From positions 3,476,501 through 3,540,500 of the forward strand of contig NZ_CP146606.1 of NCBI RefSeq assembly GCF_032842945.2: a stretch of 64,000 nt of DNA. The letters run 5' to 3'. The DNA comes from Roseovarius sp. W115 (lineage in GTDB: Bacteria; Pseudomonadota; Alphaproteobacteria; Rhodobacterales; Rhodobacteraceae). The notes beneath the pieces were generated by a model, which had not been told where the DNA came from, did no database searches, and was given only the letters and a program-made list of their open reading frames with translations. The translations under genes and the position numbers were made by a program. Below, piece by piece: positions 1 to 64,000 of this stretch. Every line of letters starts with the position of its first letter. Position 1 is the first letter of the stretch.

Positions 1-655
1 GGTAGTCGAGCCCCAGCATTCCGAGACCCAATTGCAGAGCCGGTTTTGCCATATGAGGGAAGTTCAGAAGGTGATCGGCGCGGAATTCAGGTCCCCAGTC
101 GATCAGCACATATGCGTCACCCAACGGGTCCATCTGCGCGTCCGGATTGCTGCTGACCAGAACAAAGTCATCTTCGAAGAGCTGGATGGCATTGAGCTCG
201 GCGGTGTTCAGCGGACGATAGGTTACTGCAATATCCAAACTGCCGTCCGCGATCTGCCGGGACAGTGTTTCGGAACGTTCCGAAACAGCGCTGATTGAGA
301 CGTTGGGAAACGCATTCCGAAGGATCGGGAGCGCATCAATCAGAAGCTTGTGCCACAAGCTTGGCACGGCACCGATTTCGAGCGACATGTCATAAACGTC
401 GGGCAGTGACGCATCGAGCCGGGCCTGCGACCAGGTGCGCACCAATGCCTGGGCGTGGCGGTGAAACCGGTGGCCTGCGGGCGTCAAGGTCGCCCCGCTT
501 TTCCCGCGTTCGAAGACGGGCCGTCCGAGTTGATCCTCGAGCGAACGGATGCGCATGCTGACCGTTGATTGCGTCACATGCACTTTTTCAGCGGCGTCAA
601 AGAAGCTGCCGGTTTCGACCACCGCGAGGAATGTGCGTGCAAGTTCAATGTCCAT
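1..655 (-). CDS. LysR-family transcriptional regulator, C-terminus cut by window edge
   Basis: Reading the minus strand from the ATG at 655 gives an open frame of about 218 residues that runs off the start of the window. It begins MDIELARTFLAVVETGSFF and contains the LysR winged-helix pattern (DAAEKVHVTQSTVSMRIRSL, about residues 20-40), followed by the start of the periplasmic-binding-protein-like effector domain (QIADGSLDIAVTYRP). LysR regulators bind DNA as tetramers and respond to a small ligand. No target is evident: the next gene on the opposite strand starts about 250 bases away. An inverted repeat at 705-721 could be its operator. The family call is firm; the ligand is unknown and the C-terminal half of the effector domain is missing here. 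Confidence 0.9.
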   Translation of the reverse strand, partial: MDIELARTFLAVVETGSFFDAAEKVHVTQSTVSMRIRSLEDQLGRPVFERGKSGATLTPAGHRFHRHAQALVRTWSQARLDASLPDVYDMSLEIGAVPSLWHKLLIDALPILRNAFPNVSISAVSERSETLSRQIADGSLDIAVTYRPLNTAELNAIQLFEDDFVLVSSNPDAQMDPLGDAYVLIDWGPEFRADHLLNFPHMAKPALQLGLGMLGLDY

Positions 656-704
656 GCATTATCTATTTGGAATTCCGATATCAGCGTCAATATAAATTCG
701 TTTT

Positions 705-721
705 TCAATCTGTTCGATTGA
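705..721. promoter_or_regulatory. Inverted repeat upstream of lysR, possible operator
   Basis: TCAATC-N5-GATTGA is a perfect 6-base inverted repeat about 50 bases upstream of the LysR start, and it contains an ATC-GAT core of the T-N11-A type bound by LysR proteins. It is the only clear symmetrical element I found in the 656-908 intergenic region. Its role is inferred from position only. Confidence 0.35.
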
Positions 722-908
722 CCCCATATTGGCTCTGTAGCGGTCAGGAGCCGTCACATGTTCGGAACACGATCCATGATTTTGTGACGACTGTCGCACC
801 CGATCCCTCGTGACGTCATCGCCTTTCAGGGCCGCGCCCCAAAGCCGCTACATCAGGAATGCAACTTTAACCGGGGATCTTATGGATGCCCCAGCTATGG
901 AGAAAAAC

Positions 909-1157
909 ATGAGCCGCGTATCAACTGGTGCACTGCTCGCAATGCTGACGGCGACATCGGCCTTCGCACTGTCGGCCGAGATCGACACCGATGGTGATGG
1001 CATGGCGTCTCTCACCGAAATCCAGGCGTTCTATCCTGAAGTAACCGAAGAACTCTTCGGAGAGATGGACACGGATGGCGATGGGTACGTCAATGACGAA
1101 GAATTCCTGGTGGCTGTCGGAGCCGAACTCATCCCCGACCCGGAAGCTGACTTGTAA
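909..1157 (+). CDS. Small secreted EF-hand calcium-binding protein
   Basis: The 82-residue product has a signal peptide (MSRVSTGALLAMLTATSAFA, then LSAE) and two canonical EF-hand loops, DTDGDGMASLTE and DTDGDGYVNDEE, each with acidic residues at loop positions 1, 3, 5 and 12. It therefore probably binds calcium in the periplasm or outside the cell. I chose the ATG at 909 because GGAG lies 6 bases upstream and the signal peptide starts there; ATGs at 882 and 897 are in frame but would bury the signal sequence. A membrane protein follows after 26 bases. The binding partner and function are unknown. Confidence 0.8.
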   Translation: MSRVSTGALLAMLTATSAFALSAEIDTDGDGMASLTEIQAFYPEVTEELFGEMDTDGDGYVNDEEFLVAVGAELIPDPEADL

Positions 1158-1183
1158 CCAGGAGGTTGCGGAGTGATCCACAC

Positions 1184-1546
1184 ATGTCTCAAGGCACACG
1201 AATCCACGGACAGCTTCTGAGTGCCGCAGGCCTCTGGCTGCTCCTGTCCCCCTTCGTCCTGTTCAGCCAAACCAGCCTGTCCACTGGAGTTTCGGACAAG
1301 GCAATCCTTGTCTCGATGTCCATGGGTTTCCTGGTGTTGGTGATCGCAGGATTGAATACGCGATATCATCGCTGGGTGTGTGGCGCTTTGGGCATTGCAT
1401 TGGGTGTCGCAACACTGGGAGGCCCGTGGGTGTTGGGCTACGCCGACCAGTTCATGGTCACGCTGAGTTCCAGCATCACCGGGGTTGCGATCATCTCAAT
1501 CGCGGTTGCCGAGTGTTTTGGTAGCAATCAACAAGGTCACTCCTAG
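1184..1546 (+). CDS. SPW-repeat family membrane protein
   Basis: The product is 120 residues with about four hydrophobic segments. Two copies of an SPW-like motif are visible: GLWLLLSPFVLF near the N-terminus and LGGPWVLGYADQF near residue 90. This matches the small SPW-repeat membrane proteins, whose biochemical role is not established. I chose the ATG at 1184 (GGAG about 11 bases upstream) over the TTG at 1166, which sits directly on the GGAGG. It is 26 bases from the EF-hand gene and probably co-transcribed with it. Confidence 0.65.
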   Translation: MSQGTRIHGQLLSAAGLWLLLSPFVLFSQTSLSTGVSDKAILVSMSMGFLVLVIAGLNTRYHRWVCGALGIALGVATLGGPWVLGYADQFMVTLSSSITGVAIISIAVAECFGSNQQGHS

Positions 1547-1641
1547 ACGGAAGCAGGGCGGGAAACCGCCCTGCATTCCTTGCGCAACTGATACCAACTG
1601 GGCGAGACTCAAAACCGATATTGCAAGGAACGCGCCCAAAA

Positions 1642-2988
1642 ATGGAATTCGTTGGCGGACACGAAACAAACCTGGAAGACATCGCTGCAGTTTGTCTGAT
1701 CGCCGCGATTGCTGGACTGATACTCGTACGAATTGGTCAACCACCAATGGTTGGCTACATCTTGGCTGGTCTGATTTTTGGTCCAACTGGATTAGGGTTC
1801 ATTCAAAGCTCAGACGGGATTGCTCTGCTTGCCGAGCTTGGTGTGCTGCTCCTTCTTTTCCTGATCGGCCTTGAGCTTTCGATCCGAGCATTCGTCTTGG
1901 TCCTTCGACCGGCCTTGGTGGTGCTTGCCGGCCAACTTGCGTTTTCTCTTGGTCTGACGGCCGTCTTCGGCGCGATATTGGGCTGGAGTATCGAGCAGGT
2001 TCTTCTTTTGGGTTTCATCGTTGCAGTTTCGTCCACCGCGGTTGCTATCAAGATCCTGGAAGAAATCGACGAGCTAAGAACGGAGATCGGACGCATCACC
2101 GTCGGTGTCATGATCGCCCAGGACATAGCGCTTGTCCCAATGCTTGTTCTGGTCGAAGCGCTCGGCGAAGAGACCATCCCTGCAAGAGAGATCGTATTGC
2201 TGATCACCCTGGCGATGGCCTTGCTGGCGGGCCTGATCTGGTATTTGAGCCGTCCAGGCAAGTTTAGGGTTCCCTGGTCCGATCGCTTAACCGGACGTCC
2301 GGAACTCATCATTCTGGCAGCACTTGCTGTGTGTCTGACAGCAGCCACAGCGAGCGGTTTATTTGGACTTTCGCCGGTCTACGGGGCATTTCTTGCCGGA
2401 TTAATTCTGGCAAACTCGACATTGCGCGCCGAAATCATCGAAGTAACCCATCCTGTACAAGCGATCTTGGTGTTTGTGTTTTTCTTGTCGGTGGGACTTC
2501 TGATTGACTTGGAATTCATCGTTGCCAACTGGGAGATCGTCGTCAGTTTTGCGGCCGTGGTGGTCGTCCTCAAATCGTTCTTCAATGTAGGCCTGATCAA
2601 GCTATCGGGTTTTAGTTGGGAGACCGCCCTCCCTGCAGGTCTAGCCATGGCCCAGATAGGTGAGTTCTCATTCATTCTTGCCGCGGTGGGCGTCAAGAAC
2701 GGTGTTTTGGACGATCAGACCTATAAACTGGCCCTTTCCATCATAGCCGTCACCTTTGTCATTTCGCCAATCTGGATGAATGCGGTTCGTCGGTTCGACG
2801 CAGTAACCAGCAAGCATCTCACAAGCTTGAGAGATTGGCTTGCAGAAAGCTATTCGCCGGAGTTGAAAGAGTTGGGCAAGGGTCGCGAAGCAGTTGCCCG
2901 TTCTTTGGAAGGGTTACGTGACAGCGTCGCCGGCAAGGTCGATCCATCGACCGAAGAAGATGTCAAATCGGACAAATCCGAGAGTTAG
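1642..2988 (+). CDS. KefB-type monovalent cation:proton antiporter (CPA2 family)
   Basis: The 448-residue product is a Na+/H+ exchanger-domain protein of the CPA2 family, with about 12-13 hydrophobic segments over residues 10-385. Recognisable family stretches are VGYILAGLIFGPTGLG, LLLFLIGLELS, ISSTAVAIKILEE-like (VSSTAVAIKIL) and MAQIGEFSFILA. It should exchange a monovalent cation for protons across the inner membrane. The C-terminal tail (about 60 residues) is short and charged and has no RCK/TrkA-N nucleotide-binding domain, so the KefB/KefC-type glutathione gating is not expected from sequence. A TTG at 1621 is in frame, but ATG 1642 gives the normal N-terminus; AAGGA lies 12 bases upstream. 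Confidence 0.85.
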   Translation: MEFVGGHETNLEDIAAVCLIAAIAGLILVRIGQPPMVGYILAGLIFGPTGLGFIQSSDGIALLAELGVLLLLFLIGLELSIRAFVLVLRPALVVLAGQLAFSLGLTAVFGAILGWSIEQVLLLGFIVAVSSTAVAIKILEEIDELRTEIGRITVGVMIAQDIALVPMLVLVEALGEETIPAREIVLLITLAMALLAGLIWYLSRPGKFRVPWSDRLTGRPELIILAALAVCLTAATASGLFGLSPVYGAFLAGLILANSTLRAEIIEVTHPVQAILVFVFFLSVGLLIDLEFIVANWEIVVSFAAVVVVLKSFFNVGLIKLSGFSWETALPAGLAMAQIGEFSFILAAVGVKNGVLDDQTYKLALSIIAVTFVISPIWMNAVRRFDAVTSKHLTSLRDWLAESYSPELKELGKGREAVARSLEGLRDSVAGKVDPSTEEDVKSDKSES

Positions 2989-3122
2989 CGTTTATAATCA
3001 AAGGGGTCGCGCCTCGATCGCTCATCCGGCCTGCCTTGGCACTCAACACGATGCTTCCGCATTGCGACTGTCTTGATGTCGTGGCTCAAAGCACAAAAAG
3101 GCGAACTACTCGGAGGCGCGAG

Positions 3123-3755
3123 TCACCGAAAGAGCTCAAGAAACGCAAAAGCGCCAACCGACAGGATACCGATCACGAGCCCGCATGAGATCAGCGCCAG
3201 CACAAGACCGGCACTGAACCAGTATCCGTCGCGCTCGCTAAGACCAAGTGCCAGCATGACAATCGAAAGCGCGGGAAGCCCATTGGCAAAAGGGATGGGC
3301 AGAAACAAAAAGACCGCGAGGATCAACGTTGCGCCACCGATGACGCGCTCTGCCGCAAGGTACGATTTCGGCCACCAACGTGGTTTGGCCATACGCTCGA
3401 TCCGTTCGACATAAGGCAAGGAAACGGTGACGATCCGGCGGAATACGGATGGCTCGATCGACCGTTCGGCAACGAGGCGCGGCAGCCAGACCTCACATCT
3501 GCCAAGCAGGAGCTGCATGCCCAGAAGCATCAATGGGAGAGCCGTGAAAACCGAGGAGCCCGGAATGAACAAGAACACATTCGGTGCGGCAAAGATGACC
3601 ATCAAGGGCGCGAAACTCCGGTCACGCAACGCCCTGACGATGTCTCCGACAGAAACACGCCCGCCTTCACCGGTCACAAGGTCTCTCAGAACCTCCGACA
3701 GCCGACGCCCAGGTTGGCGCGCCAGAAGCGTCTTGGCGATTTCAACTTTTGTCAT
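3123..3755 (-). CDS. exoD: ExoD family exopolysaccharide synthesis protein
   Basis: The 210-residue product begins with a soluble segment (LSEVLRDLVTGEGGRVSVGDIV), followed by hydrophobic segments with the ExoD signature region APNVFLFIPGSSVFTALPL and LPIPFANGLPALSIVMLALG. ExoD proteins are inner-membrane proteins first linked to exopolysaccharide production and alkali tolerance in Sinorhizobium; the molecular activity is not defined. It converges on the antiporter gene. No polysaccharide synthesis genes are adjacent, so it is a stand-alone copy. Confidence 0.85.
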   Translation of the reverse strand: MTKVEIAKTLLARQPGRRLSEVLRDLVTGEGGRVSVGDIVRALRDRSFAPLMVIFAAPNVFLFIPGSSVFTALPLMLLGMQLLLGRCEVWLPRLVAERSIEPSVFRRIVTVSLPYVERIERMAKPRWWPKSYLAAERVIGGATLILAVFLFLPIPFANGLPALSIVMLALGLSERDGYWFSAGLVLALISCGLVIGILSVGAFAFLELFR

Positions 3756-3814
3756 CGGGCAAACAGATCGATGAGGGTCGGCAGCGCGCAGGCGCTACCG
3801 ACCCACGACAAGCG

Positions 3815-4102
3815 TTAGCTTCCGCCATCCGTCCCTTCAGGCAGAGCGACGGCAAGACGGTGAAGGGCGGTGATAGCGGTCAGGCCGTCCTCACCAGCGC
3901 TGTCGTACACCATGTGAACGCGATCCCCTCGAGCAAGATCGTCGGGTGTCTCGACGGAGGCAGGAAGTTCCCAAACCGTCATGTCGGTCATCACAATGAT
4001 CCGATCAACCCGGTCGAAGCTCAGAATGAGCCCCTCAGTTTCATCGGCGACAGCGGGTGTCGCCAACGCACCCGCAACAAGTATAGCAAGAATGGAACGC
4101 AT
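3815..4102 (-). CDS. Secreted DUF1344-type small protein
   Basis: The 95-residue product has a signal peptide (MRSILAILVAGALATPAVA, then DETEG) and a mature part in the DUF1344 pattern: a short beta-rich domain with GLILSFDRVDRIIVMTD, a WELP turn, and LARGDRVHMVYD. Such proteins are periplasmic and of unknown function. The frame stays open for another 99 codons upstream, but that extension has no recognisable domain and the signal peptide fixes the start at 4102. There is no strong ribosome binding site (GGGA about 10 bases upstream). It is transcribed in the same direction as exoD. Confidence 0.6.
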   Translation of the reverse strand: MRSILAILVAGALATPAVADETEGLILSFDRVDRIIVMTDMTVWELPASVETPDDLARGDRVHMVYDSAGEDGLTAITALHRLAVALPEGTDGGS

Positions 4103-4447
4103 GTTTCGATTCCCAACAAGGAGGAAGCCCTGGGCGCGCGATTTCGCGCTTGCGGCAGCCGGACGGAGCCTCGCGCCCGACACTGCAGATATGGGAGTTC
4201 GCAAAGCCTGCGCAAGAGACTCTTCTAGACCAATATCGATGTGTGTTCCGCGATGAGCATTCTCGGCAATCTCGTGCGCATACGGCGAAAAGTCGAAAGC
4301 ATCGGGCCCGAAAAACCTGAAGTTTGGATTGGAGCAGGTCTTGCCCCGCGGCCCAAAAGTTGCATGCAGAATAGAATGACTTACGCGCCGCGGAGTCAAA
4401 GGCCTAGCACGGAGAAGCGATCAGCATGAGCCGTCGGCCAGATCAAA
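4103..4447. other. Gene-poor stretch between recombinase and DUF1344 gene
   Basis: These 345 bases hold no gene I can support. The minus-strand frame of the DUF1344 gene stays open through most of it but resembles nothing known. I find no tRNA, which could have served as an attachment site, and no direct repeat flanking the neighbouring recombinase. Confidence 0.5.
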
Positions 4448-5080
4448 TCACATGTCGACACCTTCGGCGATGCTCAGCGCATCCTCCAACTCGACACCAA
4501 GGTAGCGTACAGTACTGTCAACCTTCGTGTGCCCGAGCAGAAGTTGAACGGCCCTGAGATTCCCCGTCTTTCGATAGATCTCCGCAGCTTTGGTCCGTCG
4601 GAGGGAATGGGTACCATATCCACTTGGCTCCAGGCCGGTCGCCACCACCCAATCGCGAACCAGCCGACCATACTGGCGCGTGGAAATGTGTGGCCGTTCG
4701 TGGAAACGACTGGGAAACATGAAATGGCTTCCGATCATCTCGGGCGACTTGATCCAAGCGGCGACGCTATCGCGCGTATTTTCAACCAGCTCAAACTGGA
4801 CAGGCCGTTTGGTTTTGCTCTGAACCACCGAAACACGTTCGCGAACACGATCATCTTTCATCAGATCGATCACGGCGAGTTTGACCAGATCACACCCGCG
4901 CAGCTTGCTGTCGATGGCGACGTTGAACAGTGCAAGATCGCGGAGATTGCCCGCAAGTTCAAGGCGTGCACGGATCGCCCAGACTTGTTTGGGCAGTAGC
5001 GGTCTTTTTTGTCCGATAATCCGCCCTTTGTTCCAAACTCTGTGTTTCGGGGTTACTGCTGGAAGTTGGACTCTTGGCAT
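4448..5080 (-). CDS. Lone small tyrosine recombinase/integrase
   Basis: The 210-residue product starts MPRVQLPAV; the ATG at 5080 has GGAGGG 6 bases upstream. The tyrosine recombinase catalytic set is visible: Arg in IDSKLRGCDLV, Lys in QSKTKRP, His-x-x-Arg in THSLRR, His in LLLGHTKVDS and the nucleophile Tyr in TVRYLGVE. It is shorter than phage integrases because it lacks the N-terminal arm-binding and full core-binding domains, as in a widespread alphaproteobacterial family of stand-alone integrases. No excisionase, phage or conjugation genes are adjacent, so it is an orphan. It marks the border between the accessory segment and the conserved trp block. Confidence 0.85.
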   Translation of the reverse strand: MPRVQLPAVTPKHRVWNKGRIIGQKRPLLPKQVWAIRARLELAGNLRDLALFNVAIDSKLRGCDLVKLAVIDLMKDDRVRERVSVVQSKTKRPVQFELVENTRDSVAAWIKSPEMIGSHFMFPSRFHERPHISTRQYGRLVRDWVVATGLEPSGYGTHSLRRTKAAEIYRKTGNLRAVQLLLGHTKVDSTVRYLGVELEDALSIAEGVDM

Positions 5081-5413
5081 AGTGTGCCCTCCGATCCTCC
5101 CTCCGCGCCCAGACGTCAGCACCGCGCTGGCTCTGAGGAGTTTACCCGAATATTTGCGAATGTCTTCCGCCGGCCAACCTACGCGGTGGCACCGGTCTGC
5201 GGCGATAAGGTGGATTTCTGTCTGACTGTCCGCCATTGTTTGAATGGCTGGTTTGGTGAATTGGTAGCGACGCAGCGCCGGGGGCTTTGTTAATGCGAAA
5301 CAATGCTGCGTCAGCAATAGCCGCATCTGCACAGGTCCGGTTTGTCCGCAAACCGGACATCCATACACTCGTCTTCTAAATCGCAACATGGTCAACAGAG
5401 AGACCCTTCGCCT
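5081..5413. other. Non-coding stretch upstream of recombinase
   Basis: These 333 bases separate the recombinase from the deacetylase gene. The recombinase frame stays open here, but the strong ribosome binding site at the 5080 start argues against an extension. The only structure I see is the hairpin at 5335-5358. Confidence 0.5.
5335..5358. repeat. Perfect 10-bp hairpin palindrome
   Basis: GTCCGGTTTG, a 4-base loop (tccg), then CAAACCGGAC form a perfect inverted repeat. There is no T-run on either side, so it is not a standard terminator. It lies between the recombinase and the deacetylase gene and could be a recombination site, a protein-binding site or a relic of a repeat family. Confidence 0.6.
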
Positions 5414-7135
5414 CTACTGCTGCGACGCTTTCAGCACCGCCGACACTGGAGCCAAGGCCACCGAGGACGCGCGGTCCTGCAGGCCCCATAAGAGCAGTGC
5501 GCTGATCGTATCAGGGCGCAGGCGGCCTACCATGATCACACCGCCCTCTTCCTGACCTGCCCGGAACGCGGCCTGATCAAGGAAGCGGCGGATGACTGTG
5601 GCGCCCTGCCCATTGCCATCAAAGTCGCGGAAAACCGTGGCCGAGGGCACACCTTCGCGCGCGGCGAGTTTTTGAGCCGTGTTCAGACCATTGGGCCACA
5701 TCACCAGGCCATGTCCCGAAGCGAGCAGGATGGGTGCCAGTTGCGCGGCGGCCTCACGGTTGGACTGCAACCCTGTGTCCAGCCCTTCCATAATGCCCAC
5801 AGCCTCTGGAACGGCCTCAAGGTAGACCCCCATGGCCACTTCAACATCCTGGGCTGCGGCATTTTCCGGCAGGTTCGTCATGGCCAGAACTTCCTGTCCC
5901 GCATCGCGGTATTTCTGCGCAATCTCCTTAGCGTTTGGAGAGGTCACATTCACTGCAAAGCTGATCGGATAGGGGAAATCAGTGAAGGCTTCGGGTCCGA
6001 CGAGGCTATTGCCATCATCCATCAGGACAATGGCCATCAAGGGCTTGTCGCCCTCATTTTCGAACTCAACGGCAAACCGATCAATTGGTCTGAGATCCTC
6101 TGCTCCAGCCTCTGGCACCGTTTCATCTTCGGACGGCTCCAAGGCCGCCTCTTCGGTTTCAACCGGATCGCCGACGCGCGGCAAACGGTCCGTGGTGACA
6201 CCATCAGCGATGTTGCCAATCACGCTTGAGGACGCTTCTTCTGTGGCGGACTCGGCCTGAGCGAGGTCCAGAACCCGGTCGTCTTCTTGACCTACATCAG
6301 CCTGTGCCGTCTCGTCGCTGACCTCAGGCTGTGCTGGTTCAGGCGTGGGGGCTTGTTCGATTTCTTCGGTGATCTGCGCAAGGCCAGTGTCTTCAGTGGC
6401 AGTTGCAGGTTCAGGTCCTGTCGCTTCAGACGTTTCCGCGATGGGCTCCTGCTGTGTTTCAGCTCCCGTTGCGACCTCAGGTGCAGCCTCTTCGCTCTCT
6501 GTGGGTGTCTGAGGAACGTCTTCGACCGCAGCTTCTTCTGCGACCACGGCTTCTGGTGCTTGGTCCGACGTCTCAGTCTCAGTCTCAACAACTTGTAGTC
6601 CAGATTCCTCTTCCACTGGTTCAGGTGTCAAAGGCTGTGCAGGTTCGGTCGACACGCTGACTGTGTCGTCGCCTTGTGGCGCATCCGGTGCCCTGCTCTG
6701 TTCGATGGCGACAACAGGTTCATCGCCTCCCAGAGCCACACCACCTTCTTCGGTTGGCACTTCGGGGGTTTCCAGACTGCTGTCGATCTGGCCGATTTCT
6801 GGTGCGTTGGCTGATCCCAGGTCGGACTCGGACAGAGCGGCAAGACTACCCGGCTCTGGCGCATCTGCCTGCCCTACGGGTTCTTTGGGTGCGGATGGCT
6901 CAGGTTCCGGCAAAGACACCGCTTCGTCGCTTAACCCTTGATTGAATTCCGATCCAGCCGGCACCTCGACCTCAGCAGTCTGCGGTGCAGCGGCTGACTC
7001 CTCTGTCTGCTGTTCTGCATTTCGCGCCGCAGCGGTTCCGGTGTTGCCACCGCCAACAATGACGGATGCCACAGCCAAACAGACGCCCGATACGGCCGTC
7101 CCGGAGATGAGACCTCCCAATAATCCACGAAGCAC
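5414..7135 (-). CDS. Divergent polysaccharide deacetylase family protein with long acidic linker
   Basis: With the GTG at 7135 the product has 573 residues: an N-terminal membrane anchor (LRGLLGGLISGTAVSGVCL, then AVASVIVGG), a low-complexity Glu/Pro/Ala/Thr-rich region of roughly 270 residues, and a C-terminal divergent polysaccharide deacetylase (YibQ/DUF610-like) domain of about 220 residues with LMAIVLMDDG, YPISFAVNV and MWPNGLNTAQKLA. It is probably an anchored periplasmic cell-envelope protein; enzymatic activity in this divergent family is not established. GAGG lies about 10 bases before the GTG. A longer in-frame start at 7240 exists but would place charged residues before the anchor. 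It is divergent from trpG, a common arrangement in this group. Confidence 0.75.
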   Translation of the reverse strand: MLRGLLGGLISGTAVSGVCLAVASVIVGGGNTGTAAARNAEQQTEESAAAPQTAEVEVPAGSEFNQGLSDEAVSLPEPEPSAPKEPVGQADAPEPGSLAALSESDLGSANAPEIGQIDSSLETPEVPTEEGGVALGGDEPVVAIEQSRAPDAPQGDDTVSVSTEPAQPLTPEPVEEESGLQVVETETETSDQAPEAVVAEEAAVEDVPQTPTESEEAAPEVATGAETQQEPIAETSEATGPEPATATEDTGLAQITEEIEQAPTPEPAQPEVSDETAQADVGQEDDRVLDLAQAESATEEASSSVIGNIADGVTTDRLPRVGDPVETEEAALEPSEDETVPEAGAEDLRPIDRFAVEFENEGDKPLMAIVLMDDGNSLVGPEAFTDFPYPISFAVNVTSPNAKEIAQKYRDAGQEVLAMTNLPENAAAQDVEVAMGVYLEAVPEAVGIMEGLDTGLQSNREAAAQLAPILLASGHGLVMWPNGLNTAQKLAAREGVPSATVFRDFDGNGQGATVIRRFLDQAAFRAGQEEGGVIMVGRLRPDTISALLLWGLQDRASSVALAPVSAVLKASQQ

Positions 7136-7259
7136 TGCTATTGCCCTCGAATTTGCTTTTTCTGTATCTTGCGCCTCTTGACGCTCTCGCGCAAGCCTGA
7201 ACAAGTATACCGCGACTGATACCCGGGCCTCCAGCCCCAATCCGAATTGGCCAAAACCG

Positions 7260-7841
7260 ATGCTTCTGCTGATCGATAACTATGACAGTTTTACCTATAA
7301 CCTCGTGCATTACGTGGGCGAGTTGGGCGCCAACGTGGTGGTCCGGCGCAATGATGCCATTGATGTGCAAGAGGCTATGGCGCTGAAACCAGAAGGGATT
7401 CTGCTCTCACCCGGCCCTTGTGATCCGGATCGCGCCGGAATTTGCCTTGCACTCACGCAGGCGGCGGCGGAAACCCGCACACCGCTTTTGGGTGTATGCC
7501 TCGGGCATCAAACCATCGGTCAGGTCTTTGGCGGCAAGGTCGTGCGTCACGCTGAGATCGTGCATGGCAAGATGGGTCAAATGCGCCATAAAGGCACCGG
7601 TGTCTTTGCCGGGTTGCCTTCGCCATTTGAGGCCACACGCTATCACTCGCTTGTGGTTGAGCGCGACAGTTGCCCAGATTGCCTGGAAATCAATGCCGAG
7701 CTTGAGGATGGCACAATCATGGGGGTGCGGCACAAGCAGTTGCCTATTCATGGCGTGCAATTTCATCCGGAATCTATTGCCTCGGAACATGGCCATGCGC
7801 TTTTGAAGAACTTTCTTGAGACCATGCAGGTGCCCGCATGA
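7260..7841 (+). CDS. trpG: Anthranilate synthase component II (glutamine amidotransferase)
   Basis: The 193-residue product is a class I glutamine amidotransferase: nucleophile Cys80 in [11 protein letters not shown], the oxyanion region [10 protein letters not shown] and the C-terminal His-Glu pair in VQFHPESI. It supplies ammonia from glutamine to TrpE for anthranilate synthesis. It may also serve PabB in folate synthesis, since one subunit often does both. trpE is not in the window. It opens a tightly packed run: its stop overlaps trpD by four bases (ATGA). There is no clear ribosome binding site before the ATG at 7260. Confidence 0.93.
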
Positions 7842-8860
7842 GCGACACGCTGAAACCTCTGATTGGCGCAGCGGTGGACCGAGCGCTCACCCGCGACGAA
7901 GCGGAAGCGGCGTTCAGCGTCCTCTTTGAAGGTGAGGCCACACCGGCGCAGATGGGCGGCTTTCTGATGGCGCTGCGCACGCGGGGCGAAACGGTAGATG
8001 AATACGCTGCCGCCGCGGCTGTGATGCGTGCGAAGTGTAACAAGGTGACAGCGCCCAAGGGGGCGATGGACATTGTCGGCACCGGGGGCGACGGTAAGGG
8101 AACTCTGAACATTTCGACGGCAACTGCCTTTGTGGTGGCGGGCGCTGGTGTGCCCGTGGCCAAGCATGGCAACCGCAATCTGAGTTCAAAATCAGGCGCA
8201 GCCGATGCGCTGACCCAGATGGGTATCAACGTGATGGTCGGCGCAGATGTGGTTGAAAAGGCTTTGGAAAGTGCCGGTATCGCTTTCATGATGGCCCCGA
8301 TGCATCACCCGGCCATGGCGCATGTCGGCCCGGTGCGCGCAGAGCTTGGCACGCGCACGATTTTCAACATTCTGGGCCCCTTGACCAACCCCGCGGGTGC
8401 TAAACGCCAACTCACGGGCGCGTTTAGCCGTGATTTGATCCGGCCCATGGCCGAAACTCTGGGACAACTTGGATCAGAACGTGCCTGGCTGGTGCATGGC
8501 GGCGATGGCACAGACGAGCTCAGCATTGCAGGCTCAAGCTGGGTGGCCGCTTTGAACGAAGATGGCGGCGTTGAGGATCTAGAGGTGCATCCCGAGGATT
8601 TTGGCCTGCCGGTGCATCCGTTTGAAGCCATTCTTGGCGGCACGCCGGAAGAAAACGGCGCGGCGTTCCGCGCACTTCTCAACGGAGCAAAAGGCGCGTA
8701 TCGTGATGCCGTACTGCTGAATGCAGCTGCTGCCCTGACCATTGCAGGTAAAGCCAGCGACCTGAAATCCGGCGTTGATCTGGCCCGCGAAAGCATTGAC
8801 AGCAGCGCGGCCAAGGCGCGGGTTGAGACGCTGGCCCAAATCACATCGGAGGCCGCATGA
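7838..8860 (+). CDS. trpD: Anthranilate phosphoribosyltransferase
   Basis: The 340-residue product is of normal family length. It shows the PRPP-binding [14 protein letters not shown] loop near residue 80, [17 protein letters not shown], and [12 protein letters not shown]. It transfers phosphoribose to anthranilate, the second tryptophan-specific step. It overlaps trpG and trpC by ATGA junctions, consistent with translational coupling. Confidence 0.95.
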
Positions 8861-9672
8861 GCACGCCGTCCATTCTTGAAAAGATCAAAACCTACAAGCT
8901 TGAGGAAATCGCCGCCGCCAAAGCCGCCAAGCCCTTGGAAGAGCTGACAACAGAGGCCGAGAACGCCCCTGCGGTTCGTCCTTTCACCGACGCGCTTTTA
9001 CAAGCCAGCAAGACCGGCTTTGGCCTCATCGCAGAGATCAAAAAGGCCAGCCCCTCCAAAGGCTTGATCCGAGAGGATTTTGATCCGCCTGCCTTAGCCG
9101 AAGCCTATGAGGACGGTGGTGCGGCCTGTTTGTCTGTTCTGACCGACACACCCAGCTTTCAAGGCGCGCCAGAGTTCCTTGTGGCCGCGAGAGAGGCGTG
9201 CAGCCTGCCGGTTCTGCGCAAGGATTTCATGTATGACACCTATCAGGTGACTGAGGCGCGTGCCTGGGGGGCGGATTGCATCCTGATCATCATGGCCTCG
9301 GTCGATGATGGTCAGGCGGCCGAGCTAGAGGACGCGGCGACCGAATGGGGCATGGATGCGCTTCTGGAAGTCCATAACGAAGAAGAGTTGGAGCGCGCAG
9401 CGCGCCTTACCTCGACAATGATCGGCATCAACAACCGCGACCTCAATACGTTCGAAACCTCACTGGATGTCACCAAGCGATTGTCCAAACTCGTGCCAGA
9501 GGATCGCATGATCGTCACCGAAAGCGGGCTTTTTGAGCCAGAAGACCTGGCCGATCTGGCACGCTACGGCGCGCGCGCCTTCTTGATTGGTGAATCTCTC
9601 ATGCGACAGGACGATGTGACCACCGCCACGCGCCGTATTCTGTCCGCCGCTCCGGCCCCAAGGGGGATTTGA
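8857..9672 (+). CDS. trpC: Indole-3-glycerol phosphate synthase
   Basis: The 271-residue product is a TIM barrel with the family motifs [12 protein letters not shown] (catalytic Lys region), [38 protein letters not shown] and [11 protein letters not shown]. It closes the indole ring from the carboxyphenylamino-deoxyribulose phosphate intermediate. It is a monofunctional TrpC with no TrpF fusion. It is followed immediately by moaC through a TGATG junction. Confidence 0.95.
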
Positions 9673-10148
9673 TGGCGGATCTCACACATTTCGACGGCAA
9701 GGGCGACGCCCATATGGTCGATGTCTCGGACAAGGCCGTCACGGACCGCATCGCCGTGGCCGAAGGTCATGTGAAAATGGCCGCGCAAACCTTTGATATC
9801 ATTTCAGAAGGCCGCGCCAAGAAGGGCGATGTGCTCTCTGTCGCGCGTTTGGCGGGGATCATGGGCGCCAAGAAGACACCCGAGCTTATCCCGCTTTGCC
9901 ATCCCTTGCCCATCACCAAGGTTGCGGTCGAGTTAACACTCGATCCCGACCTGCCCGGCGTGGGAATAGAGGCAACGGTCAAAACGACCGGGCAAACCGG
10001 CGTCGAGATGGAAGCATTGACCGCTGTGAGCACGGCTGCGCTGACCGTCTATGACATGGTCAAGGCCGTGGACAAAGAGATGGACATCGGCGGCATTCGC
10101 GTGTTGCTCAAAGATGGCGGCAAATCGGGACGATTTGAGGCCAGATGA
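9672..10148 (+). CDS. moaC: Cyclic pyranopterin monophosphate synthase
   Basis: The 158-residue product is typical of Moa[17 protein letters not shown] at the N-terminus, the conserved [15 protein letters not shown] and [19 protein letters not shown], and a C-terminal KDGGKSG. MoaC converts the MoaA product into cyclic pyranopterin monophosphate in molybdenum cofactor synthesis. The ATG at 9672 shares its A with the trpC stop codon and the 3' end overlaps moeA, so the molybdopterin genes are coupled to the tryptophan genes, a conserved order in Rhodobacterales. Confidence 0.95.
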
Positions 10149-11317
10149 TCACCGTCTCCGAAGCTTTGGACCATCTCTTTGCGCTGGTCTCTCCTCTTGA
10201 ACCCGAGACTGTGCCCTTGGCGCAGGCCGGTGGACGCGTGCTGGTCCAACCGGCCGTGGCGCGGCGCGACCAGCCACCTTTCGATGGCTCTGCCATGGAT
10301 GGCTATGCTGTACGGGATGAAGACGCAGACCCCGGTGCATCCCTGACGGTCATTGGCGAAGCTGCTGCCGGGCATCGGTTTGATGGTGCTGTAGGCCCTG
10401 GCCAGGCCGTGCGCATTTTCACCGGTGCTCCGGTGCCGAAGGGGACATCGCGGGTTGTCATACAAGAAGACGTGACGCGTGACGGCGATCAGATCACGCT
10501 GGGGTCCAAGCTCGATGCAAAAACCCATATCCGTCCGGCAGGCAGCGATTTCAAAATCGGCGACATTCTGGATGCGCCAAGACGGCTTAGCCCCTCGGAT
10601 GTCGCCCTGCTGGCCTCAATGAATATCGCGCAAGTCGAGGTGACGCGCAAACCGCGTGTCGCGTTGATTTCCACCGGGGATGAGCTGGTGATGCCCGGCG
10701 AAACCCCCTCACCGGATCAGATCATCGCGTCCAATACATTCGGCCTCAAGGCGCTACTGGATCAGCTTGGCGCGGAACCCCGTGTTCTTCCCATCGCAAG
10801 GGACACACGATCGTCTTTGGAAATGGCGTTTGAGCTGGCCGAAGGGGCCGATCTGGTGGTGACCATTGGCGGAGCATCGGTGGGCGATCATGATTTGGTG
10901 GGCGATGTTGCACAGGACCTTGGAATGCAGCAGGCGTTTTACAAGGTGGCGATGCGCCCTGGCAAGCCGCTGATGGCCGGGCGAATGGGCGATGCGGCGA
11001 TGCTGGGCCTTCCGGGCAATCCGGTCTCAGCCATGGTGTGTGGTCATGTTTTCATGGCTCCGATGATCCGGGTGATGCTGGGCTTGCCTGCCTGCCCTGC
11101 CCCGAGACAAACGGCGCGGCTGGGCTGTGACATGCCGAAGGGTGGCCCGCGCGAGCACTACATGCGCGCAGCTCTGAACGACGGAAAAATTGTGCCAGAA
11201 GGACGGCAGGATAGCAGCCTTCTGAGCCTTCTGGCCCATGCGGACGTGCTTATGGTGCGTCCTGTAGACGATGCGCCGCGTCAAAAAGGCGATCAGGTCG
11301 AATATATCGCACTTTAA
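10145..11317 (+). CDS. moeA: Molybdopterin molybdenumtransferase
   Basis: The 390-residue product carries the MoeA signatures: [11 protein letters not shown] near residue 48, [38 protein letters not shown] and [14 protein letters not shown]. MoeA inserts molybdate into adenylylated molybdopterin in the cytoplasm. It overlaps moaC by ATGA and is the last gene of the trpG-moeA run; lexA starts 109 bases later with its own promoter. Confidence 0.95.
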
Positions 11318-11362
11318 GTGAGTAGCGTGCGGGTCTTGCCACGCCACTTATCCACAGGCCTG

Positions 11363-11391
11363 TTGACACAAAACATGAACATGAATAGAAC
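11363..11391 (+). promoter_or_regulatory. lexA promoter with alphaproteobacterial SOS box
   Basis: GAAC (11377-11380), seven bases, then GAAC (11388-11391) is exactly the GAAC-N7-GAAC direct-repeat form of the LexA box known from Rhodobacter and other alphaproteobacteria. A TTGACA at 11363-11368 is a good -35 hexamer, and the box would overlap the spacer and -10 region, so LexA would repress its own gene. The lexA start is 36 bases downstream. Confidence 0.85.
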
Positions 11392-11426
11392 AAAGAGAAA
11401 CCAACGAGCCTTGGAGGAATGGTTTC

Positions 11427-12128
11427 ATGCTGACAAAGAAGCAGCTCGATTTGTTGGAGTTCATTCATAAACGGGTGCAGCGCGACGGTGTGCCGCCCAG
11501 TTTTGATGAGATGAAAGATGCGCTTGATCTACGGTCCAAATCCGGCATTCACCGATTGATCACCGCACTGGAAGAACGTGGATTTATCCGTCGTCTTGCC
11601 CATCGGGCACGGGCGCTTGAGATTGTCAAACTGCCCGACAATATGATCGGCGACAGCGCACCGGGCTTTACCCCGCGTGTGATCGAGGGCGACAAGCCCG
11701 ACACGCCGCAACCTGCCAATGCCCAACCGGTTGATGCCGCTCAGGTGATGGAGCTGCCACTGATGGGCCGAATTGCCGCCGGTGTGCCGATTGAGGCGAT
11801 TGCCCATGCGAGCCGCAATGTGGCCGTGCCCGGCGATATGATCAGCGGCCCGGGCGAGCATTACGCACTTGAAGTCAAGGGCGACTCGATGATCGATGCG
11901 GGCATTAATGACGGCGACGTGGTGATCATTCGCGAAACCAACTCGGCCGATAATGGCGACATCGTTGTGGCTCTGGTTGAGGATCAGGAAGCAACATTGA
12001 AAAAGTTCTACCGCCGAGGCAACGCCATCGCGCTCGAGGCCGCAAACCCGGCCTATGAAACGCGTGTTCTGCCCGATGACAAAGTCAAAGTTCAGGGCAA
12101 GCTGGTCGGGCTGATCCGAAGCTACTGA
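11427..12128 (+). CDS. lexA: SOS repressor LexA
   Basis: The 233-residue product has an N-terminal winged helix ([30 protein letters not shown]) and a C-terminal S24 self-cleaving domain. The cleavage bond is Ala118-Gly119 in [11 protein letters not shown], with nucleophile Ser154 in [10 protein letters not shown] and general base Lys192 in EATLKKFYR. It represses DNA-damage genes until RecA filaments trigger autocleavage. GGAGG lies 9 bases before the ATG, and an SOS box upstream indicates autoregulation. A linker of about 25 residues ([15 protein letters not shown]) is somewhat long. Its 3' end overlaps the convergent comEC by seven bases. Confidence 0.96.
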
Positions 12129-14208
12129 GCATGCCAGAGCCGTGTGCCGGTGACATCGCGCGCGGATATGGTTTTGATCCCATCTTTGGTTTTGTAGAGG
12201 GCAAGCGCACCGCTTGCCCTTAGCGTTTTGGGATGAATAACGCGGCACGGCAGGTTCAGGTCACGCGGCACAGCGGACAGGATCACCCAATCCTCTCGCG
12301 CACAGCTGTCAAAGCTTTCAGCGGCTTTTTTGCCCAGCAAATGAGTGATCTTCCATGCGCGGGTTGTGCTCTCTGACCAAAGCGCGTTTGCCGCGTCCTG
12401 AGAGCTTGGATTTCCATCGTTCTCAAGCCAGTTGAGCGCAACAAAGCCCGCACCGCGCGGTTTAGACAGCGCGCGACCCTGATCCGTCATAATGCCCACG
12501 AGCCCGCCGGTTTCCGCGATGAGCACATCCGGTCTGGGCGTTCCGGCCCATAGCGCAAAACCCAGGACAACAGGCACAACGCCCAATATCCGCAACCGCC
12601 CTTTCCACAAAAGCGCAAAGAGCGCGCCAAGCGCGATGAGCGGCAAAACCGCCTTACCCGGAGACGGCACCATCCCTCTTGCGCCTTCCCAGCCGGACGT
12701 TGTGTGCGCAACTCCGAGAATCCAATCCAGCGCGAGCCCCATGATGCTGAGTACCGGGCCTTCGAGGCCAAATGGCATCAACAGCCCGGCGAGTACCGCC
12801 ATTGGAATCACAATCACCCCCATGAGGGGCACTGAGAGAAGATTGGCAATTAGACCGTAATGCGCGATCTGGTTGAAATGCGCGGCTGCAATGGGCGCCG
12901 TGGCCAGCCCTGCAACAGCCGAGGAAATCACCACTGCCACCGCAGGGCGCAACCAGCGTGGGCCAAGAGAGATATCCCGGTCTCTCAAGCCATTGAACAC
13001 CGCAATCAGGGCTGCGGTTGCTGCAAAGGACAACTGAAACCCCGGCCCCAGCAAGGCCTCAGGGCGCAAGACCAGCACAATGATAGCCGCAACCGCCACC
13101 GAGCGCAGGCTCAACACACGCCTGTCCGCCAGCACCGCGATCAACATGACCGTGACCATCACAAAGGCCCGTTCGGTCGAGACGTTCCCCCCGAGAGTGC
13201 GAAGTATCCGGCGGCTGCAAAAAACGCGCCTATGGCCGCAAGTTTGCGTGTTGGCCAGCGGACATTCAGCGACGGTATCGCAGCAAGACCCAACCTCAGG
13301 GCGGCAAAAACAAACCCTGTGAGCAAGCCCATATGCAGCCCCGAGATGGCCAGAAGATGCGCCAGATTGGACACTCGCAAAGCGGTGAGCGTGTCCTGCC
13401 CCATGGCCGAGCGGTCCCCGGTCATGATGGCGGCGGCAAAGGCCCCGGCCTCGCCCTCCAGTTTGGATTGCACCCGCGCTGATAGGGCCATGCGCGTGCG
13501 GGTGATCCATTGCCCCTGCCCCGGCGGTCTCAGGCGCAGAACAGGTGTGCGGGTGTACCCCACGGCACCCAGTTGCTGAAACCAGGCGTGGCGTTGGAAG
13601 TCGAACCCGCCGGGCTCAACCGGGCCTCCGGGAGGGGACAGATGCGCTGTCAGGATCAGGGTCGTTCCAGGTGTCAGTGGCACAATCGGAGGATCCCCAT
13701 GCAACGCCACACGCACGCGCGCCGGTATCTCATCCATCGGAATGCCGGTCAGGACCACCTGGTCCAATGTCAGGCGCAAAGCATCCGAGGCCGAACGATC
13801 CAGCGCCACAAGTCGTCCCTGCACCGGGCCGTAATATCGCCAGCCAAGAACAGGCTCTGCCAGCAAATGCGCCCGCGCCCCGGCCAGGACCCCGCCAAGA
13901 GCCACAAGTGACAAAGCCCAGAGCGCCGGACGGACCTCAGGCGCCAGCCAGCGACTGGCGACAAGAGACACAGCCATTCCCAATCCCAGAACAGCGTAGT
14001 GCGTCGCCCCAGGTTCAAATTTCAGAAGAAAATATCCGCCGATTCCCATGGCCAAACAGACCGGCACCCAGCCGAACAGATACCCGCGCTGCGACAGCCA
14101 AACCAGTGTGATGGTCTGACACAGCCGAACCGCAAATGCGTGCGCATGGCTCAAGGCTTGTTTCCTGTGCAGCGGCTGGGTAGACAGACCACGCCGGTTT
14201 GCACGCAA
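12122..14208 (-). pseudogene. comEC: ComEC/Rec2 DNA uptake channel, interrupted by a one-base frameshift
   Basis: Two overlapping minus-strand frames together make one ComEC protein. The upstream part (from 14208) has the DUF4131 region and the ISGLHMGLLTGF start of the competence domain, and stops at 13159. The downstream part resumes with NVSTERAFVMVTVMLIAVL and carries the rest of the membrane domain and a reduced C-terminal domain to 12122. The switch falls at LSGG-NVSTERA, where a run of six C (plus strand 13187-13192) stands where seven would keep frame. Adding one base gives 695 residues, the normal length. ComEC moves single-stranded DNA through the inner membrane during transformation. 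I call it broken as written but suspect a base-calling error. Confidence 0.85.
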
Positions 14209-14246
14209 GCTTGGCCTCTGCCTCTTACTGAAAGGTTAACGTTTTC

Positions 14247-15656
14247 ATGGCGCAAAAGGTTGTGACCCGTTTCGCCCCCTCGCCTACGGGCTATCTCCAT
14301 ATTGGGGGGGCACGTACAGCGCTCTTTAACTGGCTTTATGCACGGGGCCGCGGCGGGACGTTTCTCTTGCGGATTGAGGACACTGATCGAGCGCGCTCAA
14401 CGCCCGAGGCCACACAGGCCATTCTGGATGGTATGGCTTGGGTTGGACTGGATCATGACGGCGATGTCATCAGCCAGTTTGACCGCGCCGACCGCCATGC
14501 CGAAGTGGCGCATCAGCTCCTGTCCGAGGGCAAGGCGTACAAATGCTTCTCCACACAGGAAGACATCCAGGCCTTTCGTGAGGCGGCGCGCGCCGAAGGC
14601 CGTTCCACCCTGTTTCGCAGCCCCTGGCGTGAAGCGGACCCGGCCACCCATCCCGACCTGCCCTACGTGATCCGCATCAAGGCACCTCAGGATGGCAATA
14701 CTGTTATTCGGGATCAGGTGCAGGGCGATGTCACGATCCGCAATGACCAATTAGATGACATGGTCCTGCTGCGCAGTGATGGTACGCCGGTCTACATGCT
14801 GGCCGTGGCGGTGGATGATCACGATATGGGGGTGACACATGTGATCCGGGGCGATGATCACCTCAACAATGCCGCACGCCAGATGATGGTGTTTGAAGCC
14901 ATGGGCTGGGACATCCCCGTCTGGGCGCATATTCCGCTGATTCATGGTCCTGATGGCAAGAAGCTTTCAAAACGCCACGGCGCGCTTGGCGTCGATGAAT
15001 ACCAGAAAATCGGCTATCCGGCGGCTGGTATGCGTAACTATCTGGCGCGACTTGGGTGGAGCCACGGAGATGATGAATTCTTCACCGACGCCCAAGCCCA
15101 AGAGTGGTTCGACCTCAGTGGAATCGGCAAATCCCCGGCCCGGTTTGACTTCAAAAAACTGGAGAATCTCTGCGGCCAGCATATCGCCGCTGCAGACGAT
15201 GCTGCACTGCTGCATGAATTGGAGGGTTTTTTGGCGTCTACTGGCGCGAACAGCCTGCCCACAGCAAAACGTGATCTGCTGTCAACGGGTATGTACTGCC
15301 TGAAAGAGCGGGCCAAGACCTTTCCTGAACTGATTGATAAGGCTGAGTTTATTCTCACAAATCGACCAATCACTCCGGATGAGAAATCCGCCGGACAGCT
15401 TGATAATGTATCCCGTGGTATACTGCATGAATTGACGCCGCGACTGCAAGATGTTACGTGGTCCAGAGACGCTTTGGAGGCCGCTGCAATGGCCTTCGCG
15501 GAGACCAAGGACATCAAGTTCGGTAAGCTCGCCGGCCCCTTGCGGGCAGCCCTTGCAGGACGAAGCGCAACACCCAGTGTGTTTGACATGATGCTGGTAC
15601 TTGGGCGAGAGGAATCTCTGGCCCGAATAAACGATGCGGCCCAAGGTCAGGTTTAA
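14247..15656 (+). CDS. gltX: Glutamyl-tRNA synthetase
   Basis: The 469-residue product is a class I aminoacyl-tRNA synthetase with the HIGH-type motif [12 protein letters not shown] near residue 12 and the KMSKS-type motif [10 protein letters not shown] near residue 240, plus [11 protein letters not shown]. It charges tRNA-Glu (and possibly tRNA-Gln, in organisms that use the GatCAB route). A run of seven G at 14304-14310 is read in frame here (IGGART), which is relevant when judging the homopolymer frameshifts elsewhere. It is transcribed away from comEC and is followed by gltA in the same direction. Confidence 0.95.
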
Positions 15657-15728
15657 CCAAGCCTAAAGGGTCGCAGGACTATGCACTGCGGGATGTCTTA
15701 GGATATCCGCGAGATGATGGAGAACCCG

Positions 15729-17024
15729 ATGGCCGAAAGCACAAAATCCGCAAAACTGACAATTGATGGCACCGATTATGATCTGCCGATCTATTCGCCG
15801 ACGGCCGGACCAGATGTCCTCGACATTCGCAAGCTCTACGGTCAGGCGGGTGTGTTTACCTACGACCCCGGTTTCACCTCGACCGCATCCTGCGACAGCA
15901 CAATTACGTACATTGATGGCGGCAAAGGCGAATTGCTGCACCGTGGCTATCCAATTGATCAGTTGGCCGAGAAGTCGCATTATCTCGAAGTGTGCTATCT
16001 TCTGCTCTACGGCGAACTGCCCGACGCGGCCACGCTGGAGGATTTTGAGAACCGCGTGACCATGCACACCATGCTGCATGAGCAGATGCATTTCCTCTTC
16101 CGCGGCTATCGCCGGGACGCGCATCCGATGGCCATCATGGTGGGCGTCGTCGGCGCACTGAGCGCCTTCTACCACGACAGCACCGACATTTCCGATCCCT
16201 GGCAACGTGAAGTCGCCTCGATCCGCATGATCGCCAAGATGCCGACCATCGCGGCGATGGCCTACAAATACACACTGGGCCAGCCGTTTGTCTATCCACG
16301 CAATGAGCTGGACTATGCCTCGAACTTCCTGCGCATGTGCTTTGCCGTGCCTGCCGAGGATTATGAGGTGAACCCGATCCTGAGCCGCGCGATGGATCGG
16401 ATCTTTACCCTGCACGCCGATCACGAGCAGAACGCGTCGACATCCACAGTGCGTCTGGCCTCCTCCTCCGGCGCCAATCCGTTTGCCTGTATCGCCGCGG
16501 GCATTGCCTGCCTTTGGGGTCCGGCGCATGGCGGGGCGAACCAGGCCTGCCTTGAAATGCTGCGCGAGATCGGCTCGGTTGACCGCATTCCGGAATATAT
16601 CGCCCGCGCCAAGGACAAGGACGATGATTTCCGCCTGATGGGTTTTGGCCACCGGGTCTACAAGAATTTCGACCCCCGCGCCAAGGTGCTCAAGCAATCC
16701 GCAGATGAGGTACTCGATCTCTTGGGGGTGGAAAACAACCCCACCCTTCAGGTTGCCAAAGAGCTTGAAAAACAGGCTCTGGCGGACCCGTATTTCGCCG
16801 AGAAGAAGCTGTTCCCGAATGTGGACTTCTATTCCGGCATCATTCTGGATGCGATGGGCTTCCCCACCTCAATGTTCACCCCGATCTTTGCACTCAGCCG
16901 CACAGTGGGCTGGATTTCACAATGGAAAGAAATGATCGCCGACCCACAACTCAAAATCGGCCGCCCGCGCCAGCTCTATCAGGGCGAGACGCTGCGGGAT
17001 TATGTGGATATGGAAAAGCGGTAG
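15729..17024 (+). CDS. gltA: Citrate synthase (type II)
   Basis: The 431-residue product begins [14 protein letters not shown]. The catalytic set is visible: His in [14 protein letters not shown], His in [15 protein letters not shown] and Asp in [12 protein letters not shown]. It condenses oxaloacetate with acetyl-CoA in the TCA cycle. I chose the ATG at 15729 because GGAG lies 6 bases upstream; two ATGs at 15714 and 15717 are in frame but include that site. The length and N-terminal beta domain fit the NADH-sensitive hexameric Gram-negative type. A strong terminator follows. Confidence 0.96.
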
Positions 17025-17390
17025 TCCTGTCGGGGCAGCCCAAAGTGTAATTTCAAGTTAAAAACCACCCTCACATGCGCTTGTGGGGGTGGTTTTGGTT
17101 TAATGACTGCAATACGGGACAATCTTGCCATTCGTTTCTTGCAGTTGAATGGCTGTTTTGTATGGTTCGCGACCGCAGCGAAAAGCATCAAGGGCGTAAA
17201 GTACAAATGTGCTGCAGGCGCGAAAATATAGGGTGGCGCTAGGAAAGCAGACATTCGAAACGCGGAAGCCGTCGTGGCTTGGTTGCGTCGACGAACACCA
17301 CATCTAGGTCAAAACCGGCCTCTCATTCACGCTTCAAGTCGCAAAATACACTGTCCAGGCTCAAAACTGGACAGAGACATGGAAACTGCC
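17025..17390. other. Intergenic region after gltA
   Basis: This 366-base gap between convergent genes holds the gltA terminator at 17061-17100. In the remaining 290 bases I see no supported gene, tRNA or strong hairpin. Confidence 0.5.
17061..17100 (+). terminator. Rho-independent terminator of gltA
   Basis: AAAACCACCC, TCACA, a short loop, TTGTG and GGGTGGTTTT form a 14-15 bp stem with one G-T wobble, followed by a T-rich tail (TTTTGGTTT). The A-rich 5' arm means it could also stop transcripts from the minus-strand aminotransferase operon. Confidence 0.9.
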
Positions 17391-18761
17391 TTACGACAAC
17401 ACCCTTTCAATTGCCTGTCTGGTTTTGCCCACGATTTCGTCAGCCTCTTTCTGGCTCAGGCAAAATGGCGGGGCAAAACCGATGATATCGCCTTGCGGCA
17501 TGGCGCGTGCGATGACACCGCTCTCTGCCATGGCGGCGGCCACCTGAGGGCCGATCTTTTCTGACGCATCAAAGAACACACGCCCTTCGCGCTCTCGCAC
17601 CAGTTCGACCGCGCAGAGCATACCTTCGCCGCGCACTTCGCCGACATGGGGATGATCCGCCAGGGAATCTGCCATTTGTGCGGTCAAATATTGCCCAACC
17701 GCACCGGCATTGGAGATCAGGTCAAGCGCATCAAGCAGTTTCAGATTGGCAACCCCGGCGGCGGCTCCAATGGGATGCGCGGAATAGGTCCATCCATGCC
17801 CAATCGGGCCGTTTTCATCCGTGCCCTGCTCCAGCACACGCCACATCCGGTCACTGACAATACTGCCTGACAGGGGCGCATAGGCGCTGGTCAGTCCTTT
17901 GGCGATGGTGATGAGGTCAGGTTTGATTCCGTAGTGGCCCGAACCGAACATGCTGCCCAACCGTCCAAAGCCTGTCACCACCTCATCCGCGATCAGTAGG
18001 ATATCATGCTTGTCGAGAACCGCCTGAATAGCGGGCCAATACCCTGCGGGCGGCGGGACGATCCCGCCTGTGCCCAGAACCGGTTCACCGATAAAGGCCG
18101 CGATGGTGTCCGCGCCCTCTTCCTCAATCAGAGCCTCCAGCGACGCGACGCAATGCTGCACAAACTCTGCTTCACTCTGGTTCAGGTCGGCGCGACGGAA
18201 GTAATACGGGGCTTCTGTGTGAACGACCTGGCCCAAAGGTAGATCAAATTTCTTGTGAAAGAGTTCCAACCCAGTCAGCGACCCCGTCATCAGACCCGAG
18301 CCATGGTATCCACGCCAGCGGCTAATGATTTTCTTCTTGTCAGGGCGTCCGAGAATATTGTTGTAATACCAGATCAGCTTGATGTTGGTTTCATTGGCGT
18401 CACTGCCTGACAGTCCGAAATAGACCTTGCTCATGTGGTCGGGCGCACGATCCAGGATCATTTTGGACAGGGTAATGCTGGCCTCGGTGCCATGCCCGAC
18501 ATAGGCGTGATAATAGGCCAGTTCCCTGGCTTGTTCGGCTATGGCTTCGGCAATTTCAGCACGACCATATCCGACATTCACGCAGTAGAGCCCGGCAAAG
18601 GCGTCCAGATGCCGGTTACCGTCGCGGTCCACGATATGGCAGCCTGATCCGCCAGTAATCACGCGTTGCGCCAGATTGCCCCGGGCAAATTCGGCCAGAT
18701 GGGTCGACGGATGAAAAAAGGTTTCGCGATCCCATTGTTCCAGCAGATCATTCTTAAGCAT
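17391..18761 (-). CDS. Class III PLP aminotransferase of the catabolic island
   Basis: The 456-residue product starts at the ATG at 18761 (GGAG 8 bases upstream). It is a fold-type I class III aminotransferase: [15 protein letters not shown] near residue 110, [26 protein letters not shown] with the PLP-binding Asp, and the Schiff-base Lys in [13 protein letters not shown]. Related enzymes act on omega-amino groups such as those of diaminobutyrate, beta-alanine or taurine, with pyruvate or 2-oxoglutarate as acceptor. As last gene of an operon with EutB, EutC and deacylase relatives, a role like DoeD (diaminobutyrate to aspartate semialdehyde) is plausible. The substrate cannot be read from sequence alone. 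Confidence 0.85.
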
Positions 18762-18845
18762 ATTTGACACTCCATTCGCGCTTATGCGCGGCTTTCGGGG
18801 ACGCATTCGAGGTTTGGCTCTTCGAGGCAATCTTGCGCATCTTTG

Positions 18846-19838
18846 TTAACTTGTGAACGACGTGCCTTTGCCCGCCGCTTCGGCGCGCTTACGGGCCAGT
18901 GTTGCAACAGCCGTATCCTGCACCCCGGTTCCGGTCAGATCACAGACTGTCAGGCTCGTCGCAGCATCGTATCCGGGCAATGCACCTATAACCACCTCGC
19001 CAAGCTCTGGGAATTGCGCGGTCTCTGACACAAGCCCAGCGGCCATGGCGGCGCGCAGCTCGCCCAGAACTCTGGTCTGGGACAAACGATCCGGTACATA
19101 GTGATCCGCCGCCGCGACAAGCGCTGGATCAATCTCGCATTTGCCGTCCTGATCAGACCCCATGGCGATCACAAGCTGCCCCGGTTTGACATGGCCCTTC
19201 TGAACAAGCGGAGTTTTTGCTGGTGTTGTCGTGACGATTATATCTGCCGTTTGGGTCGCTTCGCCAACCGTTTCAGAGGCAGACGCCTCAACGCTCAATG
19301 TGTTGGAGATACTTTCGGCAGCCTTTCGTGCCTTTGCGAGATCGCGCGCCCATACCGTGACATGTGTCAACGGACGAACAAGGTGAATGGCCTCAGCTTG
19401 CAGCTTTGCTTGCGCGCCTGCACCGATCACACACAGGCGAGAGGCCTCTGCGCGTGCCAGATGACGCGCGGCCACAGCACCCGCTGCCGCCGTGCGCGCT
19501 TCGGTCAAGTATCCGTTGTCCAGCAACACCGCCTCGACCTGTCCGGTTTTGGCCGAAAAGACCACCATGATGCCATTGGTCGTCGGCAAGCCCATGGCGG
19601 GATTGTCATAAAACCCCGGCGACATCTTGACTGTAAAACTCTCAGCCCCGCTGATATGGGCCGTCTTGATATCAATCTCACCGTTGTTTTCGTGAATGCC
19701 CATCGACACGATGGGCGGCATTTCCACACCGCCACCGGCCAGAGCGGCAAACCCCTGTTCGATGCTATCAACAAGCGACAGATCAAGCGGCACTAGTGCG
19801 CGCAATTCGGTTTCGGTCAAAATTTTGATATCAGGCAT
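18846..19838 (-). CDS. eutC: EutC-like protein, ornithine cyclodeaminase/mu-crystallin family
   Basis: The 330-residue product has the family Rossmann motif CVIGAGAQAKLQAEAI near residue 136, preceded by GYLTEARTAAAGAVAARHLA and followed by DIIVTTTPAKTPLV. The family includes ornithine cyclodeaminase, alanine dehydrogenase and iminosuccinate reductase (BhcD), all acting on imines/amino acids with NAD(P)H. Its gene start overlaps the eutB-like stop by eight bases. An EutB-EutC pair beside EutA and EutD relatives matches hydroxyectoine utilisation clusters. A BhcB/BhcD-type dehydratase-reductase pairing is the main alternative; the EutA and EutD neighbours favour the Eut assignment. Confidence 0.7.
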   Translation of the reverse strand: MPDIKILTETELRALVPLDLSLVDSIEQGFAALAGGGVEMPPIVSMGIHENNGEIDIKTAHISGAESFTVKMSPGFYDNPAMGLPTTNGIMVVFSAKTGQVEAVLLDNGYLTEARTAAAGAVAARHLARAEASRLCVIGAGAQAKLQAEAIHLVRPLTHVTVWARDLAKARKAAESISNTLSVEASASETVGEATQTADIIVTTTPAKTPLVQKGHVKPGQLVIAMGSDQDGKCEIDPALVAAADHYVPDRLSQTRVLGELRAAMAAGLVSETAQFPELGEVVIGALPGYDAATSLTVCDLTGTGVQDTAVATLARKRAEAAGKGTSFTS

Positions 19839-20822
19839 TTTTGTCCCCCGCCGTCACATCCACATCTTCGCCAGAAACAATTCGGTGGTGCAACGCCATG
19901 TCAATGTTACCACCGCTCAGGAGCAGCACGGTTTCGCCATTCGGTCTCACTTTGCCTGCGAGCAGGGCTGCAATCCCAACCGAACCTGACCCCTCGATGA
20001 TCTGGTGCTCTTGCCAATAGGCGTGCCGAATGGCAGCGGCAATCTCGGCCTCGCTGACCAGAACAATATCGTCCACCAGATCGCGGGTCATTTGAAACGT
20101 GTATGCGTTGTTTAACCCGATGCCTCCGCCCAGACTATCCGCCAACGTTGAAAGCTCGGGCACAGCGATTGGCTTACCCGCTTTCTGGCACGCATACATG
20201 GCTGCCCCGCGCTCCATCGACACACCGATGACGCGGATGTCGGGTTTGCGCGCCTTCAATGCGGCGGCCACACCGGAAATCAAACCACCGCCGGAAAGCT
20301 GCACCAGCACTGTGCTCAGGTCGGGCACATCTTCGATGAGTTCCAGGCCAAGCGTGCCCTGCCCTGCAATAATGTCGGGGTGATCAAAGGGGGGATCATC
20401 GTCATGCCCTCTTCCTCGACCAACCGATCCACTTCAACCTGAGCATCATCCTGGCTTTGACCGACAATGCGCACCTCTGCGCCTTGCGCGCGAATGCCGT
20501 CGATCTTGTTTTGCGGCACCAGTTTGGACATCGCCACGATGCATCGCACCCCATTTTGCCGCGCCGCATAAGCCAGCCCACGACCATGGTTGCCCGTGGA
20601 CACACCAACAACACCCTTTGCGCGCTGATCGTCTGTCAGGTTCAGAATGGCGTTTGTCGCACCACGGATTTTGAATGATCCCGTCCGCTGATGATGCTCC
20701 AGTTTCAGGTACACCGGAACGCCCGCCGCCGTGCTCAGCCTGTCTGAAAGCTCGGTCCTTGTGCGGTGGACTGTGCTGGCAATTCGGCCCCGCGCGGCCT
20801 CGATCTTGGCAATATCAATCAT
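19831..20822 (-). pseudogene. eutB: EutB-like threonine dehydratase-family enzyme, one-base frameshift
   Basis: Two frames join to give a fold-type II PLP enzyme. The first runs from ATG 20822 (ATGA overlap with the Rieske gene) with the PLP Lys in RTGSFKIRGATNAI near residue 50, through VGVSTGNHGRGLAYAA. The second carries VLVQLSGGGLISGVAAAL and ends IIEGSGSVGIAALL. The break is at GMTMIPP-FDHPDIIAGQGT, where six G (plus strand 20389-20394) stand instead of seven. Adding one base gives 330 residues, the normal length for EutB and threo-hydroxyaspartate dehydratases. It should remove water or ammonia from a beta-hydroxy amino acid. The gene is probably intact in the organism. Confidence 0.75.
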
Positions 20823-21994
20823 TCCGCCGCCTTTGGCTTGGACACTTTTGGCCCGGTCAGCATCCGTGCCAGGTAGCGCTGAAATTCCCAAATGGTCTGC
20901 TCCTTTGGAGAGAGGCGCCCCGGCTGCGCCGACAGGGCCGCGGCATTACGTGCGATGGCCGACGTGATGGGCTTGTCCTCATCGTTGATCGCATGAAAAC
21001 TGGCTTTCAGCTCTTCCACACGCGCGTCAAATTCCTCCCCTACGGGCATGGCGTCAGGATGGACATCAACACCCCAGAACACACGCACCTTGTCCGTTTC
21101 AACCGGCATTAGAGACATCCAGAAGGTCCGCTCTGCCGACACAGACGCCATCTGAGCCGGGAACGCACCAAAGAGCGGCACGCTGTTCACCTCATCCTCG
21201 GACAGCTTCGGGTTCGGGTTTGCCATGGCTTCGCTATATTCAAACGCGACACCGGGATTGCGCCCTTGCGTGTAAAGGCAGTAGCCCGGACCGCCGGTCA
21301 CGACATGCGCATGTTGTGTGGGCAGAACCGGCTCTACGGTTTTGCTGTGCACGGCAAACAGATGGTAAGGCTCCATGAAATTCTGGAAGAGGATTTTCCA
21401 GTTGGTGTCCCAGATCTCATCCACCCGAAACAGAGTGCGGTAGCTGGCGACATCATAGTTGGCCAAAAGCTCTGACAGGGGCGCCAGTCGCGGCGCCAAA
21501 GGCTTGGCCGACGGATCGAGATTGACGTACACCCAGCCCAGCCATTCTTCGACGGCGAATTGCGGCAGGCGACAATTTCGTTTGTCAAAATTTTCCCGCA
21601 TATGGGCCGCCCCGATCAACTGCCCATCCAATGTGTAGGTCCAGGCGTGATAGGGGCAGGTGATTTTGCCACCGATGCTGCCCTCGCCCTCCAGCAGGCT
21701 CATCATCCGGTGGCGGCAAATATTGGACATCGCGCGCAACACACCGTCATGGTCGCGCAGGATGAAGACCTCGTCGCGGCTGATGGTCATGACGCGGTAG
21801 TCGCCAGGCTTTTCAAACTCATCCGAACGGCCCACGCAAATCCATTCGCAATTGAAAATCACATCCCGTTCCAATTCGAGAAATGCCTGAGATGTATAAA
21901 CCTGAGGCGGCGTGGCCTCGGACTGATCTTCGGGCAAAGCGGCATTCGCGGATACCGCGTCAAGCAATTCGGAAAGTGGCATATTGGGCTGCAT
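20819..21994 (-). CDS. Rieske non-heme iron oxygenase, alpha subunit
   Basis: The 391-residue product has an N-terminal Rieske domain with the [2Fe-2S] ligands in NICRHRMM and CPYHAWTY (about residues 90-115), and a C-terminal catalytic domain with NWKILFQNFMEPYHLFAVH, which holds the bridging acidic residue and the two iron-binding His. Enzymes of this type hydroxylate aromatics or oxidise and demethylate quaternary amines; the single-subunit form and small-molecule context fit the amine-oxidising group. No ferredoxin reductase partner lies in the window. GAGG is 8 bases before the ATG. It sits inside the Eut-like operon, which is unusual for ectoine clusters. Confidence 0.85.
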   Translation of the reverse strand: MQPNMPLSELLDAVSANAALPEDQSEATPPQVYTSQAFLELERDVIFNCEWICVGRSDEFEKPGDYRVMTISRDEVFILRDHDGVLRAMSNICRHRMMSLLEGEGSIGGKITCPYHAWTYTLDGQLIGAAHMRENFDKRNCRLPQFAVEEWLGWVYVNLDPSAKPLAPRLAPLSELLANYDVASYRTLFRVDEIWDTNWKILFQNFMEPYHLFAVHSKTVEPVLPTQHAHVVTGGPGYCLYTQGRNPGVAFEYSEAMANPNPKLSEDEVNSVPLFGAFPAQMASVSAERTFWMSLMPVETDKVRVFWGVDVHPDAMPVGEEFDARVEELKASFHAINDEDKPITSAIARNAAALSAQPGRLSPKEQTIWEFQRYLARMLTGPKVSKPKAAE

Positions 21995-22022
21995 GACAGG
22001 ACCTCAATCGCTGGGTTTGGCG

Positions 22023-23210
22023 TTAACTCGATAATCGCGTGGTGAGTTTATGCAGGAAATCCAACCCCTGCGTCAGCTCTTCGAGTTCAATATATTCATC
22101 GGCCTTATGAGCGCGGCTGATATCGCCTGGGCCAAAGACCACGGTAGAATAGTCAGCGTCGCTAAAATAGCCCGCGTCAGTTCCGAAAGAGACCACGCCG
22201 GTGTCGTTCAGCCCCGTGATCATGCTTACAAATTCCGCCGCCTTCGCGGCATTGCGGTCATCCAGCGGCGGCACGGCAATTTCTGTTATAATCCGGATCT
22301 CGGCACCGTCGCAGACGGCCCGCATAGCAGGTAGGATGTCCTGCTCGGCAAAGGCTTGGATTTCAGCGATGGCCACTGATCCGTCCTCGCCCGGCATCGG
22401 GCGGTATTCCCAATCGAAGTTGCACCACCCAGCAGTTGCGTTTCGCGCCGCGCCGCCCTCTACCGTGCCGACGTTAAAGGTAGGATACGGCGGGCTGAAG
22501 GGCGAGCCTTCCAAGGGGTTTGCCGCGCGCTGCGCATTCATCTCTTCAATCTTCGAGATCAGCTTCATCGCAGCGGTGATTGCGTTGACACCCTGCCTTG
22601 GGTCACAGGAATGCGCCTCTTGGCCCTTGATTTCAGTGCGCATCTCATAGCCGCCCTTGTGGCCGGTCACGATCTTCATCTGCGTCGGCTCTCCGACGAT
22701 GACGATCTCTGGGCGATAGGCAAACCCCGACAAGCTTTCGAGCAGGACGGGCATCCCAAGCCCGCCCGTTTCCTCGTCAAATGTAAACGCGATATGAATA
22801 GGCTTGGTCAGGGGTGCGGCTTTGAACACAGGCACCGACGCCAGAACACAGGCCAGAAACCCCTTCATATCAACCGATCCACGCCCATAAAGCCTGTTGC
22901 CTTTGCGGGTCAGCGTGAACGGGTCGCTCGACCAGTCCTGACCCTCCACCGGGACAACATCGGTGTGCCCGTTCAACACTACACCGCCGTCGATCTCTGG
23001 CCCGATTGTCGCAAAGATGTTGGCACGTTCTTTGGCCTCGTCGAAGCTGAGGGTCGAGGAAATGTCGTGATGTGCCAGAAAGTCTTGAATGTAACCAATG
23101 ATCCCATGGGTTGGACGTCCGGATACAGTTTCAAAACCGACCAGAGCGTCAAGGATATCTAAGGCCGCATCCAGTGTTTGGGGCATGGCTTTATCCTCGG
23201 ACGGCGTCAT
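22023..23210 (-). CDS. M20 family amidohydrolase/deacetylase (ArgE-like)
   Basis: The 395-residue product shows the M20 metal ligands in order: His in LNGHTDVVPV, bridging Asp in GRGSVDMKGFLA, the catalytic and metal Glu pair in TFDEETGGLG, GEPTQMKIV and a C-terminal His in GDISRAHKADEY. It resembles acetylornithine deacetylase, a zinc enzyme that removes an acyl group from an amino acid. In this operon it could replace the EutE/DoeB enzyme that deacetylates N-acetyl-diaminobutyrate. Its start overlaps the gntR stop (ATGA), so the two are coupled. Confidence 0.85.
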   Translation of the reverse strand: MTPSEDKAMPQTLDAALDILDALVGFETVSGRPTHGIIGYIQDFLAHHDISSTLSFDEAKERANIFATIGPEIDGGVVLNGHTDVVPVEGQDWSSDPFTLTRKGNRLYGRGSVDMKGFLACVLASVPVFKAAPLTKPIHIAFTFDEETGGLGMPVLLESLSGFAYRPEIVIVGEPTQMKIVTGHKGGYEMRTEIKGQEAHSCDPRQGVNAITAAMKLISKIEEMNAQRAANPLEGSPFSPPYPTFNVGTVEGGAARNATAGWCNFDWEYRPMPGEDGSVAIAEIQAFAEQDILPAMRAVCDGAEIRIITEIAVPPLDDRNAAKAAEFVSMITGLNDTGVVSFGTDAGYFSDADYSTVVFGPGDISRAHKADEYIELEELTQGLDFLHKLTTRLSS

Positions 23211-23904
23211 GGTTCTGCCAGCAATCGACCAAGAAGGGTCAACATCCGTTGAAGGTCGATGCTGCGGTAGTGCCCAACACTGCGAATGTCATTGTCCAAC
23301 ATGGCCGCGCGAATTTCTTCTAACTCGTTGAGCTGCCCCGCATGCGCCTTGTCCCAACCAAACTGAGGAAGAAACGTGTACCAAATGCGCGCCACCCGGT
23401 AATACATCAATTCAGTGATCTCACAGAGCGGCGCATTACCCGTCAGATCAGACAGTAACTGTTGCAGGTCATTGGCAATGAGCGCCAGCTCATCAAATGC
23501 CCCTGTCTTGTCCGCCAAGTCGCGGGTGCGTTTCACCAGATCATCGATCGTCTTGATATGATCCGGTGTGATCTCAATCGGCGACAGCTCTCCCATCATT
23601 TCAGCCAGACGTTTGCGCAGGTCATAAATCTGTTTGAAGGTCTTCAGATCAATGTCGGTCACTATCGTACCAACGCCGTTCTTGATCGCCACCAACCCCA
23701 TGAATTCAAGCCGGTGAAAAACCCGGCGGATCGGGGTGCGGCTGATGCCGAACTCTTTGGCCAGTGCCACCTCGCTCAACACGGTCCCGGGGGATAAGTC
23801 AAAAGGCAAATCCGATCCCGCAATTCGCAATAGATCCGGTCAAACCGTTCAGCGCCGGTTTCGTCCTCGGACACGGCGATAGCTGTCTCAGCTAACTTAA
23901 CCAT
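23207..23904 (-). pseudogene. GntR-family (FCD type) regulator, one-base frameshift
   Basis: The reading starts at the ATG at 23904 (GGAGG 6-7 bases upstream) with MVKLAETAIAVSEDE, then a GntR winged helix: FDRIYCELRDRICLLTYPPG, TVLSEVALAKEFGISRTPIRRVFHRLE. An FCD-like all-helical ligand domain follows. The frame breaks at YPPG-TVLSEV, where five G (plus strand 23789-23793) precede CCC; one added G or C restores 232 residues, the usual length. FCD regulators sense carboxylates and usually repress a neighbouring catabolic operon. It lies at the head of the minus-strand operon and is divergent from eutA, with a palindrome between them. It is probably intact in the cell. Confidence 0.8.
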
Positions 23905-24010
23905 CGGCTTCCTCCGGTGAAGTTTCTGCGTTTCACGCGATTTCCATACGCGCCGCGTCCTCTCCCATTGACACGACTCAGCTTTAGGGGTGAGCATAGC
24001 TAAAATCAAG

Positions 24011-24020
24011 CTGTATACAG
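24011..24020. promoter_or_regulatory. Perfect palindrome CTGTATACAG, likely GntR operator
   Basis: The 10-base palindrome lies in the divergent region between gntR (start 23904) and eutA (start 24029). TGTATACA cores are typical of operators for FCD-type GntR regulators. It is only 8 bases before the eutA start, so binding would also cover the ribosome-binding region in DNA and block elongation or a nearby promoter. Confidence 0.6.
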
Positions 24021-24028
24021 GTTACGCC

Positions 24029-24820
24029 ATGACAGAGGTCGTCCAAACAGCCGACATAACAAGGTTTCAAAGCACTTCGGTCTGCGATGACATTGCGCTC
24101 GATGAGGGCCCTGGAAAATATCGGATCGGGCTCATTGTGCTCAGCAATGACTACACGGTCGAACGTGACTTCATGAATATGCGGCCCAACGATGATGTCG
24201 CGATTTTCACCACACGGATTGCCAACACACCTGACTGCAACGTGAACACCTTGCGGAAAATGGCGTCCAGAATTGCAGATGCGGCCGAGCTTTTGGTGCC
24301 TGAGGGGCGGCTGGATACGGTCGCTTATGCCTGCACATCAGGCTCGGTGGTGATCGGCTATGAGGCCATTTCCGATCACATCAAGGCCGTTCGCCCCGAG
24401 GCAGCCTGCATCACGCCGATCACTGCATCTCTGGCTGCGCTCGACACCTTTGGCGCGCAAAAGTTGGCGGTTCTGACGCCCTATGTGGATGAGGTCAACG
24501 CGGTCATCGCCGACTATCTGCAAACGGCTGGCAAGCAGATCTGCGCCTTCTCGTCGTTTCGGATCGAAGACAACGAAGAAATGGCCGCCCTGACCGGTGA
24601 GGCGATTTTCAAGGCTGCGGTGAAATCCGACAGGCCAGAGACAGACGCCCTGTTCATTTCCTGCACTGCAATCCGTGCAGTCGAGGTTGTGGACCGCATA
24701 GAACAGGCCTTGGGCAAACCGGTTGTCACCGCCAATCAGGCCATGTTCTGGCAGGCCCTTCGGGCAGCGGGCTGTGAGGACAAAGTCGAAGGCTATGGCA
24801 CTTTGCTACGGCAGTTTTAG
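24029..24820 (+). CDS. eutA: EutA-like protein (Asp/Glu racemase/maleate isomerase superfamily)
   Basis: The 263-residue product shows the two-domain Asp/Glu racemase superfamily pattern with two catalytic-type cysteines, ACTSGSVVIG near residue 103 and FISCTAIRAVEVV near residue 213. IGLIVLSNDYTVERDF near the N-terminus and VVTANQAMFWQALR near the C-terminus match the EutA proteins of hydroxyectoine utilisation clusters. EutA is thought to work with EutB and EutC in converting hydroxyectoine-derived intermediates, but its reaction is not firmly established. It is the first gene of the plus-strand operon. I prefer ATG 24029 to an upstream in-frame start at 23990, because the latter would include the operator. 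Confidence 0.75.
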   Translation: MTEVVQTADITRFQSTSVCDDIALDEGPGKYRIGLIVLSNDYTVERDFMNMRPNDDVAIFTTRIANTPDCNVNTLRKMASRIADAAELLVPEGRLDTVAYACTSGSVVIGYEAISDHIKAVRPEAACITPITASLAALDTFGAQKLAVLTPYVDEVNAVIADYLQTAGKQICAFSSFRIEDNEEMAALTGEAIFKAAVKSDRPETDALFISCTAIRAVEVVDRIEQALGKPVVTANQAMFWQALRAAGCEDKVEGYGTLLRQF

Positions 24821-24842
24821 TCTGCATGTCGGGAGGTATGCG

Positions 24843-25723
24843 ATGAACCACGAACAAATTTTGTCCAATCCCCCACGGGTTCTCAGTCAGGAAGAGCGGT
24901 CCTTTTATTTCGAACAAGGGTATGTCGTTAAAGAACGCGCCATCGGTCAAAACTGGCTCGACCGGCTCAACACCGCCATGGCCACACTGGTTGAGACGAC
25001 GCGCAGCATGACATGCTCTACCCAGACATATGATCTGGACGCGGGCCACACAGCCGAAAACCCACGGCTGCGCCGCATTGCCTATCTTGATGACCTCGAT
25101 CCTGTGTTCTGGGATTTCTGCAGAGACTCCCCCTCACCGATCTGGCCGCTGATCTGCTTGGCCCGAATGTTCGGTTTCGCGAGTGCATGATCAACTTCAA
25201 ATGGGCTGGAGGCGGTCAGGAGGTGAAGTGGCATCAGGATTTTCCCTTCTACCCGCTGACCAACACCAACGTGGCGCAGTTTCTGGTGTGCCTGAACGAC
25301 ATTGGTCCCGATCAAGGCCCTTTGCAGGTTGTCCCCAAAAGCCACGAAGGCCCATTCTACAGCCACTATGACGACGACGACAATTGGCTTGGTTACATCC
25401 CGGATGAAAGATTGGCGGAGGCCGGACTGGACACGGCGGTAGATTTGACCGGCCCGGCTGGCACCGTCACGGTCCACCATTGTGCGGCACTGCACGCCTC
25501 ACGCGCCAACCTCAGTAAGCTGGGGCGGCCGGTGGTGATTGTCACCTACTGCGCCTGCGATGCCATCGGCTACACCGCTGTGACGTATCCCACGTCAAAT
25601 TGCCTGAAGGTCGTGCGCGGTGAAGAGGCAAAGTACGCGCGCCTTGAGCCTATGGAAATGCGCATGCCGCCGGACTGGTCCGATGGCTACACCTCCATCT
25701 TTGAGCATCAGGAAAAGGCCTAG
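24843..25723 (+). pseudogene. Phytanoyl-CoA dioxygenase (PhyH) family enzyme 1, one-base frameshift
   Basis: The reading begins at ATG 24843 (GGAGG 6 bases upstream) with MNHEQILSNPPRVLSQEE and continues to FWDFCRDSP. It then shifts frame to ADLLGPNVRFRECMINFKWAGGG. The iron-binding His-x-Asp is in VKWHQDFPFYP and the distal His in HHCAALHASRANLS. The break is at a run of five C (25129-25133) where six restore the frame and give 293 residues. PhyH enzymes are Fe(II)/2-oxoglutarate dioxygenases that hydroxylate small molecules, including ectoine (EctD), but this one lacks the EctD signature around the iron site. It lies between eutA and the eutD-like gene, with 3 bases to the latter. Confidence 0.8.
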
Positions 25724-25726
25724 ACT

Positions 25727-26902
25727 ATGGCACCACCGTTTTCCCGCGAAGAATATGCGGACCGTCTGACCCGCGTCAGAAACGCCATGCAGTCCAAGGA
25801 ACTGGACGCTCTGGTGATTGGCGATCCGGCCAATATCAACTGGTTGACCGGCTATGATGCCTGGTCGTTCTACACCCCGCAGATCATGGTGGTTGGCCTG
25901 GAGCTAGAACCAACTTGGATGGGCAGGGAAATGGATGCAGGCGCTGCCGCGTTCACAACCTATTTGCCACCAGAACAGTTGGTCCCCTTTCCCGAAACGC
26001 ATGTGCAGCAGACGACGTTCCACGCGGCGCAGTACATGGGCGACTGGATGAAATCGAAGGGGTTGAACGGTAAACGGATCGGTTATGAGAGTGACGTCTA
26101 CTTTTTGACACCCGCCGCGGTGGGTCATTTAATGGAGCGCACACCCGACAGCGACTGGAGCGATTGCGGCTTGCTGGTAAACTGGCAGCGCTTGACCAAA
26201 AGCCCCGCTGAGATCGCAATGCTGCAACAGGCCGCAATCATTGCAGGCAAGGCCATGCAAACGGCCTATGACGGCGTGCGACCGGGGGTACGGCAATGCG
26301 ATCTGATGGCCGATGTCGTCGCCGCTCAAATCCGTGGCACGCCAGACTTCGGCGGAGATCAGACCGCATTGCACCCGCTGGTTCTGGCAGGCGAGGCCGC
26401 TTCGACTGCCCATCCCATGTGGACCGACGCGCCATTTGAGAAGGACCAGACCATCGCATTCGAGCTGGGCGGATGCCGCAAACGCTATAACGCGGGCCTT
26501 GCGCGCACCGTGCATCTGGGTGAGCCGCCAAAGATATTGATGGACACCGCCAAAGCCGTGGGCGAAGGCATGGACGAAGTTCTGTCCGCCATGAAGGCCG
26601 GGGCGCTGTGCTGCGATGTGCATGCCGCCTGGCAGGCGGTTCTGGATCAGTACGGGCTCGAAAAGAAAAGCCGTATCGGCTATTCGATCGGGCTTGGTTA
26701 TTCTCCCGACTGGGGGGAACACACGATCAGTTTCCGCCCTGATGACAGCACTGTTCTGCCAGAAAACGCCGTCGTACATATCATCCTGGGGATGTGGATG
26801 GACGGCTGGGGCATGGAGTTGAGCGAAACAATCCATGTACGTGCCAACGATGCTTCATGTCTCACGCAATTCCCGCGCGATGTTCACGTGATCGACGTGT
26901 GA
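25727..26902 (+). CDS. eutD: EutD/DoeA-like M24 family hydrolase
   Basis: The 391-residue product has a pita-bread M24 fold preceded by a creatinase-type N-terminal domain (NINWLTGYDAWSFYTPQ). Where metallo-peptidases have two Asp ligands, this protein has FELGGCRKRYNAGLART, the E-x-x-GC-x-KRY pattern of ectoine hydrolases, which are reported to work without a metal through a covalent Glu intermediate. Other family stretches are YSIGLGYSPDWGEH and MELSETIHV. By analogy it would open the pyrimidine ring of ectoine or a relative. The call rests on motif similarity remembered from the family; substrate is inferred. Confidence 0.75.
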   Translation: MAPPFSREEYADRLTRVRNAMQSKELDALVIGDPANINWLTGYDAWSFYTPQIMVVGLELEPTWMGREMDAGAAAFTTYLPPEQLVPFPETHVQQTTFHAAQYMGDWMKSKGLNGKRIGYESDVYFLTPAAVGHLMERTPDSDWSDCGLLVNWQRLTKSPAEIAMLQQAAIIAGKAMQTAYDGVRPGVRQCDLMADVVAAQIRGTPDFGGDQTALHPLVLAGEAASTAHPMWTDAPFEKDQTIAFELGGCRKRYNAGLARTVHLGEPPKILMDTAKAVGEGMDEVLSAMKAGALCCDVHAAWQAVLDQYGLEKKSRIGYSIGLGYSPDWGEHTISFRPDDSTVLPENAVVHIILGMWMDGWGMELSETIHVRANDASCLTQFPRDVHVIDV

Positions 26903-26915
26903 AAGGACAGTAGAC

Positions 26916-27743
26916 ATGGGGAAAAAACTCACCCAGGCCCAGATCGACGCCTTCCACCGGGATGGGTTCGTCTCGCCCATAGATGTGTTTTCCGAAGCAG
27001 AGGCCCTGCGCCTGCGCAAGGAACTTGAAGCCGCCGAAGAAAAATGGCCCGAAGCCTTTCAGGGGGCTGCGCGCAACAATGCTCATCTGAACCTGATGTG
27101 TCTTGATGAGATCGTGCACAACCCGATCCTTGTGGATGCGATTGAGGATCTGATCGGCCCTGACATCCTCAATTATGGAACGGTTCTTTTCATCAAAGAG
27201 CCCAAGGACCCCGGTTTTGTCAGCTGGCATCAGGACGCTCGTTACATGGGGCTGGAACCTCATGTCGGCATCACCGCCTGGGTGGCCTTGACAGAGGCCA
27301 ATGACGAAAACGGGTGCATGCAGATGATCCCTGGCAGCCATGGCGAGATCAAAGATCACACCGACACATTCGGTGAAGAAAACATTCTGACCCGCGGGCA
27401 GGAAGTGGAAGATGTGGATGCCAGCAAGGCGGTGTCCACGCCCCTGCGCCCCGGCCAAATGTCAATCCACAGCGCCCGGGTGATCCACAGCTCGCAACCA
27501 AACCGCAGCAATGACCGGCGCATCGGGTTTGTCATTCAACCCTATATGCCGCCACATGTGCAGCAGATGATCACGCCAACCGGTGCACAAATGGTGAGAG
27601 GCCGTGATCCTTTTGGGAATTTTGAACACTTGCCTCGTCCTTCATCCGATATGGATCCCGGTGACATAGAGAAACGAGATTGGGTGAATGAAACATGGGC
27701 AGACATTCTCTATCATGGCGCCAAGATGCGGCGAGACTATTAG
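26916..27743 (+). CDS. Phytanoyl-CoA dioxygenase (PhyH) family enzyme 2
   Basis: The 275-residue intact product has the Fe(II)-binding His-x-Asp in SWHQDARYMGLEP, distal His in MSIHSARVIHSSQPN and the 2-oxoglutarate-binding Arg nearby (SNDRRIGFVIQPY). NGCMQMIPGSHGEIKDH is a further family feature. It is a cytoplasmic Fe(II)/2-oxoglutarate dioxygenase of unknown substrate and differs clearly from the first PhyH gene, so the two are not a recent duplication. It ends the plus-strand operon, 13 bases after the eutD-like gene. Confidence 0.85.
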   Translation: MGKKLTQAQIDAFHRDGFVSPIDVFSEAEALRLRKELEAAEEKWPEAFQGAARNNAHLNLMCLDEIVHNPILVDAIEDLIGPDILNYGTVLFIKEPKDPGFVSWHQDARYMGLEPHVGITAWVALTEANDENGCMQMIPGSHGEIKDHTDTFGEENILTRGQEVEDVDASKAVSTPLRPGQMSIHSARVIHSSQPNRSNDRRIGFVIQPYMPPHVQQMITPTGAQMVRGRDPFGNFEHLPRPSSDMDPGDIEKRDWVNETWADILYHGAKMRRDY

Positions 27744-28008
27744 CAAGGTCAATGAAACGCCTGGCTTGGCACCGCAAAAGGTAACAGTGTCCACAAAGCC
27801 CCAGTTCAGTCACGCCTCAACTTCGCGAATGCCGCGAACGTCCAGTATGCGGGTGCGATTGCAGCATCAAGGTGATGTTGCCAAAGACGGCTTAGGGCCA
27901 TCCAGACATGTGCCAATGTCAGCGAACCGCACTTCGCAGCCATCCTTGCAAGGCGTAACACCTGGAACTTTGGGCTCAAAGCCGACTTTACATAACTCGC
28001 GGAAGCAC
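27744..28008. other. Convergent intergenic region
   Basis: The 265 bases between the second phyH gene and the enoyl-CoA hydratase gene contain no supported gene. I see no clear terminator hairpin with a T-run. Confidence 0.4.
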
Positions 28009-28788
28009 CTACCGCCCCTCATACTCCGCCGGGCGCTTTTCAATGAACGCCAGCACACCTTCCTGAAAATCGCGACTGTTCCCACAATCGCCTTGCAACC
28101 GCGCCTCAAGGTCAAGCTGAGCCGAGAGATCGTTGTCCCAGCTGCCGCGGATGGCTTGTTTGAGGTTGGCGTAGGCCAGCGTCGGCCCCTTGGCCAGATG
28201 CACCGCACGGTCGCGCCAGCGGTCTTCAAACAGCGCCTCATCGACCGCTTCCCAGATCATGCCCCAGTCATCGGCCTGCCGCGCGCTGATGGGTTCGGCG
28301 AAAAGGGCTGCCCCCATCGCCTTGGCCGCCCCCATCTGGCGCGGCAGCCAGAAGGTGCCGCCGGCATCCGGGATAAGGCCGATGCGCGTGAAGGCCTGCA
28401 GGAAATAGGCGTTCTCAGATGCGATCACCACATCCGCCGTCAGCGCCAGGTTGGCCCCTGCCCCTGCCGCCGGGCCGTTCACGGCGCTGATTGTGGGCAC
28501 CGGGCAATTTCCGATGGCGTGCAGCATGGGCACGTATTCGTCACGCAGCACCCGCTCCAGATCAAGCTCGGACACACGGCCGGTATCCGACAAATCCTGA
28601 CCGGAACAAAACGCCTTGCCATTGCCGGTCATCACCAGAACCCGCGCCTTGCGCCCGGCCACGCGTGCTGCATCGGTGATCTCGGCGCGCATCTGTGCAT
28701 TGAGCGCGTTCATCTTGTCTGGCCGGTTGAGCGTCAGCACCGCGATGTCATCGGTGATGTCGAACGTGATCGTGTTGTAATCTTTCAA
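28009..28788 (-). CDS. Enoyl-CoA hydratase/isomerase family protein (PaaG-like)
   Basis: The 259-residue product is a crotonase-fold enzyme with the CoA-binding oxyanion segments GNGKAFCSGQDLSD near residue 60 and NGPAAGAGANLALTADVV near residue 105, then FTRIGLIPDAGGTFWLPR. It resembles PaaG/2-(1,2-epoxy-1,2-dihydrophenyl)acetyl-CoA isomerases and general enoyl-CoA hydratases. No phenylacetate genes are nearby, so the substrate is open. I chose a TTG start at 28788 because GGAGG sits 7 bases upstream; the in-frame GTG at 28806 precedes that site. Confidence 0.8.
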   Translation of the reverse strand: MKDYNTITFDITDDIAVLTLNRPDKMNALNAQMRAEITDAARVAGRKARVLVMTGNGKAFCSGQDLSDTGRVSELDLERVLRDEYVPMLHAIGNCPVPTISAVNGPAAGAGANLALTADVVIASENAYFLQAFTRIGLIPDAGGTFWLPRQMGAAKAMGAALFAEPISARQADDWGMIWEAVDEALFEDRWRDRAVHLAKGPTLAYANLKQAIRGSWDNDLSAQLDLEARLQGDCGNSRDFQEGVLAFIEKRPAEYEGR

Positions 28789-28868
28789 AGCTCTGCCCTC
28801 CGGCACGTCGAGTTCATTCGCGCGCCACTCAACCCTTAATCAGGATCAAAGGCAACGCCGACGCACAG

Positions 28869-29324
28869 TCACTTGTCGAGAATTTGCCGAAGCCGCGCTT
28901 CTTCATCTTCGCTGAGCTTAGCCGCGCCAACAGTCTCAGAGGTCGCGCGACGTCGAACATACCCCCAGCCAAGCGCCCCTGCGAGTAAGAGCATGCCGGG
29001 CCCTGCCAGCCAGAGCACAAGGTTTGACCCGCTGGTCAGCGGGTTGAGCAGAACATATTCGCCATACCGATCCACGACAAAGTCAACGACCTCTTCATCG
29101 CTGTCCCCGGCCACAAGCCGTTCGCGCACCAAGAGGCGAAGATCGCGCGCCAGATCAGCATGGGATTCATCAATGCTCTCATTCCGGCAGACAAGGCAGC
29201 GCAACCCCGCCGAGATGTCCCGCGCCCGCTCTTCAAGCACCGGATCATCCAGGATTTCATCGGGTTGCACCGCGGCCACGGGAGCTGCCAGCAGGCACAG
29301 GATCAAGGCAAGCGCATGTCTCAT
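28869..29324 (-). CDS. ccmH: Cytochrome c-type biogenesis protein CcmH
   Basis: The 151-residue product has a signal peptide (MRHALALILCLLAAPVAAV), the redox-active CxxC in LRCLVCRNESIDES, and one membrane helix (LVLWLAGPGMLLLAGALGWG) near residue 105. It keeps the apocytochrome c CxxCH thiols reduced and hands the chain to CcmF for heme attachment in the periplasm. It overlaps ccmF by four bases. The length fits the short CcmH without the CcmI-type TPR part. Confidence 0.93.
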   Translation of the reverse strand: MRHALALILCLLAAPVAAVQPDEILDDPVLEERARDISAGLRCLVCRNESIDESHADLARDLRLLVRERLVAGDSDEEVVDFVVDRYGEYVLLNPLTSGSNLVLWLAGPGMLLLAGALGWGYVRRRATSETVGAAKLSEDEEARLRQILDK

Positions 29325-31294
29325 TCGGCTGGCGTCGCTTGGGGTGTTGTGCGCGTTTTGCGTGCGCCTGCGGCCACGCGGTAGCGCCTGTCACTCAACG
29401 ACAAGGCCCCGCCCAAAGCCATCAGGATCGAGCCACCCCAGATCCAGTTGGCCAGCGGTTTGTAATAGCTGCGCACCGCCCAGCCGCCATTCACCTGCGG
29501 GTCTCCGATCACAACATAGATGTCGCGCAAAAAGCCGTTGTCGATGGCCGCCTCAGATGTCGGCATGGCCGCTACAGGGTAGATGCGCTTTTCCGGCTTG
29601 AGCGAGACGATCGTCTGCCCGTTTTGACCGACATCTATCACGGCTGTTGTGGAGAGATAGTTGGGACCTTCCACGTCTTTCACATCGGCGAGAGTAATCT
29701 CATATCCTGCGAAGTCATAGGTTTCACCGATCTGAGCGACACGAATGTCCTCCTTCTCCCAGGCCATCATCGCAGAGACACCTGCAATGGTGATGCCAAA
29801 GCCTGCATGCGCCACCGACTTGCCCCAGTCCGCGCGCGGCAAACGGCGCAGGCGGCCAAAGCGATCATCACCCCGGCCCGTGCGGCTCCAGAGATCAACA
29901 GCAGCACCAGCGACCAGCCATGCGGCCAAAAAGAGACCCACGGGTCCAAGCGCGCTGCGCTCAGTCTGCATCGCCCAGACCAGCAGGCCAACTGCAACAG
30001 CCAAAACAAACGCGCCAGTCAGTTGTTTGATGGCTCGCGACAGGACACCCCGCTTCCACGGCATAAGCGCCCCGACCGGCAGGATCAGACCCAAAAGGAT
30101 CATGAACGGCGTGAAGGCCATGTTGAAGAATGGCGCACCCACGCTGAGCTTGCGGTCAAAGAAAAGCTCGGACACGAGCGGCCAGATCGTGCCAACGAAG
30201 ACCACAAAGGTGGCAACGCCCAAGAGCACATTGTTGGCCACAAGGAAAGACTCGCGACTGACCAGCCCAAACACGCCCTTGGCCTGCATCACATGGGCAC
30301 GCGCAGCAAAAAGCGTCAGCCCCACCATCATGAAGAAGCCAAGAATGAGCAATAGGAACATTCCACGCTCAGGGTCTGTGGCGAAGGCATGAACAGAGGT
30401 CAGTACACCGGAGCGCGTGATAAACGCGCCCACCATGGAGAAGCCGAACGCGATGATGGCCAGAAGAATAGTCCAGGCTTTGAGCGACTCGCGTTTTTCC
30501 ACCACGATGGCGGAATGCAGGAGAGCAGCCGCAATCAGCCAGGGCATGAAGCTGGCATTTTCGACCGGATCCCAGAACCAGAATCCGCCCCAGCCAAGTT
30601 CATAGTAGGCCCACCAGGAGCCAAGCGCGATGCCGATGGTCAGGAAAATCCACGCAGCCAGTGTATAGGGCCGCACCCAGCGACCCCAGGCCGCGTCCAC
30701 ACGCCCTTCGATCAAGGCCGCAACGGCGAAGGAAAACGTCATCGAAAGGCCGACGTAGCCCAGATAGAGAAACGGCGGGTGGAAGGCGAGACCGGGGTCC
30801 TGCAGAAGCGGGTTGAGGTCTTGCCCGTCAAAGGGCGGCACTGGCAGGCGTAGGAACGGGTTGGACGAGAACAGGATAAATGCAAAAAATGCAACGCCAA
30901 CAGACGCTTGTACCGCCAAAACCCGAGCTTTCAACGTAGGTGGCAGGTTGCCTCCAAACCAAGACGCAAAGGCCCCGAATAGGGTTACAATCAACACCCA
31001 GAGCAGCATCGAGCCCTCGTGGTTGCCCCACACTCCGGTCACTTTGTAGAGCATCGGTTTCAGAGAGTGACTGTTCTGAGCCACCAACTGCACGGAAAAG
31101 TCTGATGTGACAAAGGCATAGGTCAATGCCGCAAATGACAGCGCCGTCAGGCCAAACTGCAGGTTTGCGGCGGGTTCCGCCGTGGCCATCCAGGACGACC
31201 AGCGGTTATGCGCGCCCACCAGTGGCACGATCATTTGAAAGATCGCCACAAAGAAGGCGAGGATGAGTGCGAAGTGCCCGAGCTCTGTAATCAT
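29321..31294 (-). CDS. ccmF: Cytochrome c heme lyase subunit CcmF
   Basis: With ATG 31294 (MITELGHFALILAF) the product has 657 residues, the normal CcmF length; an in-frame start at 31396 would add 34 unlikely residues. The heme-handling WWD domain is visible as GSWWAYYELGWGGFWFWDP near residue 230, with about 14-15 membrane helices. CcmF takes heme from CcmE and attaches it to apocytochrome c. It lies 58 bases after the holin gene and overlaps ccmH. Confidence 0.95.
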   Translation of the reverse strand: MITELGHFALILAFFVAIFQMIVPLVGAHNRWSSWMATAEPAANLQFGLTALSFAALTYAFVTSDFSVQLVAQNSHSLKPMLYKVTGVWGNHEGSMLLWVLIVTLFGAFASWFGGNLPPTLKARVLAVQASVGVAFFAFILFSSNPFLRLPVPPFDGQDLNPLLQDPGLAFHPPFLYLGYVGLSMTFSFAVAALIEGRVDAAWGRWVRPYTLAAWIFLTIGIALGSWWAYYELGWGGFWFWDPVENASFMPWLIAAALLHSAIVVEKRESLKAWTILLAIIAFGFSMVGAFITRSGVLTSVHAFATDPERGMFLLLILGFFMMVGLTLFAARAHVMQAKGVFGLVSRESFLVANNVLLGVATFVVFVGTIWPLVSELFFDRKLSVGAPFFNMAFTPFMILLGLILPVGALMPWKRGVLSRAIKQLTGAFVLAVAVGLLVWAMQTERSALGPVGLFLAAWLVAGAAVDLWSRTGRGDDRFGRLRRLPRADWGKSVAHAGFGITIAGVSAMMAWEKEDIRVAQIGETYDFAGYEITLADVKDVEGPNYLSTTAVIDVGQNGQTIVSLKPEKRIYPVAAMPTSEAAIDNGFLRDIYVVIGDPQVNGGWAVRSYYKPLANWIWGGSILMALGGALSLSDRRYRVAAGARKTRTTPQATPAE

Positions 31295-31352
31295 AAGTTG
31301 AATATAAACAGCCGTTCGGGACTGGCCAATGATTTTGGTTAAGCCGACCGGT

Positions 31353-31943
31353 TCACATTGTCGCGGGGTGCGCGCGCTGACGCAGCCAATCGTCAAGCGC
31401 CGGATTGTCTGAGGGCTGCACCGCCGCCAACGTCAACGTGGAATCTGACTGCGTTTGGGCCACGCCCGGGCTGCGCGCATCCAGCGCGCGCAGGTCTTCC
31501 ACAGCGGTGATCACTTGCGGCACACGTGCCAGTGTTGCGGCGATAGAGCGCTGAAATTCCTGGCCTTTTGCCTGATGGCGCGCGCCGAAGTAAAAGCTGA
31601 CAATCGCACCCAAAAGCCACCAGAGCGGCTCTGGTACAAGGGCAATGCCCTGCATGCGTTCGGCAAACCAGACCGGGTCAACCATCGCACTCAGGAAGAG
31701 ACCAAGCGTTCCAAGCGCCATGGCAGGGCGTGGGATGCGGTTCAACCCGTCGATGAAGCGATCATACCAAGACACTTTGACATGAGCGAATTCCGCTGAA
31801 AGCTGATCGAGTGCGGCCCCCTGCAGGCTGGCTGCACGCTGATCCGCCGCTTCTGCGTTGACGCGAAAGACTTCGGCGGTTTCGGCAACGACGTTGCGTT
31901 CACCGCCAAAGAGCACGGACAGAACTCTGCCAATCAATCCCAT
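31353..31943 (-). CDS. Gene-transfer-agent-type 3TM holin
   Basis: The 196-residue product matches the family described as a three-helix holin for gene-transfer-agent release. It begins MGLIGRVLSVLFGGERNVV and has a helical AAELHA-like segment, two or three hydrophobic stretches (PAMALGTLGLFLSAMVDPV and PLWWLLGAIVSFYFGARH), and a Pro/Ser-rich tail. It would permeabilise the inner membrane so that the endolysin can reach peptidoglycan. Its start overlaps the end of the endolysin gene by ten bases, a typical lysis pair. It sits inside the ccm operon; no capsid genes are in the window. Confidence 0.7.
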   Translation of the reverse strand: MGLIGRVLSVLFGGERNVVAETAEVFRVNAEAADQRAASLQGAALDQLSAEFAHVKVSWYDRFIDGLNRIPRPAMALGTLGLFLSAMVDPVWFAERMQGIALVPEPLWWLLGAIVSFYFGARHQAKGQEFQRSIAATLARVPQVITAVEDLRALDARSPGVAQTQSDSTLTLAAVQPSDNPALDDWLRQRAHPATM

Positions 31944-32545
31944 GACGCTGTCCTTTCGCGAAATTCCATGTTGCTCAGGTGATAGCGCTGCGAAATGAAT
32001 TCTTCCGCGCGCTTGATCCAGCCGCCTTTGTCGCCCGAACGGCTGCGCGCGAATTTGCGGGAGGCGGCGCGCCGGTCGGCCAATCGGAAATAATAGTTCC
32101 GCCGTGCAATCCCGTAAGCATCCGCAATATGATCAGGTGCCGCCTTCGCCGCCTTGCGCGCGGCAACAAGCGTTTGCGGTCCGATCATTCCATCGACCGT
32201 CACGTCGTGGTTCATCTGTCTTAACAGCCGTTGCAGAATTTTAACGGCATTGCCCCCCGCATTGACATACATGTCAAAGACGCTGGCCTGCAGCACATCT
32301 GGCAGGTCAGCGATGCGCGGTTTGTGAAAATAATGACGCAGAAAAATATCCACGGCCTGATCGGGACGCAAAGCGCGCACATCGGCGATGTCCACCTTGT
32401 CATCCCCGGTTAGATCAAGTCCGAGGCGTCTCAGCGTCCCTATCGTGACACCATGTTTCGTGGCCCCGCCAGGATCATCGGGGTCATTGACGAAGCCGCC
32501 CTCTCGGGCAACGATCTGTCTGGCAATTTCTTGAACATTGAGCAT
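31934..32545 (-). CDS. Glycoside hydrolase 108 endolysin (N-acetylmuramidase)
   Basis: With ATG 32545 the product has 203 residues. The N-terminus carries the GH108 catalytic signature EGGFVNDPDDPGGATKHGVT with the active Glu, followed by an EF-hand-like DLTGDDKVDIADV stretch, and the C-terminal PG-binding-3-type segment (DGMIGPQTLVAARKAA). It cleaves the peptidoglycan glycan chain. There is no signal peptide, so it relies on the adjacent holin. In Rhodobacter capsulatus a GH108 endolysin and holin of this kind release gene transfer agents. An in-frame start at 32575 is possible. Confidence 0.8.
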   Translation of the reverse strand: MLNVQEIARQIVAREGGFVNDPDDPGGATKHGVTIGTLRRLGLDLTGDDKVDIADVRALRPDQAVDIFLRHYFHKPRIADLPDVLQASVFDMYVNAGGNAVKILQRLLRQMNHDVTVDGMIGPQTLVAARKAAKAAPDHIADAYGIARRNYYFRLADRRAASRKFARSRSGDKGGWIKRAEEFISQRYHLSNMEFRERTASWD

Positions 32546-32605
32546 CGCGGCATTCCAGTTGTTCTGGGTCCGCAAAAGGCTCAGCTGAAGGGGTTAAGAA
32601 AGCCT

Positions 32606-33052
32606 TCAGCTATCGCCCGGCTCTTTGTAGACACCCTGCTCCTTGAGGCTCTCGATCACCTCTTTAGGCATGTATTCCTCGTCGTGCTTGGCAAGGATCT
32701 CCGTCGCCTTGAACACCCCATCCTCATAGGTGCCGGTGCCAACCATGCCTTCGTTCTCTGAGAAAAGGTCTGGCAATACGCCCGTATATGTGACCGGGAT
32801 CACAGCTCCACCATCGGTCACGCTGAAGCTGACAGTTTCGCCTTGTCCGCGCACGATGCTGCCCTCTTCGACCAAACCACCGATGCGAAACACCTCCGTT
32901 GGCAAGGGTGGTTCCTCGACGATCTGGCTCGGGGATCGGAAAAAGTTTATCCCGTCTTGCAACGCATACCCAATCAGCCCTGTGGACAGCACAAGCGCCA
33001 CAGTAGCGATGGCGATAATCTGAACGCGACGTTTTTTCTTCAGCGATTTCAT
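32606..33052 (-). CDS. ccmE: Heme chaperone CcmE
   Basis: The 148-residue product has an N-terminal anchor (VQIIAIATVALVLSTGLIGYA) and the OB-fold heme chaperone domain with FRIGGLVEEGSIVRG and the covalent heme-binding His in LAKHDEEYMP near residue 128. It carries heme in the periplasm to CcmF. It lies 60 bases upstream of the endolysin gene and 18 bases after argC on the same strand, so argC, ccmE, lysis pair, ccmF and ccmH can be one transcript. Confidence 0.94.
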   Translation of the reverse strand: MKSLKKKRRVQIIAIATVALVLSTGLIGYALQDGINFFRSPSQIVEEPPLPTEVFRIGGLVEEGSIVRGQGETVSFSVTDGGAVIPVTYTGVLPDLFSENEGMVGTGTYEDGVFKATEILAKHDEEYMPKEVIESLKEQGVYKEPGDS

Positions 33053-33070
33053 CAGCCTACCACATTTCCT

Positions 33071-34099
33071 CTACGGGAACACGGGGGCCAGCATCAGCCC
33101 CACGGTTTCATCCTCACCTAACATCAGATTGGCGTTTTGCAAGGCCTGCCCGCTGGACCCTTTGGTCAGGTTATCCAGCGCAGCAACGACGATCGCGCGC
33201 CCTTCGATCCGGTCCCGGCTGACGCCGATATGGCAAAAGTTGCTGCCGCGGATATGCCGCGTGCTTGGGGCCTCGCCCATGGGCAGTACCTCGATGAACG
33301 GCTCATCGGCATAGGCGTTTTGCAAGGACGCATAAACCGCATCCGGGTCGCCTTTGACATAGCCCGTGGCCAGAATCCCGCGGTTAGCGGGAATGAGATG
33401 CGGGGTAAACTGAATTTTCACCTCACGCCCGGCAATGGCGGAAAACTCCTGATCGAATTCTCCCAGATGCCGGTGCGTCCCGCCCAAAGCGTAGGCGTGA
33501 TACCCCTCTGACAATTCGGCATGCAGCAGGTTTTCCTTAAGACTGCGCCCTGCCCCGGACACCCCGCATTTGAGATCCAGAATGATGTCATCCAGGTCGA
33601 TCACACCATCCGCAATCAAGGGCCGGAGCACGTATTGCCCGGTCGCCGCATTGCAGCCCGTGCCCGCCACCAGGCGCGCCTTGGCAATGGCCTCGCGATA
33701 AAACTCGGTCAGCCCGTAGACCGCTTCGCCCTGCATTTCCACGGCGCTGTGCGGATTGCCATACCAGGTCTCATACGCCTCCGGATCGCGGAGCCGGAAA
33801 TCGGCGCTCAGATCCACAATCCGCAGGTCATGTGGCAAGGCCGAAATCACCTCCTGGCTGGTCTTATGCGGCAACGCGCAAAAGCACAGATCAACCTTGG
33901 TAAAGTCGATATCCTCGATCTTAACCAAATCCGGCAGGTCGAGATGCCGTAGATGTGGAAACACCTGCGCCATGGATTGCCCCGCCTTGGAATTGGCCCC
34001 AAGGGCGATGATGTCCATGTTGGGATGCGTCGCTATAAGCCGGATCAGCTCCGCACCGGTATAGCCGGATGCGCCCAGAATGGCGATTTTGTGGGTCAT
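33071..34099 (-). CDS. argC: N-acetyl-gamma-glutamyl-phosphate reductase
   Basis: The 342-residue product starts [18 protein letters not shown], with GAGG 5-6 bases before the ATG at 34099. It has the Rossmann motif GASGYTG and the catalytic Cys in [13 protein letters not shown] near residue 145, plus [10 protein letters not shown]. It reduces N-acetylglutamyl phosphate to the semialdehyde in arginine synthesis. The open frame reaches 34252, but those extra 51 residues have no family counterpart. Confidence 0.95.
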
Positions 34100-34181
34100 G
34101 GTGACCTCTTTCATATGGTATTTGGCGTTTAGAAAAATTCTTGTGGTCCGGCAAGGGACCGCGATGTCACAGGGCTTGGCC

Positions 34182-34994
34182 TCAGGCCGCCTCAAACGCG
34201 ATGCGTCGTCGCAAAAACAGCGTGGCTCGGTCTGAAACCGTCTTGGGATCACCTGTGGTCAAAAACCGCGTGCCACTCCCCTCACCGACCATATCAGGCC
34301 GCCGGTCCAGATAGTCGCTGAGGCTGTCGGCGACCAGTTTCGGTTGCGAATAAACCGCAACGTCCGACCCAAGCGCATCCTGAAACACATGCTCCATCAA
34401 CGGGTAATGTGTGCACCCCAGCACGGCAGCTTGCGGGTCGGGCATCTTGCGTTTGAGCGCATCAACATGGCTGCGCACCAATGCCTCGGCCAAAATCATG
34501 TCGCCCTCTTCGATGGCATCCACCACCCCGCCACAGGCCTGCGCCTCGACATCAACGCCAATCGCGCGAAAAGCCAACTCGCGTTGAAACGCACGGCTGC
34601 TGACAGTGGCAGGAGTTGCAAACAGAGCTGCGTGTTTGACCGCAACTTCGCGCGGAGGAGAGTTATCCCCCCATTGCCGTTCGGTCAGTGCTTCGATCAA
34701 GGGTACAAACACGCCCAAAACGCGCTTGCCCTCTGGCACCCCTGCTTCTTGCATGCGCCGCAACGCCGCGGCTGAGGCCGTGTTGCACGCTAGGATCACA
34801 AGGTTGCAGCCCTCATCCCAAAGCCTGCGTACATGTGCATCGGTGAGTTTGAAAATGTCATCCGCATCCCGCACGCCATAAGGCGTATGCGCATTGTCGC
34901 CCAGATACAAAAGCGGCAGATCCGGCAGCCGCGCCTCGATCGCGTCAAGCACGGTTAACCCACCCAGACCGCTATCAAAAATGCCAACTGCCAT
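34182..34994 (-). CDS. murI: Glutamate racemase
   Basis: The 270-residue product has the MurI signature [13 protein letters not shown] at the N-terminus and the paired catalytic cysteines in [13 protein letters not shown] and [13 protein letters not shown]. It makes D-glutamate for peptidoglycan in the cytoplasm. It follows the acyltransferase gene by 24 bases on the same strand and precedes argC, so these may be co-transcribed. Confidence 0.93.
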
Positions 34995-35018
34995 CAGATA
35001 TGTGCGCCGATAGCGCCC

Positions 35019-35882
35019 TTATTCGAATTCAAACCCAAGCGCGTTGGGATCAACCGCGCCATTGGCAAGCTCATACGTCTTATGGCGCAAAAAGGCCATG
35101 AGGGATTTCGCGTCTGTGGCACGCTCAGCAAATTCATGTTGCGCAATCGGCTTACCGATGGCCACCTCAACAGGTGTGTCCACACGTTTCCCGAATTCCT
35201 TGATCAACAATCCCATACGCAAGGTCGAGTGCAGATGGCTGGCTACCTGGAACAATCGGCTGGTATGACCTTCGAAGTAGATAGGCACCACCTTGGCCCC
35301 CGATTTCGCAATCATGCGCGCCGTGAAACTGCGCCAGCTGGGATCAAGCGGTTGCCCAAAAGGGCGTGCGCCCGTGCTGACGGTACCGCCGGGGAAAATG
35401 CCGATGGCACCACCTTGACCCAAATAGTTGAGTGCAGTTTTTCTTGTCTGAAGGTTGAGGGCCACAGCCTCCTTGGTTTCATCAAAACTCACCGGAAGAA
35501 CCACACGGTTGAGATCTTCGGCTTTGCGAAACACCGAATTGGCCAGAATGCGGAAATCACCCCGCGTCTGGCTCAGGATGTGGCCCATCATCAGGCCATC
35601 AAGAATGCCGTAAGGATGATTGGCGATCACAATAAGAGGGCCTTCAGCGGGAATGTTGGCAAGGCTGCCGCCTGTGACTTCAAGGCTCAGACCGTAGCGT
35701 TCAACCATCACCTGCCAGAAATCACGCCCTGCCGCGACCTCATGCTCATAACCTTCGGCGCGTTTGATCAGGCGGATGCGTCCCGTCAGGTTCTCCATCG
35801 TGCGGATCATCGCCCGACCACCGCGCGTTTGCGCGGAATAGGCGTAGCTGATGTCGCGTGCGATATGGCGATCCTGACGCAT
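35019..35882 (-). CDS. Lysophospholipid acyltransferase (PlsC) family protein
   Basis: The 287-residue product contains the acyltransferase block I IANHPYGILDGLMMG (an H-x4-D variant) near residue 90, block III FPGGTVS and block IV VPIYFEG. It should transfer acyl groups to a lysolipid at the inner membrane. The N-terminal extension (HIARDISYAYSAQTRGG) is shared with Roseobacter proteins of this type as I recall them, supporting the start at 35882. The exact lipid is unknown. Confidence 0.8.
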   Translation of the reverse strand: MRQDRHIARDISYAYSAQTRGGRAMIRTMENLTGRIRLIKRAEGYEHEVAAGRDFWQVMVERYGLSLEVTGGSLANIPAEGPLIVIANHPYGILDGLMMGHILSQTRGDFRILANSVFRKAEDLNRVVLPVSFDETKEAVALNLQTRKTALNYLGQGGAIGIFPGGTVSTGARPFGQPLDPSWRSFTARMIAKSGAKVVPIYFEGHTSRLFQVASHLHSTLRMGLLIKEFGKRVDTPVEVAIGKPIAQHEFAERATDAKSLMAFLRHKTYELANGAVDPNALGFEFE

Positions 35883-35958
35883 ATCCGATCTCTGCTCGAT
35901 TCGTTTGCCGGGTTATAGGCCCGTTTTGTCATGCGCCCCTATGAAAACTTTGTGACAG

Positions 35959-38900
35959 TTATTCCGCGGCTTGCGACAGCGGTGTGCCCCCGGACTGGAT
36001 CAAGGCCAGCAAGTCCTCACGCTGTTTGGCCGCCTTTTGGGCATTTGCCTCTTTCACCGGGCCAAAACCACGGATTTGTAGGGGAAGCTCTGCCAGTGCA
36101 ACAATGGCATCCCTCGTTTGGTCATCCAGCTTGGGCAGAACCTTGGCCATATCCTTCTGATATTGCCTGATCAACTTGCGTTCCATGCGCCGTTCACGGC
36201 TATAGCCAAAGAGGTCGAAAGGCGTGCCGCGCAAACCCTTCAGCTTGGTTAACAAACGTAGCGGCGTTTCAACCCACGCCCCAAATTCGCGTTTCTTCGG
36301 ACGCCCGTCAGGCCCTTTGCCACCAAAGATCGGCGGCGCAAGGTGGTAGTTCATTTTGAAATCGCCGGAAAACTCTTCTCCAGCCTTCTGGCGTGACGAC
36401 AACAAAAGCCGCGCCACCTCATATTCATCCTTGTACGACAAGAGCTTGTGATACGCTCGCGCAACGGATTCCTTCACCCGAGCATCTTCGATCCCGTCCA
36501 CCAGCTTGCGATATCTCTTGGCCAAGCGCAGCCCCTGATAGGCCGCCAAATGATCGGCGCGGAACGTAATCTTTTCCTCAATCGTCTTGGGCTTTTGCAC
36601 CACTTCAGCGGTGTACAGATTCATAGCATCATCAGGATGCGTGGCTGCCCAGCGACCGACCTCAAAGGCCCTCAAGTTTTGCTCAACCGCCGCGCCGTTC
36701 AACTCAATCGCTTCATCAATCGACGCTTTCGACAAAGGCACCAGCCCCTTTTGCCAGGCCGCGCCGAATACCAGCATATTGGCATAAATCGCATCCCCCA
36801 TGCTTGCCCGCGCCAGTTCATGCGCATCAAAGAAATGCACGTCTTTTTGCAACCGCGCCTCCAGCGCGAGCTGCAGGCGATCCGCAGGAATGGTGAATTC
36901 CGTATCCTGTGTGAAGGCGCCAGTGATGATCTCATGGCTGTTAACCACGGCCCCAGTGCGCCCCTGGCGCGTCAGACCAAGGGTTTTTGCCCCCGCACTG
37001 ACCACAAGATCGCCGCCGATGAGCGCATCGCATTCACCGGTGGCCACACGAATCGCGCTGATGTCCTCTGGGCTTTCGGCCAAACGGCAATGCACATGCA
37101 CCGCACCGCCCTTTTGCGCCAGACCGGCCATCTCCATCATGCCCGCGCCCTTGCCGTCAATTTGGGCCGCCTGCGCCATCACAGCCCCGATGGTCACAAC
37201 GCCCGTGCCCCCGACCCCGGTGATCACCACGTTATAAGTTCCCTTGATCTTAGGCAGCGCGGGCGGCGCGATATAGGGCAGTTCAAGATCAACAGCCGAA
37301 TCCTTGCGGATTTTTGCGCCTTCCAGTGTGACAAATGACGGGCAGAAGCCCTTCACACAGCTGAAATCCTTGTTGCAGCTGGATTGATCAATGGCCCGTT
37401 TGCGGCCCAGTTCGGTATCTTTCGGCACGATCGCCACGCAGTTTGATTGCACGCCGCAATCCCCGCAGCCTTCGCAGACATCCGAATTGATGAACACCCG
37501 CTTATCAGGGTCCGGAAAACTGCCGCGCTTGCGGCGGCGGCGTTTCTCAGCGGCACATGTCTGGATGTAAACAATGGCCGACACGCCCTTGATATTCTGA
37601 AATTTTTCCTGAACCGCAGGCAGCTCAGCACGTTCATGCCAGCCAATGCCAGACGGGAAGTCGCTTTTGCGTGGCTCCTCCTTGGCATCAAACACCACCG
37701 CGACATGCTCCACTCCCATGGCCTGCAATTCCCGAGCAATGCGATCTGGGGACAAGCCCCCTTCATTGCCCTGCCCGCCGGTCATGGCTACGGCGTCATT
37801 GAACAGAATTTTGTAGGTGATGTTCGTCCCTGCCGCGAGGGTCGCGCGAATGGCTTGGACGCCGGAATGATTGTAGGTGCCGTCGCCCAGGTTCTGGAAG
37901 ACATGGTCGCGCTTGGAAAACGGTGCTTCCCCGACCCAGTTGGCCCCTTCGCCGCCCATATGGGTAAAGCCCACCGTATCGCGATCCATCCATTGCACCA
38001 TGAAATGACATCCGATTCCGGCATAAGCACGGCTCCCGTCAGGCAGCTTGGTCGAGCTGTTATGCGGACACCCGGCACAGAAATACGGAAGCCGCGATGC
38101 CATATCTTTGGCATTATCGGCTTTCTTTGCTTCCTCAATAGCTTGCAGGCCTGCTTTCACGCGATCCGTGCCGCGCCCTTCCTCGACAAGAATACCGCCA
38201 ATCTTTTCGGCAACCATGACAGGATCAAGCGCCATACGGGTTGGGAAAAGCTCTTCTTCATGCAGACCGCCGGCCCCGCCTTTGTACCATCCGTAAACAC
38301 GGCGCCCCTGACGATTATCGAAAATCGCTTCCTTGATCTGGATTTCAATGAGTTTGCGTTTTTCCTCGACCACGACGATGAGGTCCAGCGCTTCGGCCCA
38401 CTCGTTGAACCCTTTCATGTCCATCGGAAACGTCTGCCCGACTTTATATGTCGTCAGACCCAGCCGCTCGGCCTCATCCGCATCAATGCCCAGCAAATCA
38501 AGCGCATGCACAAGATCGAGCCAGTTCTTACCCGCCGCAACAAAGCCGATCTTCGCCCCGGGTTTGCCCATCATGCGCCTGTCGATCTTGTTGGCATGGG
38601 AAAACGCCTCAGCGGCAAAGCGTTTGTGATCGATCATCCGCGCTTCCTGCGCGATCCAGTGATCGGCGAGACGGATGTTCAATCCACCTTCCGGCATCTC
38701 AAACTCAGGCGTGACAAAAGACATCCGGTCGGTGCGCCCGTCCACAACGCTGGTGACTTCGACCGTGTCCTTCATGGTTTTCAGCCCACACCAGACCCCC
38801 GCAAAGCGAGACAGCGCAAAGCCATAAAGGCCAAAATCGAGGATTTCCTGAACACCTGCAGGCGACAAGACCGGCATATAGGTATCGACCATCGCCCAGT

Positions 38901-39378
38901 CGGATTGATGACACACAGTCGAGCTTTCTCCGGTGTGATCGTCTCCCATCGCCATAAGGACACCCCCAAGGGGGGACGTTCCAGCCATATTGGCATGACG
39001 CATCACATCGCCAGTGCGATCCACACCTGGCCCCTTGCCGTACCAAAGACCAAATACGCCATCATATTTGCCTTCACCGCGCAACTCGGCCTGTTGGGTA
39101 CCCCAAAGCGCTGTGGCCGCGAGATCTTCGTTGAGACCCGGCTGGAATGTTACATTGGCCCCGGTCAGGGTTTTTTCGGCGCGAGCCATTTGCATATCGA
39201 CAGCACCCAGCGGAGAGCCGCGATAGCCGGTCACATAGCCAGCCGTGTTGTGACCCGCCGCCTTGTCCCGCGCGGCCTGCGTCAGCATCAGCCGCACAAG
39301 CGCCTGTGTTCCATTCAGCAAAATGGGTGATTTCTCAAGATTCAGCCGATCATTGAGAGATATCTTCTGATCGCTCAT
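35959..39378 (-). CDS. Indolepyruvate ferredoxin oxidoreductase family protein (fused alpha-gamma form)
   Basis: The 1,139-residue product is a fused 2-oxoacid:acceptor oxidoreductase. The order is an N-terminal pyrimidine/transketolase-like domain (YVTGYRGSPLGAVD), a thiamine-diphosphate domain with FCAGCPHNSST and GGQGNEGGLSPD, an iron-sulfur segment CEGCGDCGVQSNC, and a gamma domain ITGVGGTGVVTIG. It oxidatively decarboxylates aromatic or branched 2-oxo acids to acyl-CoA, as in amino acid breakdown. I chose ATG 39378 because GGAGG lies 7 bases upstream. It is divergent from a LysR gene with an inverted repeat between. Confidence 0.9.
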   Translation of the reverse strand: MSDQKISLNDRLNLEKSPILLNGTQALVRLMLTQAARDKAAGHNTAGYVTGYRGSPLGAVDMQMARAEKTLTGANVTFQPGLNEDLAATALWGTQQAELRGEGKYDGVFGLWYGKGPGVDRTGDVMRHANMAGTSPLGGVLMAMGDDHTGESSTVCHQSDWAMVDTYMPVLSPAGVQEILDFGLYGFALSRFAGVWCGLKTMKDTVEVTSVVDGRTDRMSFVTPEFEMPEGGLNIRLADHWIAQEARMIDHKRFAAEAFSHANKIDRRMMGKPGAKIGFVAAGKNWLDLVHALDLLGIDADEAERLGLTTYKVGQTFPMDMKGFNEWAEALDLIVVVEEKRKLIEIQIKEAIFDNRQGRRVYGWYKGGAGGLHEEELFPTRMALDPVMVAEKIGGILVEEGRGTDRVKAGLQAIEEAKKADNAKDMASRLPYFCAGCPHNSSTKLPDGSRAYAGIGCHFMVQWMDRDTVGFTHMGGEGANWVGEAPFSKRDHVFQNLGDGTYNHSGVQAIRATLAAGTNITYKILFNDAVAMTGGQGNEGGLSPDRIARELQAMGVEHVAVVFDAKEEPRKSDFPSGIGWHERAELPAVQEKFQNIKGVSAIVYIQTCAAEKRRRRKRGSFPDPDKRVFINSDVCEGCGDCGVQSNCVAIVPKDTELGRKRAIDQSSCNKDFSCVKGFCPSFVTLEGAKIRKDSAVDLELPYIAPPALPKIKGTYNVVITGVGGTGVVTIGAVMAQAAQIDGKGAGMMEMAGLAQKGGAVHVHCRLAESPEDISAIRVATGECDALIGGDLVVSAGAKTLGLTRQGRTGAVVNSHEIITGAFTQDTEFTIPADRLQLALEARLQKDVHFFDAHELARASMGDAIYANMLVFGAAWQKGLVPLSKASIDEAIELNGAAVEQNLRAFEVGRWAATHPDDAMNLYTAEVVQKPKTIEEKITFRADHLAAYQGLRLAKRYRKLVDGIEDARVKESVARAYHKLLSYKDEYEVARLLLSSRQKAGEEFSGDFKMNYHLAPPIFGGKGPDGRPKKREFGAWVETPLRLLTKLKGLRGTPFDLFGYSRERRMERKLIRQYQKDMAKVLPKLDDQTRDAIVALAELPLQIRGFGPVKEANAQKAAKQREDLLALIQSGGTPLSQAAE

Positions 39379-39426
39379 CGATGTCCTCCCTGCCAACGTC
39401 TCGCGGGGCCGTTGATATCTCCACAA

Positions 39427-39447
39427 TAGGTCATAAATTGTGACCTA
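39427..39447. promoter_or_regulatory. Perfect inverted repeat between oxidoreductase and lysR
   Basis: TAGGTCA-N7-TGACCTA is a perfect 7-base inverted repeat in the 168-base divergent region, 49 bases upstream of the oxidoreductase start and 100 upstream of lysR. The T-N11-A core and position fit a LysR operator that controls both genes. Confidence 0.65.
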
Positions 39448-39546
39448 CCAAGTAAATTCTCGAAATCGTTAACTCGAGGATAGGAACCGCTTGTCGTTTT
39501 CTGCTATTGCGCAGATTAACAAATTTCAGTTTCGAAAGTTGCTCAA

Positions 39547-40458
39547 ATGGATTGGGATAAATTACGGATTTTTCATGCGGTCGCAGATGCCGGAAGCCTC
39601 ACCCATGCGGGCGATCAGCTTCATTTGTCGCAATCGGCCGTTTCAAGGCAGGTGCGCGCGCTGGAAGAATCACTTAATGTGACGCTTTTCCACCGTCATG
39701 CGCGCGGGTTGATCCTGACCGAACAGGGCGAGCTTCTGTTCGACGCCACACGCGCGATGATGAAACGATTGGACGCAGCCACTGCGCGCATTCGCGATAG
39801 CGAAGAAGAGGTGTTTGGCGAGCTGCGCGTGACAACCACGATCGGCTTTGGCACGCTATGGCTAGCGCCGCGTCTGCCGAAGCTCTTTGAAAAGTACCCC
39901 GACCTGAATATTGACCTCATGCTGGAAGAACGCGTGCTGGACCTGCCCATGCGCGAGGCGGATGTCGCCATTCGGATGAAAGAACCAAGCCAGGCTGATT
40001 TGATCCGCAAGCGACTTATGAGCGTGCATATGTGCCTCTTTGCGACGCCAGAGTACCTGCAAGAAAATGGCACGCCCCAGGAGCAAAAAGACCTCAGCAA
40101 TCACCGCATTCTATGCCAGAACCCGCGCTCGGCTCAGGTGGGCGCGGCCGCGACACTCGTGGCAGAGCTCATGACCAATGATGTGACTTCAATGCTGACC
40201 GTGAACAACTATTTCGGCGTTCTGCAGGGGGTATTGCACAATATCGGCATTGGCGTCCTGCCTGACTATCTGAGTCGCGACTTTCCCGATCTGGTACGTG
40301 TCTTGCCGGACGTGCATTCCGTAGAAGTCCCGGTTTTTCTCGCTTACCCAGAGGAATTGCGGCATTCGCAGCGCATCGCGGCATTCCGGGATTTTGTTCA
40401 AGAAGAGATCGTGATTTATCGAAAAACGATGAAAGCACAATCCCTTACGTCTGCGTAA
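39547..40458 (+). CDS. LysR-family transcriptional regulator
   Basis: The 303-residue product has the LysR helix-turn-helix SLTHAGDQLHLSQSAVSRQV near residues 17-36 and a full effector-binding domain (ELRVTTTIGFGTLWLAPRL; VLQGVLHNIGIGVLPDYL). Its position suggests it controls the divergent indolepyruvate oxidoreductase gene. The co-inducer is unknown. The start is MDWDKLRIFHAVADAG; an in-frame longer start is not supported by a binding site. Confidence 0.9.
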   Translation: MDWDKLRIFHAVADAGSLTHAGDQLHLSQSAVSRQVRALEESLNVTLFHRHARGLILTEQGELLFDATRAMMKRLDAATARIRDSEEEVFGELRVTTTIGFGTLWLAPRLPKLFEKYPDLNIDLMLEERVLDLPMREADVAIRMKEPSQADLIRKRLMSVHMCLFATPEYLQENGTPQEQKDLSNHRILCQNPRSAQVGAAATLVAELMTNDVTSMLTVNNYFGVLQGVLHNIGIGVLPDYLSRDFPDLVRVLPDVHSVEVPVFLAYPEELRHSQRIAAFRDFVQEEIVIYRKTMKAQSLTSA

Positions 40459-40529
40459 CACCAGTGCGTATCTGAGGTATGCACGACACACATAACGGGA
40501 TTGCTGCCTGTGTGACCTGTTTTTTCTTG

Positions 40530-40641
40530 AAACGTGAATTGGCCCTCTCTACTTCCCAAACATGAAGGCGCGCACTGAGGTGTCGCGCCATCATACCTCC
40601 CTGTTGGACTAAGGCCGAGCTTAGCGCTCGGCCCTTTTTTT
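40530..40641 (+). ncRNA. Candidate suhB/MmgR-family small RNA
   Basis: About 110 bases with no coding sequence contain an ACTTCCC-AACATGAAGG block, a CCTCCCTGTTGGAC block and a strong terminator hairpin. This combination recalls the alphaproteobacterial suhB (MmgR) RNA family, whose CCTCCC loops pair with target ribosome binding sites. The 5' end is approximate. The family call is from memory and a covariance-model search would decide it. Confidence 0.55.
40613..40641 (+). terminator. Rho-independent terminator of the candidate small RNA
   Basis: GGCCGAGC, loop ttagc, GCTCGGCC form a perfect 8 bp GC-rich stem followed by seven T (40635-40641). It ends 28 bases before the GNAT gene. Confidence 0.9.
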
Positions 40642-40669
40642 GGCCCATACCCCGTATAGATGCGGAGGT

Positions 40670-41125
40670 ATGACCATCACGCTTAGAAAGCCGTCTTTGG
40701 ATGAATTGCCCGCCCTTTCGCTACTCTGCCAGCGGTCAAAGGCGCATTGGGGGTATGACGCTGCCTTCATGAAGGCCTGCGAAGCAGAACTGACATTGAG
40801 TGACGACGCACTCGACCAACCAATCATGCTGGCAGAAACAGGTGATGAAATTGCGGGCGTGGCGCAGCTTGACTGGGAAGGGTCGGATATGGATCTCGAC
40901 CGGCTCTATATTGACCCGCCCTTTATCGGCCAAGGTGTTGGACGTGTCTTGTTTGACTGGTGCGTAACCACGGCCAAAAGCATGGACGCCGCGCGGCTTT
41001 TGATCGATGCGGAACCAAGTGCCGTTAAGTTCTATGAGAAAATGGGCGCCGTTCAGATTGGGATGCGCCCGTCCGGCTCCATCCCAGGTCGGTTTCTGCC
41101 ACAGCTGGAGTTTGTGCTTAGATAA
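40670..41125 (+). CDS. GNAT family acetyltransferase
   Basis: The 151-residue product follows the GNAT pattern, with MLAETGDEIAGVAQLDW leading to LDRLYIDPPFIGQGVGRVLFDW, the acetyl-CoA-binding Q-x-x-G-x-G/A loop. The acceptor is unknown. GGAGG is directly before the ATG at 40670 with only one base between, too close for normal use, so translation may be leaderless or weak. Its end overlaps the convergent M24 gene by eight bases. Confidence 0.8.
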   Translation: MTITLRKPSLDELPALSLLCQRSKAHWGYDAAFMKACEAELTLSDDALDQPIMLAETGDEIAGVAQLDWEGSDMDLDRLYIDPPFIGQGVGRVLFDWCVTTAKSMDAARLLIDAEPSAVKFYEKMGAVQIGMRPSGSIPGRFLPQLEFVLR

Positions 41126-42245
41126 CGGTCAACTCGCTGCCCGCCAAAGGTGACAACAGCCGGGGGGCACCGGTTGTTATGACGATGTTTTCTTCATGCA
41201 CCATCATACGCCCCTCCACCGTTTCAATCCCCGGCTCTAATGTAATCACCATTCCTGGCTTGAGCTCGGTTTCATCGGCCTGAATGAGCGAAAGCCCTTC
41301 GGTCAGTTGCAGGCCCAAAGCATGTCCCAGCCGTCCGGTAGTCTCCCCTCCGCCCACAATATCGGCCATCACGCGCCACAGATCACAGGCACAGGCACCG
41401 GGACGTGCGGTCTCCAACCCAGCGGCCACGGCCTCCATCAGACGGCTATGCGCATTTGCGGCTTCTTGTGAGGGCTGGCCCACGGAAAAGTTTCGGTCAT
41501 AGTCGCAGAAGTACCCGTCCTTCATCGCCCCAGTGTCTAGCATGAGCACATCCCCTGCCTTCAGGGGCGTGTCACTGGCCGGTGAGATCACATCGTCATA
41601 TCCGTCTGGCCCGGCGCCACCCGAAAGATACGGCACCCAGTCCGCGCCTTCTTCGAGCAAAAGACGTTGGAAGTTACGAAATACCGTTGAGAGAGGAACG
41701 CCTTCGCCTGCGATCTCACCCATACGTGCAAAGGCACGACCCGCCACCGAACAAATGGTTTCGATCTTGGCAATCTCGGCCTCGGATTTCACCGCACGTG
41801 CGTTTGCGAGTATGCCGTGGTCTGGGCCGAACGACATCTGCGTCTGTGCTTTCAGCGCCTCAAAATCTGCCAAGGGCATACGCAGATGCGTTTCCAAATG
41901 CGACGGAATGCCAACCGGCCCACCAACCTCTTTCAGCGTCTGCGCCAATAAGCCCACCCCATCATCCCCTGGCACAGGCGCAGGCCAGGTGCGAATATCC
42001 TCGATCCACCCCCGCCCCATAAGCGCCGCCCCGATGGATGGGATGACGGCAATGGGTTTGCCACTGGCCGGGACCAACAGATACCAGGGCCGCGTCGGGC
42101 TTTGCCAAAACCGGGTCAAAAAGCCGGTGAGGTACAGGATGTCATGTTCTGTCGTCAAAAGTAGCGCGCCAAGCTCATGTTGCGCCATGCCCGCCTGGAT
42201 AACTTTGAGCCGCGCGGCGTATTCGGCGTCAGGAAACAGGCTCAC
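41118..42245 (-). CDS. M24 family metallopeptidase (Xaa-Pro aminopeptidase-like)
   Basis: The 375-residue product has a creatinase-type N-terminal domain (HDILYLTGFLTRFWQSP) and a pita-bread catalytic domain with all five metal ligands: two Asp in MLDTGAMKDGYFCDYDRN, His in LGHALGLQL, Glu in ITLEPGIETV and Glu in MVHEENIVI. Unlike the eutD-like protein it is therefore a metallo-enzyme. I propose the GTG at 42245, which overlaps the upstream stop codon as GTGA; an ATG at 42269 would overlap further. It is paired with a PLP lyase gene, so the two may break down one substrate. Confidence 0.8.
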   Translation of the reverse strand: MSLFPDAEYAARLKVIQAGMAQHELGALLLTTEHDILYLTGFLTRFWQSPTRPWYLLVPASGKPIAVIPSIGAALMGRGWIEDIRTWPAPVPGDDGVGLLAQTLKEVGGPVGIPSHLETHLRMPLADFEALKAQTQMSFGPDHGILANARAVKSEAEIAKIETICSVAGRAFARMGEIAGEGVPLSTVFRNFQRLLLEEGADWVPYLSGGAGPDGYDDVISPASDTPLKAGDVLMLDTGAMKDGYFCDYDRNFSVGQPSQEAANAHSRLMEAVAAGLETARPGACACDLWRVMADIVGGGETTGRLGHALGLQLTEGLSLIQADETELKPGMVITLEPGIETVEGRMMVHEENIVITTGAPRLLSPLAGSELTVI

Positions 42246-43270
42246 TGCGCCATCTCGCTGAGAATACACAGGCTAACGGCGTCCTCAGGCAGGTCCATCA
42301 AACGCAAAGCGGCAACGCCTGCACCGCCGGATTCTGTTGTCGCCAGACTTTGGCTTGCCAGTTCAGATAAAACTTCCTCAGCTTCAGCTTCTGTGACTGT
42401 GACAAACGCATCGGCATCGCGTGACAGACCTTTCAGTGCGATCAAAGATGCTTCCTTGCAGTCCAGCCGCCCCATGGCCGACACGCCACCCTCAGCCGTG
42501 ACGAATTGCCCGGCCTCGATCGCGGCCTGAAGTGCGGGGGCCTCTGATGGCTCCACCACTAGTATCTGAGGTGCATCGCCCCAAGCCTTGCGGAAGTAAG
42601 CCGCACAGGCCCCAGCCAAGCCACCGACGCCGGCTTGCAAAAAGATATGGGTGGGCACCACTGGCATCTGGCGCGTGGCCTCGGCGGCCATGGCCAAGTA
42701 ACCTTCCATTAACCTGTGCGGGCGCATCACATAGCCGGGCCATGACGTATCAGACAAAAGCACCCAGTTGTTTTCTACCGCTGCCTTCATAGCGGCCTCG
42801 ACGCTAGCCTCATATTCGGCCCCTTCCCGCACCACACGCGCACCTTTGTCACGCAGACGATTCGCAAAGCTTTCTGGCACCGTATCGGCAAGATAGATCA
42901 CCGCATCCGCCCCAAAGATGTGCGCGCCCGCGGCGACCGACATGCCGTGATTGCCCGCGCTTGCCGTCACATAAGTGCGCCCGGTCAAAGAGGTGCTGAG
43001 ATCCTCGGTCTCTGCTTCCACAGCTTCACATGCGATCACGTAGGCCGCGCCAAGCGCCTTGAAGCTGCCAAGGCCCATACGCTCACGCTCATCCTTGATC
43101 CAGACGGACCCCGGCAATCCGCTGGCCTTGACCAACGGCGTTTCACTTGCCGAGGGGCATTGCTTCAACAATGCCTCAACAGCGTCGCCATCCGTACTGG
43201 GCATCGGAATTTCGTTCAGGATGTCATCTGGCAAGGCTTTACCCCGCCACGGGTTCTGGATGATCTTCAT
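42242..43270 (-). CDS. PLP-dependent diaminopropionate ammonia-lyase-like enzyme
   Basis: The 342-residue product is a fold-type II PLP enzyme with the Schiff-base Lys in GLGSFKALGAAY near residue 70, VTASAGNHGMSVAAGA, and the phosphate loop QAGVGGLAGACAAY. It resembles diaminopropionate ammonia-lyases (DTSWPGYVMRPHRLMEGY is characteristic) but is shorter than the about 400-residue E. coli enzyme. It would eliminate ammonia from diaminopropionate or a related amino acid. It is translationally coupled to the M24 gene by GTGA. Confidence 0.75.
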   Translation of the reverse strand: MKIIQNPWRGKALPDDILNEIPMPSTDGDAVEALLKQCPSASETPLVKASGLPGSVWIKDERERMGLGSFKALGAAYVIACEAVEAETEDLSTSLTGRTYVTASAGNHGMSVAAGAHIFGADAVIYLADTVPESFANRLRDKGARVVREGAEYEASVEAAMKAAVENNWVLLSDTSWPGYVMRPHRLMEGYLAMAAEATRQMPVVPTHIFLQAGVGGLAGACAAYFRKAWGDAPQILVVEPSEAPALQAAIEAGQFVTAEGGVSAMGRLDCKEASLIALKGLSRDADAFVTVTEAEAEEVLSELASQSLATTESGGAGVAALRLMDLPEDAVSLCILSEMAQ

Positions 43271-43400
43271 ATGCCCTCTCTTTCAGCGCACTGGACTGCA
43301 TTTGTCCCATTCGGTCAACCGCCTTCCACATCCCTCTTTCCCCTGCGAGATGGATGGCCTAAAGAGACGCCAACAGGCCACTCTCGGGGGATAATGTCTG

Positions 43401-45566
43401 ATGCAGGAACCGGCGATCACGCAGGAATTGATCGAAGCGCACGGGCTGAAGCCTGATGAGTATGACCGTATTCTCGACATCATGGGCCGCACGCCCACCT
43501 TTACCGAACTTGGCATCTTCTCGGCCATGTGGAACGAGCATTGCTCTTATAAGTCCTCCAAGAAATGGCTGCGCACCCTGCCCACCGAAGGGCCACAGGT
43601 GATTTGCGGTCCCGGCGAAAATGCCGGTGTGATTGATATTGGTGACGGGCAAGCCGTGATCTTCAAAATGGAGAGCCACAACCACCCGTCCTATATCGAG
43701 CCCTATCAAGGCGCGGCGACCGGTGTGGGCGGTATTCTACGTGACGTCTTCACCATGGGTGCCCGGCCCATAGCATCGATGAACTCGCTCAGCTTCGGCG
43801 AACCTGCGCATCCCAAAACACGCCAGCTTGTGCATGGGGTGGTTGAGGGCATCGGTGGATATGGCAACTGTTTCGGGGTGCCCTGCGCGGGGGGCGAAGT
43901 GCGGTTTGATCCGGCTTACAATGGCAACTGCCTGGTGAATGCGTTTGCCGCGGGTCTCGCGGATGCGGACAAGATTTTCTATTCCGCCGCCTCGGGCGTG
44001 GGTATGCCCGTGGTCTATCTGGGGGCCAAAACCGGCCGCGATGGCGTCGGCGGGGCCACAATGGCCTCGGCTGAATTTGACGAGAGCATTGAGGAAAAGC
44101 GCCCAACGGTGCAGGTTGGCGACCCTTTCACCGAGAAACGGCTGATGGAAGCCACGCTGGAGCTGATGGCCACCGGTGCGGTGATTTCAATTCAGGACAT
44201 GGGCGCGGCAGGCTTGACTTGTTCAGCGGTCGAGATGGGCGACAAGGGCGGGCTTGGCGTCAAGCTCAACCTCGACGCCGTGCCACAACGCGAAGAGAAC
44301 ATGACCGCCTATGAGATGATGCTCTCAGAGAGCCAGGAGCGGATGCTGATGGTGCTCAAGCCCGAGCTTGAGGCCGAAGCGCGCGCAGTTTTCGAGAAGT
44401 GGGACCTCGATTTCGCTATTGTGGGCGAGACCATCGCCGAAGACAGGTTTCTGATCGAGCATAAGGGTGAAATCAAAGCCGATCTGCCACTGGCCACGCT
44501 TTCAGGCAGCGCGCCGGAATATGACCGGCCTTGGGTTGAACCCGAGGCCGCCGCACGGCTGGACATGGCCAGTTTACCCCAGATTGACCCCATCGATGGC
44601 CTCAAAGCGCTCATCTCTGCGCCAAACTACTGTTCGCGCCATTGGGTCTATGAGCAATATGACACCATGGTCATGGCCGATAGCGCACGTTTGCCCGGTC
44701 AGGGCGCCGGGCTCATCCGCGTGCATGGCACCGACAAGCTTTTGGCCTTCACCTCGGATGTCACACCGCGCTACGTCAAAGCAAATCCCAAGGAAGGCGG
44801 CAAACAGGCGGTGGCCGAGGCCTATCGCAATCTCACCGCCGTGGGCGCAGTACCACTTGCCACAACCGACAACCTGAATTTCGGCAATCCTGAAAAGCCC
44901 GAGATCATGGGCCAGTTCGTGATGGCCATCAAAGGCATTGGCGAGGCTGTCGGTGCACTCGACATGCCCATCGTGTCGGGCAACGTGTCGCTTTATAATG
45001 AAACCGACGGCTCTGCGATCCTGCCGACCCCAACGATTGGCGCGGTGGGTCTGATCAAATCGCCTCAAGACGCAATCACAGGACAGGCTCAAGAAGGGCA
45101 TGTCGCCGTCGTGATCGGGGAAACCTCCGGTCATCTGGGCCAATCCGCGCTTCTGGCCGAACTTCTGGGCCGGGTTGAGGGCGACGCCCCCGCGGTGGAT
45201 TTGGCCACCGAAAAACGCCATGGCGATTTCGTCCGCGCGCAACGCAACAAGATCGTCGCCTGCACCGATCTGGGGGATGGCGGCTTGGCCTTGGCCGCGT
45301 TCGAGATGGCGGAAAGCGCCGGTGTCGGCGTTGAGATTGACACAGGAGACGCGGATGCGCTCTTTGGCGAGGATCAGGCGCGATACCTTCTGGCCACGAC
45401 ACCTGAACATGCCGAAACCCTTATCGCCGTGGGAGCAGACGCGGGCGTGCCTGTTGCAAAAGTCGGTCGGTTCACCGGCAACTCGGTCAGCTTCGGTGAT
45501 GCATCTGCGCCATTGGATGACCTCAGCGCTACATTCCGCGAGGCATTTGCCAACACATTCGCCTGA
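43401..45566 (+). CDS. purL: Phosphoribosylformylglycinamidine synthase subunit PurL
   Basis: The 721-residue product is the small-type PurL used with PurQ and PurS. It shows [33 protein letters not shown] and VLLGRD-type ATP site residues within SDGGLALA-like [15 protein letters not shown]. It makes formylglycinamidine ribonucleotide in purine synthesis, with ammonia from PurQ. purS and purQ are not in the window. Confidence 0.96.
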
Positions 45567-45655
45567 TCGCGAACTCTCACGATTGCATGAGTGGCGTTGG
45601 CGCGGCGCGTTCGGCATGCCATCGTCGGGGGACGCAACATGAAAGGTGCCCGCGC

Positions 45656-46228
45656 ATGTCCCGCTTTCTATTCACTCTCGCCTTTATTGCCTTTCCGCTG
45701 TCTGTGACAGCACAGGAGGTCGAGCCAGACACAAATCCTGAGGAGACTGCTCCTGAGGTTCAGGCGGAGTCCGAAGCGCCTATGACCCTTGAGCGACTGG
45801 ATGTCATCGTGCGCGCGCTTGACCCCGAGGCGGCGTCGGACGGACGGCGCTGGCGTCTGATGATCGCGGATGTACCGGTGTTGATCATCACCGATCCCAA
45901 CAACGACCGAATGCGTGCCTTGGCCCCCGTGGAAAAAGTAGAAGACATCGAGGAAGGGGCGCTCAAACGTATGATGCAGGCCAACTTTGACAGCGCGCTG
46001 GACGGGCGTTACGCCATCGCCAACGACATGGTTTGGGCCACATACATCCATCCTCTCGCCGCCCTGGAGAAAGATCAACTGATCTCCGGTCTCGGGCAGA
46101 TCATCAATCTTTCGAAAACATACGGCACTCTATACTCGGGCGGCGCCATGCAGTTTGGTGGCGGGGACAGCGGCGCTTTGCAGCGCGAACTGATCGACGA
46201 GCTGTCAAAGAAAGGTCAGGAGATCTAG
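45656..46228 (+). CDS. Exported protein of unknown function
   Basis: The 190-residue product has a signal peptide (MSRFLFTLAFIAFPLSVTA, then QEVEP), an acidic spacer rich in Glu/Pro, and a folded domain from about residue 45 (TLERLDVIVRALD) to LSKTYGTLYSGGAMQFGGG. The domain layout (LMIADVPVLIITDPNNDRM; DGRYAIANDMVWATYIHPL) is reminiscent of YbjN/type III chaperone-like folds, but I am not sure. I chose ATG 45656 because the signal peptide begins there. It lies upstream of bolA on the same strand. Confidence 0.55.
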   Translation: MSRFLFTLAFIAFPLSVTAQEVEPDTNPEETAPEVQAESEAPMTLERLDVIVRALDPEAASDGRRWRLMIADVPVLIITDPNNDRMRALAPVEKVEDIEEGALKRMMQANFDSALDGRYAIANDMVWATYIHPLAALEKDQLISGLGQIINLSKTYGTLYSGGAMQFGGGDSGALQRELIDELSKKGQEI

Positions 46229-46298
46229 GGCCTGCCATGCCTTGCCATCGGACACGTGGCTCTCTACATCTTGGACAAAGACCCAAGGAGTGCTCCGC

Positions 46299-46541
46299 AT
46301 GCCGATGCAAGCGCAGGAAATCGAAGACCTGATCCGCGAAACCTTTCCCGAGGCGAAGATCACCATTACCGATCTGGCCGGAGACGGGAACCACTATGCC
46401 GCCGAGGTTGTCGATGAGAGCTTTCGCGGAAAAAACCGCGTGCAGCAGCAACGCGCCGTCTATGCCGCGCTCAAAGGCAAAATGGACGGCCCATCCGGCG
46501 ATCTGCACGCCTTGGCACTGACCACGAAGGCGCCTGATTGA
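46299..46541 (+). CDS. bolA: BolA family iron-sulfur/redox regulator
   Basis: The 80-residue product is a BolA domain: QEIEDLIRETFPEAKITITDLAGDGNHY with the metal-coordinating His after GDGNH, then VVDESFRGKNRVQQQRAVY. AAGGAG lies 8 bases before ATG 46299. BolA proteins bind a [2Fe-2S] cluster together with monothiol glutaredoxins; grxD lies 0.8 kb downstream on the same strand. The H-loop type fits the BolA2/IbaG-like group. Confidence 0.88.
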   Translation: MPMQAQEIEDLIRETFPEAKITITDLAGDGNHYAAEVVDESFRGKNRVQQQRAVYAALKGKMDGPSGDLHALALTTKAPD

Positions 46542-46777
46542 TGGAATATGGGCTGCTTATCATAATTGGATTGATTGCGTTGGCCATAGGCGCTTTAGCG
46601 GTTCTGGGACAGCGTAAAGACCCCGGACGCCTGGGCAGCGACCCTGGCGAGGGTGATCATATTCTTGAGTCCGACTATCAATCCGGTGTGGGCGGAGGCA
46701 ATGTCACACGGTGGACCGTTCCCAAAGATCCACAAGCCTACGCCAAACGCTTTGTTCCAAGGAACAAAACCAAGTGA
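46541..46777 (+). CDS. Small membrane-anchored protein of unknown function
   Basis: The 78-residue product has one N-terminal hydrophobic segment (YGLLIIIGLIALAIGALAVLG) and a hydrophilic Gly/Asp-rich tail ending in basic residues (AKRFVPRNKTK). The ATG shares its A with the bolA stop (TGATG), so it is translated with bolA. I recognise no family. Its conserved-looking placement between bolA and grxD suggests a link to iron-sulfur protein handling or a membrane target, which is inference only. Confidence 0.55.
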   Translation: MEYGLLIIIGLIALAIGALAVLGQRKDPGRLGSDPGEGDHILESDYQSGVGGGNVTRWTVPKDPQAYAKRFVPRNKTK

Positions 46778-46852
46778 GCGCCCTGCTCGTCTTCAGGTCT
46801 GACAGCCCGGTCCGCGTCATTTCACCAACTGTTGTTTTCAGGGACTAGGTCT

Positions 46853-47380
46853 GTGTCTCCATTGTTAAAGGCGCTTTTGATCGGCGCATTTGCGTTCAGC
46901 GTTCTGTTGGTTTTTGCTGTGCGAAATATCAATCGACGTAATGCTGCATTTCAAAAGGAACTGGACGCGCCCAAAGGCCATGTCTCACCAGCCCTTCTTG
47001 AAACTGCGCTATTTCAGGCCGAAACCCATCTTCAGACTGCGCGCGCCGGAAGTAACGTACGGTTTGAAGCGGCAGATCGGGGCGTGCTCACAATCATTCG
47101 GAAGCGTGATCGCGGCGGAAACGCAGGCTACACGCTTCGGTGCGAAGACCGGCGTGAGGACATGGTTTTTCTCGACGCCTTACGCGCCGCCGCCGAAGCG
47201 CAGAACCTACCTACCCAAGAGCTGTCGCAAAACAAACTGGAAATCACCTTCCCGGATGACTACTTGCGTTTGGAAACGTTTGTCGAAAGCACCTGCGACA
47301 CGCTTGACCAGGACGACCTGCACACAGTACTAACTTGGGTCTGCAAAGGCCTGCGAACACAAGAGGATGCCGCGATATGA
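46853..47380 (+). CDS. Single-pass membrane protein of unknown function
   Basis: The 175-residue product, read from GTG 46853, has an N-terminal membrane segment ([20 protein letters not shown]) followed by a soluble domain with [34 protein letters not shown] and three Cys ([20 protein letters not shown]). I recognise no family. Its stop overlaps grxD by four bases (ATGA), so the two are coupled, and the cysteines make a redox or cluster link conceivable. The start is uncertain. Confidence 0.5.
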
Positions 47381-47739
47381 GCGACGCGAAGACCCAGATT
47401 GACGAGACCATCAAAGCCAATGATGTGGTGCTTTACATGAAAGGCACCAAGAGCATGCCGCAATGCGGGTTTTCGAGCCGTGTGGCAGGCGTTCTGAATT
47501 ACATGGGCGTCGACTATCTCGACGTGAATGTGCTGGCCGATGACGCCATTCGTCAGGGCGTAAAGGATTTCGCGGACTGGCCTACTGTGCCCCAGCTTTA
47601 TGTAAAAGGCGAATTTGTCGGTGGTTGCGACATCATCACCGAGATGACCCTTTCGGGTGAGCTGGACACGCTCTTTGAAGAGAACGGCGTCAACTATGAC
47701 AAGGATGCGGCGGATAAAATCCGCGAGGCCAACGCCTGA
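47377..47739 (+). CDS. grxD: Monothiol glutaredoxin, Grx4 family
   Basis: The 120-residue product has the monothiol CGFS active site in [15 protein letters not shown] near residue 30, the cis-Pro segment [20 protein letters not shown] and a normal length. It binds a [2Fe-2S] cluster with glutathione, alone or with BolA, and passes it to client proteins. The start at 47377 overlaps the upstream stop. The bolA-x-x-grxD order supports a working pair. Confidence 0.94.
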
Positions 47740-47773
47740 TACACGACCCTGCAGACCGTAGAGCCTGCTCGAC

Positions 47774-48277
47774 GTGACCCGCATCCATCTCTCTCAGATC
47801 GAAACGCCTGACCAGATCAACGCTGTGCGCGATCTGGTCCGGGAGTTCTTTGATTTTGCCCTGACGCAGGACCCGGATGCCGGAAAGGCGCATGCGTTCG
47901 ATGGCTTGGAAGATCAACTCGCTGCCCTTCCAGGAATGTTTGCGCCGCCCTCCGGAGGTTTTCTATTGGCCACTGTCGGCGAAGCCCCGGCAGGATGCGT
48001 TGCGTTCTTTGGTCATGACGCACAGATATGCGAGGTCAAACGCATGTATGTGCGCCCCGAATTTCGCGGATTGCACCTTGGGGAGACTTTGATTTCAAAC
48101 CTGATCTCAATGGCGCGCACACAAGGCTATCAGAAGATCATTCTTGATACGTTTCATACACTCAAGGCGGCGCAGCACCTCTATGAGAAGGCCGGGTTCA
48201 CTTTCGTGCCGCCACGTATCACCCTGCCCCCAGAACACGAGGGCAAAGTGGTTTTCATGGAGATGACGCTGACCTAA
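47774..48277 (+). CDS. GNAT family acetyltransferase
   Basis: The 167-residue product, read from GTG 47774, has the GNAT core: FLLATVGEAPAGCVAFFG, EVKRMYVRPEFRGLHLGETL with the acetyl-CoA loop, and LDTFHTLKAAQHLYEKAGF. The acceptor is not known. It lies 34 bases after grxD and overlaps the convergent gmaS-like gene by four bases. Confidence 0.82.
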   Translation: MTRIHLSQIETPDQINAVRDLVREFFDFALTQDPDAGKAHAFDGLEDQLAALPGMFAPPSGGFLLATVGEAPAGCVAFFGHDAQICEVKRMYVRPEFRGLHLGETLISNLISMARTQGYQKIILDTFHTLKAAQHLYEKAGFTFVPPRITLPPEHEGKVVFMEMTLT

Positions 48278-49608
48278 ATGTCCAGCGTATTGTCCTTTTC
48301 CCACTGGCTGAAATGGGACGTAAAGGAATTCCATTCCTGCGTTTTCATCTTGATATACGCCGCCGAGAATTCGTCGCCTAGCATGGACTTGAGTTCCTTG
48401 TCCTTGTCATAGGTACGGATCGCATCAAGCATGTTGAGCGGCAGTTTCGGCGCGCCGCGCACTTTGTGACCTTCGGCATACATGTCGATATCGTGGCGTT
48501 TGCCCGGATCCGCCTTGGAACGCACACCGCTCAGCCCTGCGGCGATAATCACCGCTTGCAAGAGGTACGGGTTCACCGCCCCATCCGGCAGACGCAGCTC
48601 AAAGCGGCCCGGTCCGGGCACGCGCACCATATGCGTGCGGTTATTGCCGGTCCAAGTGACCGTATTGGGGGCCCATGTGGCCCCTGACATGGTGCGCGGG
48701 GCATTGATCCGCTTGTAGCTGTTGACCGTCGGGTTCGTGATCGCAGCCAGCGCACTGGCGTGTTTCATGATCCCGCCCAGGAAATGCGCGCCTTTTTCCG
48801 AGAGGCCCAGTTCAGCGGTCTGGCTTCCGCTGGTCGAGTCGGTGGCAAAGACATTGGTCTTGGCCTTATCGCCCGGCGCGTCCCAGACCGAGATATGTGC
48901 GTGACAGCCATTGCCTGTCAGCCCCTCAACCGGCTTGGGCATAAAGGTCGCGCGGAAGCCATGCTTTTCGGCCACTGATTTGGTCATGAATTTGAAGAAG
49001 GAATGCTTGTCCGCTGTCCGAAGCGCGTCATCAAATTCCCAGTTCATCTCGAACTGGCCATTGGCATCCTCATGGTCGTTCTGATACGGGCCCCAACCCA
49101 GATCGAGCATGTAGTCGCAAATCTCGCGCACCACATCATAGCGGCGCATCACCGCCTGCTGATCATAGCAGGGCTTTTCGGCGGTATCGAACTCATCGCT
49201 CAATGCCGATCCATCGGGGGTCAGCAGGAAATACTCCGCCTCAATGCCGGTTTTGACATGCATCCCCTCGCCTGCCGCTTCGTCAATTAGACGCCGCAGC
49301 ACGTTGCGCGGGGCTTGGGCCACGTCCTCATCTTCCATGACCGGGTTGGCTGCAACCCACGCGACCTCGGGTTTCCAGGGCAGCTGGATAACAGAGCTTG
49401 GGTCCGGCACCGCGAGCATATCGGGATGTGCCGGGGTCATATCGAGCCAGGTGGCAAAGCCGGCAAAACCTGCTCCTTCCTCCTGCATATCTGCAATCGC
49501 CTGTGCCGGAACCAGCTTGGCCCGCTGTCCACCGAAAAGATCGGTGAAGGAAATCATGAAATACTTCACACCGCGTTCAGCGGCAAAAGCGGCAAGGTCG
49601 GTTGTCAT
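48274..49608 (-). CDS. gmaS: Glutamine synthetase-family ligase, probably gamma-glutamylmethylamide synthetase
   Basis: The 444-residue product is a glutamine synthetase-fold enzyme: VKTGIEAEYFLLTPDGSA near residue 105, FEMNWEFDDALRTADKH, GNGCHAHISVW near residue 220 and the ATP-site APRTMSGATWAPN region. It is the last gene of an operon with N-methylglutamate synthase-type subunits (mgsA, mgsB, mgsC), so the likely reaction is ATP-dependent joining of glutamate and methylamine rather than ammonia. A plain GlnT-type glutamine synthetase is the alternative. It overlaps the DUF3303 gene by four bases. Confidence 0.75.
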   Translation of the reverse strand: MTTDLAAFAAERGVKYFMISFTDLFGGQRAKLVPAQAIADMQEEGAGFAGFATWLDMTPAHPDMLAVPDPSSVIQLPWKPEVAWVAANPVMEDEDVAQAPRNVLRRLIDEAAGEGMHVKTGIEAEYFLLTPDGSALSDEFDTAEKPCYDQQAVMRRYDVVREICDYMLDLGWGPYQNDHEDANGQFEMNWEFDDALRTADKHSFFKFMTKSVAEKHGFRATFMPKPVEGLTGNGCHAHISVWDAPGDKAKTNVFATDSTSGSQTAELGLSEKGAHFLGGIMKHASALAAITNPTVNSYKRINAPRTMSGATWAPNTVTWTGNNRTHMVRVPGPGRFELRLPDGAVNPYLLQAVIIAAGLSGVRSKADPGKRHDIDMYAEGHKVRGAPKLPLNMLDAIRTYDKDKELKSMLGDEFSAAYIKMKTQEWNSFTSHFSQWEKDNTLDI

Positions 49609-49865
49609 CTCTGTCTCCCCGTGGGTTTTTCTTTTAGTTTTATAACTTCAAAATTCACCAGATCGTCCCAATTCGCAATCCAGCTGTCAAAGGTTTCGGG
49701 CGTTTGCGTTTCCATCAGCTGATAGCAGACATCATCATCCGCGCTGAGCCAGCTGTCGATATATCGCAAACCTTCGGGCAACATGCGGCCCTTTTCATGG
49801 TATCGCGCGTATACCGGGCCAGACTGCCCGGATTTGAATCGCTCAATCACCATGAAACGCGGCAT
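49605..49865 (-). CDS. DUF3303 family small protein
   Basis: The 86-residue product matches the DUF3303 pattern: RFMVIERFKSGQSGPVYARY, then GRMLPEGLRYIDSWL, CYQLMETQTPETFDSWI and LVNFEVIKL. The function is unknown; the fold is probably a small ferredoxin-like dimer. The ATG at 49865 shares a base with the mgsC stop, and its stop overlaps gmaS, so it is coupled on both sides and may assist this pathway. Confidence 0.75.
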   Translation of the reverse strand: MPRFMVIERFKSGQSGPVYARYHEKGRMLPEGLRYIDSWLSADDDVCYQLMETQTPETFDSWIANWDDLVNFEVIKLKEKPTGRQR

Positions 49866-51202
49866 CACATCCCGCCCTGCCCCGGAATCCAGGTTGTTCC
49901 AGCAAGAGGAACCTTGGCCATGGCTGCGGCTTCGACAGTCAAAGCCTGCAAATCTTCCGGCTCAAGGTTGTTGACGTGGTTCTTGCCACAGGCCCGCGCC
50001 AACGTCTGCGCCTCAAGCGTCATCACTTTGAGGTAGTTGTTAAGCCTGCGCCCCGCTTCCACGGGATCAAGCCGCTTGGCCAATTCCGGGTCTTGTGTTG
50101 AAATCCCTGCCGGGTCACGGCCTTCATGCCAATCGTCATAGGCGCCTGCGGTGCTGCCCAGAGCCTGATATTCGGCTTCCCATTTGGGGTCATTGTCCCC
50201 AAGGGCGATCATGGCTGCCGTGCCGATGCTGACCGCATCAGCCCCAAGCGCCAACGCCTTGGCCACATCCGCGCCCGAGCGGATGCCGCCCGAGACAATG
50301 AGTTGCACCTCACGATGCATATTCAATTCCTGCAGGGCCGCGACGGCCTCTCGGATGCAGGCCAGCGTCGGGATGCCGACATGTTCAATAAACACATCCT
50401 GTGTCGCTGCGGTGCCGCCTTGCATGCCGTCAATGACGACAACATCGGCTCCCGCTTTCACAGCCAATGTGGTGTCAAAGAAGGGACGCGCCGCGCCGAC
50501 CTTCACATAAATCGGTTTCTCCCAGTTGGTGATCTCTCGCAGCTCCAAAATCTTGATCTCAAGATCATCCGGCCCCGTCCAATCGGGATGACGACAAGCC
50601 GATCGCTGGTCAATGCCCTTGGGCAACGTTCGCATTTCGGCCACGCGGTCAGAAATCTTTTGACCCAAGAGCATGCCGCCGCCGCCCGGCTTTGCGCCCT
50701 GGCCCACGACGACCTCAATGGCGTCCGCCTTGCGCAAATCAACGGGGTTCATGCCATAGCGGCTGGGCAGGTATTGATAGACCAACCGCTCGGATTGACC
50801 ACGCTCTTCAGGGGTCATGCCACCGTCGCCCGTCGTCGTGGACGTACCCGCCATGGTCGCGCCGCGCCCCAGGGCTTCTTTTGCCTGTGCGCTGAGCGCA
50901 CCAAAGCTCATCCCCGCAATGGTGATCGGAATTTTCAGCTCAATCGGCTTTTTGGCGAAGCGTGTGCCTAATGTGACCGATGTTTCACATTTTTCGCGAT
51001 ACCCTTCCAATGGATAGCGCGACATCGACGCCCCAAGGAACACCAAGTCATCAAAATGCGGCACCTTGCGTTTGGCGCCACCACCCCGAATGTCGTAGAT
51101 CCCCGTCGCCGCCGCGCGCCGGATTTCGGCATTCACTTCGGGTGTGAACGTATTGGAATAACGCGGTAAAGTCTGTGGTGCGGTCTTGTCATCCTTGGCC
51201 AT
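49865..51202 (-). CDS. mgsC: FMN-binding glutamate synthase-type large subunit (MgsC/GlxD-like)
   Basis: The 445-residue product corresponds to the FMN and iron-sulfur synthase domain of glutamate synthase: KIPITIAGMSFGALSAQAKEAL, GQGAKPGGGGMLLG, GADVVVIDGMQGGTAATQ and SGGIRSGADVAKALALGAD. In the N-methylglutamate pathway it uses ammonia or methylamine released from gamma-glutamylmethylamide. It lies 12 bases after mgsB. Confidence 0.8.
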   Translation of the reverse strand: MAKDDKTAPQTLPRYSNTFTPEVNAEIRRAAATGIYDIRGGGAKRKVPHFDDLVFLGASMSRYPLEGYREKCETSVTLGTRFAKKPIELKIPITIAGMSFGALSAQAKEALGRGATMAGTSTTTGDGGMTPEERGQSERLVYQYLPSRYGMNPVDLRKADAIEVVVGQGAKPGGGGMLLGQKISDRVAEMRTLPKGIDQRSACRHPDWTGPDDLEIKILELREITNWEKPIYVKVGAARPFFDTTLAVKAGADVVVIDGMQGGTAATQDVFIEHVGIPTLACIREAVAALQELNMHREVQLIVSGGIRSGADVAKALALGADAVSIGTAAMIALGDNDPKWEAEYQALGSTAGAYDDWHEGRDPAGISTQDPELAKRLDPVEAGRRLNNYLKVMTLEAQTLARACGKNHVNNLEPEDLQALTVEAAAMAKVPLAGTTWIPGQGGM

Positions 51203-51214
51203 GATCGCCCTCTC

Positions 51215-51892
51215 TCAATACGCGTTGTCGATGTTGAAATTGTAAAGTTGCCTTGCTGAACCGTAGCGTTTGAAATCAGCCGGATCAGCATCCACGCCCG
51301 CAGCATCCAAAAGCTCGGTCAGTTTGGCGATATGCTCGGGGCGCATCTCTTTTTCGATGCAATCGGCTCCCAACGATTTCACGGAACCGCGCACAAAGAG
51401 TTGGGCCTCGTAGATGGAATCGCCCAAAGCGTCGCCCGCATCCCCGCAAACCACCATATGCCCTGCCTGCGCCATGAAGGCCGACATGTGACCGACATTA
51501 CCACCCACGACAATGTCGATACCTTTCATGGAAATCCCACAGCGCGAGGATGCATTGCCCTTGATCACCAAAAGCCCACCATGCCCGGTGGCCCCAGCAT
51601 ATTGGCTGGCATCGCCATCCACGATCAGCTTACCGCTCATCATGTTCTCAGCAGCACCAGGTCCGACATTGCCTTTCACATGCACAGTGGCCTGCTGGTT
51701 CATGCCTGCACAGTAGTAGCCAGTTGAGCCATTCACCGTGACCTCAATGGGCGCATCCAGACCAACGGCAATCGCATGGCTGCCTCGAGGGTTGATCACA
51801 TCCCAGGCGGTCTCATTGGTGGTCTGTGCTTGCGCCTGCAAGGTTTCATTCAGGGCGCGCAGGCCGTTGGCTTCAAGATCAAATGTCTGCAT
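51215..51892 (-). CDS. mgsB: GXGXG-domain glutamate synthase-type subunit (MgsB/GlxC-like)
   Basis: The 225-residue product is a right-handed beta-helix of GXGXG repeats, as at the C-terminus of glutamate synthase: VNGSTGYYCAGMNQQATVHV, GNVGPGAAENMMSG, GATGHGGLLVIKGNAS and GGNVGHMSAFM. In GltB this part is fused; here it is a separate subunit, as in Mgs/Glx systems. ATG 51892 lies one base after the mgsA stop. Confidence 0.8.
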   Translation of the reverse strand: MQTFDLEANGLRALNETLQAQAQTTNETAWDVINPRGSHAIAVGLDAPIEVTVNGSTGYYCAGMNQQATVHVKGNVGPGAAENMMSGKLIVDGDASQYAGATGHGGLLVIKGNASSRCGISMKGIDIVVGGNVGHMSAFMAQAGHMVVCGDAGDALGDSIYEAQLFVRGSVKSLGADCIEKEMRPEHIAKLTELLDAAGVDADPADFKRYGSARQLYNFNIDNAY

Positions 51893-51893
51893 A

Positions 51894-52787
51894 TCAGTGC
51901 TTCCAGAAATAAACGGTGGCCGGTTCAGGCTCCCAAACCTTGGCGTCCTCAATCCCTGGCAGATTCACCAAGGCGCGGTATTCGCTGCCAAAGGCCACAT
52001 ATTGATCGGTTTCAGCCATGACCGCTGGCTTGCAGGCAATCGGGTCCCGCACCACGCCAAAGCCATCTTTTGTGCCGACCACAAAGGTGTAGAACCCGTC
52101 GAGATCATCAATCCCCGCCTCCAGCGCCTCTCCAAGAGTGGCCCCTTCCTGCATCTTCCAAGTGAGATACGCGGCGGCCACCTCAGTGTCGTTCTCAGTT
52201 TCTACCGTCACGCCCTCACGCGCCAGTTTGCGGCGCAGAGAGTTATGGTTGGAGAGCGACCCGTTATGGACAAGACATTGATCCGCCCCAGTGGAAAACG
52301 GGTGTGCGCCCAAGGTTGTAACAGCACTTTCCGTTGCCATACGGGTATGGCCAATGCCATGGCTTCCGGTCAGTTCAGGAATGTCAAACCGCTTGGCAAC
52401 CTCCCCTGGAAGGCCAACCTCCTTGTAAATCTCGATCACCTCACCGGCACTCATCACGCGCACATCCGGGCGCAGGTATTTGACCGTCCCTCGCACCTGA
52501 GCCAACTTGTCTTCGGGCAGGTCGAGCACGGCATGGGTGTCAATCGTCCGAAGTTTGACCGCGACACCACACTCATCCTCAATCTCACCTGCAAGGCCGT
52601 TAAAAAGAGCTGGATCTGCAGCTTGCAGTGTCAGCTTGGCACGTCCTTCATGATCCTCTCCATAGACCGCAATGCCCGCACTATCCGGCCCACGATCTGA
52701 CATGGTGATCAGCATATCAGTCAACATCGCGCCAAGCTTTGGCTCCAGCGCCTTGACCTTGAGAAACAGTCCAACGATTCCGCACAT
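51894..52787 (-). CDS. mgsA: Class II glutamine amidotransferase-type subunit (MgsA/GlxB-like)
   Basis: The 297-residue product begins MCGIVGLFLK, with nucleophile Cys2 exposed once Met is removed. DRGPDSAGIAVYG and GHTRMATESAVTTLGAHPF, then NGSLSNHNSLR, are Ntn-amidotransferase features. It would hydrolyse glutamine or gamma-glutamylmethylamide and pass the amine to MgsC. GGAGG lies 6 bases before ATG 52787. Confidence 0.85.
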   Translation of the reverse strand: MCGIVGLFLKVKALEPKLGAMLTDMLITMSDRGPDSAGIAVYGEDHEGRAKLTLQAADPALFNGLAGEIEDECGVAVKLRTIDTHAVLDLPEDKLAQVRGTVKYLRPDVRVMSAGEVIEIYKEVGLPGEVAKRFDIPELTGSHGIGHTRMATESAVTTLGAHPFSTGADQCLVHNGSLSNHNSLRRKLAREGVTVETENDTEVAAAYLTWKMQEGATLGEALEAGIDDLDGFYTFVVGTKDGFGVVRDPIACKPAVMAETDQYVAFGSEYRALVNLPGIEDAKVWEPEPATVYFWKH

Positions 52788-52873
52788 GGCAGCCTCCAAA
52801 ACCCGTCTGAACAAAGGCTAGTGCGGACGGCACAAGGTTTCAATAAGAGAATTTAATATTCTTACCAGGAAAA

Positions 52874-53503
52874 TTATCCATTCCCCTGCGGATACGAAAT
52901 CACCGACAGATAGCGCGCCGGAAGCTGGATCAGTTCTTCTGGTCCATGTGGCGCATCCGCGTCGAAAAATAAGCTGTCTCCGGGCTTCAAGTGAAAGGTT
53001 TCATCCCCGTGGCGATAAAGCACCTCACCGTCGAGCATATAGAGCAATTCGATACCTTCATGTTGAAAGGTGGGAAACACGTCCGATTCCTCGTTAAGCG
53101 AAATCAGGTATGGCTCAACCACAACACCACTGTTGTTGCCGCCGATATGGCCCAAAAGGTTGTACTGATGGCCCGCACGCGTGCCCTCTCGCTCGATCTC
53201 AAGCGCTTCACCCGCTTTCACATGCACCGCTTCGCGGCTTTCCTCGAACCGGCGGAAAAAAGCGGTGATCGGAACACTCAGCGCTGCCGATAAAACTTGA
53301 AGCGTGGTCAGAGACGACGATGTCACCCCGTTTTCAATCTTCGACAGCATGCCCACCGAAAGCCCAGTCGCCTTGGCAAGATCGGCTACAGTCATGTTCC
53401 GCCCTTTGCGAAACTCGCGCACCGCGCGTCCAATGGCTGTTTCAAGGTGCTTTTCCTTGGCTTCCCGCAGCTTGTGCGGATCTTGTTTCAACGAAGACGC
53501 CAT
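52874..53503 (-). CDS. XRE-family regulator with cupin domain
   Basis: The 209-residue product has an N-terminal helix-turn-helix (VADLAKATGLSVGMLSKIEN near residues 40-60) and a C-terminal cupin (GIELLYMLDGEVLYRHGDE, LKPGDSLFFDADAPHGPEEL). Regulators of this type (PuuR/SutR-like) sense amines or amino acids and control the next operon. It lies 86 bases upstream of mgsA on the same strand. I chose ATG 53503 (AAGGG 9 bases upstream) over 53509. Confidence 0.85.
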   Translation of the reverse strand: MASSLKQDPHKLREAKEKHLETAIGRAVREFRKGRNMTVADLAKATGLSVGMLSKIENGVTSSSLTTLQVLSAALSVPITAFFRRFEESREAVHVKAGEALEIEREGTRAGHQYNLLGHIGGNNSGVVVEPYLISLNEESDVFPTFQHEGIELLYMLDGEVLYRHGDETFHLKPGDSLFFDADAPHGPEELIQLPARYLSVISYPQGNG

Positions 53504-53725
53504 GTGCATGTGCCCTTAAGACTATGTTCATTCTCAGCGCCGTCCCATTTGGGAATGCGCAACTGCCCGAACCGCCAATCTATAGCTTTTTAACAACACT
53601 TTCCATGGACTGCGCGTCTATGCCCCAATTTAGCCACAATTCGCGCAGAGCCTTGCCAAGCGGGGCGTTAAGACCCCGGTGTATTGTATGCCGGCGGTAG
53701 TGTCGGTGACAGAAAGTGCAGGCAA
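53504..53725. other. Region upstream of the XRE-cupin gene
   Basis: These 222 bases hold the promoter region of the minus-strand mgs operon. I could not single out a firm promoter or operator. Confidence 0.35.
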
Positions 53726-53851
53726 ATGGCAATTTCAGCTTCAACCCCATCTCAGGGCGCGTCCACGTCCAGTTCAGCGCCTAAACCCGCCCCCGCGGCT
53801 CCGCCCAAAGTGATCTCGCGACAGGTTTTCAACGACTTTGCCTCTCTCTGA
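53726..53851 (+). CDS. Possible 41-residue small protein
   Basis: A short frame from ATG 53726 encodes a Ser/Pro/Ala-rich N-terminal half (MAISASTPSQGASTSSSAP) and an ordinary C-terminal half (KVISRQVFNDFASL). It is followed 10 bases later by a strong terminator, which supports a real transcript. There is only a weak AGAAAG before the start and I recognise no family. Confidence 0.35.
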   Translation: MAISASTPSQGASTSSSAPKPAPAAPPKVISRQVFNDFASL

Positions 53852-53860
53852 GAGACAATA

Positions 53861-53895
53861 AAAAACGGCGCGACCAGAAATGGCCACGCCGTTTT
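53861..53895. terminator. Bidirectional rho-independent terminator
   Basis: AAAAACGGCG, an imperfect middle, and CGCCGTTTT form a long stem-loop with an A-run on one side and T-run on the other. It can stop ndk transcripts on the minus strand and the small-ORF transcript on the plus strand. Confidence 0.85.
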
Positions 53896-53915
53896 GGACA
53901 TGCAACTCTTCGGGC

Positions 53916-54338
53916 TTAGCCGACGAGCTCTAGCCCCGAGAAAAAATATGCAATCTCGACTGCTGCGGTTTCTGGTGCATCAGAACCGTGGACGGAATTT
54001 TCACCGACGCTTTCCGCAAACTCGGCGCGCACCGTGCCAGGTGCCGCATCGGCAGGGTTCGTCGCCCCCATGACTTCACGGTTCTTGGCAATCGCGCTTT
54101 CGCCTTCCAGCACCTGTACCACAACTGGCTCAGAGGCCATGAACTCGCACAACTCATCGTAAAACGGACGCTCGGCGTGCACGGCGTAGAACACACCGGC
54201 TTGCGCCTTGGTCAGATGAATGCGCTTTTGCGCCACGATCCGCAGACCTGCGTCTTCGAACTTGGCGTTGATCTTACCGGTCAGGTTGCGTTTGGTGGCA
54301 TCGGGTTTGATGATGCTGAGCGTGCGTTCGACAGCCAT
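53916..54338 (-). CDS. ndk: Nucleoside diphosphate kinase
   Basis: The 140-residue product begins [18 protein letters not shown] and has the phosphorylated His in [17 protein letters not shown] near residue 117. It balances nucleoside triphosphates through a phospho-His intermediate. GAGG is 6 bases before ATG 54338. It is of normal length and ends next to a bidirectional terminator. Confidence 0.96.
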
Positions 54339-54474
54339 GAGAGCCTCTTTATCCTTTGGGAAATCCGGCCCAGGCCCCACGCCTGTGCCGCAGAATTGGC
54401 GCCCCACTAACATGCACGCCCCGCTTTGAAAAGCCGCGATTGACCTCCCCTCTGCGATAAGGCACCCAAGGGCC

Positions 54475-56328
54475 ATGCTCAGGTTCGACAACATAAGCTA
54501 CGCGGTTGCCGGGCGCCCTTTGATTGAAGGTGCGTCTGCTGTCATACCGGACGGCCACAAAGTTGGGCTTGTGGGTCGCAACGGCACAGGAAAAACCACG
54601 CTTTTCAAGCTGATCCGCGGCGAACTTGCGCTCGAGACGGGGGAAATTTCCCTGCCGTCCCGCGCCCGTATTGGCGGGGTGGATCAGGAAGTTCCAGGCA
54701 GTGACGTATCCCTTATCGACACAGTTCTGGCCGCGGATACCGAGCGCGCTGCACTCTTGACCGAATCTGAGACGGCCGTAGACCCGACGCGCATTGCGGA
54801 TATTCAAACCCGGCTTGCTGATATTGATGCCTGGAGTGCCGAGGCGCGTGCGGCGTCGATCCTCAAAGGGCTTGGATTTACCAATGATGAACAATCCATG
54901 CCCTGCTCTGCCTTTTCCGGCGGGTGGCGCATGCGTGTGGCTTTGGCCGCTGTGCTCTTCACCGCTCCTGATCTTCTGCTCCTCGATGAGCCGACCAACT
55001 ACCTGGATCTGGAAGGCGCGCTCTGGCTTGAGACCTATCTGGCGCGTTACCCGCACACAGTCATCGTCATCAGCCATGATCGAGGACTTCTGAACCGCGC
55101 GGTTGGCTCGATCCTGCATCTCGAAGACCGCAAGCTAACCCTCTATCAGGGGGCTTACGATACATTCGCCGAAACCCGCGCCGCGCGGCTGGCCAATGCC
55201 GAAGCCGAGGCAAAGAAACAAGACGCACGTCGCGCGCATCTGCAATCCTATGTGGATCGCTTTCGCTACAAGGCCGACAAGGCCAGACAGGCGCAGTCCC
55301 GCATCAAGGCTTTGGAGCGGATGAAGCCCATTTCGCGGCCACAAGAGGCAGCTTTGCGCCGGTTTACCTTTCCAGAGCCCGAAACACTCTCACCGCCCAT
55401 CCTGCGCCTTGAGGGGGCCGCAACCGGCTATGGTGGCGAACCGGTTTTGCGCAAACTTGATCTGCGGATCGATCAGGACGATCGCATTGCGCTTTTGGGT
55501 CGAAATGGAGAGGGAAAATCCACACTTTCCAAACTCTTATCAGACCGCCTTGATGTTCTTGAAGGCAAGAAACACAACGCTTCCAAACTGCGTGTGGGCT
55601 ATTTCGCCCAGCACCAAGTCGACGAATTGCGCATCAATGAGACCCCGCTGGATCATCTGCGCCGCCATGTCGATGAAACCGCACAAGCCAAGCTGCGAGC
55701 GCGTCTCGGGGGCTTTGGCATAGGCGCGGACCAGGCCGACACCAAGGTGGCGCAACTCTCTGGCGGGCAAAAAGCGCGATTGTCACTCATGCTCGCCACG
55801 CTTGATGCGCCGCATATGCTCATCCTCGATGAACCTACCAACCACCTGGATATCGAAAGCCGCGAGGCGCTGGTCGAAGCCCTGACCGCCTATACCGGCG
55901 CGATTGTTCTGGTGAGCCATGACATGCACCTGCTCAGCCTCGTGGCAGACCGGCTCTGGTTGGTCCATGATGGCACGGTGATGCCCTATGAGGGCGACCT
56001 GCAAAGCTATCGCGCGATGCTGTTGGAGCAAAAACCAAACGGAAAACCCAAGGCCGACGTCCCACCCAAACCCAAGCGCCCGTCGCGCGATGCCATTCTG
56101 GCTCTACGCCAAGAAGTTAAAACCTGCGAAGCACGCGTCGAAAAGCTAAACGATATGCGCGACCGGATATCGGCAAAGCTGGCCGACCCGGCCATGTACG
56201 ACGACGCCAGCACCTCAGACATGGAGGCCTGGCAACGCAAATACAGCGAAGTGATGGAGGGCCTTGACCGCGCGGAAGCGCTTTGGATGGCGGCTCTGGA
56301 ACGGTTGGAGGCGGTCGACCCACGATAA
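54475..56328 (+). CDS. ABC-F family ATPase (ribosome-associated)
   Basis: The 617-residue product has two ABC cassettes without membrane domains. The first has Walker [10 protein letters not shown], signature FSGGWRMR and Walker [12 protein letters not shown]; the second has [17 protein letters not shown] and [12 protein letters not shown] charged helical linker lies between them and a C-terminal coiled coil ([20 protein letters not shown]) at the end. This is the soluble ABC-F type (Uup/YheS-like), which acts on ribosomes or DNA rather than transport. Confidence 0.9.
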
Positions 56329-56369
56329 AGACGCTGGTGGCGCGCAAAAAGAGACCTTATATCAAACTC

Positions 56370-56951
56370 ATGAGTGGTGACGATACAGCCCGCCTTTTGT
56401 ACCTGGTCCTTCTGGGATGTGCCGTTGTGGGGTGGTTTTTCGCCCAGAACCGCACGTCCTGGGGCAAGAACGCGCAATATGCCGTGATCTGGGGGCTGAT
56501 TTTCATCGGCGTGATCGCCGGTGTTGGGTTGTGGGGCGACATTCGCAACACCGTCTCCCCGGGCCAGTTCACCACTGTGGGCGAAAATCAGGTTGTGCTC
56601 AAACGCGATCTGGATGGGCATTATTACGTCACCGCCGATATCAACGGTCAGCCAGTGGATTTCGTCGTCGACACAGGTGCCACTCTCATCGTTCTGACAC
56701 AAGAGGATGCGGACCGCGTTGGGCTCAGCACCGATAGCCTTGCCTTTGTCGGGCGCTCCAGCACAGCCAATGGCATGGTCACCACAGCACCAATCCGCCT
56801 CGACAGTTTCGTGATCGGCCCCATCGAAGACCGCGGCATCGCCGCCAGCGTCAATGGCGGCGAACTGGATCAATCCCTCTTGGGAATGAGCTACCTGGAA
56901 CGCTTTTCCAGCGTCGAGATACGCGATGGTCGTCTGATCCTGACGCGTTAA
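56370..56951 (+). CDS. Membrane-anchored retropepsin-like aspartic protease
   Basis: The 193-residue product has two N-terminal membrane segments (RLLYLVLLGCAVVGWFFA; YAVIWGLIFIGVIAGVG) and a clan AA protease domain with the active-site FVVDTGATLIVLTQED near residue 108. It matches the family of proteobacterial retropepsin-like proteins that dimerise to form the active site. The domain is probably periplasmic. It follows the ABC-F gene by 41 bases. Confidence 0.8.
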   Translation: MSGDDTARLLYLVLLGCAVVGWFFAQNRTSWGKNAQYAVIWGLIFIGVIAGVGLWGDIRNTVSPGQFTTVGENQVVLKRDLDGHYYVTADINGQPVDFVVDTGATLIVLTQEDADRVGLSTDSLAFVGRSSTANGMVTTAPIRLDSFVIGPIEDRGIAASVNGGELDQSLLGMSYLERFSSVEIRDGRLILTR

Positions 56952-56987
56952 ATTCTCCCTTATATATATTCATATTTTTGAATTCGT

Positions 56988-57030
56988 TTGACTTAAATCA
57001 ATGCCGACACGTACTCGGCACGCCTATCCT
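56988..57030 (+). promoter_or_regulatory. FNR/CRP-type site and promoter of the DsrE-rhodanese pair
   Basis: TTGA-CTTAAA-TCAA at 56988-57001 matches the FnrL consensus half-sites TTGA-N6-TCAA. A TATCCT at 57025-57030 could be the -10 element; a start about 7 bases beyond it would put the site centre near -42, the spacing for activation by FNR/CRP proteins. This points to control by oxygen (FnrL) or a related regulator. Confidence 0.7.
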
Positions 57031-57081
57031 TGAGGACGTATCTCTTTCTTCACGCGGATACCCCAAAACAGGAGATTACCC

Positions 57082-57519
57082 ATGCGACCAATCCTTACAG
57101 CATGTCTTTTGGCCGCCGCGACGGTCGCTTCCGCACCGGCACAGGCAGACGATCAGAAGAACCTTGTGACCATCGTGACCACTGACGAGCCGCAAACCCA
57201 GTTAATGAGCATGGTTCTGACCATGCAGTCGATCCAGCAAGGTGTCCGGTCCCACATTCTTTTGTGCGGCCCAGGCGGAGATCTGGCGCTCAAGGATCCG
57301 CCTCAGACCGCAACGGCCCCGCAGGAACCGAAAGGTATGAGCCCGCAAGGGTTGATGCAAAAGATCATGGCCGCGGGTGGCACTGTGGAGGTGTGCGCAA
57401 TCTACCTGCCCAATAAGGGAACTGATGCCAGCGCGCTGATCGACGGTGTCGGTATGGCCAAACCGCCTGCCATGGCGGCACGGCTTTTGGCCGATGACAC
57501 ACGTATCATGTCGTTCTGA
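57082..57519 (+). CDS. Secreted DsrE-like small protein
   Basis: The 145-residue product has a signal peptide (MRPILTACLLAAATVASAPAQA) and a DsrE/F-like fold: NLVTIVTTDEPQTQLMSMVL, then HILLCGPGGDLALKD with a Cys near residue 64, and TVEVCAIYLPNKG with a second Cys. The cysteines could carry sulfur. It lies 13 bases before a secreted rhodanese gene, so periplasmic sulfur handling is likely. An FNR-type site lies upstream. Confidence 0.65.
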   Translation: MRPILTACLLAAATVASAPAQADDQKNLVTIVTTDEPQTQLMSMVLTMQSIQQGVRSHILLCGPGGDLALKDPPQTATAPQEPKGMSPQGLMQKIMAAGGTVEVCAIYLPNKGTDASALIDGVGMAKPPAMAARLLADDTRIMSF

Positions 57520-57532
57520 CTAGGGGTTCATC

Positions 57533-58123
57533 ATGACACGCATCACACTCGCCACTATTCTGAGCCTCGTGTTGTTACAGCCCGTGACAGCGCTGGCTGC
57601 GCCAGAGCCGGAAGACCCCAACAAACAGACCAGTTGGGGCTTGTACCTGACGGCGAAGGAAGCCTTCGACATGAAACAGAGCGAAGGCGACGCCGTTTTG
57701 TTTCTCGATGTCAGAGAACCCATCGAGATCATGTTTGCCGGCTATACCGACATGATCGATGCCAACGTGCCCTTTTTGCTGGTCAACCCGGCCAAATGGC
57801 ACCCGGAGAAGCCAAGATTCGCGATGGAACCGAATCCAGATTTTGCCGCCGGTGTCATGGCGGCGTTGGAGGCGCGTGGACTGAGCAAATCAACACCGGT
57901 GCTGGTGATGTGCCGGTCGGGTGGGACGCGCGGCGCACCAGCCGCCAACGCGCTGGCACCGCTGGGGCTTGAAAAGGTTTACGTGGTGGTTGACGGGTTT
58001 GAAGGCAGCACGGTCGAAGACCATCCGAACGGTCCTTGGCGACTGAAGAACGGATGGAAGAATTCCGGCTTGCCGTGGAGCTATGACCTGAATCTGGAAA
58101 AAGTGTACACACGCCCAGAATAA
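57533..58123 (+). CDS. Secreted rhodanese-like protein
   Basis: The 196-residue product has a signal peptide (TRITLATILSLVLLQPVTALA) and a rhodanese domain with LFLDVREPIEIMFAGY and the catalytic Cys loop VMCRSGGTRGAPAA near residue 125. It would transfer sulfane sulfur in the periplasm. PVLVMCRSGGTR is a standard six-residue active-site loop. It is co-transcribed with the DsrE-like gene and followed by a strong terminator. Confidence 0.85.
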   Translation: MTRITLATILSLVLLQPVTALAAPEPEDPNKQTSWGLYLTAKEAFDMKQSEGDAVLFLDVREPIEIMFAGYTDMIDANVPFLLVNPAKWHPEKPRFAMEPNPDFAAGVMAALEARGLSKSTPVLVMCRSGGTRGAPAANALAPLGLEKVYVVVDGFEGSTVEDHPNGPWRLKNGWKNSGLPWSYDLNLEKVYTRPE

Positions 58124-58131
58124 AAGGCGCC

Positions 58132-58173
58132 GCGCCTGTCTGGCCGGTCGTTCACAGGCAGGCGCTTTTTTTT
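58132..58173 (+). terminator. Rho-independent terminator after the rhodanese gene
   Basis: GCGCCTGTCTG and CAGGCAGGCGC pair as an 11 bp stem with one wobble, followed by eight T. It ends four bases before the convergent holC stop, so it also separates the two operons. Confidence 0.9.
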
Positions 58174-58176
58174 GGC

Positions 58177-58638
58177 TCAGACCTCAGCCTTCTTCTCCCA
58201 ACGGCCTGATGCCTCAGACCAGTATTGCGCGGCACACCCCGCTTCTGTCAGAGTCTTCCACTGCCCGCGGGCATGGTCGAGCGCGCTTTCATCATTGCCA
58301 TCAAAGAGAACACAGGTCCGCTCTAACGCATCCACTTCCTCAGCGCTGACCTCGGCGCCATCAACGGCCATGAGACACTGCGCGCTATTGGCCGATTGCC
58401 CAGTCTCACGACTGAGCAAGATTGGCTGACGGGCATCATGCGGCCCACCGGCCCGGCCATGAGGCAGAAAGCTTTCGTCCGGCCCAAGCCACAGTTTTTC
58501 ATCCAGCCAGTCGAGACGTGCATCCTCGACCCCGCGCACCAAAACGCGCCATCCGGCACCACGCGCCTTGCCTAAAAGCTGCGGCAAGGTCACTTCCAGC
58601 GGGTGCCGTGTCAGATGATAGAAGTAAACGGCCCCCAT
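58177..58638 (-). CDS. holC: DNA polymerase III chi subunit
   Basis: The 153-residue product starts MGAVYFYHLTRHPLE and has the HolC features LLGKARGAGWRVLVRG, LDWLDEKLWLGPDESFLPHG and FDGNDESALDHARGQW. Chi links the clamp loader to single-stranded DNA-binding protein. ATG 58638 shares its A with the pepA stop (TGATG), a common pepA-holC order. Confidence 0.9.
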   Translation of the reverse strand: MGAVYFYHLTRHPLEVTLPQLLGKARGAGWRVLVRGVEDARLDWLDEKLWLGPDESFLPHGRAGGPHDARQPILLSRETGQSANSAQCLMAVDGAEVSAEEVDALERTCVLFDGNDESALDHARGQWKTLTEAGCAAQYWSEASGRWEKKAEV

Positions 58639-60109
58639 CACGCGCCTTCGAAATGGTCCGCCACAAGCCGGTTGAGCGTCATCACACCCCAACCGGTCGC
58701 GCCCTTGGGGGCGAAATCCGTGTCCTTGCTGACCCGCGCTGTGCCCGCGATATCCAGATGGATCCACGGCATACCTTCCTCGATAAAGCGTTGCAGGAAC
58801 TGTGCCGCTGTAATCGAGCCTGCGGGCCTGCCACCTACATTCTTCATGTCGGCAATGTCGGATTTGAGCTGCTTGTCATAGGCCTCTCCCAAGGGAAGGC
58901 GCCATGCCCCCTCGCCCTCGGCCTCAGCGGATTTCAGCAGTTTGTTGCAAAACCCGTCATCATTGGAAAAGACGCCTGTGTTTTCATGCCCCAGGGCGAT
59001 GATCACGGCCCCGGTCAGCGTGGCCAGGTTCACAATCGCAGCGGGGTTGTACGCCTTTTGCGCGTGCCAGAGCACATCCGCCAACACCAAACGCCCTTCG
59101 GCATCTGTGTTGATGATCTCCACCGTATCGCCTTTCATCGACGTTACAACATCTCCGGGTCGCGTCGCCTGCCCCGATGGCATGTTTTCCACGAGCCCAA
59201 CGAGACCCACAACATTGGCCTTCGCCTTACGCAAAGCCAGCGCTTTCATCGTGCCAACGACAACGCCTGCGCCGCCCATGTCCATGGTCATTTCTTCCAT
59301 GCCTGCGGCCGGTTTGAGGGAAATACCGCCGGTGTCAAAGACAACACCCTTGCCCACCAAAGCCAGTGGCGCATCGCCTTTCTTGCCACCCGACCATTCC
59401 ATGATCGCCACTTTGGAGGGCGTGACAGATCCATGCCCGACCGACAAAAGCAGGTGCATGCCGAGCTTTTCGAGGTCTTTTTCCTCCAGCACAGTGATCT
59501 TCAGCCCCAGATCAGCCAGCCCCGAGATACGGTTGGCAAATTCCACTGTTGTCAGATGGTTGGCTGGTTCCGACACCAGATCACGTGTCATCAACACGCC
59601 TTCTGCCACGGACAAAAGCGGCGCCGCAGTATCGCTGACGTCATTGGCCTGAGTGACCATCATTGTAACGGGTGCCTGCAATTTCGGTGGCTTGGATTTG
59701 CGCTCTGTAAAGGCATAGGCGCGCAGCGCGATCCCTTGGGCCAAATCCGCAGCACGTCGGACTTGGGGCGCTACAACCAAAAGCGCGTCTTCGCCCTTGG
59801 ATTTGGCCAGCGCCGCGCCCCCTTGCGGGCCTCAATGTCGCTTGCGTTCCGTTCAAGACAGAGCACATCCAACGCCTTGGCCCCCAAGCCGACGGGCCAT
59901 GCGAGCGTTGTGACTTCTCCGTCCTTGGCCTTTTCCCAGGCCTCACTTTCCAAAAGCCGCTTCAACGCGTTTTTCGTCAATCGGTTCACGCGGCGCGCGC
60001 CTGCGTCCATTTTACCAGAAGCCGGAATGACCACCGCAACACGGCCTTCAAAACTGGCAATAGCCTCAAGGTCGAGTTCAGAAAATTCAATGGAAACGGG
60101 TTGGGTCAT
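58638..60109 (-). pseudogene. pepA: Leucyl aminopeptidase PepA, one-base frameshift
   Basis: Two frames join to give a full M17 aminopeptidase. The N-terminal part (from 60109) ends at EARKG; the catalytic part carries the metal and active-site segments VGKGVVFDTGGISLKP, NTDAEGRLVLADVLWHAQ and the C-terminal PWIHLDIAGTAR. The break is at a run of five C (plus strand 59818-59822) where six restore frame and give 490 residues, the normal length. It is a cytoplasmic dimetal aminopeptidase. I expect it to be intact in the organism. Confidence 0.85.
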
Positions 60110-60282
60110 GACGGCAAATCTCCCGGGCGCTGTCTGGTTGTTGACCCTAGACCTAGCCTGTGCGCTGACCCTTGACCAGAGCCTCTCCGCCAGCGACTAA
60201 AAACGTGAAGGATTGACGGTTTCCCCCGCCTTGCAAATCCATTACTTTGCTTCCCAGTACGGCTGAGTTTGGGGGATTGTTT

Positions 60283-61440
60283 GTGACCAGATTCGACAGA
60301 TACATGCTGTCGCAATTCATGGTGCTCTTTGGGTTCTTTGCCCTTATCCTTGTGTCGATCTTCTGGATCAACAAGGCAGTGCGTATGTTTGACCGTCTCA
60401 TCGGCGACGGCCAGCCTGCTTGGGTATTCCTGGAATTCACCGCTCTGACCCTGCCCGGCGTGATCGGTGTTGTCCTGCCCATCGCGGCTTTTGCTGGGAC
60501 GGTTTATGTCACCAACCGGATGACCACGGAAAGTGAACTGACGGTCGTACAGGCGACGGGCTATTCGCCTTGGCGGCTCATTCGTCCGGTTCTGATCTAT
60601 GGGATTTTCATCGCGTTGATGATGTCGGTCCTGAGCCACTATCTTATTCCCAAAAGCCTGGGCCAACTGAAACTTCGTCAGACTGAGGTGAGTCAAAACA
60701 TCACCGCCAAGCTTCTGACCGAAGGCGAATTTCTGCACCCTGCGCCAGGCATCACATTCTATATTCGTGAAATCACCCCTGAAGGTGAACTTCAAGACGT
60801 CTTCCTGTCAGATCGCCGAAACGAGGAAAACCCGGTCACATATACCTCTACCCAAGCCTACCTTGTTCAAGAGGGCGGCGGCACGAAACTCGTGATGGTC
60901 GACGGCTTGGCGCAGAATTTGCGCGGCGACGGAAACCGCCTCTTCACCACACATTTTGACGATTTTTCTTACGACATCAGCACGCTGATCACCCGGGATC
61001 CAACGAATCTTAATCGTGTGACCTTTACGCTCACCAGTGACCTGCTGTTTCAACCAGATGTGGTTGCTGCTGCAACAGGTGCGACAGAGCCGCAGATTCT
61101 CTACGAGGCGCATGGCCGGTTCGCACAGGCTCTGATGTGTATTGTGGCTGCCCTGATAGGCTTTGCCATGTTGCTGGTCGGCACTTACAGCCGTTTTGGC
61201 GTCTGGTGGCAGATCGTTGCAGCCTTCACTCTATTGATCTTTATCAAGCTCATTGAAGGCGGCGTCAGCGGTGCGGTTTTGGCCCGGGCCAGCGCGTGGC
61301 CTTTGATGTATCTGCCAGCCGCTACAGGTGCGTTGCTGACCGTTATTCTTCTCTATCTTGCAGCACGGCCTGGTATGCTGCGCCGGATTTGGCGAGGACG
61401 GCACAATACCAGTCCCCCCTCTGCGGAGGGTGCGGCATGA
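60283..61440 (+). CDS. lptF: LPS export permease LptF
   Basis: The 385-residue product, read from GTG 60283 (GGGGGA 6-7 bases upstream), has six membrane helices and a periplasmic beta-jellyroll between helices 3 and 4. YMLSQFMVLFGFFALIL, ATGYSPWRLIRPVL and RFAQALMCIVAALIGFAML are YjgP/YjgQ family features. With LptG and the LptB ATPase it extracts lipopolysaccharide from the inner membrane. It overlaps lptG by ATGA. An in-frame start at 60247 is less likely. Confidence 0.93.
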   Translation: MTRFDRYMLSQFMVLFGFFALILVSIFWINKAVRMFDRLIGDGQPAWVFLEFTALTLPGVIGVVLPIAAFAGTVYVTNRMTTESELTVVQATGYSPWRLIRPVLIYGIFIALMMSVLSHYLIPKSLGQLKLRQTEVSQNITAKLLTEGEFLHPAPGITFYIREITPEGELQDVFLSDRRNEENPVTYTSTQAYLVQEGGGTKLVMVDGLAQNLRGDGNRLFTTHFDDFSYDISTLITRDPTNLNRVTFTLTSDLLFQPDVVAAATGATEPQILYEAHGRFAQALMCIVAALIGFAMLLVGTYSRFGVWWQIVAAFTLLIFIKLIEGGVSGAVLARASAWPLMYLPAATGALLTVILLYLAARPGMLRRIWRGRHNTSPPSAEGAA

Positions 61441-62528
61441 TCTTGCACTACTATTTCGCACGCAAATTTTTCTGGATTTTCATGGCGATCACGACGGTCT
61501 TTGTGATCCTCCTTGCGCTGATAGACCTCGTGGATGAGCTACAGGATTTCCCGGAGCTGCCCTTTGGTGACGTGCTGGAAATCGTACTGCTCAACATTCC
61601 TCACGCAAATTATGAGATTCTACCGCTTGTGATGATCCTTGCGGCTGTTGCGCTCTTTCTAAGACTGGCGCGGTCATCCGAACTCGTTGTCGTGCGAGCC
61701 GCAGGGCGTTCAGCCTTGCGCAGTCTCCTTGCACCCGTCGTTGTGGCCGCGTTGATCGGTGTGCTGGCGATTACCCTTTTCAACCCGATCGTTGCCGCGG
61801 CTTCGAAACGCTACAACGACGTCGTCAGTGGGCATCTAGGTGGAGGCACGAGTGTTTTGGCAATTGCCTCAGAAGGCCTCTGGCTTCGCCAAGGCAGTCG
61901 TGATGGGCAAACCGTTATTCATGCTGTGCGCGCAAGCTCGGATGTCAGCACACTTTTTGGCGCGACCTTCATCAGCTTTTCAAGGGACGGCCAGCCTGAG
62001 GAACGTATCGTGGCAGAAACGGCGCGGCTGGCGGACGGCGAATGGCAACTGTCGAACGCCAAGGTTTGGAACCTTTCTCAGGGTGTGAACTCTGAAGCTG
62101 AAGCAGAGATCAAATCAAGCCTCTCAATCCCTTCTGCCCTTACGCAGGACCGCATAATCGACAGTTTTGGAAAACCCGAATACATTGCCCTTTGGGACAT
62201 GCCCCGGTTCATCAACCAGCTTGAAGAGGCCGGGTTTTCCGCACGTCGCTATGCTGTATGGTTCCAAATGGAACTCGCCAGACCTCTCTTTCTCGTGGCG
62301 CTGGTGATGGTCGCAGCCGCCTTCACGATGCGTCACTCGCGTCTGAGCAATACCGGGCTGTCGGTGCTTATTGCTGTTATGCTGGGATTCACCCTGCATT
62401 ACATTCGCAATTTCGCGCAAATCCTAGGAGAAAATGGCCAAATCCCAATTTATCTCGCGGCATGGGCGCCACCTTTGGCATCTTTCATGCTGGCAATTGG
62501 GATTTTATTGCATATGGAGGACGGGTGA
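61437..62528 (+). CDS. lptG: LPS export permease LptG
   Basis: The 363-residue product has the same six-helix YjgP/YjgQ fold as LptF: MILHYYFARKFFWIFMAI, VRAAGRSALRSLLAPVVV and a C-terminal helix set. ATG 61437 overlaps the lptF stop. It pairs with LptF to form the inner-membrane LPS transporter. Its stop overlaps the lptD start by GTGA. Confidence 0.93.
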   Translation: MILHYYFARKFFWIFMAITTVFVILLALIDLVDELQDFPELPFGDVLEIVLLNIPHANYEILPLVMILAAVALFLRLARSSELVVVRAAGRSALRSLLAPVVVAALIGVLAITLFNPIVAAASKRYNDVVSGHLGGGTSVLAIASEGLWLRQGSRDGQTVIHAVRASSDVSTLFGATFISFSRDGQPEERIVAETARLADGEWQLSNAKVWNLSQGVNSEAEAEIKSSLSIPSALTQDRIIDSFGKPEYIALWDMPRFINQLEEAGFSARRYAVWFQMELARPLFLVALVMVAAAFTMRHSRLSNTGLSVLIAVMLGFTLHYIRNFAQILGENGQIPIYLAAWAPPLASFMLAIGILLHMEDG

Positions 62529-64000
62529 GAATCCGGATCATCATATCCTGCCTTGTGGCCGTCTTGCTGTTGTCTGCGCCTGCCGCTTTGGCGCAATCCG
62601 AAACGCTTGAAACTGCACCTCAACCTCCCAGCCCGGCGATCCTGGTCGCGGACGATGTCTATCTTGATGGTAGCGAGCAACTGGTTGCGACCGGCAATGT
62701 CGAAGCGCTTTACAATGGCCGTAGGCTCTATGCGAGCGAAGTGGTTTATGACCGAACCCAGGAGCGGTTGATTATCAAAGGCCCGATACGCATTGAAGAG
62801 GCGGATGGAAGGTTCTTCGTGCTCGCCAACAGTGCAGCCCTGGACCGAGATTTGAACAATGGCATCTTGCGCGGCGCTCGCATCGTGATGGACGATCAGA
62901 TCCAGCTGGCTGCCAATGAGATTGCAAGGGTCAACGGGCGGTATAATCAACTTTACAAGGCAGCAGTGACCTCTTGCCGAGTCTGTGAAACCGGTCGTCC
63001 ACCGCTCTGGCAGATTCGTGCGCGACGGGTTGTGCATGACCAGCAGGAAAGACAGCTCTACTTTGATGATGCGCAACTGCGCGTTCTGGATACGCCAATC
63101 CTGTATCTGCCGCGTTTGCGCTTACCGGACCCAACGTTAGAACGCGCCACCGGGTTCCTCGTGCCGTCGATCCGCAATTCTTCGCTTTTGGGTTTTGGCG
63201 TGCGCGTACCCTATTTCATCAAGATCGGGGATAATAAGGACCTGACGCTCACACCATATCTCGCAACGCAGACGCGCACACTTGAATGGCGCTACAGACA
63301 AGCCTTTGCCAACGGCAACATAGAATTCAATGGTGCGTTCAGTAATGACGACGTCGGACCGGATGAAAACAGAGCCTATGTGTTCGCCAATGGGACCTTT
63401 CAGCTCCCGCGCGACTTTGTTCTCAGGTTTGATATCGAAGCAACGAGCGACGACACGTATCTTCTGGACTACGATTTTTCTCAAAAAGACCGCCTAGACA
63501 GTGAGCTTGAGATCGAGCGCGCACGCCGAGATGAATATATTCGCGGTGCAATCACCGTGTTTCAGTCTTTACGCGACGGTGAGAGCAATGAAACCCTGCC
63601 CACCGGTGTGATCAATGCCGAATACGAACGCCGCATACCTGTCAACTACTCAGTGGGCGGCGAAGTGCGGCTTGGCTTTGAGGGTCACGGACATTTCCGC
63701 AATTCCGGCCTCAACATTGACGGGCCTGATTTTGATCCTTTCGCTGACGGTCGGGACGTTGCCCGAATGACTTTTAGCGCGGAATGGCATCGCGCCTGGA
63801 CTTTGCCAGCAGGCGTTCTCGCCGAGGTTGAACTAGGTTTATCCGCCGACTTCTTCCGCATTCAGGACGTCGGCATCACCAGCAGTTCTGACGCCTCGGA
63901 ACTCACGCCAGAAGCGGCTGTTCAACTCCGCTGGCCTCTGCTCAAGACAACCCAGGCCGGATCGACACATATCATTGAACCGGTGCTGCAAGTGGCCTGG
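62525..64000 (+). CDS. lptD: LPS assembly protein LptD, C-terminus cut by window edge
   Basis: The frame from GTG 62525 runs to the window end (492 codons). It has a signal peptide (MRIRIIISCLVAVLLLSAP, then AALAQ), an OstA-type N-terminal domain (LVADDVYLDGSEQLVATGNV, GPIRIEEADGRFF) and the start of the LptD barrel (PDPTLERATGFLVPS). It forms the outer-membrane channel that places LPS on the cell surface. The lptF-lptG-lptD order is usual in Rhodobacterales. The C-terminal strands lie outside. Confidence 0.92.
   Translation, partial: MRIRIIISCLVAVLLLSAPAALAQSETLETAPQPPSPAILVADDVYLDGSEQLVATGNVEALYNGRRLYASEVVYDRTQERLIIKGPIRIEEADGRFFVLANSAALDRDLNNGILRGARIVMDDQIQLAANEIARVNGRYNQLYKAAVTSCRVCETGRPPLWQIRARRVVHDQQERQLYFDDAQLRVLDTPILYLPRLRLPDPTLERATGFLVPSIRNSSLLGFGVRVPYFIKIGDNKDLTLTPYLATQTRTLEWRYRQAFANGNIEFNGAFSNDDVGPDENRAYVFANGTFQLPRDFVLRFDIEATSDDTYLLDYDFSQKDRLDSELEIERARRDEYIRGAITVFQSLRDGESNETLPTGVINAEYERRIPVNYSVGGEVRLGFEGHGHFRNSGLNIDGPDFDPFADGRDVARMTFSAEWHRAWTLPAGVLAEVELGLSADFFRIQDVGITSSSDASELTPEAAVQLRWPLLKTTQAGSTHIIEPVLQVAW

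Follow-up and report, generated by a model that had tools for sequence, protein, structure and literature searches.

The window, the whole stretch of 64,000 nucleotides analysed here, holds a block of ten genes arranged as two divergent operons. The minus-strand operon reads gntR-M20-Rieske-eutB-eutC-aminotransferase and the plus-strand operon eutA-phyH1-eutD2-phyH2. Its features are listed below with their profile or domain matches; the starts of eutB, eutA and phyH1 were placed by hand, guided by relatives.

17118..27971, no strand assigned: entire cassette (island) of about 10.85 kb, flanked by gltA and echA
17391..18770, minus: class III aminotransferase of the Atf/DoeD type, start codon probably at 18761; NF005684 827 bits, cut-off 687
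18846..19838, minus: EutC-like imine reductase/cyclodeaminase; TIGR02992 460.6 bits, cut-off 471.65; NF006141 465.7 bits, cut-off 408
19831..20822, minus: eutB dehydratase, frameshifted; two ORFs with 222 and 253 bits to TIGR02991
20819..21994, minus: Rieske non-haem iron oxygenase, oxygenase component; PF00355, PF00848
22023..23210, minus: M20 deacylase (ArgE type), putative EutE substitute; TIGR01892 363 bits, cut-off 297.7
23207..23830, minus: GntR/FCD regulator, missing its N-terminus because of a frameshift; PF00392, PF07729
23966..23980, plus: conserved promoter-like stretch CATTGACACGACTCA, position hand-counted from an alignment
24011..24020, plus: palindrome CTGTATACAG immediately preceding eutA, candidate operator for GntR
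24029..24820, plus: EutA-like racemase/isomerase; TIGR02990 243.1 bits, cut-off 318; PF17645
24843..25723, plus: PhyH1, Fe(II)/2-oxoglutarate oxygenase with a frameshift; its C-terminal piece matches PF05721
25727..26902, plus: EutD2, M24-family hydrolase related to DoeA; TIGR02993 394.4 bits, cut-off 613; PDB 6twk 305 bits
26916..27743, plus: PhyH2, second Fe(II)/2-oxoglutarate oxygenase; PF05721 106.3 bits

The first-pass annotation had described two divergent operons with EutA-, EutB-, EutC- and EutD-like proteins and a class III aminotransferase, together with an M20 deacylase, a Rieske oxygenase, two PhyH dioxygenases and an FCD-type GntR regulator. The ORF list and the profile and domain scans of the window placed all ten genes where it had put them. 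Its remark that EutE, an aldehyde dehydrogenase and a transporter are lacking also holds inside the cassette, as the same scans found none of them within 17118-27971. TAXI/TRAP-type genes lie near EutD2 in one other locus (L064) and amino-acid ABC genes in another (L105); these candidates are not general across EutD2 loci, and a transporter assignment for the cassette was dropped.

Mobility and regulation of the cassette

The borders of the block were defined by comparison with a close Roseovarius relative. One of its loci (L046) matches the DNA of the window solely at 17117-27982, with 96.9% identity. At another locus of the same relative (G205, L195), the flanks of the window are adjacent with 435 bp between them, matching up to 27971 and from 17118. 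This relative thus carries the cassette at a different site and its gltA-echA site is empty. gltA lies near echA in 13 of 19 further congener loci. The block has thus been inserted precisely between these two genes and constitutes a discrete mobile unit.

At three other loci (L046, L047, L130) the ten genes and their order are identical; in L130, both eutB and M20 are split. Because of this recurrence, the ten-gene arrangement is not due to chance. The suggestion that the gene set is a conserved unit was upheld in close relatives, though the complete set was seen only in four Roseovarius genomes, that of the window included; beyond these, the wider core is EutD2-M20. Genes in the Roseovarius loci were called by a codon-model pass, longest-ORF calls being doubtful in GC-rich relatives.

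The domain scan of the cassette identified the regulator as a GntR protein with an FCD domain, not a MocR-type EnuR. In the region between the operons, CATTGACACGACTCA is identical in five of seven aligned clusters, with one mismatch in L048 and more in L052. CTGTATACAG is exact in six of the seven and has one mismatch in L052. It occurs once in the window. Allowing up to one mismatch, 0.31 occurrences are expected, and at least one arose in 29 of 100 shuffled sequences, so that only the conservation of CTGTATACAG counts as evidence.

EutD2 and its partner deacylase

Assignment of the remaining proteins to the Eut families stood in part. The frameshifted eutB has an intact orthologue in L046 whose product scores 519.9 bits to TIGR02991, above the cut-off of 413.35, and on such profile scores EutB and Atf are members of hydroxyectoine-type families. 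EutC falls narrowly under the TIGR02992 cut-off and passes that of NF006141, while EutA and EutD2 clearly miss theirs; EutD2 also reaches only 181.9 bits to NF038259 (cut-off 575). Atf is 73-81% identical to aminotransferases adjoining EutD. In one locus with the order eutB-eutC-eutD-asnC-ssd-atf (L185), Atf scores 839 bits to NF005684 and is 80% identical to that of the window, placing the two, by sequence, in the same subfamily.

A tree placed EutD2 in its own clade, separate from other EutD proteins. As in DoeA of Halomonas elongata (PDB 6twk, 6twj, 6yo9), with which it shares the M24 family, the residues H238, E255 and E377 and the DWGE stretch (DoeA numbering) are conserved in both the EutD2 and EutD clades; we assume their catalytic roles from the M24 family. 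EutD2 differs from DoeA in its separate clade and in its low family score, and 40 positions are switched between the EutD2 and EutD clades, several of them beside the conserved motifs. Judged by its sequence as an ectoine hydrolase, EutD2 keeps the catalytic core and misses the family score cut-offs. Its identity to the EutD proteins of L178 and L179, which are linked to EutE, is 40-42%.

We examined the neighbours of EutD2 in 64 loci, some of them on short contigs. An M20 gene was present in 38 (within 11 kb; within 3.5 kb in 36), EutE in six and both in none. The M20 proteins of these loci form one clade with support of 1.0. EutE is near six basal members of EutD2, and the crown is mostly M20-linked. 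Three of the six EutE proteins were scanned against TIGR02994 and gave 442, 393 and 355 bits, two of them under the cut-off of 402.7; the highest comes from L096, where phyH1, EutD2 and EutE occur together. In 39 loci the contig extends at least 3.5 kb to either side. Nine of these lack both EutE and an M20 gene within 3.5 kb, although in two of the nine (L052, L078) M20 is present further off. One basal locus (L092) has an M20 gene adjoining its other EutD, and five others (L093, L094, L097, L098, L101), some on short contigs, have neither partner.

A similar pattern was seen among other EutD proteins. A search of 198 genomes of the family with the EutD of the window gave 137 matches in 130 genomes. 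A related M20 is the neighbour of 63 of these matches and an EutE over cut-off that of 25, while none adjoins both. EutD is present in each of the 84 genomes that carry this M20 (hypergeometric 1.5e-22, the genomes being related). M20 and EutE are used exclusively of each other beside EutD, and the best reading of these sequences is that M20 does the job of EutE in the cassette. Although the protein passes the cut-off of the ArgE acetylornithine deacetylase model, its genomic partner EutD2 argues that it may act on an acyl-diamino acid other than acetylornithine.

No second, classical eut cluster was found in the window genome in searches with EutE, EutB and EutD, so the proposal of a separate pathway was not contradicted by a complete ueh-eut set. 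No EutE in the genome passed the TIGR02994 cut-off (best 62.9 bits, away from the cassette), and no EutB match other than the window copy exceeded 201 bits. Another EutD, at 1.62 Mb, does not adjoin an EutE; it groups with support of 1.0 with those of L032 and L026, which adjoin M20. An unlinked M20 at 2.78 Mb belongs to that same group and is 67% identical to the L032 protein.

The available parts of the literature on the classical eut/doe cluster describe homologues of EutA, EutB, EutC, EutD and Atf, a ring hydrolase paired with a deacylase and a regulator of the GntR superfamily, all of which the cassette resembles. EutE and a MocR-type EnuR are found there, whereas the cassette has M20 and an FCD-type GntR; it also lacks AsnC, Ssd and a transporter, contains three additional oxygenases and is divergent in order. 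Some Bacillota clusters contain abgB, which we take to be of M20 type. In the accessible text on these clusters, pucR-eutBCD-atf is accompanied by abgB-thrA-adh and a second eutD; they are like the cassette in missing eutE and in having abgB, EutB, EutC, EutD and Atf, but differ in their phylum and regulator and in that this text mentions no Rieske protein or dioxygenase (PMC13188858). The open-licence literature searched yielded no description of the present gene set, nor of the pairings of ectoine hydrolase with acetylornithine deacetylase or of EutD with a Rieske protein. Ectoine came up together with Rieske and phytanoyl-CoA dioxygenase in a Novosphingobium genome comparison (PMC3704786), and together with M20 and EutE in PMC3187862, where the string M20 merely belongs to a DOI.

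The three oxygenases

The oxygenases recur with the distinct EutD2 clade. Among the 64 loci, again including short contigs, six have the Rieske gene, 13 phyH1 and 12 phyH2. phyH2 accompanies the Rieske gene in all six, and EutA co-occurs with phyH1 in seven of eight loci. EutB, EutC and Atf are present in only three, two and four of the 64, respectively; since they are this rare, the end of the route may differ in other loci. In L052, which shows no eutB, M20 and gntR are separated by a PLP aldolase-like gene.

The best solved relative of the Rieske protein is the carnitine monooxygenase CntA. It shares the oxygenase family with CntA and GbcA, but scores only 132 bits to the former, and assignment as the glycine betaine monooxygenase GbcA was rejected (NF058607, 131.2 bits against a cut-off of 670). 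A relative with 62% identity lies near soxB and soxA in L176, where M24 and sarcosine oxidase genes are also present; L177 has ORFs similar in size to these sox genes and L175 has none. N-demethylation by the Rieske protein is suggested by analogy with the single sox neighbourhood that was scanned, L176.

PhyH1 retains H131, D133, H212, H217 and R228, which are invariant in 12 of 12 aligned relatives. Its best single-sequence solved match is EctD (51 bits), a member of the same PhyH superfamily, but its profile is no closer to EctD (77.0 bits) than to phytanoyl-CoA dioxygenase (82.4 bits). The available text of PMC5924519 gives the EctD signature as 17 residues, F-x-W-H-S-D-F-E-T-W-H-x-E-D-G-M/L-P. 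This signature is absent from the PhyH1 alignment and the EctD family score is 50.5 bits against a cut-off of 336.5, and PhyH1 was thus rejected as a true ectoine hydroxylase. PhyH2 scores 88.8 bits to TIGR01762 (cut-off 226.3) and its best solved relative is 6zyk (125 bits). It is not specific to the cluster, as a paralogue with 71% identity lies among ribosomal protein genes (recognised by eye).

Substrate, pathway and alternatives

We see an even chance that the cassette is a transferable catabolic unit for an ectoine-type cyclic amidine (tetrahydropyrimidine-like) carboxylate other than plain ectoine, most likely with an extra substituent such as N-methyl. The substrate, reactions, reaction order and regulation that we infer would be as follows. 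The Rieske oxygenase would remove the N-alkyl group, using a reductase encoded elsewhere. Hydroxylation by PhyH1 and PhyH2 may then take place on the ring or at the beta carbon, the new centre being inverted by EutA. EutD2 would hydrolyse the amidine to an N-acyl diamino acid, from which the M20 enzyme would remove the acyl group in place of EutE. EutB would dehydrate the beta-hydroxy amino acid and EutC would reduce the resulting imine, after which Atf could transaminate a product of the diaminobutyrate type into central metabolism. Both operons would be controlled by the GntR/FCD protein through the palindrome between them.

Alternatively, the substrate could be plain ectoine or 5-hydroxyectoine, with M20 having merely displaced EutE and the oxygenases being auxiliary or making hydroxyectoine ahead of EutABC. 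The family membership of Atf and EutB, the conserved EutD catalytic residues, the EutE-linked basal EutD2 proteins and the absence from the genome of another EutE over cut-off or another strong EutB would all fit such a substrate. We nevertheless consider it unlikely. EutD2 and EutA score well below the ectoine cut-offs, and the 40 switched positions of EutD2 include several beside the conserved motifs. The published ectoine scheme offers no role for a Rieske protein, the word being absent from the available portions of PMC13188858 and PMC5924519. Two Roseovarius genomes (L048, L049) carry eutABCDE as well as EutD2, and in that of L048 (R. albus) eutABCDE is in classical order; because R. albus has these genes besides EutD2, the substrate of EutD2 may be expected to differ from the classical one.

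M24 enzymes include creatinase, and EutD2 could instead cleave the C-N bond of a guanidino or creatine-type compound that is not ectoine-like. An agmatinase-like gene (one cluster) is present in 13 of the 64 loci, several titled SAR116, and lies directly before EutD2-M20 where inspected; the one scanned scored 208 bits to TIGR01230 against 174. The M24 and sarcosine oxidase genes near the Rieske relative in L176 are also consistent with this alternative. We regard it as quite improbable, however, since DoeA, with 305 bits, is a far nearer relative of EutD2 than creatinase, with 34.5 bits, and diaminobutyrate chemistry is indicated both by Atf and by the basal members linked to EutE. Formaldehyde-oxidation neighbours in SAR116 were set aside as a clue to the substrate and were taken as presumed general synteny of the clade.

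eutB (near 20.4 kb), the N-terminus of gntR (near 23.8 kb) and phyH1 (near 25.1 kb) are each broken by a one-base homopolymer length difference from 97%-identical intact orthologues. The break in eutB is shared by L130; a longer, intact gntR is present in L046 and L047, and an intact phyH1 in L046, L047 and L048. That the cassette is decaying and non-functional in the window genome, as the three frameshifts and the G229 genome (eutB frameshifted at the same place, M20 also split) might suggest, is quite improbable, given that all three breaks are single-base shortenings relative to the 97%-identical relative in a two-contig genome where a comEC-like gene is also split, that L046 and L047 are intact and that the proteins, the frameshifted part of EutB excepted, are 95-99% identical to those of L046. 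The frameshifts are probably sequencing errors.

We tentatively propose, at rather less than even confidence, that EutD-M20 occurs widely as an alternative, so far unrecognised, to the EutD-EutE bimodule. Its EutD2 branch would serve ectoine-like solutes with substituents, probably N-methyl and hydroxyl groups, which marine algae or plankton might produce. Roseovarius, SAR116 and gammaproteobacteria would share the core, and the oxygenases added to it would depend on the substitution. Should ectoine be the substrate of EutD-M20, roseobacters and SAR116 would possess a common ectoine route that has stayed hidden; should the substrate be another compound, a sizeable unrecognised marine solute may exist. 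With 25 EutE-adjoining and 63 M20-adjoining matches, many genomes may be misread when a EutD homologue alone is the marker of ectoine use. The accessible parts of PMC8739950 describe the functions of EutABC as uncertain, and a natural set joining EutABC to hydroxylases would help to settle them.

Extent and integrity of the cassette

All ten genes named in the first-pass annotation were present in the window, and when the same set was sought in other genomes, ten genes in identical order were found at three loci (L046, L047 and L130, the last with eutB and M20 split). The minus strand carries gntR, the M20 deacylase gene, the Rieske oxygenase gene, eutB, eutC and the class III aminotransferase gene, which are tightly spaced with several small overlaps, as expected for an operon. 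On the plus strand are eutA, phyH1, eutD and phyH2.

The DNA comparison of L046 with the window gave a sole match at 17117-27982. In G205, the genome of L046, gltA and echA are adjacent without the cassette between them, and the cassette is on a different contig. The G205 flanks align to the window up to 27971 and from 17118 onward, and they are separated by 435 bp that is absent from the window. Likewise, gltA was at most about 1.5 kb from echA in 13 of 19 other congener loci fetched, drawn from 54 congeners with a match. We conclude that the cassette is genuine and mobile and that it encodes a variant form of ectoine-type catabolism. The full gene set occurred in four Roseovarius genomes among those seen; the wider core is EutD2 (the EutD-like M24 hydrolase of the cassette, 25727..26902) together with M20.

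The intergenic palindrome CTGTATACAG was kept exactly in six of seven clusters and differed at one base in the other. FCD regulators bind palindromic sites of this kind. When a single mismatch was tolerated, the window held one occurrence; chance alone would give 0.31, and 29 of 100 shuffled controls had at least one.

In the alignment with L046 (96.9% identical DNA), three cassette genes of the window are each put out of frame by a one-base difference in length: eutB, gntR (near its start) and phyH1. All three differences are within homopolymers, and all three frames are intact in both L046 and L047. Since the window genome and G229, another genome with the cassette's eutB break, are both in two contigs, the breaks are most simply put down to homopolymer errors of long reads. 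The eutB frameshift may instead be a genuine break common to the window strain and G229, where M20 is split too. Two overlapping ORFs likewise stand in for a single comEC-like gene at 12122-14208 of the window, identified by eye; further homopolymer errors in this assembly would have that effect.

EutD and its deacylase partner

A scan of named genomes for EutD2 gave 64 loci (46-98% identity) in Roseovarius, SAR116/Puniceispirillum, other alphaproteobacteria, Granulosicoccaceae, other gammaproteobacterial MAGs and one Acidimicrobiales MAG. In a midpoint-rooted EutD tree of 100 sequences, the window protein fell in a clade distinct both from DoeA and from EutE-linked proteins. Among its basal members, EutE directly adjoins EutD2 at L096, L103, L104 and L106 and lies 4-5.4 kb off at L100 and L105; M20 adjoins the second EutD of L092, and neither was seen at L093, L094, L097, L098 or L101. 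In the crown of the clade the partner, wherever seen, is M20. Counted at 35% identity within 11 kb, M20 was present at 38 of the 64 loci, EutE at 6 and both at none (hypergeometric 0.003). At 39 loci the available sequence reaches 3.5 kb or more to both sides of EutD2; of these, 26 have M20 and 3 have EutE within 3.5 kb, 9 were counted as having neither, and L105 has EutE 4.3 kb off. Three EutE proteins from EutD2 loci scored 442, 393 and 355 bits against a cut-off of 402.7, two being under it. The M20s of EutD2 loci form one clade of two branches (support 1.0, midpoint-rooted).

The cassette M20 exceeds the ArgE model cut-off (363 against 297.7). DoeB is assigned to the aspartoacylase/M14 group in PMC3187862, and M20 is thus of a different family from EutE. 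EutE is exchanged for M20 while EutD2 stays in place, and the best explanation is that M20 takes over the deacylation that EutE would otherwise perform.

The pairing was also seen in a family survey of 198 genomes, one per genus by tally. EutD matched the window protein in 130 genomes, EutE was over its cut-off in 26 with an under-cut-off relative (E 1e-40 or better) in 21 more, and M20 with at least 50% identity to the EutD-neighbouring M20 of locus L032 was present in 84. EutD is present in every one of these 84 (1.5e-22), EutE in just 2 (1.8e-11), values that are a guide only as the genomes are related. Among 137 EutD matches, 63 adjoin M20 (within 500 bp), 25 an over-cut-off EutE and none both, and 43 EutD genomes have neither adjacent. 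In the window genome, the second EutD and the M20 of the L032 group are unlinked. Within Roseovarius, some EutD was found in 58 of 60 genomes and over-cut-off EutE in only two, those of L048 (R. albus) and L049, with relatives at 206-251 bits in five others; both EutE-bearing genomes have eutABCDE in classical order as well as EutD2. We consider the EutD-M20 partnership the firmest new point. In Bacillota, a 2026 survey describes clusters that lack eutE but have abgB and a pair of eutD genes (PMC13188858).

The second EutD of the window genome (L028:5311-15431), of a lineage common in Roseovarius, has class III aminotransferase, amine-oxidase-like, GntR and polyamine-type ABC genes alongside and no EutE.

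Putative substrate and oxygenase roles

The proposed Eut-like identities held by curated cut-offs for EutB (519.9 against 413.35 for the L046 orthologue, the window copy being split) and the aminotransferase (827 against 687), but not for EutC (just under, 460.6 against 471.65), EutA (243.1 against 318) or EutD (394.4 against 613). The solved structure closest to EutD2 is DoeA (305 bits; creatinase, 34.5), and DoeA residues H238, E255, Y263, R269, H361 and E377 and the DWGE stretch are kept in both EutD clades. At forty positions the 10 EutE-linked EutD sequences are fixed for one residue and the 53 crown EutD2 sequences for another; V53T, H54P, L239P, F253A, H264N and P266G are among these and lie beside conserved motifs. 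Some switches to smaller residues would be compatible with a bulkier substrate; at others (G251T, L311W) the EutD2 residue is larger.

The cassette aminotransferase is 73-81% identical to those adjoining EutD. The order at L185, another fetched locus, is eutB-eutC-eutD-AsnC/Lrp type-succinate-semialdehyde-dehydrogenase type-aminotransferase, the published asnC-ssd-atf order (PMC13188858). On these grounds the final cassette step likely acts on a diaminobutyrate-type product, and the aminotransferase and EutB identities point to such intermediates. Three things speak for a substrate that is not simply ectoine: the classical cluster that R. albus has besides its EutD2, how poorly EutA and EutD score, and the oxygenases. 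EutABC were proposed to convert hydroxyectoine to ectoine (PMC5924519) and later to act on hydroxy-ADABA and hydroxy-DABA (PMC13188858); the steps are described as uncertain (PMC8739950), and eutB and eutC deletions left growth of H. elongata on ectoine unimpaired (PMC3187862). The words Rieske and dioxygenase are absent from the 2026 survey. A SAR116 study mentions ectoine transport as a prediction for one subclade, and EutD and DoeA are absent as words from its main text (PMC12262181).

Any substrate or oxygenase role proposed here is putative. EutA was present at 8 of 64 EutD2 loci, 7 of them with phyH1 (2e-5), and Rieske at 6, all with phyH2 (1.2e-5); the loci are related, so both values are a guide only. 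Rieske copies at 79% identity or more occurred in 5 of 60 Roseovarius genomes, all among the 7 having EutD2 at 80% or more. Relatives (62-65%) in three genomes without such EutD2 lie near M24 and EutA-like genes. That at L176 also has soxB and soxA nearby, its EutA-like ORF being short and matched by no NCBIfam model. At L177 there are ORFs that resemble sox genes in size alone, and no sox genes were seen at L175. This context hints at N-demethylation as a possible role. At L052, where no eutB was detected, a PLP aldolase-like protein (64.6 bits, cut-off 230) is encoded between M20 and gntR. An aldolase of this kind would, like EutB, take a beta-hydroxy amino acid as its substrate, a compound that a hydroxylase like PhyH1 would supply. 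PhyH1 was rejected as EctD: it lacks the published signature (PMC5924519), and the profile ranks phytanoyl-CoA dioxygenase slightly above EctD.

Other combinations of these protein kinds were observed. Adjoining the L177 Rieske neighbourhood (L177:11161-16459) are M24, PLP lyase-type, M20 and EutA-like genes. An enlarged island in AG-343-N19 (L078:2-21013) has three M24/EutD, two EutA-like, PhyH1, PhyH2, M20, DUF1989 and amidase genes. At L079:6904-12375, EutD2-M20 comes directly after genes for formaldehyde oxidation and an agmatinase-like gene; the agmatinase-like cluster recurs at 13 of 64 EutD2 loci. Elsewhere in the window genome (L193:3312-16489), genes identified by eye as ribosomal protein genes surround a PhyH2 paralogue (71%), a Rieske oxygenase gene and a gene for ectoine synthase (175 bits, cut-off 128); no other ect gene was recognised nearby. 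A further pairing of M24 with a PLP lyase lies in the window at 41118-43270, some 13 kb away from the cassette, where an M24 PepQ-like gene overlaps one that resembles diaminopropionate ammonia-lyase (244 bits, cut-off 276). At 48274-52814, about 20 kb from the candidate demethylase, glutamate-synthase-like and amidotransferase-like genes accompany one that is similar to type III glutamine synthetase (653.7 bits, cut-off 469.6); together they resemble an N-methylglutamate (methylamine) gene set.
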